Shown here one piece after another: positions 1 through 42,052 of a stretch of 42,052 nt of DNA. The stretch spans positions 1 through 42,052 of IMG/VR virus record IMGVR_UViG_3300025010_000020. One strand, 5' to 3'. This stretch comes from a virus. The position numbers were made by a program, and so were the translations under genes. Numbering within the stretch: the first letter of the stretch is position 1; every line of letters begins with the position of its first letter. A model generated the notes under the pieces. It made no database searches. It was not told the origin of the DNA and saw nothing but the letters and a program-made list of their open reading frames with translations.

Positions 1-21
1 AAGAAGAAGGATATACCTTTA
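1..21. repeat. Terminal direct repeat, left copy (circle-closing overlap)
   Basis: Bases 1-21 are identical to 42032-42052. A reading frame crosses the join without a break, so this is most simply an assembly overlap of a circular or circularly permuted molecule rather than a biological terminal repeat. Confidence 0.9.
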
Positions 22-407
22 TAGATGGGCTTACATGGAATTGTAAGATAAGCCCAGATAAACACCCCTGCGAGAGTTGTAATGCAGAATTTGATGTGTT
101 TGAAACAGAACAACCAGTTATATCAGAGGAAACACTCCCTACTGGAGAGAAAGAAGAACTAGATAATCTAATAAATACATATGGATTAAGCATTGCCGTA
201 GGAGATGAAGTTGCCAGAGACGATTCTTTTAGGAGAATAGAAAACTACTTTATGTTGAAAGTATCTCAAGCTAGGAAAGAGGCATTTACTTTAGATGAAT
301 ATAAGAAGCTTTATGAACTTGTAAGGTTGAAATGGGAATTAGGATACCCGATAGAAGAACAGAAGACATTATTAAAGAAAATAAGAGACCTATGTAAAGT
401 TGGTTAG
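1..407 (+). CDS. Junction-spanning small protein, C-terminal part (continues from 41950)
   Basis: The frame is open from base 3 and joins in phase with the ATG at 41950 once the 21-base terminal duplication is counted once, giving a 162-residue protein ending in TAG. Three cysteines (C42, C51, C54; pattern C-x8-C-x2-C, followed by NAEF) lie in the part encoded by bases 36-74 and could bind a metal. The rest is acidic, then helical and Lys/Glu-rich (residues ~75-162). I do not recognise the family. A GTG at 96 could start a shorter form, but no ribosome-binding site precedes it, and the full-length reading has a good one (TAGGAGAG) before 41950. It sits between the TnpB cassette and a run of small early-type genes. 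Confidence 0.8.
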   Translation, partial: EEGYTFIDGLTWNCKISPDKHPCESCNAEFDVFETEQPVISEETLPTGEKEELDNLINTYGLSIAVGDEVARDDSFRRIENYFMLKVSQARKEAFTLDEYKKLYELVRLKWELGYPIEEQKTLLKKIRDLCKVG

Positions 408-436
408 TTAGTCTATTTAAGTTTAATTACTTTAAA

Positions 437-733
437 ATGAAAATAGAGCATAATGGATTTATAGTTGAAGGAACGAGGATGGAGTGTTTAGATTTCTTTT
501 ATAAGGAACTCTACTTGGTAGAAAAGATTATATCTTATGAGACATTTAATAGGATAACTTTGAGTGATTTTAGTAAGGAAGAATTAGAGTGTATCGAGAG
601 ATGGGAGAATGCTTGTGTTAGTGAATTCAATGCTTTGTCATTACTTCCTGGCAGTGGGGAAGATTGGGGAGATCCTGAGTTGAACCAGAGAACAATAGAT
701 AAAGTTAGGAAATTTAAGAAGTTAGTTAGCTAA
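437..733 (+). CDS. Hypothetical small acidic protein, 98 aa
   Basis: A 98-residue protein of unknown function, ATG start, TAA stop. The leader (TTTAATTACTTTAAA) has no Shine-Dalgarno sequence, as for many genes here. It is charged, probably alpha-helical in the middle, with a Gly/Asp/Trp-rich loop (GSGEDWGDPE, about residues 72-81) before a Lys-rich C-terminal helix. No membrane segment or signal peptide. It lies 29 bases after the junction gene and 17 bases before the nucleotidyltransferase, so it is probably cotranscribed with both. Confidence 0.75.
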   Translation: MKIEHNGFIVEGTRMECLDFFYKELYLVEKIISYETFNRITLSDFSKEELECIERWENACVSEFNALSLLPGSGEDWGDPELNQRTIDKVRKFKKLVS

Positions 734-750
734 ATTTTTGTATCAAGGAT

Positions 751-1650
751 ATGGAAATCATAGTAAAAACAATTTTTGGTAGTCATCTATATGGTACTAA
801 CACTCCTGAGAGCGATATTGATTACAAAATAGTATATAGAGATTCATTAAAGGATATTGTTCTTGGTAAAAATAAAGAAGAGAAGAGAACAGTTAACGAG
901 GATCATAGTGAAGAGGCTGAGTATATAGAACTGAGAAAGTTCTTAAGGGATCTTGCGGAAGGTCAAACATACGCAGTAGATATGTTTTTTACTCCTGATA
1001 AGATGATTATTAGAAAGAGTGAAGTGTGGGAGCAAATCAAACAACAAAGAAGAAATTTGTTAAGCAAGGATTGCAAATCATTCATTGGATACTGTATGGC
1101 ACAAGCTAAACTATACAGTGATAAAGGCAGAAGGATTAGAGGATTATTGGCAGTCCAAGAAGAGATCAAGGATATTCCTAAGATTGAACGAGTTGGTCTA
1201 GAACTTAAAACAATGCAATTAGTAGAGAAGGATATAAAGAGAAACGGAGAAGATATTAAAGAATTACTCTATGAATTGAATGGGAAGTTCTACACCCCTA
1301 ATATGACAGGTAAGCAATTAAGAGAGAGAATAGAGGCAGGGCTTAAGAGGTATGGAAGAAGATCTAAAGAAGCAAGTGTTAGTTTGAGAGATTGGAAAGC
1401 AATATCTCATGCTTACAGGACTGTTAGAGAATTAAAGGAATTGGCACTTAATGGGTATATAAGATTCCCATTAGAGAGTGCAGATGAATTACTAGAAATT
1501 AAACGAGGTACATGGGGTGGGTTTAAGGATCAGAGATTAGAATGGGAGTTAGCTGGAGCAATAGCTGATGTGAGAGCTTCTGCTAATCTGCAAGATAAGG
1601 TAGATCAAGACTGGTTAGAAGATTTTATATATTCATTTTACGTTAAATAA
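751..1650 (+). CDS. Predicted nucleotidyltransferase (Pol-beta superfamily, COG3541-like)
   Basis: 299 residues. The N-terminus carries the nucleotidyltransferase signature of the DNA polymerase beta superfamily: G10-S11 followed by Y14-G15-T16 and S21-D22-x-D24, that is GSHLYGT..SDIDYK, with D77 in AVDMFF a likely third metal ligand. The C-terminal two thirds is helical and charged. The family is common in phages; some members transfer nucleotides to RNA or protein, but the substrate of this subgroup is not known to me. With the phage RNA ligase and kinase/phosphatase about 10 kb upstream on the circle, and the tRNA gene about 2 kb downstream, an RNA 3'-end role is possible but inferred. It is 8 bases upstream of the VRR-NUC gene. 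The fold call is firm; the function is open. Confidence 0.8.
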   Translation: MEIIVKTIFGSHLYGTNTPESDIDYKIVYRDSLKDIVLGKNKEEKRTVNEDHSEEAEYIELRKFLRDLAEGQTYAVDMFFTPDKMIIRKSEVWEQIKQQRRNLLSKDCKSFIGYCMAQAKLYSDKGRRIRGLLAVQEEIKDIPKIERVGLELKTMQLVEKDIKRNGEDIKELLYELNGKFYTPNMTGKQLRERIEAGLKRYGRRSKEASVSLRDWKAISHAYRTVRELKELALNGYIRFPLESADELLEIKRGTWGGFKDQRLEWELAGAIADVRASANLQDKVDQDWLEDFIYSFYVK

Positions 1651-1658
1651 ACACTACT

Positions 1659-2102
1659 ATGATAATAGAGAATGCTATGAGTATGGAAGAATTCCAGAAG
1701 AAGTCTAAGAAGGAGACAGGAAATAATGACTATGAACACCAAGAACAAGTAATGATTTTTGATTGGGCTAAGATAATGGTACATAAGTACCCTCAACTAG
1801 ATATGTTGTATGCAGTTCCTAATGGTGGTGTAAGAGGATGGCAGACAGCTGTGAAGCTGAAAGCTGAAGGAACTAAGTCTGGTGTTCCTGATATGTGCCT
1901 ACCTGTTGTAATAGGTGGATTCCATGGATTATATATAGAACTAAAATACGGAAAGAATATCTTGAGTGATAGCCAAAGGTGGTGGTTAAAAAAACTACAA
2001 GAACAGGGCTATTGCGTAGATGTATGTTATGGAGCAAACGAAGCAATTAAATTGATTGAAAGTTACCTTAATGGAGAAGAGATTGACGATAAGAAATTTT
2101 AA
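1659..2102 (+). CDS. VRR-NUC domain nuclease
   Basis: 147 residues, nearly all one VRR-NUC domain (PD-(D/E)XK superfamily, found in phage and FAN1-type nucleases and in small Holliday-junction resolvase-like enzymes). Visible motifs: E26 with Q28/Q30 in the first helix, the AVPNGG turn (residues 52-57), G75-V-P-D78 carrying the metal-binding Asp, and E94-x-K96 completing the catalytic core, followed by SDSQRWW and an amphipathic C-terminal helix. It probably cuts branched or damaged DNA during replication or packaging. The end overlaps the next gene in another frame, indicating translational coupling. Confidence 0.88.
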   Translation: MIIENAMSMEEFQKKSKKETGNNDYEHQEQVMIFDWAKIMVHKYPQLDMLYAVPNGGVRGWQTAVKLKAEGTKSGVPDMCLPVVIGGFHGLYIELKYGKNILSDSQRWWLKKLQEQGYCVDVCYGANEAIKLIESYLNGEEIDDKKF

Positions 2103-2373
2103 GATATGCGAACATAGTATTAAATACGAAGAAAGAAAGAGCCCTACTTGTAAATTGGTAATTGAGGTAGGAGAGCATATTGGAGATATCAGAGTTCAAT
2201 GTACGGAGTGGGAGCTTTGGGATAAGGAGAATGATCTTTGGAGTATGAAAGTGATAGGTTCTTCTCTGATACCAAACCCTAAGTTAACCAAATATAACAA
2301 AGTTGAGATGCTAGAAAGGAATAGAAAGATCTGGGTAGCTGTTAACGAATTATATTGGAGATATTTTGAATAG
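2071..2373 (+). CDS. Hypothetical protein, 100 aa
   Basis: Unknown function. I place the start at the ATG at 2071 (MEKRLTIRNF), which overlaps the end of the nuclease gene by 32 bases; a TTG at 2056 in frame would add five residues but is less likely. The protein is mixed alpha/beta with several Trp residues (CTEWELWDKENDLW) and a C-terminal helix (residues ~80-100). No membrane segment. It ends at TAG one base before the palindromic promoter element at 2374, so it is the last gene of the operon running in from the early module. Confidence 0.7.
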   Translation: MEKRLTIRNFKICEHSIKYEERKSPTCKLVIEVGEHIGDIRVQCTEWELWDKENDLWSMKVIGSSLIPNPKLTKYNKVEMLERNRKIWVAVNELYWRYFE

Positions 2374-2406
2374 ATACTTGACATGGTGTCAAGATTATTA
2401 TATCAT
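2374..2406 (+). promoter_or_regulatory. Promoter with palindromic operator (copy 1)
   Basis: TTGACA at 2378-2383, a 17-base spacer, and TATCAT at 2401-2406. The -35 box is the left arm of a perfect palindrome CTTGACA-TGG-TGTCAAG (2377-2393), so a bound repressor would cover the -35. Nineteen bases (2374-2392, ATACTTGACATGGTGTCAA) recur exactly at 35391-35409 in front of the SSB-like gene. It drives the muramidase-like gene at 2488. Confidence 0.75.
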
Positions 2407-2487
2407 ATGAACATAGTAGGACTCCTAATCTAACGAAAAGTAGTGCTACCAATAAATTTTTATATAAATAAAGTGAAAAGTTTTAAT

Positions 2488-3237
2488 ATGAGTGAGGGAA
2501 AGAAGTTCAAATTCCCAAAACTTAAGATTAGCATTTTTCAAGAAGGTGCTGATAAGAAAGTTGCAGGGTATAGAGCGTTAATAATTTTGTTAGGTTTTAT
2601 TATTTTACTTTTAGCTGGTAAAGCATATGGGAATTCTATCAAGAGTGGTGAAGTATCTATATGGGGAAAAGAGACTCAAACAGAGGTATCAATTCCTGAG
2701 GAGATTTCAGGAGAATCAGGGATGGAAGTTAAAGAAGTTGTACAAACTGGAGAAGGAGATAGTACTAACTCCACAGGAGAAGCAGTACATGAAGATAGTA
2801 AAGAAGAGTCTAAAGGGAGTGAACAAGGAATTATATATGATAGAACAGATTTTGAAAAAGTAGAGAAGGTATATCAGTTTACACAGACATACGGTGGATC
2901 TAGAATAGGCAATGAGTTCTTTAATGAATTGAAGAGACAATGTGAATCTGATCCTGAATTGCTCAGGACAGTGGTAGCAATCTCTGTATCTGAATCAGGA
3001 ATGGGAAAAGCATTACCTAATAGACAGAGTAACTTCTGGGGATGGTTTAAGGGTGGGAGTAAGAATTATGATCCAACTAAGAGTGAAATGGCATATGAGA
3101 TTTGTAATGGTGTAAGAAAGTATTATATGGGTATAGGTAATGATATGAGTAAGGTTATTAAATATACTGGAAATAGTAAGCCTACCAGTTGGTTAAGTAA
3201 TTATAGATGGGCTTACAATCAAATGGAGGTTGAGTAA
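2488..3237 (+). CDS. Membrane-anchored muramidase/transglycosylase-like protein
   Basis: 249 residues from the ATG at 2488; a GTG at 2443 in frame would add 15 residues but lies close to the promoter and lacks a ribosome site. Residues 30-44 form one membrane helix (ALIILLGFIILLLAG) after a basic N-terminus, so the chain is probably a type II membrane protein. A Ser/Glu-rich linker (~55-115) leads to a C-terminal domain with the pattern of lysozyme-like glucosaminidase or transglycosylase domains: E169 in SVSESGMGK, then P-N-x-x-S-N-F-W-G-W and a final Trp-rich helix. It is the first gene after a repressible promoter and far from the late lysis cassette, so it may remodel the wall early, act in superinfection exclusion, or be a spare lysis enzyme. 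Fold moderately sure; role inferred. Confidence 0.7.
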   Translation: MSEGKKFKFPKLKISIFQEGADKKVAGYRALIILLGFIILLLAGKAYGNSIKSGEVSIWGKETQTEVSIPEEISGESGMEVKEVVQTGEGDSTNSTGEAVHEDSKEESKGSEQGIIYDRTDFEKVEKVYQFTQTYGGSRIGNEFFNELKRQCESDPELLRTVVAISVSESGMGKALPNRQSNFWGWFKGGSKNYDPTKSEMAYEICNGVRKYYMGIGNDMSKVIKYTGNSKPTSWLSNYRWAYNQMEVE

Positions 3238-3238
3238 T

Positions 3239-3490
3239 ATGAAATGTACACAATGCCAAGGGATAATTATGTCTAAAGCAAAACTAGGATATGATTATTT
3301 CTTTACGAAGACCGAAACAAACAAGTATGGTGGATTGCTAAAGAAAGATATTATATGTAGGGCTTGTGTAGTACAGAATGAATATTTTCTTAAGGAGAAA
3401 ATCAAAGAGATTAAGAGTACAGAAGAGAAGTGTGAGAAACAGTTTGGAGAAGAGAAAATGAATACTAAGATAAACGCTGAGTTTAAGTAG
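3239..3490 (+). CDS. Small zinc-ribbon-like protein, 83 aa
   Basis: Start chosen at ATG 3239 because GGAGG (3225-3229) lies nine bases upstream, one of the best ribosome sites in the genome; a TTG at 3230 would be too close. Two CxxC pairs, C2-x2-C5 and CRAC about 40 residues later, form a probable zinc ribbon, followed by a Lys/Glu-rich helix. No specific function can be assigned. It overlaps the end of the muramidase-like frame region by coupling and is followed by the RNA cluster, so the same transcript likely carries 2488, 3239, the structured RNA and the tRNA. Confidence 0.75.
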   Translation: MKCTQCQGIIMSKAKLGYDYFFTKTETNKYGGLLKKDIICRACVVQNEYFLKEKIKEIKSTEEKCEKQFGEEKMNTKINAEFK

Positions 3491-3502
3491 ATCTTTGAAA
3501 TA

Positions 3503-3611
3503 ATCAGACGGACAAGGCTGTTGGCACGGTATTCCGAGTAATGGGACTATAAGTGATCCCAATGCCCTCGTAAGAGTACGGTAAACCGTGATGGGTAGCG
3601 AGTGGTCTGAT
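3503..3611 (+). ncRNA. Structured RNA candidate A, immediately 5' of the tRNA
   Basis: A 109-base non-coding block closed by a perfect 7-bp stem ATCAGAC (3503-3509) / GTCTGAT (3605-3611). Inside are CGG-tatt-CCG (3527-3536), TGGGA/TCCCA (3542-3546 with 3557-3561), CTC-gtaa-GAG (3567-3576), ACGG-TAAA-CCGT (3578-3589) and TGCCC/GGGTA (3563-3567 with 3593-3597). It is visibly richer in G+C than the genes around it. Only two bases separate it from the tRNA, so the two are probably processed from one transcript. It lacks a T-arm, so it is not a second tRNA, and I do not recognise it as RNase P, tmRNA or a known riboswitch. Confidence 0.55.
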
Positions 3612-3613
3612 AG

Positions 3614-3687
3614 TCGGGGATGGAGAAGCGGTCTATCTCGCCTGTTTCATACACAGGATAGCAAAGGTTCGAATCCTTTTCCCCGAA
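3614..3687 (+). tRNA. tRNA with anticodon CAT (Met or lysidine-type Ile)
   Basis: A full cloverleaf can be drawn: acceptor TCGGGGA (3614-3620) / TCCCCGA (3680-3686) with discriminator A; D-arm GAGA/TCTC; anticodon stem CCTGT/ACAGG with loop TTCATAC, giving CAT; T-arm AAAGG-TTCGAAT-CCTTT (3663-3679). No CCA is encoded. CAT tRNAs are Met, initiator Met, or Ile2 reading AUA after lysidine modification; AUA is frequent in this A+T-rich phage, which favours but does not prove Ile2. C38 in the anticodon loop is unusual. Confidence 0.9.
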
Positions 3688-3692
3688 TTATG

Positions 3693-3779
3693 ATCCCTGC
3701 ATCTGGCAGTTCACAAGACTGAGCATTATGGTCTTTATGTCTATTATAAATATACAATGCTTTAGCTGGGTGCAAGGAT
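3693..3779 (+). ncRNA. Pseudoknot-forming RNA candidate B between the tRNA and 3801
   Basis: Outer arms ATCCcTGCA (3693-3701) and TGCAaGGAT (3771-3779) pair with one mismatch. Inside, AAGAC (3715-3719) pairs with GTCTT (3731-3735), and AGCATT (3722-3727), lying in that loop, pairs with AATGCT (3756-3761): the arrangement of an H-type pseudoknot. It ends 21 bases before the ATG at 3801, so it may be a leader element of that gene or a third product of the RNA cluster. Confidence 0.45.
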
Positions 3780-3800
3780 GATAAATTATTTAAAAACATT

Positions 3801-4637
3801 ATGAGAAAACTATTATATGAGAGAACAGTAGATTTATCAGAGTCAACAGCACTTGTTGTTGATGTTTGTTCTATTGATAGGGAAGAGATATTAGATTTAT
3901 ATCCTGCATATCCAATAGATGATCTAGATAAAGAGAAGAAGGGAATAGATTCATTCTTTCTTTGTGAATTTTTTAAGGTTGAGAAAGAGAAGACTCAAGA
4001 GGCAAAGCTATTGTTTACAACGATATCATTACTTGCTCCAACAGATCAAGACTTGATACTTGCTTCGAGGGAAATATTTGGTATGACTGATGAAGAGATA
4101 GCTAAACTAGCTGAGAAGCCAAGGGAGTTTAATTTTGATCATAGAGAGAGTAACAGATATTCTAGTAAGTATAAACTAACAACAAAATTATTACAGAAGG
4201 GCAACAAGAAAGAAGGAGATTTATGGTACGATTTGTATTATATTGATGATACTTATAAGGTAGTATATTACTTAAGAGATGCAAAAACTGGATTGTGTTA
4301 CAGTGTAGTTGGTGAGATGGGATTCAATGAGTTTCCAAGCGAACTTGATATTAAAACTGAAATGGCAAAACAAGCATTCAAAGATTTTATTAAGTCTTTT
4401 GCAAAGGCATTTTCTATATTCATAGTATATATGGCTTGTTTCTTATTAGTGCTATTACCATTTTTATATGTGAAGAATAAATATCCTGAGACAGTCTATC
4501 TCATTATGACAGGTGTAGGATTCTTAACTGTAGCATATCTTGCTGGACTTGGAAGTTTAAAGGTTGCTGAATGGTTTGCAAGTAAAATAAATGAACAAGA
4601 TAAATTAGATCAAACAAAGAATGAGAAAAATAACTAG
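3801..4637 (+). CDS. Hypothetical membrane protein, 278 aa, two C-terminal helices
   Basis: Unknown family. The first ~195 residues are soluble, acidic and mixed alpha/beta; residues ~200-260 hold two hydrophobic helices (FIVYMACFLLVLLPFLYV and TVYLIMTGVGFLTVAYLAGL) joined by a short loop, so the chain is anchored by a hairpin with the large N-terminal domain on one side. No signal peptide. The leader (TTTAAAAACATT) has no Shine-Dalgarno site. Its end overlaps the next gene by 17 bases. A host-membrane role such as exclusion or takeover is possible, but nothing in the sequence identifies it. Confidence 0.75.
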   Translation: MRKLLYERTVDLSESTALVVDVCSIDREEILDLYPAYPIDDLDKEKKGIDSFFLCEFFKVEKEKTQEAKLLFTTISLLAPTDQDLILASREIFGMTDEEIAKLAEKPREFNFDHRESNRYSSKYKLTTKLLQKGNKKEGDLWYDLYYIDDTYKVVYYLRDAKTGLCYSVVGEMGFNEFPSELDIKTEMAKQAFKDFIKSFAKAFSIFIVYMACFLLVLLPFLYVKNKYPETVYLIMTGVGFLTVAYLAGLGSLKVAEWFASKINEQDKLDQTKNEKNN

Positions 4638-4968
4638 AAAATATTGGTTACCTAGGGAAGTATATGACATAGCTAATTATATTGGTCTTGGAAATAAACA
4701 TAGAAGATTTGACAGAAGAGACTTATGGTATTGGGAAAAGCAAGGAGTATTTCCTGAGCCTGAATTAAAAGAAGGTGATACAAAGGATAGCATGGTGTGG
4801 TATGCGAATGATCAAGTAGATTGTGGATTGATAGATATTGGAAGACGACTCGGAAAAGAAATTGATCAAGAATTACTTGATATGGCAAAAGGAATAGTGC
4901 TTTCTTCTAACAGAGCTAAGAATGTTTCCTTGATGATACGAATGTTTAAAAGAAAAGAAATAAGGTAA
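4621..4968 (+). CDS. MerR/excisionase-like winged-helix DNA-binding protein candidate
   Basis: 115 residues, start ATG 4621 inside the end of the upstream gene. Residues 7-45 (YWLPREVYDIANYIGLG..RRFDRRDLWYWEKQG) match the layout of MerR/excisionase-type winged helices: a helix-turn-helix followed by a recognition segment with a ..YWEK.GVFP.P wing. The C-terminal half is helical and basic (FKRKEIR at the end). It is probably a transcription or packaging regulator; it is a candidate, with 40381, for the factor binding the palindromic operators. Function inferred from the pattern only. Confidence 0.6.
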   Translation: MRKITRKYWLPREVYDIANYIGLGNKHRRFDRRDLWYWEKQGVFPEPELKEGDTKDSMVWYANDQVDCGLIDIGRRLGKEIDQELLDMAKGIVLSSNRAKNVSLMIRMFKRKEIR

Positions 4969-5258
4969 TGGAGAACATAAACGATATTATTAAAGAATAT
5001 AATATTGATGAGAAGAAGAAGTCATATCCCGCTTGGCAGTTGTGGGCTTTAGAGTTTTGTCAGAAGTATGAGGTTAATAGAAAAGATTATGGAACTATAA
5101 TGAAATATGCAAAACATTACATGGATAGTTTGGATTACTTGAGGGGAGTAGAAGGATGGATGGCTGATTATCCTAATCGTGGTGGAAATGTAGTTAAGTT
5201 GTTTCTTTGGAAATTAAAAGAAGATAAGAAACAAAGAAGTGGGAGTGCTTATATTTAA
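4968..5258 (+). CDS. Hypothetical protein, 96 aa
   Basis: ATG overlaps the previous stop (TAATG), so translation is coupled to the MerR-like gene. The chain is helical, aromatic-rich (PAWQLWALEFCQKYEV, YAKHYMDSLDYLRGVEGWMADYP) with a basic end (KLKEDKKQRSGS). No membrane segment or known motif. The spacing and overlap suggest it works with 4621, perhaps as a DNA-associated partner; this is inference. Confidence 0.7.
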   Translation: MENINDIIKEYNIDEKKKSYPAWQLWALEFCQKYEVNRKDYGTIMKYAKHYMDSLDYLRGVEGWMADYPNRGGNVVKLFLWKLKEDKKQRSGSAYI

Positions 5259-5276
5259 TATTATCTATTATTAAAA

Positions 5277-5720
5277 ATGCCTACAATAACAGTAAAGAGA
5301 TTGAGTGTTCTTCCTGATGAGTTAGTTAATCCTGAGCTTATGACTAGGAAAGGAAGATTTGTTAATTACTTAAAAGATGTGTATGAGATAAGAAACTACA
5401 CCCCACATAGTATTACCATAATTGACAATCCAGAGCTTAGATCTTCATATGAGCCACAAAAACAGCCTGTGAGAGTTCCTGAGAGCTTCGAAATTTTGGG
5501 AGAGTACTGTGGACACCATATATTTGGGGTGAAATATGATCATGAGAGGACAAACCTACCAGAATTTGAGAGTGGTATTTTAAATATAGTTTCTTTATTG
5601 GTAGCTCAGTATGTAGCAAAACATCATCCTGAGAGAGTTGACTTCATAACAGTGGGTGGAGTGGTTCGAGATAAGAAGGGTGCGATCATAGGGTGTAGGA
5701 ATTTTACGTTTGTAGATTAA
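5277..5720 (+). CDS. Conserved phage protein with NxTPHxI and VRDxxGxIIGCR motifs
   Basis: 147 residues. It resembles a small family I have seen in phages and mobile elements, with an N-terminal strand NYTPHSITIIDN (~40-51), a middle V-P-E..LGEY.G..IFGVKYD segment, an ILNIVSLLVAQYV helix and a C-terminal VRDKKGAIIGCRNF. The family has no established function that I can name. The leader (TATTATTAAAA) carries no ribosome-binding site. It lies between the putative regulator genes and a small membrane peptide, just before the packaging block. Confidence 0.75.
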   Translation: MPTITVKRLSVLPDELVNPELMTRKGRFVNYLKDVYEIRNYTPHSITIIDNPELRSSYEPQKQPVRVPESFEILGEYCGHHIFGVKYDHERTNLPEFESGILNIVSLLVAQYVAKHHPERVDFITVGGVVRDKKGAIIGCRNFTFVD

Positions 5721-5736
5721 ATTGATATTAAAATAT

Positions 5737-5871
5737 ATGAAAATTATAAAGGTTATGATTAAAATATTTGCAATTATTGCTACATTTTTGTCAGTAATGG
5801 CATTGATTGGACTTGCAATGTATGGATTTTTATTTTACCTTTCCTCGATCACTACTCCAGTAGTGCTATAA
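5737..5871 (+). CDS. Small single-span membrane peptide, 44 aa
   Basis: ATG at 5737, TAA at 5869-5871. After a basic start (MKIIKVMIK) residues ~10-37 are strongly hydrophobic (FAIIATFLSVMALIGLAMYG), giving one membrane helix, then a short Ser/Thr tail. The leader TGATATTAAAATAT matches the A/T-rich starts of its neighbours. Could be a small holin-like or accessory membrane protein. It fills the gap between 5277 and the packaging genes. Confidence 0.6.
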   Translation: MKIIKVMIKIFAIIATFLSVMALIGLAMYGFLFYLSSITTPVVL

Positions 5872-5872
5872 T

Positions 5873-5908
5873 AAAAGGACATCTCTTAACAAAGAGCTAT
5901 CTTTTATA
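5873..5908 (+). terminator. Probable intrinsic terminator before the packaging genes
   Basis: AAAAGG (5873-5878) pairs with TCTTTT (5900-5905, one G-T pair), and CTCTT (5883-5887) pairs with AAGAG (5892-5896), with a small internal loop; the 3' arm ends in CTTTTATAT. It separates the small membrane gene from the terminase operon. Confidence 0.5.
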
Positions 5909-5923
5909 TATTATAGAGGTAGG

Positions 5924-6577
5924 ATGGTAAACGAACGACAAAAAAAAATGTTGGAAAATGTTGGAAAAGGCAAGTCCTTTTATTCAGCTATGAAGGATGC
6001 TGGATACTCCGATAATTATGCCAAAAACCCTCAGCGACTAAAGCAAACTAAGACATGGGGTAACCTTGTTGAGAAATATTTGCCAGAGAAAGCTATTGTA
6101 TCAGGTCTAAAGACCTTGCTCAAAGCTGAAACCAATGGCAGATTCACTTTTTCAGGTGCGTATACTAAGGATATGATAGAAGAAGCGATGAAAACTTTAG
6201 GTTATAAATCTAATAAATATGTAGCAAATAAAGTAACTGAAACTAGATATAATAAAAAAGGTGATACCTACGAGGTTACTTTCTGGGATGTGATTACTAG
6301 GAAGCCAAGCATCATGGGTATTTCAAAGGGTGCTGATATGGCTTTGAAGATTAGGGGTAACTATGCTCCTGAAAAGATGGAGACTACAATCGTACCTGAA
6401 ACTAAGACTAAAGAAGAGAAGGAGAATAGGATCAAGGAATTAGAAGAGGAGAAAGAATTATTGGAGCAAGAAGAAAAGAAGAGAGCAGAAGAGTTAAGGA
6501 TACAGTATTACAGGGATGCTAAGGAAAAAAAGAATCTAAAGAATAAAACTACTGCCAATGAAAACAGTAACAAATAA
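5924..6577 (+). CDS. terS: Terminase small subunit
   Basis: 217 residues. The N-terminus (residues 5-55) has the helix-turn-helix layout of small terminases: QKKMLENVGKGKSFYSAMKD..GYSDNYAKNP..L..TKTWGNLVEKYLP, which would bind the phage packaging site. A central beta-rich section is followed by a long Glu/Lys coiled-coil tail (~155-217) likely for oligomerisation. A good ribosome site (GAGGTAGG) precedes the ATG. The gene ends inside the start of the large subunit (20-base overlap), the usual arrangement. Confidence rests on the N-terminal pattern plus position. Confidence 0.85.
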   Translation: MVNERQKKMLENVGKGKSFYSAMKDAGYSDNYAKNPQRLKQTKTWGNLVEKYLPEKAIVSGLKTLLKAETNGRFTFSGAYTKDMIEEAMKTLGYKSNKYVANKVTETRYNKKGDTYEVTFWDVITRKPSIMGISKGADMALKIRGNYAPEKMETTIVPETKTKEEKENRIKELEEEKELLEQEEKKRAEELRIQYYRDAKEKKNLKNKTTANENSNK

Positions 6578-8090
6578 AGACATAATACTGGATAGGAAGA
6601 TAGCCATATTAGAGGAGCTTATTGAACTAAAGAAAGCAGATGTTAGTGAACTTGATGATAAATACAAATTCTATTCCCCTATTGGTAAGATGGAAGAGTT
6701 CTTAGATAACGCTCTAAGTGGGAAACCAATGGTATCTTTGATGTCTTCAGCTAATGGTACAGGTAAATCTACAGCTATTACAAACCTCATATGGCATTTA
6801 GTACGACCTTGTGACAATCCTTTCTTCCAACAGGAGCTTATGGTTAATTGGAAATACAAGAGAAGGATTAGAATCGTGTCTGATACTGCAACTATCAAAG
6901 GTACTCTTGTTCCAATGCTTGAGGAATATTGTCCTAAAGAATTGTTAGATGCAAAGGGAGAGCCACCAGCAGTCAAGAACAGTAAGGGCTTCCTTTCATT
7001 ATGGACTATTCCAGCAGTAGATGGGGGAGAAGATTGGATAATTGATATTATGACTTACGAACAAGCTCCTAAACAGTTTGAATCAGCAAACATTGGATTA
7101 GTATTGTTTGATGAACCACCACCACAGGATATATATAAAGCATCCATTGCTCGTTTGAGAAGTGGTGGTATTTGTTTGATATTCGCTACTCCATTGACTG
7201 GTAGTGCATGGATGTATGACAAGATAGTAGCTAATGATGACCGAGAAAAGTTCTCAAGGTACTATTTAACGGCAGAAGTAGAGGATGCGTGTGAAGAACA
7301 CGGCGTGAGAGGCTTTCTAAAGCACGAAAATATATTAAGGATGATACGACAGTACGATCCAGCAGACCTACAGGCTCGTGTATTTGGTAGATTCCAACAC
7401 CTGATTGGATTGGTATTCAAGCAATGGAATAGATCAATTCATGTCATAGCCCCATTCAATGTTAGCAGAAGGGATTATTGTGTAATTAGATTGTGGGATT
7501 CACACCCTAGAGTACCAGAGGCTATTATATGGGTAGCAATAGATAAAGATGGAAGAAGTTTTGTTGTAGACGAATTGTATTTAGATGAGCCATTGAGCCA
7601 ATTAGTTCCGAAGATTAAGACGATAGATTCAAAGTATAGAATGGTTGGTGAGTTAGCTGAACCTGCAATGTTTAATGTAGACAATAGAATATCTAGCACA
7701 TATTCTATAGCTGATTTATTAAACGGAGCTAAGTATGGATTGCATCTCACACGAGCAAGTAAACAAAGAGAACATGGTATCACACTCATTAGCGACGCAC
7801 TTTCATACAGGATAGAAGGTGGTGAGTTCACTAAGTCCCCTATGTTGTTTGTTGTTGGTGCTAATTGTCCTCGCTTCGTATATGAGATTGAACATTGGCA
7901 ATGGGATGAGTGGAGAGGTTCAGGTGCGGACTTAAAGAATCCTAAGGATAAACCACTTGATAAGGATGACCATATGATGGAAAATATAGGTAGATGGTTC
8001 TTAGCGAATCCAAAGTTTGTAGAAGAAGAAAGTAGATACAGAAGGCACAAATCAGCTGAGGTATCAGTTGATGATGATGACCCTTATTAA
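6558..8090 (+). CDS. terL: Terminase large subunit (packaging ATPase/nuclease)
   Basis: 510 residues. ATPase domain: Walker A SSANGTGKST (63-72), Walker B with catalytic acids GLVLFDEPPP (~178-188), then the coupling motif region IFATPLTGSAW. The nuclease domain follows, with an RNase H-like first strand CVIRLWDSHPR (~308-318), AIDKDGRSFVVDELYL, and a final acidic segment PLDKDDHMMENIGRWFL. It pumps DNA into the prohead and cuts the concatemer. The first Asp sits in a WDSH context rather than the commoner DPG form. The start is at ATG 6558 within the end of terS. Confidence 0.93.
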   Translation: MKTVTNKDIILDRKIAILEELIELKKADVSELDDKYKFYSPIGKMEEFLDNALSGKPMVSLMSSANGTGKSTAITNLIWHLVRPCDNPFFQQELMVNWKYKRRIRIVSDTATIKGTLVPMLEEYCPKELLDAKGEPPAVKNSKGFLSLWTIPAVDGGEDWIIDIMTYEQAPKQFESANIGLVLFDEPPPQDIYKASIARLRSGGICLIFATPLTGSAWMYDKIVANDDREKFSRYYLTAEVEDACEEHGVRGFLKHENILRMIRQYDPADLQARVFGRFQHLIGLVFKQWNRSIHVIAPFNVSRRDYCVIRLWDSHPRVPEAIIWVAIDKDGRSFVVDELYLDEPLSQLVPKIKTIDSKYRMVGELAEPAMFNVDNRISSTYSIADLLNGAKYGLHLTRASKQREHGITLISDALSYRIEGGEFTKSPMLFVVGANCPRFVYEIEHWQWDEWRGSGADLKNPKDKPLDKDDHMMENIGRWFLANPKFVEEESRYRRHKSAEVSVDDDDPY

Positions 8091-8109
8091 ATCTTGTAAA
8101 AATGTTATT

Positions 8110-8376
8110 ATGTATAAAGAAATGATAAGTCCAAAGTTTAAGAATAGAAACATAGCAGTTCCATTGAATGCTTTTGAAGCATCCTTGATTGCAGAACTGA
8201 GAGAGGGATCTGTAGCTTATGGGACAATAAATGTAGATATCTATTTTCAGGAAGGAGTTCCTGTTAGAATAGAAGTAAAGGAGAGGATGAAGTCTAAGAT
8301 GTTAGATGTAAAGAAGGGTTTGAACATAGAGGACTCTAGGGTTCTCGACAAGGGTGAGGATCTTATACAATCTTAA
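8110..8376 (+). CDS. Hypothetical small protein between terL and portal, 88 aa
   Basis: I start it at ATG 8110 (MYKEMISPKFKNRNIAVPL), preceded by the A/T-rich leader typical here; an earlier in-frame ATG at 8068 would overlap terL and add only a Met-rich, low-complexity extension. The protein is basic in the middle (RIEVKERMKSKMLDVKK) and probably a small beta/alpha fold: a FEASLIAELREGSVAYGTINVDIYFQEGVPVRIEV core. Function unknown; its place between terL and portal suggests a head or packaging accessory. Confidence 0.7.
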   Translation: MYKEMISPKFKNRNIAVPLNAFEASLIAELREGSVAYGTINVDIYFQEGVPVRIEVKERMKSKMLDVKKGLNIEDSRVLDKGEDLIQS

Positions 8377-8394
8377 ATTATTATAGTTGTATAA

Positions 8395-10437
8395 ATGATA
8401 AAAGAAATGAACAAGAAGTCTGAGAGCTATCAAGATCTTAAGAAGAAAACTGCTGAAAGAATTCCAAATGATTTTGCAAGAGATGCTTCTGAACCTCAAC
8501 TAGAGAGTGTCTTGAAGTCATTTACTTTATCTGAGGATGAGCAGTTCTTATTACTCAAGCAAATTAAGAATGAGGTAAAGGATGATTCAGCTGAGATAAA
8601 TGAAAGAAGTGTTATATGGCAGAAGAGAATGAAGTTATATAACAACCAGATGAGAGATGCAGATAAGGTTGGAGAGCCACTTATGTTTACGATATTCAAT
8701 AGTCTGTATGCTTCATTGTATGACGATAGAATGAATGTTACTTGGAAAGCTAGAACACAAGAAGATATCAAGGTAGAAGAGAACTTAAATGACTTAGCAC
8801 AATATGACTATGATGAAATGGGTAAGGATCAGTTAGATGCTCAACAGATATTCGATTCATTGTTCTATTCATACGGTTTGATAGATATGATTGGATTTAA
8901 TGGAAAGACTAAGACTCCTTCACCAAAGATTATTGATCCTACAGTATTCATGTACGATACAAGTGCAGATAGTATTGATGGTTCAAGTGATGGTAGTGGT
9001 GCAATGAAACACTTGGGTTGGAGAATAAGATATTCAAAGAGAGTAATTCAAAGTAACAAGTTCTTTAATAGCTCAATTCTTAATTATCTTACGCCATACA
9101 ATAGAAGTGGAGAGGGAGATAGCGATGATATGTCATTGTCTGCATCTGAAAGAGCAAGATTAGAATCAATGGGATTAGAGCTTCAGGATGTAAATCAAGC
9201 TTCTGTAATGGGTGGAGATAACACTGTTTATGAATTCATTCAATGGAGAACGTGGTATAGAGGCAGAAGAGTACTTGTTATTGTTGATCCTACATTTAAG
9301 CATATCTTAAGATCTGCAATCATTGATGTAGATAAATGGATGGTTAATGCAAAGAGGCTATGGACAGTATCACACCAGTTCCAAGGAGTATCTGTACCAG
9401 ATTTGACTGAGGATAAACAGAGATGGAAGAGTGTAATGCTTAATACAATGATTAAATCCGTTAGAGCTGATCTATTCCCTATGTATGAGTATGACGAAGA
9501 TAGTATTACTAATGAAGGTGATTTGAAGTTTGGATTTAACAAGTTTATAGCTAAGAAGGGATCTGCTCAAGCTATCATGCCTATCAATAAATCTACACCA
9601 AACCAAGCTCTATATGAAAGTATCATGACCTATCTTGATAGTTCGGCACAGAGAGCTACTGCTACGCCTGAATTACAACAGGGTGTAATAAGTAAAGAGG
9701 CTAGAACATTAGGAGAACTTAACCTTGTTGCTCAAAAGGTTGATACTAGGTATTCTCTTGCTGTTAAGAACTTAATGCAAGGAGATAGAGAATTCTGGAA
9801 GATGTGGTATATGCTATATAAGAAGTATTTCCAAGCTGGTCTATCCGAGAAGGTCATTAGAATCAGTGGTTTAACTAACGAATTCAGAAAGCTCAACAGA
9901 GGAAATATCATTGCATTCTCTGATCCTGATGTATATGTAGAAAGTAGAATCCTTACAGAAGCTCAGAACATGAGAAAGTTACAGCAATTTGTAGTTGTAG
10001 CTAACATGGCAAGTCAAGATCCATCTACCAACAGACGATTTATTCTTAAGTATATTGCTCAATTATCTGGTATGCAGAACGATATGATTGATAGAATGAT
10101 GCCACCTACTACGGATGAGATCATTGCACGAGCTCAAAATGAATTGCTAAGTAACAATAAACCTGCTGAGTTTACTGTAAATGATAATCACTTAGTTCAC
10201 TTAGAGGAACATTTGAAAGCAACTGATACATCTGCAACTAGAATACACTGTGATATGCACAAGATAGCATTGCTACAGATACAGAAGAATAAGGCTCTTG
10301 CTCCTGAAGGAATGATGGCTGATGTTGGTTTGCAATCTGGTGAGGCTGGTATGCAACCATCTAATGTTGATGGTATGGGACAGCAAGGCATGAAGATGGG
10401 TTTTGGTACACCATCACAACAAGCAAGTTTAAGTTAA
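8395..10437 (+). CDS. Portal protein
   Basis: 680 residues, in the conserved slot between terL and the scaffold/capsid genes, at the size expected for portals of short-tailed phages. It would form the dodecameric ring at the packaging vertex through which DNA enters and leaves. The N-terminal ~90 residues are charged and helical, then a mixed domain with repeated W-R-I-R-Y / WRTWYRGRRV strands, then a long helical stretch (~380-600) including TPELQQGVISKEARTLGELNLVAQKVDTR, and a Gln/Met/Gly-rich tail (~640-680, GMMADVGLQSGEAGMQPS). No catalytic motif is expected. The call rests on size, order and helical pattern, not on a diagnostic motif. Confidence 0.82.
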   Translation: MIKEMNKKSESYQDLKKKTAERIPNDFARDASEPQLESVLKSFTLSEDEQFLLLKQIKNEVKDDSAEINERSVIWQKRMKLYNNQMRDADKVGEPLMFTIFNSLYASLYDDRMNVTWKARTQEDIKVEENLNDLAQYDYDEMGKDQLDAQQIFDSLFYSYGLIDMIGFNGKTKTPSPKIIDPTVFMYDTSADSIDGSSDGSGAMKHLGWRIRYSKRVIQSNKFFNSSILNYLTPYNRSGEGDSDDMSLSASERARLESMGLELQDVNQASVMGGDNTVYEFIQWRTWYRGRRVLVIVDPTFKHILRSAIIDVDKWMVNAKRLWTVSHQFQGVSVPDLTEDKQRWKSVMLNTMIKSVRADLFPMYEYDEDSITNEGDLKFGFNKFIAKKGSAQAIMPINKSTPNQALYESIMTYLDSSAQRATATPELQQGVISKEARTLGELNLVAQKVDTRYSLAVKNLMQGDREFWKMWYMLYKKYFQAGLSEKVIRISGLTNEFRKLNRGNIIAFSDPDVYVESRILTEAQNMRKLQQFVVVANMASQDPSTNRRFILKYIAQLSGMQNDMIDRMMPPTTDEIIARAQNELLSNNKPAEFTVNDNHLVHLEEHLKATDTSATRIHCDMHKIALLQIQKNKALAPEGMMADVGLQSGEAGMQPSNVDGMGQQGMKMGFGTPSQQASLS

Positions 10438-10450
10438 TAGTTTTAAAAGG

Positions 10451-10792
10451 ATGGATGATTTTAAAGACTTATTATCTACGGACGATGGCAAGGAACAGAT
10501 GATGAGTTCCCTTCGTAGAATTCAGGATGAGATAGGAAACCAATGGCAGACTGGTATATTAAAGCGTATACAAGAAAAGCTTAAAAAAGAAATACTTGAT
10601 GCTGATAAGAATATACAGGGGGAATTACTGATTCAGAAACGATGTGAGTTGAAGTATGTATCTATGATCATAGACTTGCCTTTTAAGCTCACAAATGTTT
10701 TACTTTATAGAGACGAGGATAACGGAGAGAGTGATGGAGAAAATGAAGACGAATCTCTCGATACTCTTTTAGATGATCCTTTCGAAAGTTAA
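10451..10792 (+). CDS. Hypothetical head-region protein, 113 aa, acidic tail
   Basis: 113 residues; AAAAGG lies directly before the ATG. A helical N-terminal two thirds (LLSTDDGKEQMMSSLRRIQDEIG..) is followed by a very acidic C-terminus (EDNGESDGENEDESLDTLLDDPFE). It sits between portal and scaffold, so it is probably a head-assembly or portal-associated protein. Family not recognised. Confidence 0.72.
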   Translation: MDDFKDLLSTDDGKEQMMSSLRRIQDEIGNQWQTGILKRIQEKLKKEILDADKNIQGELLIQKRCELKYVSMIIDLPFKLTNVLLYRDEDNGESDGENEDESLDTLLDDPFES

Positions 10793-10810
10793 TTTTTTAT
10801 ATATACTGCT

Positions 10811-11485
10811 ATGTTAGATTTAGAAGAGAAGAATTTACTTTTATCTGAAGAGTGTGAGATCGAAGAAGAGGAAGAGGAACTAGAAGGTGAAGAGGGAGAG
10901 GAAGATTTAGGAGATGGTAATGAAGACGAAGGAGAAGATGATGGTGAGGAAGGTAAGGATGAAGAGAAAGGCGAAGATAAAAAGAAAGAGACCTTTTATA
11001 ATCCATTTGATAAGAATGGTAGCGAGGGTGAAGATAAGAACAAAGATGACAAAGGTGAGGATGATGGAGCTGATAAAAAGAAGGAAGTAATACCACCTGT
11101 TAATAATAACAACAATTCAGATATTGAACTTCTTAAGGCTAAGGATGCTGTTAACGAAGAGTTAGATGACTTCTTTGATAATGAAGAGAATGATATATTT
11201 AAATCTCATAGGAAAGAAATAAAACAAATAGCAGTAGAAGCTAAGATGAAAGGATATAATAATCCTATTGAGTTTGCTACGAGGAATGTATTATCTCCTA
11301 AAGAGTGGATTGAGTTTGGTAAGCAACAGAGTAATAAAGCACATGAAGCTATAGAAGAAGGAGATTTAGGGAATTATGATAGTGGTAGAAAGAACGTAGA
11401 TCCTAGTGGTCTTGCTCCTGCTGATACAAAGACAGATGCAGAAATTGCAGAAATAATGGCTAAAGCAGAAAGAGGACAACTCTAG
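10811..11485 (+). CDS. Capsid scaffolding protein candidate
   Basis: 224 residues directly upstream of the capsid gene. Residues ~15-90 are almost wholly Glu, Asp, Gly and Lys (runs such as CEIEEEEEELEGEEGEED), followed by an Asn run (VNNNNNSDIE) and a helical C-terminal part (~105-224) with EIAEIMAKAERGQL at the end. An acidic, flexible N-terminus plus helical C-terminus next to the major capsid gene is the usual profile of internal scaffolds. No protease motif was seen. The leader TATATATACTGCT before the ATG resembles those at 35532 and 37635. Confidence 0.75.
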   Translation: MLDLEEKNLLLSEECEIEEEEEELEGEEGEEDLGDGNEDEGEDDGEEGKDEEKGEDKKKETFYNPFDKNGSEGEDKNKDDKGEDDGADKKKEVIPPVNNNNNSDIELLKAKDAVNEELDDFFDNEENDIFKSHRKEIKQIAVEAKMKGYNNPIEFATRNVLSPKEWIEFGKQQSNKAHEAIEEGDLGNYDSGRKNVDPSGLAPADTKTDAEIAEIMAKAERGQL

Positions 11486-11488
11486 GTG

Positions 11489-11518
11489 TTGACAAGATAG
11501 TGTATAAAGCTATATATT
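11489..11518 (+). promoter_or_regulatory. Promoter upstream of the capsid gene
   Basis: TTGACA at 11489-11494, an 18-base spacer, TATATT at 11513-11518 (17 bases if ATATAT is the -10). It would start transcription near 11525, just before a very strong hairpin, and lead into the capsid gene at 11624. A transcript from here must pass that hairpin. Confidence 0.6.
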
Positions 11519-11542
11519 AGATTACAACCGAATAGAAAAGGG

Positions 11543-11599
11543 AAATACCCATGTATTAGTAGTTTCATTTGAAGCTATTGATGCGTGGGTATTTTTTTT
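11543..11599 (+). terminator. 24-bp hairpin with U-tract (terminator or attenuator) before the capsid gene
   Basis: AAATACCCATGT plus ATTAGTAGTTTC (11543-11566) pairs over its whole length with GAAGCTATTGAT plus GCGTGGGTATTT (11571-11594), counting several G-U pairs, around a 4-base ATTT loop. Eight T residues (11592-11599) overlap and follow the 3' arm. It is the longest uninterrupted stem I found in the window. It may end read-through from the scaffold gene, attenuate the promoter at 11489, or serve as an RNA-processing site. Confidence 0.85.
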
Positions 11600-11623
11600 A
11601 TTTAAATTTTTTAGGTAGTAGAT

Positions 11624-12589
11624 ATGATAAGTCAAACTACAATTCCTCATGGTGTAAATAATTACTATGATAGGAACATGCTCAGACGAGCAAAACCTGC
11701 TCTTTATCACACCAAGTTCGTTCAGGTAAGAGATTTACCTAAGAATGAAACTGATAAGATAAAGTTCAGACGATACGGTGTGCTTTCTGCTGTTACAACT
11801 CCTCTTGTAGAAGGTGTAACTCCTGATGCACAAGACGCATCTACCTCCGATATTACTGCAACTATAGAGGAATACGGAGCATACTTCATCATTACAAGTA
11901 AAGTAAAGATGACAACTTTAGATCCACTCTTAAGTGAGTTATCTGGAGTTTTGGGTGATCAAATGGGTCTTTCATTGGATACAATCGCAAGAGAAGTATT
12001 TAATGCTGGTACTAACGTACAATTCGCTGGTGGTAGAACTGTTAGAACTGATGTTGCTTCTACAGATGTCTTAGATATTGGAGAGTTCCAAAAGGCATAT
12101 AGAACAATGCAGAGTGCTAACGCTCCTTTCTTAACAAGTAGAGTTAACGCTGATACTGGTTATGCAACATCTCCTGTAGATAGTGCATACTATGTTCTTA
12201 TTAACCCTATGGCAGTTAAGGATGTACAGTCAATCTCTGGATTCACACCTGTTGAGAAATATGCAAGTAAAGCAAATGTTCTTCCAACAGAAATTGGATC
12301 TTTTGGGAACTTTAGATTTATTACTTCTACAAATACAAAAATATTTGCAGGTGGTGGATCAAGTTCTATTGACGTATATACTGCTTTAGTATTTGCACAG
12401 GATGCAGTTGGTATCTCTAGAATCTCTGGTGAGGCTATGAGAACCATTACTAAGGCTGTCGGGTCATCTGGTGTTGCTGATGCACTTGATCAAAGAGGAT
12501 CAATGGGTTGGAAAGCAACTTTCGCTGCGGTCATCTTAAACCAAAGCTGGTTATTGAGAATTGAACACGCAATAAGTTCTATTTCTTAA
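11624..12589 (+). CDS. Major capsid protein, N4-gp56 family
   Basis: 321 residues. The sequence follows the N4-gp56 capsid family closely: a YYDRNMLRRAKPALYHTKF start (~14-32), K-I-KFRRYGVLSAVTTPLVEGVTPD, an ITATIEEYGAYFIITSKV E-loop-like section, LTxD-type helix LSLDTIAREVFNAGTNVQFAGG, and a C-terminal IFAGGGSSSIDVYTALVFAQDAVG region. It would assemble the icosahedral shell with an HK97-like fold. No N-terminal propeptide is evident. A weak ribosome site (TTAGG) precedes the ATG, and a terminator follows the stop. Probably the most abundant protein of the phage. Confidence 0.95.
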   Translation: MISQTTIPHGVNNYYDRNMLRRAKPALYHTKFVQVRDLPKNETDKIKFRRYGVLSAVTTPLVEGVTPDAQDASTSDITATIEEYGAYFIITSKVKMTTLDPLLSELSGVLGDQMGLSLDTIAREVFNAGTNVQFAGGRTVRTDVASTDVLDIGEFQKAYRTMQSANAPFLTSRVNADTGYATSPVDSAYYVLINPMAVKDVQSISGFTPVEKYASKANVLPTEIGSFGNFRFITSTNTKIFAGGGSSSIDVYTALVFAQDAVGISRISGEAMRTITKAVGSSGVADALDQRGSMGWKATFAAVILNQSWLLRIEHAISSIS

Positions 12590-12609
12590 TAGAAATAAAA
12601 TAGAGGAGT

Positions 12610-12632
12610 GGCTACCCTAAGTAGCCTTTATA
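12610..12632 (+). terminator. Intrinsic terminator after the capsid gene
   Basis: GGCTAC (12610-12615), loop CCTAA, GTAGCC (12621-12626), then TTTATATATA. Short but perfect stem placed 20 bases after the capsid stop; probably partial, letting some transcripts continue into 12655. Confidence 0.65.
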
Positions 12633-12654
12633 TATAAATTAACGATTAACGATC

Positions 12655-13140
12655 ATGGATTCCAAATATTTTCAATACCAGAAAGCTTTGAGTAACTTCT
12701 TTGAGGCTCTTAATGAAGCTACCAATACTGGTGTTTTAGGTAATCCATTATTAGCAATCGGTGATACGAAGTCACAGATAAAGACGACTAATGCTGTTAG
12801 CTACAAGCTAAATGGTATTTTGAAGTCTTTGGCTGCGACCGCTGCGATCGCATTTACAGCGACAACACATGATATTCCAGCACTTAAGGAAAGACAGTAC
12901 TTGATTACTGTTCCTGCTGATGGAACTCCTGTTGTTACAGCTGGTGCAGTTGCAGATGTCGATGCTTCTGTTTTACCTGCCGTTCCTGCTGATAGTGCTG
13001 TTTTAGGAAGCCTCAAGATTGCTTTGGCTAACGAAGCTGTCTTTGATGCTACAACAACATTGCTCGATGCAACTGACGTAACTGCTACATTCACACAGGG
13101 TTATGTTAGAAGTGTTGACGATATTGTTGCACTGATTTAA
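12655..13140 (+). CDS. Capsid decoration/head-fibre-like protein
   Basis: 161 residues, Ala/Thr/Val-rich (SLAATAAIAFTATTHDIP, VTAGAVADVDASVLPAVPAD), predicted all-beta after a helical N-terminus (MDSKYFQYQKALSNFFEAL). The composition and the AVSYKLNGILKSLAAT..LIT..ADGTPVVT..AVLGSLKIA..AVFDATTTLLDA pattern resemble small proteins that follow N4-gp56 capsid genes in other phages and are thought to sit on the outside of the shell. Its codons are richer in G+C than those of its neighbours (gctgcgaccgctgcgatcgc). It has terminators on both sides, so its expression may be tuned separately. Confidence 0.6.
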   Translation: MDSKYFQYQKALSNFFEALNEATNTGVLGNPLLAIGDTKSQIKTTNAVSYKLNGILKSLAATAAIAFTATTHDIPALKERQYLITVPADGTPVVTAGAVADVDASVLPAVPADSAVLGSLKIALANEAVFDATTTLLDATDVTATFTQGYVRSVDDIVALI

Positions 13141-13142
13141 CT

Positions 13143-13230
13143 ACCGACTCATTAAGAGTTGGTGGGCTAAGATCCATCCTCTTAGTGTTCTATCCTTCAT
13201 CTCTGGGGAGCAATAAAATGCTCCCCTTCC
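13143..13230 (+). terminator. Three tandem hairpins, the last a likely intrinsic terminator
   Basis: ACCGACTC/GAGTTGGT (13143-13150 with 13156-13163), CTAAG/CTTAG (13167-13171 with 13181-13185), and GGGGAGC/GCTCCCC (13205-13211 with 13220-13226) followed by TTCCCTTTC. The third is the best terminator. Downstream, TATAAT at 13268-13273 may be a -10 box, but no good -35 lies at the right distance. Confidence 0.6.
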
Positions 13231-13308
13231 CTTTCAGTTTTACATCTTGCTTTTGTATTTCTATTGTTATAATCTATAAGTAATATATAAGTTAATTATT
13301 TTTTTATC

Positions 13309-13818
13309 ATGCCTAACGCAAAATCAACCAAGATTACTCCTGAAGTAATGGAAGCTCAAGAGCCTATGGATATGGAAGCTTCTGAAGTTAAATCAGAGAG
13401 AATTACTCCTGAAACAGTTGAGACTGTTAATAACAAGCCAACTAAAAAGAACATAGCTAAAGTACACGCTCAAGCTATGGATGAACCAGAAGAGCAAACT
13501 GATTATCCTATTATTGATTTCATCTCAGATGGTACTGAAGCTGGTCATAAACTTGTACAAGAGATTAAGACAAAGTATAAAAAAGTATTGTACTTCTTAC
13601 CTTTGCATGATGGTGAGAAGAAAGGTGATTACTTCCCATTCGTTATCAATGGTTGTAAGTGTTATATCCCTATGGGACAAATGGCTTACATTCCTTCTAA
13701 TGTAGCAGTTGAGATTGATAGATCTAGAAACCTAACAGAACAAGCTGGTCAAGATCTCAAACTAACAGATGACAAACCTAAAGGAAAGTATCTAGGTGTC
13801 TTTAAGAAGTTAAACTAA
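13309..13818 (+). CDS. Hypothetical virion-block protein, 169 aa
   Basis: The first ~65 residues are low-complexity and contain two similar segments (KITPEVMEAQEP and RITPETVETVNN); the rest (~66-169) looks like a compact beta-rich domain with VLYFLPLHDGEKKGDYFPF and NGCKCYIPMGQMAYIPSNVAVEI. Its position after the capsid genes suggests a head-completion or minor head protein. I cannot assign a family. It sits behind a long non-coding leader with a possible TATAAT box. Confidence 0.7.
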   Translation: MPNAKSTKITPEVMEAQEPMDMEASEVKSERITPETVETVNNKPTKKNIAKVHAQAMDEPEEQTDYPIIDFISDGTEAGHKLVQEIKTKYKKVLYFLPLHDGEKKGDYFPFVINGCKCYIPMGQMAYIPSNVAVEIDRSRNLTEQAGQDLKLTDDKPKGKYLGVFKKLN

Positions 13819-13831
13819 TTAACAAACTAAC

Positions 13832-14572
13832 ATGATTGTATCTAAGTCTGTAGAGGCTATTAGATTTAAAGCTAGGGCAACAGAAGAATCTCTTCCATCG
13901 GATGAACTCCTTATCTTAATGCAACTCAAGCAATATATGGTTGCTGGGGATCTTGAATACTTAGATGAAGGTTATGAAGGGGATGTTAAAGAAGCCGATT
14001 TAATGGCAACAGGAACAGGTTACACTACAAATCTAAGTGGAGATAAAGTCTTTACTAGAGAGTATGCCTTCCCTGCCGAGATATTAGCTAGAATGAAATT
14101 CGTTGATGCTAAGTTAGATGGTGAGCATTGGATTAGATTAAAGGATAAGAATATGAATATGGAGGAGACTCCTATGGAAGAAGTTAATATTCTTGAGAAG
14201 TATAGTAATGAGCAAGGTGATGCTGGATATGGTAGGTTTAGAGGAAGTATGTTCTTACTCACAGGCGAAATCAAAGCTAATATAACTAATGGTATGAAGT
14301 TGTTCCTGTTCAAAGCTCCTACATTGATAACAGATTTATCTGCTAGTGTAGACTTAGGAACATTTGGTATACCATATCAATTACAAGAATCATATATGGA
14401 CTTAGTAGTTGCAGAGTGGAAAGCTAACCATGACAAACCACTATCAGATAATGACAAAAATGTAATAGCAAGATATACTGAAGTGCTTGATAAGCTCAAA
14501 AACTTTAACAGAGATCAGGAGATTGTAGGTGAGATACCTTCTGACAATACTGATAATGGTTATGAGAACTAA
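13832..14572 (+). CDS. Head-tail adaptor candidate, 246 aa
   Basis: 246 residues, mixed alpha/beta. Visible are an N-terminal helix pair (SLPSDELLILMQLKQYMVAG), a middle region with GYGRFRGSMFLLTGEIKANI, and a C-terminal helix bundle (SYMDLVVAEWKANH.., NVIARYTEVLDKLKNF). In short-tailed phages, a protein of about this size between capsid and fibre genes is usually the adaptor ring bound to the portal. There is no diagnostic motif, so this is a call from order and size. It overlaps nothing and has an A/T-rich leader (TTAACAAACTAAC). Confidence 0.45.
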   Translation: MIVSKSVEAIRFKARATEESLPSDELLILMQLKQYMVAGDLEYLDEGYEGDVKEADLMATGTGYTTNLSGDKVFTREYAFPAEILARMKFVDAKLDGEHWIRLKDKNMNMEETPMEEVNILEKYSNEQGDAGYGRFRGSMFLLTGEIKANITNGMKLFLFKAPTLITDLSASVDLGTFGIPYQLQESYMDLVVAEWKANHDKPLSDNDKNVIARYTEVLDKLKNFNRDQEIVGEIPSDNTDNGYEN

Positions 14573-14595
14573 TTTAAATTATATTTAAGCAAGAG

Positions 14596-14886
14596 ATGAA
14601 AGAGTTAATTAGTAAAAAAGAAAGATTAGATGCGTGGAATGAATATAGATCAACAACAATAAAAGAAATAGTACAATTTGAAGGTGCTATAGCTCAAATG
14701 AAGGTATATGATAAAGTAGAAGCTATTAAAAGAAATGGATCTAAAGCTGAGAAAAGAAATATGTTAGCAAGTATAGACAAAGAGATAGGGTCATACGAAG
14801 ATAACATTGATGCAAGGAAGGTATTGCTAGAGAAGGTAATAGATCCTAAGATAGAGGAGTTAAAGGGAAAAATAGAGAAGAAGTAG
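14596..14886 (+). CDS. Coiled-coil small protein, 96 aa
   Basis: 96 residues, nearly all Lys/Glu/Ile helix with heptad-like spacing, interrupted only around NIDARKVL. Likely an antiparallel coiled coil. Function unknown; possibly a chaperone or internal component for the neighbouring tail or head proteins. It starts 23 bases after the adaptor candidate. Confidence 0.65.
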   Translation: MKELISKKERLDAWNEYRSTTIKEIVQFEGAIAQMKVYDKVEAIKRNGSKAEKRNMLASIDKEIGSYEDNIDARKVLLEKVIDPKIEELKGKIEKK

Positions 14887-14927
14887 GACATTAAGATGGG
14901 GTTAATATAAGTTTAATCTCTATCAAA

Positions 14928-15554
14928 ATGATACAGAAAGATAAGTCCATATTTATGGGCATAGTGAAGAAAAGATTATATGACACTAAGAAATTAGCTG
15001 TTTATAATTCTGCTCGTGAGGCTGGTTTAGATCAAGAGTATTTAGACTCCTTATTGAAACTTGCATCTAAGAAGTTGTTCCAAGGTAACTATATCTGGAA
15101 ATTGTTTAACATGGCATTAGGAAAAGATATTAGAAATATCTTTACTGGTAAATATGTCTTTGAAACTGTAAACAAGAACTTGATTACTACTAGAGGAAAG
15201 CAAGTCTTAATAGATCAAGCCTGTGGTTTTACAACAACTCCTGCCAATGTGTTAGCTATTGGTTCTGGTACAACTTCTCCTGTAGCTGGTAACACAGCTC
15301 TTCAGACTGAAATCACTGCTGATGGTGGTACGAGAGGTACTGTAACTCCTGTTCGTAGAACTACCAACACAACCAACGATACATTTGAATTGAGTAAGAC
15401 ATTTACTGCTACTGCTTCCATAAATGTATCTGAAGAAGGAATCTTTGATGATGATACAACTGGAAATCTCTTAGCAAGAAATGTTTTCCCTACAGTACCT
15501 TTAGAGAATACTGACTCCTTAGTTATTGTTCACCAGATTGTAGCTACTGTTTAA
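14928..15554 (+). CDS. Minor virion/fibre-associated protein, 208 aa
   Basis: Two parts: a basic helical N-terminus (~1-85, KKRLYDTKKLAVYNSAREAG), then a beta-rich domain with TTRGKQVLIDQACG, LAIGSGTTSPVAGNTALQTEI, FELSKTFTATASINVSEEGIFD and LLARNVFPTVPL. The AIGxGTTxPxxxxTAL / INVSEEGIFD / LLARxxF pattern recurs in phage structural proteins near tail fibres. Probably a virion protein. It heads the fibre block. Confidence 0.65.
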   Translation: MIQKDKSIFMGIVKKRLYDTKKLAVYNSAREAGLDQEYLDSLLKLASKKLFQGNYIWKLFNMALGKDIRNIFTGKYVFETVNKNLITTRGKQVLIDQACGFTTTPANVLAIGSGTTSPVAGNTALQTEITADGGTRGTVTPVRRTTNTTNDTFELSKTFTATASINVSEEGIFDDDTTGNLLARNVFPTVPLENTDSLVIVHQIVATV

Positions 15555-15574
15555 TTTGATTAGGGTGTAATGCA

Positions 15575-17569
15575 ATGGATCCAATAACCAATTTTGGGTA
15601 TGGAACAATCTTAACAGCTCCAAGTCCTGCAACAAGTGGATTGTCATTTACTCTTAACAGTGGTGAGGGTGATAATTTTCCATTACCTTCCACAGATGGA
15701 GCTTTCAATGTAGTAGCTTCACCTGTTGGTGGATTAGCATTGCCAAGTAATACCGAAATAGTAAGGGTTACTGCTCGTAGTGGGGATGTATTTACAATAG
15801 TAAGAGGGCAAGAAGGAACTACACCAATGTCATTAGGTGTTGGTTTTCAGATTACACTTACTAGAACAAAAAAGTTTGATGATGATTTAAAGGCAAAAGA
15901 AACTACTTATGATAATCACTTAACTAATACCTCTAACCCACATAGTGTTACAAAGACTCAAGTGGGATTGGGAAATGTTACCAACGATGCACAGATTCCA
16001 TTATCACAAAAAGGTGCAAGTAGTGGTGTAGCAGAACTAGGTTCAGATGGTAAAGTTCCATCCTCTCAATTACCTGCTTATGTTGATGATGTACTTGAGT
16101 ATGCTAACGCTGGAGCTTTTCCTGTAACTGGATCTGCTGGAATAATATACATAGCTTTAGATACGAATGTTACATACCGATGGGGTGGTTCTGCATATGT
16201 AGCCATTGGGTCGTCCTTAGCACTCGGAGAGACATCATCCACTGCATACAGAGGCGATAGAGGTAAAACTGCTTATGATCACTCCCAGCTAGTGACAGGG
16301 AATCCACACGGTGTTACAGCAAGTGATATCGGTGTAGAATCTGGTGCTGATGTAACTGATGCTGGAAATGTAGGAAGCTCTATTTTTGGTTCTACTGCAA
16401 AGACTACACCTGTAGATGCTGATACATTTGGATTAACTAATAGTGCTTCATCTAATGCTTTAAATAAAGTTACTTGGGCTAATATAAAAGCTACATTGAA
16501 ATCATATTTTGATTCGCTAACTACTACATTAACAAACAAAACTATCAATGCTACTAATAATACAATTACTAATATTGGAGCTAGTGAGGTAGAGAAAGGG
16601 TTGATTACCGATCAGACATACGATGGAACTCCATCTGATACAGATGAGATTCTATTTGCGAATACTACTGAAGGATTTAGAGTTATTGAAATATGGGAAT
16701 TTTTAAAACAGTTGATCACTGGAAGAAGTGCGGAAACTACTTTAGCTGATGATGATGAATTTGTTTTTGAAGATACAAGTGCTGGAGTCCCAAAGAAGAT
16801 TACTTGGGCTAATATGGGCATAGGTAAAAATTCCTTTCAGATAGATTGTAGTGGAGGAACTTCTGATACTTATGGAGCATTAAGCGGACTTGTAAATGGT
16901 TCTAATACAGTTTATACAATTAGTCTTGGAAGCTATATAAGTGGTTCTTTGAGAGTGTATTTAAATGGACAATTACAAACACAGGGAAGTAGTGAGGATT
17001 GGGTAGAAACTACTCCAGCTTCAGGAACATTTACATTTAATACTGCTCCAGTAACAGGAGATATTATAATAGTAGTTTATCAATTTGCTTCTGCTACTAC
17101 AGGAAATGCAGATACACTAGACGGGTTACATGGAAGTAGTTATGCAACAATAGCAGGTGCGGAAACATTAACCAATAAGACTTTAGATGGTGATGATAAC
17201 ACAATAAAAGATATTGGACTCTTCAAATTAAATAGGCAGAGCAACACAACAAACGCCTTAGTAGGAGACTTAATTATTCAGTATGGGTGGGGATATATAG
17301 CTGGAGCTGCTGCAACAAATATAACTGAAACGATTACATTCCCAGTAGCTTTTGGTGCTGCTCCTGTTGTAGTCCTTGGAGACGCCGGGGACGCTGTATC
17401 CGAACCTTCTGCCATTGGAGATTTAACAACAAGTGGTACTGCTATTAAATCAACAGAGGATGTTACAACAACAACTTGTACTGTAAGAATGTGGTTAAGA
17501 GATACAGGGAACTTATCTGCGACTACTTATTATGGTTACTCTTGGATAGCAATAGGAGTGAAGGCTTAA
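15575..17569 (+). CDS. Tail fibre protein, 664 aa
   Basis: 664 residues. Typical fibre repeats: NPHSVTKTQVGLGNVTNDAQ (~123-142) and NPHGVTASDIGV; a VAELGSDGKVPSSQLPAYVDDVLEYA module; paired segments LTNKTINATNNTITNIG (~317-333) and LTNKTLDGDDNTIKDIG later; VTWANIKATL and ITWANMG; and a C-terminal beta domain (~540-664) ending in YGYSWIAIGVKA that may contact the receptor. It should form a trimeric fibre and decide host attachment together with the Gly-rich protein directly downstream. Ala/Ser/Thr/Gly-rich, strongly predicted beta. Confidence 0.88.
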   Translation: MDPITNFGYGTILTAPSPATSGLSFTLNSGEGDNFPLPSTDGAFNVVASPVGGLALPSNTEIVRVTARSGDVFTIVRGQEGTTPMSLGVGFQITLTRTKKFDDDLKAKETTYDNHLTNTSNPHSVTKTQVGLGNVTNDAQIPLSQKGASSGVAELGSDGKVPSSQLPAYVDDVLEYANAGAFPVTGSAGIIYIALDTNVTYRWGGSAYVAIGSSLALGETSSTAYRGDRGKTAYDHSQLVTGNPHGVTASDIGVESGADVTDAGNVGSSIFGSTAKTTPVDADTFGLTNSASSNALNKVTWANIKATLKSYFDSLTTTLTNKTINATNNTITNIGASEVEKGLITDQTYDGTPSDTDEILFANTTEGFRVIEIWEFLKQLITGRSAETTLADDDEFVFEDTSAGVPKKITWANMGIGKNSFQIDCSGGTSDTYGALSGLVNGSNTVYTISLGSYISGSLRVYLNGQLQTQGSSEDWVETTPASGTFTFNTAPVTGDIIIVVYQFASATTGNADTLDGLHGSSYATIAGAETLTNKTLDGDDNTIKDIGLFKLNRQSNTTNALVGDLIIQYGWGYIAGAAATNITETITFPVAFGAAPVVVLGDAGDAVSEPSAIGDLTTSGTAIKSTEDVTTTTCTVRMWLRDTGNLSATTYYGYSWIAIGVKA

Positions 17570-17588
17570 TTTTAATAACTAACAGCAA

Positions 17589-18266
17589 ATGGGAAAAACA
17601 AAATTAAACGACAATCAAGTAAAAGGAACATTAAAAGGCGTTGTCATTTATACGACTGGAACTGCACAAACATATACTCCTTCTGCTGGTGTAACAAAGA
17701 TTGAGGTAGAACTTATTGGTGGAGGTGGCGGAGGTGGTGGTGGACAAGGAACAGCGTCAAATTATTGTGGTATGGGAGGTGGTGGTGGATCAGGTGGTTT
17801 CTGTCGCAAATTTTATGATAGTTTAGCAGAGAGTTACTCATATTCCGTTGGTGCTGGTGGGTCAGGTGGAAGTGCTGGAGCAAATGATGGTGGCACTGGT
17901 GGGGATACTACATTTGGAGATTTGACAGCGAATGGCGGTATTGGAGGAGATGGTGGTGCAACTGGTAACACAGCAGGTGTTGGTCTAAGGAGTTCTGGTG
18001 GTAGTGCTAGTGGTGGAGATATTAACATTGGTGGTAGATATAGTGAACCATGGGTTAGATTGACAGCTGGAATAGGTATGGCAGGAAGTGGTGGAGATTC
18101 TGTTCTGGGAAACGGTGGAAAAGGTAGAACAAGTACAGATGGGAGTGGAACTGGTTTAGGTGGTGGAATCGGTAGTGGCGGTGCAGGGGGTGGTGCATTT
18201 AGTGGTTCTGCTGATAGAGTAGGAGGAGGTGGTGGTGCAGGTATAATTATAATTCACGAATACTAG
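17589..18266 (+). CDS. Glycine-rich tail adhesin
   Basis: 225 residues, about a third or more Gly. After a short beta N-terminus (GVVIYTTGTAQTYTPSAGVTKIEVELIG) come repeated Gly runs separated by short loops, ending in GGGGGAGIIIIHEY. This is the pattern of phage Gly-rich tip adhesins, in which polyglycine II helices pack into a sandwich and the loops between them bind the receptor. The gene directly follows the tail fibre, as tip adhesins commonly do. The variable loops (for example CRKFYDSLAESYSYS and RYSEPWVRLTAG) would set specificity. Confidence 0.85.
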   Translation: MGKTKLNDNQVKGTLKGVVIYTTGTAQTYTPSAGVTKIEVELIGGGGGGGGGQGTASNYCGMGGGGGSGGFCRKFYDSLAESYSYSVGAGGSGGSAGANDGGTGGDTTFGDLTANGGIGGDGGATGNTAGVGLRSSGGSASGGDINIGGRYSEPWVRLTAGIGMAGSGGDSVLGNGGKGRTSTDGSGTGLGGGIGSGGAGGGAFSGSADRVGGGGGAGIIIIHEY

Positions 18267-18273
18267 TAATATA

Positions 18274-18408
18274 ATGAAAAAGAAACTAAACAAAATCATA
18301 CTAAGCCTTGCTATCGCTTCAGTATTAGTTAGCATCATATTGCTTTATAGCAAAGATATTTGCTTAACATTGGGTAGCTTCTTTATTTGGTTGTGGCTTA
18401 AATTATGA
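18274..18408 (+). CDS. Small membrane peptide, 44 aa, the only TGA-terminated gene
   Basis: ATG 18274 with basic start MKKKLNK, one hydrophobic helix (IILSLAIASVLVSIILLY), then KDICLTLGSFFIWLWLKL. It stops at TGA 18406-18408, overlapping the next ATG (ATGA). The codon after TGA is GTA and then TAG, so read-through would add only two residues. A holin-like or accessory membrane role is possible. It fills the gap between the adhesin and the repeat protein. Confidence 0.6.
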   Translation: MKKKLNKIILSLAIASVLVSIILLYSKDICLTLGSFFIWLWLKL

Positions 18409-19076
18409 GTATAGCAAACAGAAGTTACATAGGATCGGGGTATTTAGCAGATGGTTATCTAGTAGGAAAAAGAGCCGTTGGGGTTATCTATATTGTGGAA
18501 GTTTCTGATAGCTTTGGTGTACATGATAGTTTGTTAGGGAAAGGTATTGAGAAAAGAATTCAGGATATAGTTGGATTCACTGAACAGTTTGATAGGACAG
18601 CATCACTCACAAGATTCTTTCAAGATACATTTGGAGTTTCAGAAGTTCAATCTAAGAGAATTACTAAAACTATCAGAGATATCTTTGGTATCAGTGAGAA
18701 TTTTGCTAGAAGATTAACAATTACAATTAGATTAGTTGATAGTTTCCTTGCTTCAGATAATGTATCTAAAGTGATAACTAAATATTTGGTGGATGCTATT
18801 AGTTTGTCTGATAAAATTGTAAAATCTATTAGTAAGAGGTTTGTAGACTCTTTTGGAATAGGAGAAAGAATTGGAATGTACCTTAATGGTGTGTATCAGA
18901 GATGGTCAACAATTAAGAAGAGAATTACACAATTCTTTGATATTAAAAAGAGAACTGTAGAGTTCGAGAGTATAAGTAAGAGAGAGACAACGTACAATGA
19001 TATTGCAAAGAGAGATCTAGAGTATGATGATATTAAGAAGAGAGAAGTTACTTGGGGAGATATAACTAAACTTTAA
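18405..19076 (+). CDS. Virion repeat protein with 20-residue and 10-residue tandem repeats
   Basis: 223 residues. Residues ~30-160 hold about seven degenerate copies of an 18-20 residue unit like F.D.FG.SE...+.ITK (for example QDTFGVSEVQSKRITKTI, RDIFGISENFARRLTITI, VDAISLSDKIVKSISKRF). Residues 170-219 are five exact-length 10-residue repeats: IKKRITQFFD, IKKRTVEFES, ISKRETTYND, IAKRDLEYDD, IKKREVTWGD, then ITKL. Similar DSxSLSD-type repeats occur in phage structural proteins. Probably an elongated fibre or linker component. Its position inside the tail block supports this. The start overlaps the previous stop by ATGA. Confidence 0.8.
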   Translation: MSIANRSYIGSGYLADGYLVGKRAVGVIYIVEVSDSFGVHDSLLGKGIEKRIQDIVGFTEQFDRTASLTRFFQDTFGVSEVQSKRITKTIRDIFGISENFARRLTITIRLVDSFLASDNVSKVITKYLVDAISLSDKIVKSISKRFVDSFGIGERIGMYLNGVYQRWSTIKKRITQFFDIKKRTVEFESISKRETTYNDIAKRDLEYDDIKKREVTWGDITKL

Positions 19077-19086
19077 GATTATTAGA

Positions 19087-21147
19087 ATGAGTAATGCTAA
19101 ACCAACAATAATTGAGAACTGGAATATGGGAGGATTATCTGATTCCCCTTTTATGGGATCGGAAAACTCCTTAGCTGGGATGGTAGGTGTATCCGTGCAT
19201 GAAGAGGTTGGTATATTGAAAGCTGGTAATATATTAGAGAAAATATCTGGTACTACAATAACTGAGTTATGTAAGACATCTGTAGACTGTTCCGATGGTG
19301 GTGTATATTTCTTCTCCTCAGAGAGTGGAAAGATCTGGAGATGGGATGGATCAGCATTTACGTTAGTATACACCACCTCTGCTCCTCAAGGGGACTCAAA
19401 ATGCTTGGATGCTATTGAATATGACGGATTCCTATGGTGGACAGTGCAGAACTATATTTATAGAATACCCCTTACTAATCTTGTTGGAGTAACTAACTGG
19501 GCTACATTCTGGTCTAGTAATGCTGAATTATATTCACATATGAACTGGGAGTTATCATTCGGAAAAGATCCTCATTATAATCCTAACGGTGGTATTGGAG
19601 CTATATATACATTGCTCACAAGCATTTCCGAGGACGATGTTAATAAAATGGTGTTTAATCCTATTGATCAAACATTGATAGGTGTAGCTGTAGATATTGT
19701 AACGAAAGGAAGTGGGAACATAGTCGTAACAATTCACGATGAAGCAAACAATGTATTAGCTACAAAGACTGTTGCTCTATCTGGATTGGCAGTTGGACTA
19801 AATGAGATATACTTTACTACAAAGGTTAGTTATCCATCCCAATATTCTTCATACCACGCTCATGTAACTGTAGATACAACAGGGACAACATTAAACTGTT
19901 TTACTGCTGAAGACTTTTCTACAGCGTATGTAGAGTTATTCGTTGAATGTGATAATGAGTTCCATCCTATGCTTGTTCAGAACAATACTTTGTATATTGG
20001 AGATAGGAACTATGTTCATGAAATTAAATATGTTGATGATGATAGCAACGTAGGATTGTCACTGAGTGCGTTAGATATTCCTAAAGAGTTAAGAATTAAA
20101 TGCTTAGGAGCTTTTGACACTGATGTTGCTGTAGGTACTATTGGTGGATGGATATTCAGATGGAACACTTGGTCTGATTCATGGAGTATTGAGGATATTT
20201 TACCTGAGGATTCAGTTAATGCTTTCCTTAAAGTTGATAATGCTTATTATGTACAGGCTGGAAGCCATGGTGCTTTATACTTCTATTCAGGGGATAAAGG
20301 ATATTATGAGAGGGCATTGTATGGAAATTATGATGGTAAAACGATGAGTGTAAATCCTAATGCTGTTGCAAGTTTCAAGGGTATTCCTTTGTTTGGTGTA
20401 AGTAACAAATCGGGGAATCCATTATCACAAGGAGTATATAGTTTTGGTACTAGGAATAGTCAGATATTTCCACGAATACTAGCCTTAGAGTATTTGATAT
20501 CAACAGGTCATACAAGCGATGTTGAGATTGGTTGCTTGGTTGTATCAGGTGGAAACATCTTGTATGTAGCGTGGAAAGATGGAACAACCTATGGTGTAGA
20601 TAAAATATCCACTGATAGAAAGAATCTCTCTTACATAGTAACCAAGTATTTCTATAACAAAGGTGAGCTAACAGATAATCTGCGAAAAATATTCGTTAAT
20701 TATACTTCAATACCAATACCTGAGACCGTTACATATAGCACCTCAACAGACAAGTTTACTCTAACAAGTCATGATTACAACAACAATGATATTGTTAGAT
20801 TGTATGGTACTCCTCCTACAGGTTTTGCAAAAGGAACTGATTACTATGTAGTTAATGCTGATGCTAATACTTTCCAGTTAAGCAGTACTGAAGGTGGAAC
20901 TCCAATAGAAGCAACGGATGCTGGTACAGATGTTAAAGTTAATCTTTCTAAGTATGTGAACCTGTATTACAGGAAGAATTACACAGATGAATGGAAGCCA
21001 ATAACTTTGATAAATGATGGTGCAAGAATGAGATACAATGCTGAATTTATAGGAGAGGATTATATTTCGGTTCAAATAAAACTTGAGTTACTAACTAGAG
21101 GAGATGAATCCCCAAGGATATCTTATCTAATATTAAGTTCAGAATAA
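19087..21147 (+). CDS. Large beta-rich tail protein (nozzle/propeller-like), 686 aa
   Basis: 686 residues, almost all beta. Repeated four-strand-like patterns with GxxxxFxxxxGxIWRWDG, GGWIFRWNTWSDSW, GALYFYSGDKG and GNILYVAWKDGTTYGVDK suggest a propeller-like domain in residues ~60-500, followed by an immunoglobulin-like segment (SIPIPETVTYSTSTDKFTLT..) and a C-terminal DESPRISYLILSSE. Size and place fit the tail nozzle or hub of a short-tailed phage. The beta-propeller reading is inference from the strand pattern. Confidence 0.6.
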   Translation: MSNAKPTIIENWNMGGLSDSPFMGSENSLAGMVGVSVHEEVGILKAGNILEKISGTTITELCKTSVDCSDGGVYFFSSESGKIWRWDGSAFTLVYTTSAPQGDSKCLDAIEYDGFLWWTVQNYIYRIPLTNLVGVTNWATFWSSNAELYSHMNWELSFGKDPHYNPNGGIGAIYTLLTSISEDDVNKMVFNPIDQTLIGVAVDIVTKGSGNIVVTIHDEANNVLATKTVALSGLAVGLNEIYFTTKVSYPSQYSSYHAHVTVDTTGTTLNCFTAEDFSTAYVELFVECDNEFHPMLVQNNTLYIGDRNYVHEIKYVDDDSNVGLSLSALDIPKELRIKCLGAFDTDVAVGTIGGWIFRWNTWSDSWSIEDILPEDSVNAFLKVDNAYYVQAGSHGALYFYSGDKGYYERALYGNYDGKTMSVNPNAVASFKGIPLFGVSNKSGNPLSQGVYSFGTRNSQIFPRILALEYLISTGHTSDVEIGCLVVSGGNILYVAWKDGTTYGVDKISTDRKNLSYIVTKYFYNKGELTDNLRKIFVNYTSIPIPETVTYSTSTDKFTLTSHDYNNNDIVRLYGTPPTGFAKGTDYYVVNADANTFQLSSTEGGTPIEATDAGTDVKVNLSKYVNLYYRKNYTDEWKPITLINDGARMRYNAEFIGEDYISVQIKLELLTRGDESPRISYLILSSE

Positions 21148-21431
21148 TGTTTAAAGAAACAGGCAAACTACCAAAAGAAAGAAGAGAAGTTAAGAATACT
21201 CCCGATATTGTGAAGGGTAAAGAACTTGTAATTGGAGAGGGAAACATAGCATACCATCATGATAGAAGAGGTTCTTGGTGGGGATCTGACAACCCTGATA
21301 CTGCTCCTGTATTCGTTGGAAACGATGGTATTATTGTACTTAGAGCTACAACTGAGACAGCAAACACTTCTTTCCAGTTTTATTATAATGGAAAGCTCAT
21401 GATGTATCTAGGTTTTAAGGACGTAGCATAA
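21147..21431 (+). CDS. Hypothetical small tail-block protein, 94 aa
   Basis: ATG overlaps the preceding stop (TAATG), and its own stop overlaps the next ATG, so it is translationally coupled on both sides. Basic N-terminus (LPKERREVKNTPD), then short strands with HHDRRGSWWGSDNPDTAPVFVGNDG and FQFYYNGKLMMYLGF. Probably a small virion or tail-tip part; no family recognised. Confidence 0.7.
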   Translation: MFKETGKLPKERREVKNTPDIVKGKELVIGEGNIAYHHDRRGSWWGSDNPDTAPVFVGNDGIIVLRATTETANTSFQFYYNGKLMMYLGFKDVA

Positions 21432-21874
21432 TGATTAAGCCAATAGCTATAGCAGTGAGAAACGGTAAAGAATGTTTTCAAGATCCAGATTTTTGTAATA
21501 CTCTTGATAGTACAAAGAATACATTAAAAGTTATAGAAGGATTTCCTATTACAATTCTTACAGAAGATGCTAATACTGATGGTGGGATATACGAGGCTGG
21601 TTGGAAGAAAGATATAGTTCACAACTTAGGATATGAACCACTTGTTGATGCCTCTGTTGATTGTGAATTTTACGACTTATATGGCTGGAGAGAGCTACCT
21701 GTAAATGTGACTATCCGTGAAGTAATCCCAGATTTTGGTGCTATTTTCAAACCTGCTTGTATTTATTATAAACACATAGATTTAAATACTGTTAGAATAT
21801 TATCTACGATACAGGATGTAAGTGTACGAGTATTTTTATATATTGAACCATATAAGGAGGCTTGGTATGAATAG
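21431..21874 (+). CDS. Tail/fibre protein sharing a VHxLGYxP module, 147 aa
   Basis: 147 residues, beta-rich. A segment KKDIVHNLGYEPLVDASVDC (~57-76) matches a module also seen in the next gene (STDVVHGLDYPPIFMPKLGM), and such (V/I)xHxLGYxP strands are common in phage fibre domains. The end overlaps the next gene, whose ribosome site AAGGAGG lies inside this reading frame. Likely a virion protein working with 21867. Confidence 0.7.
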   Translation: MIKPIAIAVRNGKECFQDPDFCNTLDSTKNTLKVIEGFPITILTEDANTDGGIYEAGWKKDIVHNLGYEPLVDASVDCEFYDLYGWRELPVNVTIREVIPDFGAIFKPACIYYKHIDLNTVRILSTIQDVSVRVFLYIEPYKEAWYE

Positions 21875-22766
21875 GATTCCAGTATTACAAGTTGCAAGAA
21901 CAGATGGTGATCTAAACAATATCTTAGATAAAGATAAAGCATTAGATTCTTTAATCATGACACCTCGTATTTTTCAAGGCTGTATAACTGAGACGAATAG
22001 AAGTGTGGTGATTCCTTTGGATTACCCTCCTAAGTTTCTTGGATTTAGAAAAGTAAATACAACTGATTATACTCATGATACTATGTTGGATAACGATGAT
22101 ATTTGGGCTTACAGTGATGGAAGCCGTGGTGTAAGTGTCATTGGTTCTGGTGATGATTATGGCTTACTCATGAATCCAAGAGGTTCTGATGTTGGATGTA
22201 GTGCTTTATTGTTTTTCAATCAGTTGGTTGGTAAGAATGAAAGTATTGTATACCCGATACTCCACCCTTCTCTTGTGATAGGAAAAGATGGTGCTAGTTA
22301 TAATAGTAATCCTATTGATCTGAGTTTGGATACAAGATTCGATACTATGAAAATAAAGAAAACTGGCATTCTAACATTATCTATGCCTTCTGGAGATCTT
22401 GCTATTGATACCACTTATTCTACAGATGTTGTTCACGGTCTTGATTACCCACCTATATTCATGCCGAAACTTGGAATGAGATGGAATTTAAGCATAGCGG
22501 GTTTAAGCAATGATAGTTTTGTAGTGAATGAGAAGTTGGGTGAGGCTTTAATCAACTTTAGGACAGATGATTATGCTTGGTATAACCCTAATGCCCCTCT
22601 CCTTTCTGCATATGTAGATGATGAAAAGCTGTATTTAACCTGTCTAAGAAAGGCTGGATTTATTACATATAGTGCTGTTACAATAACTATGTACTATACT
22701 ATATTTGTTAATAAGATATGGGAGGAGTTTAACCTCCTTGAAGAATATATAATGGATGAAGGATAA
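21867..22766 (+). CDS. Tail/fibre protein with two LDYPP modules, 299 aa
   Basis: Start chosen at ATG 21867 because AAGGAGG ends eight bases before it; upstream codons in frame would overlap the previous gene. The protein has two related strands-and-turn segments, RSVVIPLDYPPKFLGFRKV (~45-63) and STDVVHGLDYPPIFMPKLGM (~185-204), related to the module in the upstream gene. Beta-rich with no membrane helix. Probably arose by duplication with 21431 and forms part of the tail or a fibre base. Confidence 0.72.
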   Translation: MNRIPVLQVARTDGDLNNILDKDKALDSLIMTPRIFQGCITETNRSVVIPLDYPPKFLGFRKVNTTDYTHDTMLDNDDIWAYSDGSRGVSVIGSGDDYGLLMNPRGSDVGCSALLFFNQLVGKNESIVYPILHPSLVIGKDGASYNSNPIDLSLDTRFDTMKIKKTGILTLSMPSGDLAIDTTYSTDVVHGLDYPPIFMPKLGMRWNLSIAGLSNDSFVVNEKLGEALINFRTDDYAWYNPNAPLLSAYVDDEKLYLTCLRKAGFITYSAVTITMYYTIFVNKIWEEFNLLEEYIMDEG

Positions 22767-22810
22767 GAGAGGATGATTGTAGTATTAGATAAACTATTAT
22801 AATATATATT

Positions 22811-24286
22811 ATGGCTACTACAAATACAAAATCAATGACAGGAAGTTCTAAAGGTATTTCACAAATGCTTAAGGATGCTGGTAATCCTGACTACATGAAG
22901 AAAGAAATGTGGGATTATGTTGCGAAGCTCAATAGTCTAGATAGTAAATATACGGTTATGGGAAGCAAACAATATCAAATTCCTACCGTTGGATTAGCTG
23001 GAATTTCTACCTCACAACCTGCTCAAGCTACTCCTGCTGTCGTAGCTCCAACAGTAGCAACTCCATCTGCAACTGCACAAGATGATTTTCAAAATAATCA
23101 AGAGTTAACAGACTGGTTGAATAACGAACAGAAAAAGAAAGTAGCCCTTGCAACAGGTGAAGCATACACACCTTTCACTGGTGAGGATGTATCAAGTTTT
23201 GCACAGGATACTCTTGGTATGGATATAAATGCTCCAACTGCTCCTAGCTTAGAGGACACCTACAATCAATTAAGAAAAGACTACAATCTTGAAGCTTCAG
23301 AACAAAGGATAAGAGATCTTGCAGATATGAAGAGAAGTACTGAGGATGTATTAAGACAGAGAACTGGATTGATGAAACAGGATCAAGTGAGACAAAGTGT
23401 TATATCTGGAAGAGTAGATACTGTTACAACTGATATGAATGAACAGATTGCTGTTATCAATAGGAACTTAGCTTATGAAACGGACTTCGTTAATAGTGCT
23501 AACGCAGTTATTAGTACATTGATGACCTTAAAGAGTGAGGATTATCAGATGAGTAAAGAAGCATACACTCTTGAATTCAACTCAAGAATGAGTGTCTATA
23601 ATTCCCTTGAATCGTCTAGACAGGCAGACAGAGAGTTTGCTTACAAGGTATTGTCTGATGAACAGAAAGTTGCATCTACGAACTTGGGTATCTATGCAGA
23701 TCTTATTACAACTGGCTCACTTAAATACAATCAATTGGATAGTGCTACCCTTACAGAGGTTCATAAGATGGAAGTACAATCTGGTCTTGGTCTTGGATTC
23801 TTATCTAGAGTTCAAGCCCCTGCTGGAAGTAATATTAAGCAGATACTACAAAGAGTTGATCCTAATACAGGAATGGGATATGCAGATATTCTTTACATAG
23901 ATCCTAATGATGGAACTCTAAAGATTACTTCACAACAAACTGGTAAGGCTGGATTATCATTAGCCGAACAGAAGTCTCTAAAAGTAACTAGTTCGTCTAG
24001 TAGTTCCTCTACAAATAGTTACGGATACACAGCCTCCCAATGGAATAGTAAACAAGAGAGTGCTAGAAAAGATATGATGAGTTGGGAAGATGCTTCAAAC
24101 AAGAGTATAACTGGTGACGCTGGAGATATGGTTCTTTCTAAAGCAGAGGCTCAAGCAATTGAAAAGAAATTTGTAGCTAAGTATGGAGATGCTGGACACG
24201 AACTCATGACTAATGCTCTTAATAGCGGAGGCTATAAATTATATAATGAAAGTAATGGTGGGGCATTAACAGTAAAGTGGAACTAG
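22811..24286 (+). CDS. Internal virion/ejection protein candidate, 491 aa
   Basis: 491 residues. Low-complexity Ala/Pro/Thr region (~65-95, QPAQATPAVVAPTVATPS), a long helical region (~140-300, EDTYNQLRKDYNLEASEQRIRDLADMKRS..), a Ser run (~397-404) and a small C-terminal helical domain (~410-491) with MSWEDASNKSITGDAGDMVLSKAEAQAIEKKF, which has an EF-hand-like acidic loop feel but no clear calcium motif. Directly upstream of the giant polyvalent protein, the usual place for proteins packed inside the head and ejected with the DNA. Function inferred from position and composition. Confidence 0.6.
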   Translation: MATTNTKSMTGSSKGISQMLKDAGNPDYMKKEMWDYVAKLNSLDSKYTVMGSKQYQIPTVGLAGISTSQPAQATPAVVAPTVATPSATAQDDFQNNQELTDWLNNEQKKKVALATGEAYTPFTGEDVSSFAQDTLGMDINAPTAPSLEDTYNQLRKDYNLEASEQRIRDLADMKRSTEDVLRQRTGLMKQDQVRQSVISGRVDTVTTDMNEQIAVINRNLAYETDFVNSANAVISTLMTLKSEDYQMSKEAYTLEFNSRMSVYNSLESSRQADREFAYKVLSDEQKVASTNLGIYADLITTGSLKYNQLDSATLTEVHKMEVQSGLGLGFLSRVQAPAGSNIKQILQRVDPNTGMGYADILYIDPNDGTLKITSQQTGKAGLSLAEQKSLKVTSSSSSSSTNSYGYTASQWNSKQESARKDMMSWEDASNKSITGDAGDMVLSKAEAQAIEKKFVAKYGDAGHELMTNALNSGGYKLYNESNGGALTVKWN

Positions 24287-24307
24287 TATAATTTAAGTCT
24301 TAAGACT

Positions 24308-27300
24308 ATGGCTATATCATGGACAGTAATTGATGATGACGAAAAAGACAAGAATAAGAACAATGTCACTGGTGGTGATTTTATTCCTATTGAGAATAGT
24401 AGTATTTCATACTCGGTCATAGAGGATAATGTAGACCAGACACCTTCACAACAAGCTTCTCAAGAGAATAAAGCTTTCAATTCACCTACACAAACTGAGG
24501 AAGTGAAACAAGAAACCAAGAAGGTTGGTGTATTTCAACAAATTGGTGATACTATTAGAAATGTATGGGATAAACTAAAGACAGCTTCATATACTCCTAA
24601 TGCTAATGTTTCACAGGTTGATAATGATCTTCAACAGAAGATGGGAGAAGCAAATACTCAAGAGGTTGCACTAAAGGATGCTATTAAAATGAAAGTTAGT
24701 GATCCTGTAGCTTACTACGCAAATAAACCTTTCTACTCTACTGATGAGAAACTTGTTCAGAATGATAGAGACATACCAGCTGATACAGCAATTCAGAATA
24801 AGATTACAGCCTTTGGAAGCTACTACAACAGCCTAGATGATATAGGTAAGGCAAGTATTACTAATCCTATTAAGGATATGACTGATGACACTTACGCTTA
24901 CTATAAAATATCTGCAGACAATGTGCTAAATAAAACAAATGAGGATATTCAGTATCTTGAATCTTTAGGAGACAATGCAAATGCTGAACAGAAGAAGAGA
25001 TTGACTGTATTGTATGATCAACGAGAGAATTTACAATATGTAAAAGATGGTATTGTTAAGAACGAGAATTTTCTTAAGGGTCTGTTTGATAGCTTCCAGC
25101 AAAACGGATATGTTCCTTATATAGGTGGACTTGTAACTGGAACAATAGATGCTATTGATGCTTTCCATCTATTATCGGCAACTAGAAAAACTGAAAATGG
25201 TGAAGAACTTAATGATGCCGAAAAGAGAGTTATGAGTGAGGTTAAACTAAATGAAATTAAACAATTCTCTACAAATAAAGATATGGGTTACAGTATTGGA
25301 AAGGGTCTTGTTGATTCACTGTATTTAATGGCCGATTATATTGTAGCAGGTCTCACGCCGATACCTGATGAAGTAGTTATAGCTGGTGGAAAAGTTGCTA
25401 AAGTTGCTAGTAAGGCTATGAGTATGGCTATTAAAGCAGGGAAGGTAACACTAACCTCAGGAGTACCTAGAATTGCAGAAGATGTAGCACAGTACCAAAC
25501 ACCAGAGTATCAGTTTGACTGGAAGGATAACGATTTTGATATTGTAGGACAAGGAGACACAGCTGGAGAAGCATTGATTAAGTCCGTAGCAAAGGAGTAT
25601 GGAAACAATATAATAGAACTCGGATTAGGAGAAGCAATTAGTGGAACAGAATCTCTTGTTAAAACAGGTCTAGGAAAGATGATAGGAAAAGAGATAGGTG
25701 CTTCTAGTAAGAATGAAGTTGTCAAAGCTCTTGTAGAGAGTGGTGGTTGGAATGGATTCCTAGGAGAGTTTGCCGAGGAGATAGCACAGAAATATTACGA
25801 AGAAGGTGCTATTGATCAAAAGAATATCAAGGACATTAAATTCACACCAGAAGAAATTGCTTCCATTACAGCAAGTATTCTTATCATGCAAGGTGTAATT
25901 AGCACTGCTGAAAGCTATGGAGCTGAAGGACAGAACAGTAACGCTCAGGAGATAGCTGATAAAGCAGAGCAGAAGATAATAGAAACAATAAATAATGCTA
26001 CAGATAGGAATGACCAGACAAATATAAGTGATAGCCTAGAATGGTATCGTGGCAACAGAGAGGAGTTATTAAAAGATTATCCTAACGCTGAAACTGATTT
26101 TGAGAATAAAGTAAAGGAGCTTGGTAGCACAGAAGAGATAATGAATTACTTTTCAGACTTAAAAGGAAAGCAAGGAGATGTATTTAATAGTGCCAATGTT
26201 GATAACAGATCAGACGAAGAAGCATCTGTACAAACAGGATATACAATATTCTTTTCAAATCCTGAGGTTACTAAACTGTATGAACAGGGTTTAACAGATA
26301 AGGAGATAGTAGATAAATATCTCAAAGGAGAGATAGACACAAAACTTACAGATCAGAAGATTGAATTAGAAAATAAGATTAAGGAATCAATAGAAAGCAA
26401 ACTAGCTGTAGAAGATTTAAATCAACAGGAGCTTACAAAGTTAAGTGGAATGTATAGTGAGTTACAAGAAGCTGTAGTTGGTGAAAAGAAAGGCAGAAGT
26501 GCTATATATGACGATGCTACAAATAAAACGACTTATACAACTACTGGTGTCGGATATCCAGCATGGTTACCTGAGTCATTCAGAGATAAAGCTACTGTTG
26601 AGAAGGTTCTGGACTCTTTAGTAAATGAGGTTATTCCTGTTAAAGGAACTAAGGCATACAACCTATATCAACTAATACTACAAAATAGCAGAGGTGAGGA
26701 AGACTTCTTAGGTTATACAACAGCAAGGAGAAATGAAAGCAGAAGATATGACGACATACAATCTATGGATGATATCCGTAGAAACTTGGATATACTTCGA
26801 AAGGATATGGTGAAGAGTAAAGAATTGGAATCTAAACCTAAAACATACGATGCAGATATATTAACTGATTATGCAAGTAACTCTTTAGCAAAAACAGATG
26901 AGGGTTTAAAGAAAGCTAATAACTTACAAGGTGAAAAGGTCAGCTTTAAAGAAGCTGAATCTGGATTGGCTAATAATGGAAAGTATCTTAAAGAGAGAAT
27001 TGTCTTTGGAAAGAATGAAGCTGGTGAAATTATTATAAAAGATGGAAGACATCTATTAGAAGCATACAGACAATTAGATAAAGCAATTCCTCAGGATAAA
27101 GTTAAATTTGAGGATGGGGTGGAAGCTGTAGATGTGAATGAAAGCGAAGGAAGTATGAAGATGAAGAAGAAATCAAATACAGATGTAGAAACAGAATTTT
27201 ATAAAGCAGTTAAAGATCTCCAAACTACAGCTTACAAGAATCTTGATAATGAAGAAGATGCAAACGAAGACTTGGAACAGGAGAAATTTGATAAAGTATA

Positions 27301-30300
27301 TGAGTTAGCAAAACAATTAGGTATTAGAGTTGAATGGAACGATGCTGAACAATTCTATGATTATTTCTTTGATGGAATAAAGGATAAGCAAACTGCCTCG
27401 GAAGTAGTTCGTGATTTTGCAAAAGCAAATGGTATTGATGTAACTGTTAATCCTAATAATACAATTAGACTATATCATGGTACTACAGCAGAGAACGCTG
27501 AAAATATACTAAAAGAGGGATTCGATAGAGAAGCTGGATACTTATCATCATCTTTGGAAGAAGAAGTTGGTGGCGTAAATGGAGCTAGATATTATGGAGA
27601 TTCAATTATACAGGTTGATGTAGATCCTAGATACTTAATGTTTAGGGTAGAAGGAGAATTTGCGTTTAGTTCTAATGAAGCAATCTCAAATATACAGATG
27701 TTAGAAGATCCTACAACAGAAGAAGATAAATATGCAGAAGGAAGAGTAAACTTAGAGAGCTATGATGATAGAGGTACTAAGGTAGAGGTTAAAGAGCTTA
27801 GAGTGGCAGAAGAAGTTGTGAAGCTTGTAAGAAAGTATGCTAAGAAGGTTGGAGAGAAATATGTACCTAAGGGGGCTTTAGGAGCTTTCTATCTTAATAG
27901 TAAAGATATTAGATTAAAAGGAATGACTGATTTCTATGTAGCTTCTCATGAGATAGCACACGCCATTGATAATAAATTATCTATATCCATTGCAACAGGA
28001 AATGATGCTGTTAGAACTGAACTCATGAGTGCATATGTAGATATGTATCCTACAGCCAAGAATACTGATGAAGAGAAGACACAACTCAAAGAAGGGTTTG
28101 CTACACTGGTAGCTGAATATGTAAAATCTCCTGCTACTATGATAGAGAAGTATCCTCACGCAGTGAAAGAATTGCTAATGGAAGGTGGTAAGTATTACAA
28201 AGATACTGTTGGTGAATATATAAATGATTTAACTAATATTGTAATTAGATATCAATCATTAAATGATCTGGACAAATTTGGAGTTAGAATGGCGAAAGAT
28301 ATCCCTACAGTACCTAATACACTTTTCAAGAATAAGATCGAACAAGCTCTTAATGTTGTTCAGGATGATCTTAATGTAATAGAGAGATGGACAAAAGAGC
28401 AAGGTGTGTTTATGACCAAGGATGACTACGCACAGATGTTTAGATTCAGGAATCAAGTCAATGCTATTGTTGAGAATAACTACTCTACCAAAGAAGCTCA
28501 AAAACTGAAAGGAAAGAAAGGTGTAGAGGATTATGGAAGACTTGGGAAGCTATTTGGTGGAGTGCTTAACTATGTAGGAGGAAAGAATACCGATGAGTAT
28601 TGGAGATACAACCCATTAACAGCAAATGTAGAAAAGACATTAGATTACAACTGGGGTACTTTAAGAGCAAGATTGGCGATTAAAGGATTGTCCGATCAAT
28701 TCAATTACGCATTGGTTGCCAGAAGATCATATTATGACTATTTAAACAAAGATAATTATACAACCGAGATTAGAGATAGTCAGAAGAGACTAGCTGAGAT
28801 AGATGAGCAGTTAATAGCTCTAGATCAAGAAAGCAAGGGTGAGATAACTAATGAGATGAAAGAACTGAGAAATGAGAAGATATTGCTTGAAACAAACATT
28901 ACTGATTTAACTGAGAAACTAAAGTATGTAAATCAAGTTATTGAGAATGATGACTTCCCTAGAGATTTATCAGAGAGAGCATACCTGAACAGTAGAGACT
29001 TGTTTATATCTGAATATAAAATGTTCGATGAGCTTACTAACCAAGATCTATTACTTGCTGTAGAGTCTGGCAAACTATCGAAGGAGAAATACAATGAACT
29101 TAAAGATAACAAAGGATATGCTCCATTCAAAAGGATTGTATATGATGAAGTAATTGGAGAGGTAAGCCCTGCTGAAGCAAAGAATATTGCTAAGTTATCA
29201 GGAACTCAGATATCTTCTCTGAAGAAAAGAACTGGATCAACAAAAGAGATTTTGTATCCACTAGATAGTGCAATGAGAAATCACCAAGAGTTTGTTAGAA
29301 AGAGTATGAGTCAAATATCTGTTAATACTTTCCTTACTCCAAGAACAGTATCTATGTATGGAGATCTTATCAAGCCTGTTGATTACACAATGGGTATAGA
29401 GAACAACAAGGAGATATTGATTACAATGAATGATGGAGAGAAATCAGCCTATGCAGTAAATCCTATGATTAAGGAATGGATAGGAGAGTATCTAACACCA
29501 CAACAAACTAATCTTCTTGAGAATATACAACACGCATACAAGAGAATGTGGACTGCTGGAACTACTGGATCATATATACAATTTGCATTTACTAACTTAC
29601 CAAGGGACTTCATAAACTACACAACTCAAACATATCAGAAGAATGCTTTTAAAGCAGTAGGAAATCTATTCGCTGATACTGTTAAAGTAATAGGTGGAAA
29701 GTTAAAGAGTTCAAAGGAGTATGAATACTTTACAAAGTTCTTAGCATTAGGTGGACAGGAGCTTACGTTTGTTAGATGGATGGAAGGTGATTACAATACC
29801 TTTGATCAGAAGGTAACAGGTGAAATGAACGCTATTAAGAAACTTGGAAGTGCATTAAGCAAATTTGGCAATGGGCTTCTCAATCTAATCAGCTTCCCAT
29901 CTCATGTTTCGGAGCTTGTATTTAGAGCTACAGAGTTCATAGAAGCAAAGAAATCTGGAGACAGTGATTTGGTTGCATTGGAGAAAGCAAGAAGAGTAAC
30001 TACACCATTCCACATGAAGGGGTCTTACAAGCTACAAGGTAAGCATGGAGAGGTTACAAACCTTCCAAAGGTGTATCGAGCCATTCCGTTTGCAAATGCA
30101 CAGTTACAGGGCTTCACATGGGTTACAAGTAATTTTATTAACAGTCCTAAGATCAGACAAAGAATGATATTTGCTACAGCACTAATAAGTGCATTAGGTG
30201 TTGAAGAGTTACTTAGAGCATGGAGAAATGCAGACGATGATGAGAAACAACAGTTAAGAGATTTAACTGCTGAAGATCTTGGAAGATTTATTTTTATGCC

Positions 30301-31546
30301 AAATAAGAAGACTAATAACATGACTAGAATGGCAGTAGCCGAATGGGCTGGTGGAATAAGTGGATTTATCAATATGTTAGTCCTAGATACTATACTAGAT
30401 AAAGATAATACTAATTATAGACTTTCAGACTACACAACAGCACTTACAACGAGTATCCCTGATTCATGGAACTTCTTAGTACCTATGTCTGCATTGCTAA
30501 GTAAAGATGGTTGGAAAGGATTTACTAATGAAGTTGGAAAGAATCTTTTATCTCAAGTTCCTGCAATAACAAAACCTATCTTAGCTATTGCTGGATATAA
30601 AACATATCCTGACTTACTGCCAATAGAAGCTGACTGGCAAAAGAATAAGTTACCAGCAGATAGATTCAATGAAGGGACTTCAGCTCTTGCTAAGTGGCTA
30701 TTACAACAGAAGCTTCCATTTAGTAGAGAAAGACTTGGTGATTCACTTGGATTATCTCCACTTAAGTTAGATGCTTTACTAGAGTCATTTTTTGGTAGAG
30801 CTGTAGGGTACATTACACAGAAACCAGAAGCATGGAATTTAACCTCGTCTGTATTCAGAGATTACTATTTTGAATATGGTAGGAGGGTAAATGATTACTC
30901 TGTAGATAAAGAAAGAAATGATCAGTTGTATACCTCTATGAAGAATGGAAGCATTGACCTTACAAAGGATGAACAGATGGGTATATATATAAAGAAAGAG
31001 TTATCTAAAAAGGTTGAGAAATCTATCAAGGCTTATTCTGATGCTTACGACTCAAAGGATTTAGAAGCGATTAGCAACACAAGATCTAAAGTAATTAGTC
31101 TTATTGATCAATATAACAATGATGGTGTACCAGACGAAGTGAAAGCGTATCTAGAGAACCCAACACCAGACAATATGAAGCAGTTAATTAAAGAACAGGT
31201 AAGACAGGAAATTGGGGATAAAGATCTTGGAAAATATACAAAAGAAGAAAAGACACTAGCTAAAACAATAGGAGAGGACTTTAGGCAACAAGCATTACTT
31301 GCAAGAAGCGAATATGATTATGATCAGCTTTTATTTGGAGTAACAACACTAGCTGATAAGAGTACTAAAGTTTCTGAAGTAAAGACTGAAATAAATGATC
31401 CTGAAAAGTTCAGAGCTTATCTGACTAGCCTACGCTATGCAAATATGATTAGTGATGATTGTATTAAACAATTACTTGAAGATAAGGTAATAGATAAGTC
31501 CTTAAATAACTGGCTTACAACCAGAGAAACAAATACAAATTTCTAG
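24308..31546 (+). CDS. Giant polyvalent virion protein with metallopeptidase and ART-like segments, 2412 aa
   Basis: The largest gene, 17 percent of the genome. Recognisable parts in order: low-complexity start (~1-80); long helical region with Gly/Ala-rich hydrophobic stretches (~255-460); ParB-like strand-helix GEIIIKDGRHLLEAYRQL (~905-923); ADP-ribosyltransferase-like RLYHGTTAENAENILKEGF (1054-1072) followed by YLSSS and IIQVDVDP; zinc metallopeptidase H1214-E-I-A-H1218 with downstream E1262; helical coiled-coil zone (~1480-1570); and a C-terminal region with PFANAQLQGF (~1927-1936) resembling the LPD38-type domain of phage polyvalent proteins, ending in basic and acidic helices. Such proteins are injected with the DNA and act on the host early. 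No intact polymerase or muramidase domain was found in it. Domain boundaries are rough. Confidence 0.8.
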   Translation: MAISWTVIDDDEKDKNKNNVTGGDFIPIENSSISYSVIEDNVDQTPSQQASQENKAFNSPTQTEEVKQETKKVGVFQQIGDTIRNVWDKLKTASYTPNANVSQVDNDLQQKMGEANTQEVALKDAIKMKVSDPVAYYANKPFYSTDEKLVQNDRDIPADTAIQNKITAFGSYYNSLDDIGKASITNPIKDMTDDTYAYYKISADNVLNKTNEDIQYLESLGDNANAEQKKRLTVLYDQRENLQYVKDGIVKNENFLKGLFDSFQQNGYVPYIGGLVTGTIDAIDAFHLLSATRKTENGEELNDAEKRVMSEVKLNEIKQFSTNKDMGYSIGKGLVDSLYLMADYIVAGLTPIPDEVVIAGGKVAKVASKAMSMAIKAGKVTLTSGVPRIAEDVAQYQTPEYQFDWKDNDFDIVGQGDTAGEALIKSVAKEYGNNIIELGLGEAISGTESLVKTGLGKMIGKEIGASSKNEVVKALVESGGWNGFLGEFAEEIAQKYYEEGAIDQKNIKDIKFTPEEIASITASILIMQGVISTAESYGAEGQNSNAQEIADKAEQKIIETINNATDRNDQTNISDSLEWYRGNREELLKDYPNAETDFENKVKELGSTEEIMNYFSDLKGKQGDVFNSANVDNRSDEEASVQTGYTIFFSNPEVTKLYEQGLTDKEIVDKYLKGEIDTKLTDQKIELENKIKESIESKLAVEDLNQQELTKLSGMYSELQEAVVGEKKGRSAIYDDATNKTTYTTTGVGYPAWLPESFRDKATVEKVLDSLVNEVIPVKGTKAYNLYQLILQNSRGEEDFLGYTTARRNESRRYDDIQSMDDIRRNLDILRKDMVKSKELESKPKTYDADILTDYASNSLAKTDEGLKKANNLQGEKVSFKEAESGLANNGKYLKERIVFGKNEAGEIIIKDGRHLLEAYRQLDKAIPQDKVKFEDGVEAVDVNESEGSMKMKKKSNTDVETEFYKAVKDLQTTAYKNLDNEEDANEDLEQEKFDKVYELAKQLGIRVEWNDAEQFYDYFFDGIKDKQTASEVVRDFAKANGIDVTVNPNNTIRLYHGTTAENAENILKEGFDREAGYLSSSLEEEVGGVNGARYYGDSIIQVDVDPRYLMFRVEGEFAFSSNEAISNIQMLEDPTTEEDKYAEGRVNLESYDDRGTKVEVKELRVAEEVVKLVRKYAKKVGEKYVPKGALGAFYLNSKDIRLKGMTDFYVASHEIAHAIDNKLSISIATGNDAVRTELMSAYVDMYPTAKNTDEEKTQLKEGFATLVAEYVKSPATMIEKYPHAVKELLMEGGKYYKDTVGEYINDLTNIVIRYQSLNDLDKFGVRMAKDIPTVPNTLFKNKIEQALNVVQDDLNVIERWTKEQGVFMTKDDYAQMFRFRNQVNAIVENNYSTKEAQKLKGKKGVEDYGRLGKLFGGVLNYVGGKNTDEYWRYNPLTANVEKTLDYNWGTLRARLAIKGLSDQFNYALVARRSYYDYLNKDNYTTEIRDSQKRLAEIDEQLIALDQESKGEITNEMKELRNEKILLETNITDLTEKLKYVNQVIENDDFPRDLSERAYLNSRDLFISEYKMFDELTNQDLLLAVESGKLSKEKYNELKDNKGYAPFKRIVYDEVIGEVSPAEAKNIAKLSGTQISSLKKRTGSTKEILYPLDSAMRNHQEFVRKSMSQISVNTFLTPRTVSMYGDLIKPVDYTMGIENNKEILITMNDGEKSAYAVNPMIKEWIGEYLTPQQTNLLENIQHAYKRMWTAGTTGSYIQFAFTNLPRDFINYTTQTYQKNAFKAVGNLFADTVKVIGGKLKSSKEYEYFTKFLALGGQELTFVRWMEGDYNTFDQKVTGEMNAIKKLGSALSKFGNGLLNLISFPSHVSELVFRATEFIEAKKSGDSDLVALEKARRVTTPFHMKGSYKLQGKHGEVTNLPKVYRAIPFANAQLQGFTWVTSNFINSPKIRQRMIFATALISALGVEELLRAWRNADDDEKQQLRDLTAEDLGRFIFMPNKKTNNMTRMAVAEWAGGISGFINMLVLDTILDKDNTNYRLSDYTTALTTSIPDSWNFLVPMSALLSKDGWKGFTNEVGKNLLSQVPAITKPILAIAGYKTYPDLLPIEADWQKNKLPADRFNEGTSALAKWLLQQKLPFSRERLGDSLGLSPLKLDALLESFFGRAVGYITQKPEAWNLTSSVFRDYYFEYGRRVNDYSVDKERNDQLYTSMKNGSIDLTKDEQMGIYIKKELSKKVEKSIKAYSDAYDSKDLEAISNTRSKVISLIDQYNNDGVPDEVKAYLENPTPDNMKQLIKEQVRQEIGDKDLGKYTKEEKTLAKTIGEDFRQQALLARSEYDYDQLLFGVTTLADKSTKVSEVKTEINDPEKFRAYLTSLRYANMISDDCIKQLLEDKVIDKSLNNWLTTRETNTNF

Positions 31547-31560
31547 CTTTACAGATTGAG

Positions 31561-31584
31561 CCTCATAGGTTAATATGAATGAGG
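31561..31584 (+). other. Short hairpin in the gap after the giant gene
   Basis: CCTCAT (31561-31566) pairs with ATGAGG (31579-31584), followed by a G-run rather than a U-tract, so it is not a classical terminator. It may insulate the giant gene from the lysis block. Confidence 0.35.
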
Positions 31585-31637
31585 GGGGATGGGATAGTTG
31601 TTGTAGATCCATGAAATGTTAAAATAACAAAACTGCT

Positions 31638-32330
31638 ATGAACAAACAACTAGACACAGCCAAAGAATATTTTTCTTTATTCAAGAAAATATCAAACTAT
31701 ATTAAAGACAACTTTGTTAATGTCCTCCAAACTATTCTCATTCTGATTATGATATTGGGTATGTACCTTGGGTATCAATGGGTTATTAGAAAGATGGACG
31801 AATATCCTACTGGTTCATATACAGTAGAAGAGACTAAAGAGGGCTTTAAAAGTGATACGATAATCAATGCGATATTGGATGATATGTTAGAAACATATAC
31901 AGCTGATAGAGCTAAGTTAATTCAATTCCATAACGGTACTCATTCCTTAGGTGGAATCCCTTTCAAATATATTTCAATTACCCACGAGAGAGTTAGAAGT
32001 GGTGTAAGTTCCGAGATACTTAGGTATCAAAATATCCCTACTTCGATACTTGGAAGTTTTACGAAGGTTATGATGGAAGGAGATCCTGTTGTTATCAAGG
32101 ATGTTAATAACGTGAATGAAAATGCTTTTGGTCAACTGTTAAGAGATCAAGCTATACAGGCAAGATGTATGTATCCGATATTTGATTTAAAAGGAAGGTT
32201 TACTGGCTATCTAGCTGTTGATTGGGTAAATAGGGCTATGCCACAACCTTTGGATGGGTCTTGTATTTGTGATGATTTAATGAAAGAATCTAATATCATA
32301 GAAAATATATTATTCTCTAGTGAGGATTAA
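31638..32330 (+). CDS. Membrane-anchored GAF-like phage protein, 230 aa
   Basis: One membrane helix at ~27-49 (VLQTILILIMILGMYLGYQWVI) after a basic N-terminus. The soluble part (~65-225) resembles a phage family with a GAF-like fold: TADRAKLIQFHNGTHSLGG, ISITHERVRSGVSSEI, QNIPTSIL, a central VVIKDVNNV, and CMYPIFDLKGRFTGYLAVDW. Family members tend to occur close to lysis genes, as here. It could sense a membrane or small-molecule signal, but no ligand is known to me. Leader ACAAAACTGCT carries no ribosome site. Confidence 0.7.
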   Translation: MNKQLDTAKEYFSLFKKISNYIKDNFVNVLQTILILIMILGMYLGYQWVIRKMDEYPTGSYTVEETKEGFKSDTIINAILDDMLETYTADRAKLIQFHNGTHSLGGIPFKYISITHERVRSGVSSEILRYQNIPTSILGSFTKVMMEGDPVVIKDVNNVNENAFGQLLRDQAIQARCMYPIFDLKGRFTGYLAVDWVNRAMPQPLDGSCICDDLMKESNIIENILFSSED

Positions 32331-32347
32331 ATTCATTCTATAATGTT

Positions 32348-32611
32348 ATGGCAGGAAAAGGAATGTTAGTATATCAAAAGGCTGATTTTGTACCAGATCC
32401 AAAGATTGATTTTTCAAGGAACATGAAGACTAAGAAACAAGATTGGCGTAAAGCCGAGGCTGAAGTTTTGGGAGCTGATTTTGTGTTAGAACAAGAAGAT
32501 AGGATTAAAGCTGGAGTTAAAATGAGTCCTGAAGTCAGAGATCAATTAGTATCAGAAGGAGATAGAGTTCTCTTTAATCTAGATAAATTGAAGAAACCTG
32601 AAAATGAGTAA
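32348..32611 (+). CDS. Hypothetical small protein, 87 aa
   Basis: 87 residues, charged and mostly helical (KQDWRKAEAEVLGADFVLEQ, SPEVRDQLVSEGDRVLFNLDK). It overlaps the endolysin start by 8 bases, so the two are coupled. No membrane segment, so not a holin; perhaps a small regulator or structural part. Confidence 0.65.
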   Translation: MAGKGMLVYQKADFVPDPKIDFSRNMKTKKQDWRKAEAEVLGADFVLEQEDRIKAGVKMSPEVRDQLVSEGDRVLFNLDKLKKPENE

Positions 32612-33629
32612 AGAAGTAAACAGATTTTATGTTCCTACATTAAAAGACCTAGGGTGCTGGAGAGAGCTTAGAGACGATTCTAAGGGTGGAAAAGACTGGA
32701 GAGGATACAGATCCCTTTCTGGCATTTCTATCCTTTGGGGACACCATACAGTAACTCACCCAATAGGTGATGGAGCTAAGGAGATAGAAGTAGTTAGACA
32801 GATACACATGAATGGAAGAGGCTGGGGTGGAATAGGATACAACTTTATTATTACTTCAGAAGAACACAATGGGTATGCTGTTGTATATCAAATAGGAGAC
32901 ATAGGTTCAGTACGAGCTCACACTCCTAATAGTAAAAACTTTAGAAGTCTAGGACTTAATACTGGAAATGTATATGGTATTGGAATATCTGTAATAGGTA
33001 TGAATCATTTAGTAGAGCCAACAGATGCACAGTACAGAAGTTACCATGAACTTTTGAATGAATTGATCTATAATGAAAATGGAAGGTTACCTAAGATCAA
33101 ATCGTATGATGATTGGCAACCTCATTGGGCTGGGGATCAGACTGCCTGTTATGGTAGTAAGCTCAATAGAGATAAAGTAATTGATCCACCTAAAATAATT
33201 CAAGTAGAGGATCCAAAAATGATAGCAGAATTACAAAAACAAATAACAGATTTAAGTGCAAACATAGAGTCTTTGAAAGCTGACATTGCTAATAAGAATG
33301 TCAATATTGAAAGTCTTAAAACAACTATTGAAAATGTAGAAATAGATTGTCAAGCCCAAATAGATAATAACAAAAACGCTTATGAAGCAGAAATTGTAAA
33401 TCTCAATAACATAATAGAGAATAATAATAAGAAGCACTTAGAAGATATTGAGTTGCTCAAGAGTGAGAATCAAAATCAACTTAAGATCAAAGATGAAACG
33501 ATTAAAGATTTAAAGAAACAGATAGTGGATTTGAGTGGTGAACCTGAACCTAATGACCAACCAGAACCAGAGCCATTGAAGAAAAGCTTCTTGGCTAAAT
33601 TGCTAGATCTTCTCTTTAAAATAAAGTAG
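32604..33629 (+). CDS. Endolysin: N-acetylmuramoyl-L-alanine amidase with coiled coil and cationic tail
   Basis: 341 residues. Residues ~1-190 are an amidase_2/PGRP-type zinc amidase: LWGHHT with H47/H48, GWGGIGYNFII, VVYQIGDIGSVRAHT, ISVIGMNHL and PHW..DQTACYG (H174, T180, C182), the set that cuts the amide between muramic acid and the peptide stem. Then a long coiled coil (~197-310, repeated LK.E/I.NLN..I.) and a Pro/Glu linker (EPEPNDQPEPEP) leading to a cationic amphipathic end, KKSFLAKLLDLLFKIK (326-341). No signal peptide, so release should depend on the holin downstream. The tail could touch the membrane or cell surface. Confidence 0.9.
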   Translation: MSKEVNRFYVPTLKDLGCWRELRDDSKGGKDWRGYRSLSGISILWGHHTVTHPIGDGAKEIEVVRQIHMNGRGWGGIGYNFIITSEEHNGYAVVYQIGDIGSVRAHTPNSKNFRSLGLNTGNVYGIGISVIGMNHLVEPTDAQYRSYHELLNELIYNENGRLPKIKSYDDWQPHWAGDQTACYGSKLNRDKVIDPPKIIQVEDPKMIAELQKQITDLSANIESLKADIANKNVNIESLKTTIENVEIDCQAQIDNNKNAYEAEIVNLNNIIENNNKKHLEDIELLKSENQNQLKIKDETIKDLKKQIVDLSGEPEPNDQPEPEPLKKSFLAKLLDLLFKIK

Positions 33630-33636
33630 AAGTGAT

Positions 33637-33674
33637 GGCTTAAGTTATTATGGTTGTTCCTTGGATACTAAGCC
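33637..33674 (+). other. Hairpin in the 138-base gap between endolysin and holin
   Basis: GGCTTA (33637-33642) pairs with TAAGCC (33669-33674). No U-tract follows. The rest of the gap (to 33767) holds no convincing gene; a possible GAAGGAG ribosome site near 33702 is followed only by a few codons. Confidence 0.35.
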
Positions 33675-33767
33675 TTTGAGGACAGTCCGAACAATTTTGA
33701 AGGAGTCAAATGAGGGTTTGCTAAAAACTTTCATTAGATTTTTATTTAATTTATTTAAGAGTGAATA

Positions 33768-34025
33768 ATGGAAAACTTAAGTATATTAGAATCATTAAAG
33801 AATACTATTCTTCAGATGGTTCAGGATTACAAGAGTAGAAAATTCGTTGTTGCTATTGCTGTTATAGCAATTGTTATTTATAACAGAATAGAAAATACTG
33901 GATTAACTGCATACGAACTAAAGCTAATTGCTATAGTTGCTGGTGCATACATTCTTGTAGAAGGTATAGCAGATATCGCTAGTAGGGTAATGGATAAATA
34001 TTTTCCTGCTAAAGAAACTAAATAA
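33768..34025 (+). CDS. Holin candidate, 85 aa, two membrane helices
   Basis: 85 residues with two hydrophobic helices, ~26-41 (FVVAIAVIAIVIYNRI) and ~51-71 (LKLIAIVAGAYILVEGIADIA), a charged start (MENLSILESLKN) and a charged Lys/Glu end. Size, two spans and position directly after the amidase fit a class II-like holin that would permeabilise the membrane and let the endolysin out. No specific holin family is recognised. Confidence 0.72.
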   Translation: MENLSILESLKNTILQMVQDYKSRKFVVAIAVIAIVIYNRIENTGLTAYELKLIAIVAGAYILVEGIADIASRVMDKYFPAKETK

Positions 34026-34028
34026 CGG

Positions 34029-34102
34029 CATAGAGGGGACAGGGGAGGGAAACTCCCCCTGCTATGTATGAAGATTTCTAGTTGCAAGTAGAAATTTTCA
34101 TA
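34029..34102 (+). other. Two consecutive hairpins after the holin gene
   Basis: First: AGGGGAG/CTCCCCCT inside CATAG/CTATG (34029-34066). Second: TATGAAGATTTCTA (34067-34080), 8-base loop, TAGAAATTTTCATA (34089-34102), 14 pairs with one G-T. Neither has a long U-tract; they may protect the 3' end of the lysis transcript or form a terminator pair. Confidence 0.5.
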
Positions 34103-34150
34103 CTTCAGTTCATTACAAACTAGCCTAGCAACGCCATTACAAGGAGTGCT

Positions 34151-34486
34151 ATGAAAATCAAAGCTAATAAGAAATGGAGGGATCTGGACTACAGATATTT
34201 AGCAGAGGTTAAAACCTTTGCTGGACTATCGAAAGTAGAATTAGATATTGCCGTCAATGGAGTTCCATTCGAGGGGGCAAGGTATCCATTGCTTTATGTG
34301 TTCTGGGGGGACAATCGTAAGTATCGTAAGGTACATATAACTCTCACAGGAGAGAGTGGAACATTGATAGGTGAAAGTATTTTCACTACACACTCTCAAT
34401 ATTCTCAAGGTTACACACGAGGAATCGTGAAAGTAGAAGGAGGTCGCATAACAGATCTTAGCTATAAAGTTTTAGAGTTCTTGTAA
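34151..34486 (+). CDS. Hypothetical protein, 111 aa, strong ribosome site
   Basis: AAGGAG lies seven bases before the ATG. The protein is beta-rich with basic patches (KIKANKKWRDLDYRYL, RKYRKVHITLTGESGTLIGES) and no membrane segment. Unknown family. It follows the holin hairpins and is closed by the terminator at 34503, making it the last gene of the lysis block. Confidence 0.7.
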   Translation: MKIKANKKWRDLDYRYLAEVKTFAGLSKVELDIAVNGVPFEGARYPLLYVFWGDNRKYRKVHITLTGESGTLIGESIFTTHSQYSQGYTRGIVKVEGGRITDLSYKVLEFL

Positions 34487-34502
34487 TTCGTACTAGGCTA
34501 TT

Positions 34503-34560
34503 GAGAGGGGCATATAAATCTGAAGTTTATACTTCGTTATATGATATGTCCCCTCTCTTT
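34503..34560 (+). terminator. Intrinsic terminator closing the late block
   Basis: GAGAGGGG (34503-34510) pairs perfectly with CCCCTCTC (34550-34557), followed by TTT; the long loop contains an inner ATAT/ATAT arm. It separates the lysis genes from the promoter at 34592. Confidence 0.75.
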
Positions 34561-34591
34561 AGTCCTTGATTACAAGCAAATTTGATATCAT

Positions 34592-34620
34592 TTGACAACA
34601 CACATAATTCTCCATATATT
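34592..34620 (+). promoter_or_regulatory. Promoter of the 37-codon gene
   Basis: TTGACA (34592-34597), 17-base spacer, TATATT (34615-34620). It would start near 34627, about 34 bases before the ATG at 34661. No palindrome overlaps this -35. Confidence 0.72.
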
Positions 34621-34660
34621 TGAGTAAGCTAAATCAAGATTTAACCTAAATCAAATAATT

Positions 34661-34774
34661 ATGAGATTTGTACCTTATCTAAAAAGAAATACTGTTAATA
34701 GTACACTTTTGAGAGGTGGTATGAGTTTCATAAATGCAGATTTAGGAAATTTAGCTAGTAGAAGCCACCTGTAA
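34661..34774 (+). CDS. Small protein, 37 aa, own promoter and terminator
   Basis: MRFVPYLKRNTVNSTLLRGG continuing to ...GNLASRSHL, TAA at 34772-34774. It lies between a consensus promoter and a terminator whose 5' arm overlaps its last codons. A second in-frame ATG at 34721 is preceded by GAGAGGTGG, a strong ribosome site, giving a 17-residue form. Basic, with no membrane helix. Small isolated phage genes of this kind are often host-takeover or regulatory peptides; no homologue is recognised. Confidence 0.55.
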   Translation: MRFVPYLKRNTVNSTLLRGGMSFINADLGNLASRSHL

Positions 34775-34794
34775 AAGGGTGGTTTTTGCTTTTT
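34764..34794 (+). terminator. Intrinsic terminator of the 37-codon gene
   Basis: GCCACC (34764-34769), 8-base loop, GGTGGT (34778-34783), then TTTTGCTTTTT. The stem starts inside the coding sequence, so ribosomes reaching the stop codon would cover the 5' arm and could weaken termination. Confidence 0.8.
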
Positions 34795-34799
34795 AGACT

Positions 34800-35130
34800 T
34801 TAAAGAATTGAGTATAGCTGGTAGCTTTCTTAGGCAGATTACGACCAGCTATGCCTAGTTCTTTAATCGGAACTGGGGGGACTATGATTCTAGTGTAGGT
34901 TGCTACAGTCTACAGATCTCAGGATCAATCATAGGAGGGGCTGAATACCCCTGAGAAGTAGCCGAAAGAGGTGAAGAGGATATACTGCATATATCAATCA
35001 CCAAAACTATATATATAGCGTTAGCTCTTTATTTAACAACCTAAGAGTTTAGTGCAAACTGCCAAAGTCTTTTCTTTTGTCGTTCACTAAATAACCCATG
35101 GGGGACTACAGGGGGAGAAGCTCAGAGGCT
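34800..35130 (+). ncRNA. Densely structured non-coding region (large RNA or origin candidate)
   Basis: No gene fits. Strong stems in order: TTAAAGAA/TTCTTTAA (34800-34807 with 34859-34866) enclosing ATAGCTGG/CCAGCTAT (34814-34821 with 34845-34852); CTATGATT/AATCATAG (34882-34889 with 34927-34934) enclosing TGTAG/CTACA and GATC-tcag-GATC; AGGGG/CCCCT (34936-34952); GGTG..GATATA/TATATC..CACC (34970-35002); AGTTT/AAACT (35046-35060); then G-runs near 35101-35115. It is flanked by a terminator on the left and the 35166 gene on the right. It could be a phage RNA or a replication origin; the gene content (SSB-like gene just downstream) fits either. Confidence 0.5.
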
Positions 35131-35165
35131 CTAGGATACCTGCATATATAAATCTATTAACCTTT

Positions 35166-35369
35166 ATGAATAGAGAAATAAAAATATTGAAAGAGTTACT
35201 AATTAAACAATTTCCAAACGACCATTTTAGTATTCAAAGATATAAGGATCAAATAGATATCTCAAATACATTGAATAGCAGAAGGAAGATTAGAGAATAT
35301 ATACGATCTATTGGAATGAAAAATAGGATACGAAAGATAAATTGTGATTGGTTTGAAGATATAAAATAG
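35166..35369 (+). CDS. Hypothetical small basic protein, 67 aa
   Basis: 67 residues, basic and helical (REIKILKELLIKQFPNDHF, RRKIREYIRSIGMKNRIRKI). Could be a small DNA- or RNA-binding protein. It ends at TAG 25 bases before the palindromic promoter of the SSB-like gene, mirroring the arrangement of 2071 before the other palindrome. Confidence 0.62.
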   Translation: MNREIKILKELLIKQFPNDHFSIQRYKDQIDISNTLNSRRKIREYIRSIGMKNRIRKINCDWFEDIK

Positions 35370-35390
35370 AGGTCTAGCAATGATTATTAA

Positions 35391-35423
35391 ATACTTGACA
35401 TGGTGTCAAATAGGTAGTATATT
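35391..35423 (+). promoter_or_regulatory. Promoter with palindromic operator (copy 2)
   Basis: TTGACA (35395-35400), 17-base spacer, TATATT (35418-35423). The palindrome TTGACA-TGG-TGTCAA spans 35395-35409, and ATACTTGACATGGTGTCAA is identical to 2374-2392. A leader of about 100 bases precedes the SSB-like gene. Confidence 0.82.
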
Positions 35424-35531
35424 AAATTAAGATGAAGAGGATGGAACACTCTCACCACTAATTAAATTGTAATTAAATCTTTGTAAGATCTAGTTCCTGT
35501 AATTTTTTAGATTATTTTTAGATATACAATT

Positions 35532-36554
35532 ATGTCAAATGAGAGCAAATCTGTAGCAATTAGTGATGTGTCAAGTTTAACACCAGAGTCATTCGATAAA
35601 TTATTTAAATCGGATCATGGTATGGTAGGAGTACAAGATAAGACAACTGTTAAATTTCCATTAGAGTTAAGGATTGTTCAGAGTAGTACTGGGGATGATG
35701 TATTTGCAGATCCAGATTCAATTTCAAAAGGAGATAATGGAAAGTTGTATGTAAAACCTTATAGAGTAAAAGATGATATCACTGGTGAGTGGGGATATAA
35801 GAATGAAGAGAAAATAAAATCTTCAGATCTTAAGAATGCAATGGGATTTACTTTACTTAAGGTAGAGTTTGGAGTTGAGATATTGAAAGTAGATAAAGAT
35901 GATAAGAATACTTTTGTTAAGAAGATGGTTGTAGCTAGAAAGAGTGGGATTGTTAGAAAGATTCAGAGAGAACAATGGGAAGCTAAGTATAAAGATCAAG
36001 GATTTGAATTAAAGAACCAAGTAAGATTGGTATTAGCTCCACATAATTACGATGAGACTTGTGAGTTAATGGAGAAGCAAGTTAATCCATTTGTTCAAGT
36101 TGTTCTATCAGGTGGAACAGGGTGGGATATATGGTTTGCTATAAATAAACAAATGAGTGAGTTAAAGAAATCACTAGGATTGAAACAGTCCCTAGAAACA
36201 ATATTACCAAGCGTATGGAGAATTGTATTTTCTAGTCAACAGATAACAAGCCAAGCTGGAGCAAAATTCTATGCAATGAAACCTGATGTAATGGTTAATG
36301 ATCTAGGTGAGGCTTCGAAGTTTGAAGAACTTGTTGCATTATTTGCAGACAACTTTACCTTCTTTAGTAATTCACAGAATTCATTGGTTGAGTTATTAGA
36401 TTTTGTAGCTGTAGTACCAGAAGATAATAGAGTTGAGACAGAAACTGTTGATGCAGAGAAAGTAAATGATCCTGCTCCAACAGAACCAGAGGTAAAGACA
36501 GAACCTTCGAAAACAGAAGAGCCAGATCCATTAGACGAGGATTTGCCATTCTAA
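35532..36554 (+). CDS. Single-stranded DNA-binding-like protein with acidic tip, 340 aa
   Basis: 340 residues ending in PDPLDEDLPF. Acidic tips of the DxDxPF type are the partner-docking tails of single-stranded DNA-binding proteins. The body (~1-290) is mixed alpha/beta with basic patches (KFPLELRIVQSS, RKIQREQWEAKY), followed by a Thr/Pro/Glu-rich flexible linker (~295-328). Much longer than E. coli SSB (178) and nearer in size to phage gp32-like proteins, but I see no zinc motif. It is the first gene behind the palindromic promoter, which fits early expression for replication. The tail and position support the call; the fold is unproven. Confidence 0.6.
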   Translation: MSNESKSVAISDVSSLTPESFDKLFKSDHGMVGVQDKTTVKFPLELRIVQSSTGDDVFADPDSISKGDNGKLYVKPYRVKDDITGEWGYKNEEKIKSSDLKNAMGFTLLKVEFGVEILKVDKDDKNTFVKKMVVARKSGIVRKIQREQWEAKYKDQGFELKNQVRLVLAPHNYDETCELMEKQVNPFVQVVLSGGTGWDIWFAINKQMSELKKSLGLKQSLETILPSVWRIVFSSQQITSQAGAKFYAMKPDVMVNDLGEASKFEELVALFADNFTFFSNSQNSLVELLDFVAVVPEDNRVETETVDAEKVNDPAPTEPEVKTEPSKTEEPDPLDEDLPF

Positions 36555-36611
36555 GTAGTAAAGACTGTTGGGTGGGATGGGAGGATTTATTTAATATATT
36601 AAGATACACAG

Positions 36612-36806
36612 ATGGGCTACAAAGATTTTGATTTTAGAAATGATAAAGAGAAACAGAGAGATAGAAATATTATTACTGTTGAAGTCATATTATTTATTAT
36701 CTTCATAGTGATTGTTGTATATGTAATGTTCTTTGCAGATTGTAGCTCATTGAAGTGGATGCCTATATATAATTTACCTAATAGATGTCTAGATTTATGG
36801 AACTAA
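36612..36806 (+). CDS. Small single-span membrane protein, 64 aa
   Basis: 64 residues: charged N-terminus (KDFDFRNDKEKQRDRN), one strong membrane helix (~22-42, TVEVILFIIFIVIVVYVMFF), then a short Cys/Trp tail. The stop overlaps the next gene. Role unknown; a host-membrane effector is possible. Confidence 0.7.
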   Translation: MGYKDFDFRNDKEKQRDRNIITVEVILFIIFIVIVVYVMFFADCSSLKWMPIYNLPNRCLDLWN

Positions 36807-37336
36807 TAGATGCTATCTACAATAACTACATAGGATTGTATGATGTATCTCCAGAGGCTAAGACACATCTAATTAGGTATACGGCACAGATAAGTAAGGC
36901 ATTAACAAAAGATAAGGTGTGTGGAGCGTGTGGTGCAAGTCTGAAACAGTATTGGCACAGACTTACACCAATACTGGTAGGCTCTTTAGTAAAAATGAAG
37001 AGGAAGATTGTTGAGAAGAATGCAAATAAGATTCATTTAATCAATGATCTCTCTCTTTCTAAGACAGAATACAATAACTTCCAGAAACTACGATTCCACG
37101 GATTAGTCGCTAAGTACAAGGTAGATGGCATTTGGGAGAGAGGATATTGGTTAATAACTAAAAGAGGAAATGAATTTGTGTGTGGAAGGTTGGATGTTCC
37201 AAGCAGAGTAATGACATACAGGAATGTTGTTGTGGATCATGATAAGAGATTGATCAATATAAAGAGTATTACTGGGATGCAACCGTATGTAGAGAGATTA
37301 GATGATATTGAATATATTTTTAAAGATTTAATGTAA
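36785..37336 (+). CDS. Winged-helix-like phage protein with CGAC knuckle, 183 aa
   Basis: 183 residues. C-G-A-C near residues 46-49 may bind metal with other ligands. The middle, DLSLSKTEYNNFQKLRFHGL followed by GYWLITKRGNEFVCG, matches a widespread phage winged-helix-like pattern (helix, turn, recognition helix, then a beta wing), and the C-terminus has RNVVVDHDKRLINIKSI. Likely DNA-binding, function unknown. ATG 36785 overlaps the previous gene; an in-frame ATG at 36797 is an alternative start. Confidence 0.68.
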   Translation: MSRFMELIDAIYNNYIGLYDVSPEAKTHLIRYTAQISKALTKDKVCGACGASLKQYWHRLTPILVGSLVKMKRKIVEKNANKIHLINDLSLSKTEYNNFQKLRFHGLVAKYKVDGIWERGYWLITKRGNEFVCGRLDVPSRVMTYRNVVVDHDKRLINIKSITGMQPYVERLDDIEYIFKDLM

Positions 37337-37617
37337 TGAAAAGAAAAATCAGTTCACAAGACATAATGGGGGATTTTCAGAAAACAATGGTTACAATTAT
37401 GGCTGATTCTGTTAAGAGACAAATGAGACTAAGGTGTCTGTACGAAGGTTGTAGGTATGGTATAGAGGGAATAGATAAGAAGCCTTTAGATCATTGCATA
37501 TGGTGTGGGGAGGAAAAACCAAAAGATTTTGGTAAATACTATGCTATTAGTATTCTTGATTTAATTAACAAGGCAGATCGTGCAGTTGATAGAGTAATAA
37601 AGATAAAGAAGAAATAA
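37336..37617 (+). CDS. Small Cys-rich (zinc-binding) protein, 93 aa
   Basis: Start overlaps the preceding stop (TAATG). Cysteines in RCLYEGCRYG and CIWCGEE form a C-x4-C .. C-x2-C set that could bind zinc. Basic helices on both sides (SVKRQMRL, ADRAVDRVIKIKKK). Possibly a nucleic-acid-binding accessory to the next gene, the RNA ligase. Confidence 0.68.
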   Translation: MKRKISSQDIMGDFQKTMVTIMADSVKRQMRLRCLYEGCRYGIEGIDKKPLDHCIWCGEEKPKDFGKYYAISILDLINKADRAVDRVIKIKKK

Positions 37618-37634
37618 ATTTTATATATACAATA

Positions 37635-38777
37635 ATGAATTTAGACGTAAGAGGAATAGAAAAAGCAATACAATCAAAATTAGTACATAAACAGAAACAT
37701 CCTAAGTTGGATTTGTGGATATTGAATTATACCCACGAGTGCCAACACGCTCATGTGTGGGATGAAATTACTACGGTATGTAGAGGATTAGTAGTTGATA
37801 AAGATTGGAATGTAGTAGCTCGACCATTTGATAAATTTTTTAATCTAGGAGAACCTACATTTGATGGTGATATACCATTGTCTTTAACTGAAATAATTGC
37901 CAGACATGGTAAATACACTATAGAAGAAAAAGTTGATGGCAGTTTAGGAATACTATTTAAATATGGTAATGAGTGGGTTACAGCTACAAGAGGATCATTC
38001 AATAGTGATCAGGCAAAGAGAATGATTGAGATAATGAGAAACAGTTTTGAGAAAACAGATAAACCATTAGATCTCTCTAGCTTGACTTATGGGTATACTC
38101 ATTTGTTTGAAATTATATATCCAGAGAATAGAATTGTTATTGATTATAAAGGAGAGGAGAAGCTTGTTTATTTAGGATCTAGAAATAACGAAACAGGGGA
38201 ATATATTAAGATTGATATTCTTATGAGTTCTTTTGACAATCCTAAAATATATGATCACCTAGAACAGAATATTCCTAATGCTGAAGGGTATGTATTACAC
38301 TTTGATGATGAGTTTAGATTGAAGGTTAAGTTTGAGGAATACAAAAGATTACACAAAATATTAACTGGTCTTAATGTTCATGCAGTATGGGAGATGATGA
38401 AGAAGAGTAAAGACATGAAGCCATTGGAAGAGAATGTTCCTGAAGAGTTTATGATATGGCTTAAGTCTGTTAGGAGAGATTTACAGGGAAGGTTTGAAGA
38501 TATTAGATTTAGAAGTGCAAAAGCATTTGGAGAGATTAGCAAAGAGGTTTCTATCGGAGATGTAGATATTGTAGATTTTCGTAGGGAAGATTATCTTAAT
38601 ACTCAAAGGAAGTTATTCAGTGCATTTTCTCAGAGAGTAAGAACTTTAGATCCTAAGATACAAGGGATAGTTACAATGATGCTTAAAGGAAGTATGAAAG
38701 AATTTGTTACTCAGGAAATATGGGACTTAGTAGAGCCAACTGGTAACGTTAAATTTAAAGAGGATGAAGGAGAATAA
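37635..38777 (+). CDS. rnlA: RNA ligase, T4 Rnl1 family
   Basis: 380 residues, close to T4 RNA ligase 1 (374). Catalytic motif I EEKVDGS with the nucleotide-accepting lysine at K99, the same number as in T4; upstream R50 in CRGLVVD; motif III HLFEIIYPENRIVIDY with E159; motif IV NAEGYVLHF with E217; motif V RLKVKFEEY with K230 and K232. The C-terminal half is helical, as in Rnl1, where it helps recognise tRNA. It joins 5'-phosphate and 3'-OH RNA ends using ATP. With the kinase/phosphatase two genes downstream it forms a T4-type repair pair able to reseal anticodon-cleaved tRNA. Leader TATATATACAATA resembles those at 10811 and 35532. Confidence 0.93.
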   Translation: MNLDVRGIEKAIQSKLVHKQKHPKLDLWILNYTHECQHAHVWDEITTVCRGLVVDKDWNVVARPFDKFFNLGEPTFDGDIPLSLTEIIARHGKYTIEEKVDGSLGILFKYGNEWVTATRGSFNSDQAKRMIEIMRNSFEKTDKPLDLSSLTYGYTHLFEIIYPENRIVIDYKGEEKLVYLGSRNNETGEYIKIDILMSSFDNPKIYDHLEQNIPNAEGYVLHFDDEFRLKVKFEEYKRLHKILTGLNVHAVWEMMKKSKDMKPLEENVPEEFMIWLKSVRRDLQGRFEDIRFRSAKAFGEISKEVSIGDVDIVDFRREDYLNTQRKLFSAFSQRVRTLDPKIQGIVTMMLKGSMKEFVTQEIWDLVEPTGNVKFKEDEGE

Positions 38778-38983
38778 TGAAAAAGATATCTAAGGTGTGG
38801 AAAAGTCAAAGGTTTGAAGATAGATACGCATATGGGAATCATGGTAGTGGCAGAATAACAAGATCCCATACAGAAAAACTTACCAAATTCTTAAATGAGA
38901 ACAATATTACTAATTGGAAGGTTGTCTACTCTACAGAGGATAGTGTTGAAATTGTATATCTTAAGTTAGTTATAAACGAATAA
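38777..38983 (+). CDS. Hypothetical small protein between ligase and kinase, 68 aa
   Basis: Start and stop overlap the two RNA-repair genes (TAATG at both ends), so it is translated in step with them. A basic, Ser/Arg-rich first half (KVWKSQRFEDRYAYGNHGSGRITRSH) and a short alpha/beta end. Could be a partner or inhibitor in RNA repair; no family recognised. Confidence 0.68.
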   Translation: MKKISKVWKSQRFEDRYAYGNHGSGRITRSHTEKLTKFLNENNITNWKVVYSTEDSVEIVYLKLVINE

Positions 38984-39882
38984 TGAAAAAACTAATAATG
39001 ACAAAAGGGCTCCCTGCTTCTGGTAAGTCTACATGGGCTATTGAAGAGGTAGAAAACAACATAGGCAGAACAAAGAGAGTTAACAAAGATGATCTCAGAA
39101 TGATGCTCGATAGTGGTATATGGACTGGTGGGAATGAGAAGTTCGTACTTAGATTGAGGAATTATATTATTGAAGAGGCTTTTGGAGCTGGAAAGAATAT
39201 CATAGTTGATGATACTAATCTTAATCCCATTCATGAAAGAGATCTTAGGGAAATAGCGAAGCATTGCAATTCTCAATTTGAGATCAAGGACTTTACCAAT
39301 GTATCAGTAGAAGAATGCGTTAGAAGAGATCTAAAAAGAAATAATTCTGTTGGAGCTGGTGTTATATACGATATGTATAACCATTATTTAAAACCTGAGG
39401 TAGAACCTGTTAAACAAATAGAATTTAATCCTGAACTTCCGTATATATATCTATGTGATATTGATGGGACATTAGCTTTAAAAAGAGACCGAAGCCCATA
39501 TGATATGACTAAAGTTATGGAAGACGAACCTAATAGAGATGTGATTAAGTTAATTAAAAATGTCTGGATGGGGACAGAGGTTGTTTTTATGTCTGGAAGA
39601 ACTGACGATTCTAAAGCAAATACGTTGTTATGGCTTGATTTGAACTTAGGAACAATATACAAACACGTTCAAGATGGTGAAGATATTCCTATGGAAAAGC
39701 AGTTATACATGAGGGCTGTAGGTGATATGAGAAAAGATAGTATTGTTAAGAAGGAATTGTACGAGAAATATATCAAAGATAAGTACAATGTAATAGGTGT
39801 ATTTGATGATCGAAAACAGGTTGTGGATATGTGGAGAGAATTGGGGATAACTTGTTTTCAAGTTGCTGAGGGGAACTTTTAG
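38983..39882 (+). CDS. pseT: Polynucleotide 5'-kinase/3'-phosphatase, T4 Pnkp type
   Basis: 299 residues, against 301 in T4 Pnkp. Kinase domain: P-loop GLPASGKST (9-17, K15 and S16), D36 and R39 in NKDDLR, DDTNLNP, and R115/R119. Phosphatase domain: D159-I-D161-G-T with the nucleophile and general acid of the DxD family, FMSGR and late FDDRKQVVDMW. It removes a 3'-phosphate or 2',3'-cyclic phosphate and adds a 5'-phosphate, preparing cut RNA for the ligase. Both active sites look intact and domain order is as in T4. Strong call. Confidence 0.95.
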   Translation: MKKLIMTKGLPASGKSTWAIEEVENNIGRTKRVNKDDLRMMLDSGIWTGGNEKFVLRLRNYIIEEAFGAGKNIIVDDTNLNPIHERDLREIAKHCNSQFEIKDFTNVSVEECVRRDLKRNNSVGAGVIYDMYNHYLKPEVEPVKQIEFNPELPYIYLCDIDGTLALKRDRSPYDMTKVMEDEPNRDVIKLIKNVWMGTEVVFMSGRTDDSKANTLLWLDLNLGTIYKHVQDGEDIPMEKQLYMRAVGDMRKDSIVKKELYEKYIKDKYNVIGVFDDRKQVVDMWRELGITCFQVAEGNF

Positions 39883-39906
39883 TTAAATTATTAAAAGGTT
39901 AGAGTA

Positions 39907-40257
39907 ATGAAGATAACAAGAATAAAAAGATTTTTGGCAGGAATTGGTATTGGAGACCCGCTCAATGCTCTGATATATGATGGTGATGAGATTCCACAAA
40001 GGGAACATATCGTGAGTAGAATGCCTAAAAATGTTGTGAGGATTAAGAGACCTACAAGAGGTGCAATAGACTATATGCATAGAAACCTTGAGAAGTGGGG
40101 AGTCCAATTAGTAGATGGAACAATAATCAAAGGAGTATTTAATAGTAAGAAGGAAGGTGAAAAAGAGATGGCTTATAATTACAAAGGACACACGGAAAGA
40201 TATAAAATTGTAAAGTTTAGTGAAGTTCTATCTAACATTAAAGAGAAAGGAGAGTAA
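39907..40257 (+). CDS. Hypothetical basic protein, 116 aa
   Basis: 116 residues, basic: KITRIKRFLAGIGIGDPLNALIYDGDEIP, then SRMPKNVVRIKRPTRGAIDY and KKEGEKEMAYNYKGHTERYK. Could bind nucleic acid. No family recognised. Lies between the kinase/phosphatase and a small gene with a very good ribosome site. Confidence 0.68.
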   Translation: MKITRIKRFLAGIGIGDPLNALIYDGDEIPQREHIVSRMPKNVVRIKRPTRGAIDYMHRNLEKWGVQLVDGTIIKGVFNSKKEGEKEMAYNYKGHTERYKIVKFSEVLSNIKEKGE

Positions 40258-40259
40258 AT

Positions 40260-40394
40260 ATGAAGAACTTTATTTGGAATGTGAAAGAGTTTGGGTTGAA
40301 ATTAGCAATGGATAATGTCGCAATATCTTTCTGTAAGTGGTTTGTGGGGGCAAGAAGAATAACTTTAGTCTATAAGAAAAATGGGAGAATGTAA
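40260..40394 (+). CDS. Small basic protein, 44 aa
   Basis: ATG 40260, TAA 40392-40394. AAAGGAGA lies eight bases upstream, one of the strongest ribosome sites here. Sequence begins MKNFIWNVKEFGLKLAMDNV and ends LVYKKNGRM; amphipathic and basic. It overlaps the start of the HTH gene at 40381. Unknown function. Confidence 0.6.
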   Translation: MKNFIWNVKEFGLKLAMDNVAISFCKWFVGARRITLVYKKNGRM

Positions 40395-40668
40395 TAATCA
40401 TATTAGTGGGAGTGCAGTTCTTGAACTATTAACTAGGGAAGAGTTATACAAACTATACAAAAGAGTTGAAAAAATGAACACCAAATATTCAAATATAGAA
40501 AAGGTTGCACAGTTAAGAAGGAGGGGGAAAACACTTCGTGAGATTGCCTTAATTATAGGAGTATCTTATGTACAAGTTAGTATCCTTGAGAAGCAGTACG
40601 ATAACTGTAGTACACATTATGATTATTATAGTCTTTTAAGGGTGATTAAGAATAGAGTAAATATCTAA
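40381..40668 (+). CDS. Small helix-turn-helix regulator candidate, 95 aa
   Basis: 95 residues. Residues ~38-72 (NIEKVAQLRRRGKTLREIALIIGVSYVQVSILEKQYD) form a helix-turn-helix of the homeodomain-like/sigma-4 type with a LREIALIIGVSYVQVS core. It overlaps the preceding gene, so it is co-expressed with the RNA-repair operon. It is the best candidate for the repressor of the two palindromic promoters, or for a regulator of the adjacent TnpB promoter; which target it binds is inference. Confidence 0.68.
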   Translation: MGECNNHISGSAVLELLTREELYKLYKRVEKMNTKYSNIEKVAQLRRRGKTLREIALIIGVSYVQVSILEKQYDNCSTHYDYYSLLRVIKNRVNI

Positions 40669-40707
40669 AATTAGTTAAGTAAAGGAGAGTTATCGCCCTT
40701 TAACAAT

Positions 40708-40736
40708 TTGACAGTGACTTGTTAGAAGTATATAAT
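40708..40736 (+). promoter_or_regulatory. Consensus promoter of tnpB, probably giving a leaderless mRNA
   Basis: TTGACA (40708-40713), exactly 17 bases, TATAAT (40731-40736): the only full consensus in the window. The tnpB ATG begins at 40742, five bases after the -10, where the first transcribed base should fall. Confidence 0.85.
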
Positions 40737-40741
40737 TAGAT

Positions 40742-41869
40742 ATGCACATTACATACAAGTATAGGTTAATGCCTAATGTCAAACAAAAAGAACTGTTGGA
40801 TAAGCACTTTGGGGCTTGCAGATGGTTTTATAATTATGCACTAGAGAAGAAGGTGTCCCATTATAGTAAGCACAAGAAAACTCTATCCAGGTACGACATA
40901 CAGAGGGAATTGCCTTCTCTAAAAAAGGATAAACCATGGTTGATTGAGGTTAATGCCCAAAGCTTGCAGTCTGAACTTCGTAGACTTGACGTTGCATATA
41001 CAAAATTCTTTAGAGAGAAATCTGGATTCCCAAAATTCAAAAAGCATGGGGAGAGAAACTCATTTGATGTACCACAAAACTTTTATATACTAGAGAACAA
41101 ACTGGTGATTCCAAAGTTTAAGGATGGGATAAAGATAGTTATGTCAAGGGAGTTACCTAGCGTAGCTAAATCTATAAATATCTCTGTATGCAATGAGAAG
41201 TATTATGCAAATATCTTGTGCGAGATTAAACCAAAAGAAAGAAAAGACATAGATATTAAAACGGCAATAGGTCTTGACATGGGATTGAAAGATTTTGTTG
41301 TTGATTCTGAAGGTGAGAGATACAGTATATACAAGTCTATTAAACTCGAAAAGAAATTGGCTAGAGAACAGAAGAAACTGTCGAAGATGAAGAAAGGGAG
41401 TAATAATTACGAACTTCAGAGGATAGGAATTGCCAAAATCTATGAGAAGATTGCTAATAGTAGAAGGGACAGTATCCATAAAATATCTGCAAGTATAATT
41501 GGTTGTAAATCAGTATATACATATTGTATAGAAGACTTAAATATTTTAGGAATGCTGAAGAATCATTGCCTTGCCAAATCCATAAGCAATGCGTCGTGGA
41601 ATGAATTCTTTCAACAATTAGAATATAAATCAGAAATGCACGGAAAGAACGTTTTGAAAATAGGAAGATTTGACCCAAGCTCTAGATTATGTCCATGTGG
41701 TTTTATAAACAAAGACTTATTACTGTCAGATAGGGAGTGGACGTGTCCAGAGTGCGGTTCTATACATGACAGAGATATATTAGCGGCAAACAATATAAAG
41801 ACGTTTGCATTTAATAAACAAAATACTGTAGGGCATACAGAATTTAAGCCTGTGGAGATAGAGCAATAG
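40742..41869 (+). CDS. tnpB: TnpB RNA-guided nuclease, apparently intact
   Basis: 375 residues. N-terminal RNA/DNA recognition part (YKYRLMPNVKQKELLDKHFGACRWFYNYAL), then the RuvC core: D179 in IGLDMGLKDF, E264 in CIEDLN and D345 in HDRDILAANNI, all three catalytic acids present. Zinc ribbon C317-x-C319 and C335-x2-C338 (the short C-x-C variant of the first pair). TnpB cuts DNA next to a short flanking motif guided by an RNA made from the right end of its element. No tnpA partner is present, so the phage may keep it as a nuclease rather than as a passenger. Strong family call. Confidence 0.95.
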   Translation: MHITYKYRLMPNVKQKELLDKHFGACRWFYNYALEKKVSHYSKHKKTLSRYDIQRELPSLKKDKPWLIEVNAQSLQSELRRLDVAYTKFFREKSGFPKFKKHGERNSFDVPQNFYILENKLVIPKFKDGIKIVMSRELPSVAKSINISVCNEKYYANILCEIKPKERKDIDIKTAIGLDMGLKDFVVDSEGERYSIYKSIKLEKKLAREQKKLSKMKKGSNNYELQRIGIAKIYEKIANSRRDSIHKISASIIGCKSVYTYCIEDLNILGMLKNHCLAKSISNASWNEFFQQLEYKSEMHGKNVLKIGRFDPSSRLCPCGFINKDLLLSDREWTCPECGSIHDRDILAANNIKTFAFNKQNTVGHTEFKPVEIEQ

Positions 41870-41906
41870 CTCTTCGATGAATCAGGAAGTCGCTATGCGA
41901 TATGCC
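41700..41906 (+). ncRNA. Guide (omega) RNA candidate overlapping the 3' end of tnpB
   Basis: The end of tnpB and the following ~40 bases carry the conserved GATGAATCAGGAAG block typical of TnpB right ends (41877-41890), with GAGC-aata-GCTC (hairpin around the stop codon) before it and TCGC-tat-GCGA (41891-41901) after it. The guide would be the bases following the end, starting near 41907 with AAGTAAAGGAGA. The 5' limit is arbitrary. Confidence 0.6.
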
Positions 41907-41949
41907 AAGTAAAGGAGAAGAGAATCTAAATTAACTTTAGGAGAGTAGT

Positions 41950-42052
41950 ATGGAGAACAAAGAAAAGAAAAAATATGAAGTAGTCTATCTGCCAAATGAA
42001 ACCTATGGAGAACTACCAACATTTAATACCAAAGAAGAAGGATATACCTTTA
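41950..42052 (+). CDS. Junction-spanning small protein, N-terminal part (continues at 1-407)
   Basis: ATG 41950 preceded by TAGGAGAG. It begins MENKEKKKYEVVYLPNETYG and runs open to the last base. Codon 28 starts at 42031, one base before the duplicated 21 bases, and continues in phase at bases 1-2, joining the frame that ends at 407. See the first entry for the full protein. Confidence 0.88.
   Translation, partial: MENKEKKKYEVVYLPNETYGELPTFNTKEEGYTF
42032..42052. repeat. Terminal direct repeat, right copy (circle-closing overlap)
   Basis: Identical to bases 1-21. Confidence 0.9.

Follow-up and report, generated by a model that had tools for sequence, protein, structure and literature searches.

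TGA-avoiding phages compatible with code 11 have been described for Gracilibacteria and Absconditabacteria by Liu et al. 2023 (PMC10746230), who proposed a dual-code host range for them. For standard-code bacteria, Wei et al. 2016 (PMC4989110) found that UAG is used in preference to UGA where RF1 exceeds RF2, reassignment of UGA not being required, and that the share of RF2 declines with AT-richness. The phage genome analysed herein (the window, the whole stretch of 42,052 nucleotides) agrees with the phages of Liu et al. in carrying no in-frame TGA, in its near-equal coding density under both codes, and in the use of stops other than TGA with a backup stop behind the rare TGA, but CRISPR spacers tied those phages to code-25 hosts, while the relatives of the present phage sit in prfB-bearing, standard-code MAGs. 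It agrees with the bacteria of Wei et al. in the dominance of TAA and the excess of TAG over TGA, for which no reassignment is needed, although that study dealt with bacterial genomes of measured release-factor levels and the present case is a phage whose host is inferred. The idea of an earlier note on this DNA, that the near-absence of TGA stops points to a host lacking efficient RF2 or to a lineage crossing between codes, thus has a published precedent in the TGA-avoiding, code-11-compatible phages (PMC10746230).

The main features of the genome are listed in Table 1. This 42-kb phage carries a set of RNA-repair genes, consisting of an RlaP-like nucleotidyltransferase, an Rnl1-type RNA ligase and a polynucleotide kinase; the top phage match of the kinase (43%) is MW202692 (Manatee Spring), in which a nucleotidyltransferase likewise adjoins the ligase and kinase. 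Neither DNA polymerase nor helicase was found among the phage proteins scanned. The TnpB protein shows up to 53% identity to its viral relatives, and no TnpA was found among the proteins scanned.

Table 1. Features of the phage genome (positions in the window)
Feature	Position	Strand	Remarks
Phage genome	1..42052	+ (all genes)	Complete, 42,052 bp, GC 35.3%; identical ends, terminal redundancy of 21 bp
RlaP-like nucleotidyltransferase (RNA repair)	751-1650		
tRNA, anticodon CAT (Met-type)	3614..3687	+	ARAGORN and Rfam
Terminase large subunit (TerL)	6558..8090	+	phrog_10250; 49% identity to G437; family-tree marker
Probable portal protein	8395..10437	+	Position after TerL; 47% identity to G437
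Major capsid protein (MCP)	11624..12589	+	phrog_1357, E 2e-64
44-aa hydrophobic ORF	18274..18408	+	Sole plausible gene with a TGA stop (18406-18408)
Next gene	18405..19076	+	ATG overlaps the TGA stop as ATGA
2412-aa protein with LPD38 domain	24308-31546		
N-acetylmuramoyl-L-alanine amidase endolysin	32604..33629	+	PF01510 and phrog_1493
T4 Rnl1-type RNA ligase (RNA repair)	37635-38777	+	
Polynucleotide kinase/phosphatase (RNA repair)	38983-39882	+	
TnpB (IS605 OrfB type)	40742-41869		

The mechanical census of longest ORFs on the plus strand, made with no trained gene finder and open to shifts of a few counts, gave 39 TAA, 14 TAG and 2 TGA when ORFs down to 31 aa were counted; a curated list of 50 genes gave 36 TAA, 13 TAG and 1 TGA, and the 48 ORFs of at least 60 aa gave 34 TAA, 14 TAG and 0 TGA. 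The near-total absence of TGA stops was thereby confirmed, and the share of TAG among the stops (29%) is unusually high compared with the relatives. The TGA-ending ORF at 3588-3722 was rejected as spurious because it overlies the tRNA gene. As the earlier note had observed, GTA TAG comes next in the reading frame after the stop of the 44-aa ORF, which thus has a backup TAG two codons on. Among the gene junctions in the curated list there is one 4-base ATGA overlap as against seven 1-base TAATG overlaps.

The deficit of TGA is not a matter of base composition, since TGA is common both off-frame on the plus strand (997, compared with 1077 TAA and 814 TAG) and between genes (52, compared with 114 TAA and 77 TAG); the third codon positions of the phage are 73% A+T. 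Under equal use of TAG and TGA, the observed ratio has a probability of 0.0005 at 14:1 and 6e-5 at 14:0, and the Fisher test against the sister genome G437, where TGA closes 10 of 41 genes, gave P = 2e-4 with 0/48 and 8e-4 with 1/54. Furthermore, the share of TGA was at least 13% in all of 22 other environmental phage loci and in six reference phages (16-35% of stops, at GC 29-45%). The deficit is thus real and statistically sound. The best placed of the alternatives is that chance and base composition sometimes leave a member of a TGA-poor family, with some 50 genes, without any TGA stop: under the family's own overdispersed spread, the probability is about 0.02-0.05 (0.017 for 0/48 and 0.046 for 1/54 or fewer), and five other members carry only 0-2 TGA stops. 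The off-frame and intergenic abundance of TGA, the TAG:TGA ratio of 14:0-1, the significant difference from the sister genome and the lack of any phage below 13% TGA in the two comparison sets all speak against it, and we regard this explanation as unlikely, albeit the one to be taken most seriously among the alternatives.

The possibility that the phage itself is recoded (code 4 or 25) was rejected on the basis of the ORFs read under table 4, the coding density, the count of TGA codons, the tRNAs and a search for release factors. The coding density is 0.924 under code 11 and 0.911 under table 4, and the main phage genes are not lengthened by table-4 reading; together with the zero in-frame TGA and the single TGA stop in 50 genes, these values agree with the sequence features by which the phages of Liu et al. 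2023 were characterized. The claim that the genes contain no internal TGA is correct, but under table 11 it holds by definition; it becomes informative because table-4 reading extends no main gene and raises no density. The same comparison of the two tables supports the statement that the phage genes can be translated whether or not UGA acts as a stop. No UGA-reading tRNA was detected in the phage by ARAGORN and Rfam, the only tRNA found being that with anticodon CAT, which is not of the TGA-reading type, and no PCRF match to a release factor was found in the phage. The set of 12,975 phage codons includes 0 TGA beside 167 TGG (Trp) and 904 GGN (Gly), which argues against a long stay in a host where TGA is sense: an exclusively UGA-sense host is unlikely, because under such mutation pressure TGG and GGA would be expected to drift to TGA.

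For comparison of stop usage among related phages, 80 viral loci were collected by TerL alignment and G437 was obtained by capsid search; a search of viral contigs with the portal protein alone returned no relative. The phage belongs with G437 and G001, having homologous TerL, portal and MCP, and the MCP homologue was present in all 15 relatives searched. The family defined by these three proteins, drawn from IMG/VR and Patescibacteria MAGs (including G437, G001, G441, L133 and L137), has a genome size similar to that of the phage and shares the three proteins at up to 47-51% identity, but in most members TGA accounts for 10-30% of stops as against 0 in the phage (genes of at least 60 aa). The sister genome G437 shares 47-51% identity with the phage in core proteins and has at least nine further genes in common with it, and the two are joined on the TerL tree with support of 100/99. 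The use of TGA at normal frequency by this sister (10/41) and by the next relatives G001 (9/38) and L052 (3/14; about 20-24%) is, at the level of the nearest known relatives, the outcome that the earlier note had named as refuting its interpretation, most of which fails while a part is supported. At the same time, TGA-poor genomes occur repeatedly in the family, as seen in G441 (0/39), G450 (0/30), G438 (1/27), G451 (1/29) and G443 (2/48), with about six changes of state to low TGA on the TerL tree; the TGA-poor trait is thus unusual among phages in general, and recurrent within this family. No jump in coding density under code 4 was found among the 80 TerL-related loci, and neither TGA as a sense codon nor in-frame TGA was found among the approximately 80 relatives. 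The scarcity of TGA is most likely a labile stop-codon preference within a standard-code phage family rather than the mark of an altered code.

Two further observations were made among the relatives. G441 carries a tRNA-Trp gene with anticodon CCA (L222, 5877-5953), and this additional Trp tRNA could increase UGA readthrough in that phage. In seven relatives (L072, L073, L096, L097, L098, L101 and L102), TerL is broken near residue 237 into two ORFs; no Rfam match indicating an intron was found in the six of these seven that were scanned.

The tree and the host data bear also on the proposal that the phage is kept free of TGA by replicating both in standard-code cells and in UGA-sense cells (code 25 Gracilibacteria or Absconditabacteria), where a UGA stop would be useless in one host and an in-frame UGA lethal in the other. 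Such a life agrees with a genome readable under both codes, with the lone TGA backed by TAG, with the occurrence of relatives in Patescibacteria, the phylum that includes the code-25 groups, and with the precedent in PMC10746230. However, a search of 362 sampled Patescibacteria genomes yielded no convincing CRISPR spacer match to the phage, giving short matches only, several of them in a glycine-rich repeat near 17716-17744, and no relative links the phage to a code-25 host; moreover, no family member carries in-frame TGA, TGA serves as a stop in the sister and in most relatives, and six separate losses of TGA would require six dual-host lineages. We therefore consider the dual-host life improbable, and give slightly less credit still to its extension, in which a stop set working under both codes lets one genome infect across the code boundary and arose several times in the family.

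The strong TerL matches in GTDB genomes numbered eight, five in Patescibacteria MAGs and the rest in Bacteroidia, Verrucomicrobiota and Negativicutes bins. The MAG contigs concerned are binned phage genomes, two of them with end repeats, and one complete genome lies in a Bacteroidia bin; assignment of the host from these contigs is only suggestive. TnpB was uninformative as a host marker, giving one distant match at E 1e-30 or better in one of 380 Patescibacteria genomes; that genome, G322, showed no match to the prfB model at all, not even from RF1, and is probably incomplete. The rate of Shine-Dalgarno sequences did not discriminate, being low in the phages and the sampled Patescibacteria alike. 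The Mollicutes, which had been suggested as host, are disfavored, since the phage encodes a peptidoglycan amidase endolysin, implying a peptidoglycan-bearing host.

A host lacking RF2 found no support either, since prfB was detected above the cut-off in all eight MAGs holding relatives; it likewise passed the cut-off in 42 of the 55 genomes from a single class and in 19 of 21 in the Patescibacteria phylum sample. What stands of the earlier host reading is that a relatively weak RF2 is plausible, while a recoded or RF2-lacking host is unsupported. An RF2-poor or RF2-less host in which UGA fades as a stop without reassignment would fit the marked bias of TAG over TGA expected of RF1-dominant termination (PMC4989110), but with prfB in all these MAGs, and with the complete exclusion of in-frame TGA implying that UGA still stops or harms, we consider it very doubtful.

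In the reading that we favor as probable, this is a tailed phage using the standard code (table 11), its host is probably of the Patescibacteria type, and drift has brought the phage genes to end in TAA or TAG. Among the Patescibacteria sampled, those with the standard code, a similar GC and a retained prfB show the same order of TAA, TAG and TGA, with TGA at about 10-12%, and the Patescibacteria samples with GC below 0.40 gave 148 TAA, 58 TAG and 25 TGA. In AT-rich hosts using the standard code, termination would lean toward the stops read by RF1, with TAA the commonest and TAG above TGA despite the presence of prfB, and a phage of about 50 genes under this pressure, with further mutation and drift, could be left with zero or one TGA. 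The balance between RF1 and RF2 may thus underlie the loss of TGA. Against this favored reading, 0/48 lies below the pooled patescibacterial rate of TGA (P about 0.01 at 9%), and the sister genome is no closer to the phage than 47-51% identity in the core proteins.

Stops free of TGA have previously been read as a sign of code crossing. Since the TGA-poor trait arose about six times within one standard-code family, it is not diagnostic by itself, and cannot alone identify recoded hosts or a dual host range. The family supplies phages that are related to one another but differ in having or lacking TGA stops, and hence a test set for the drivers of this loss.
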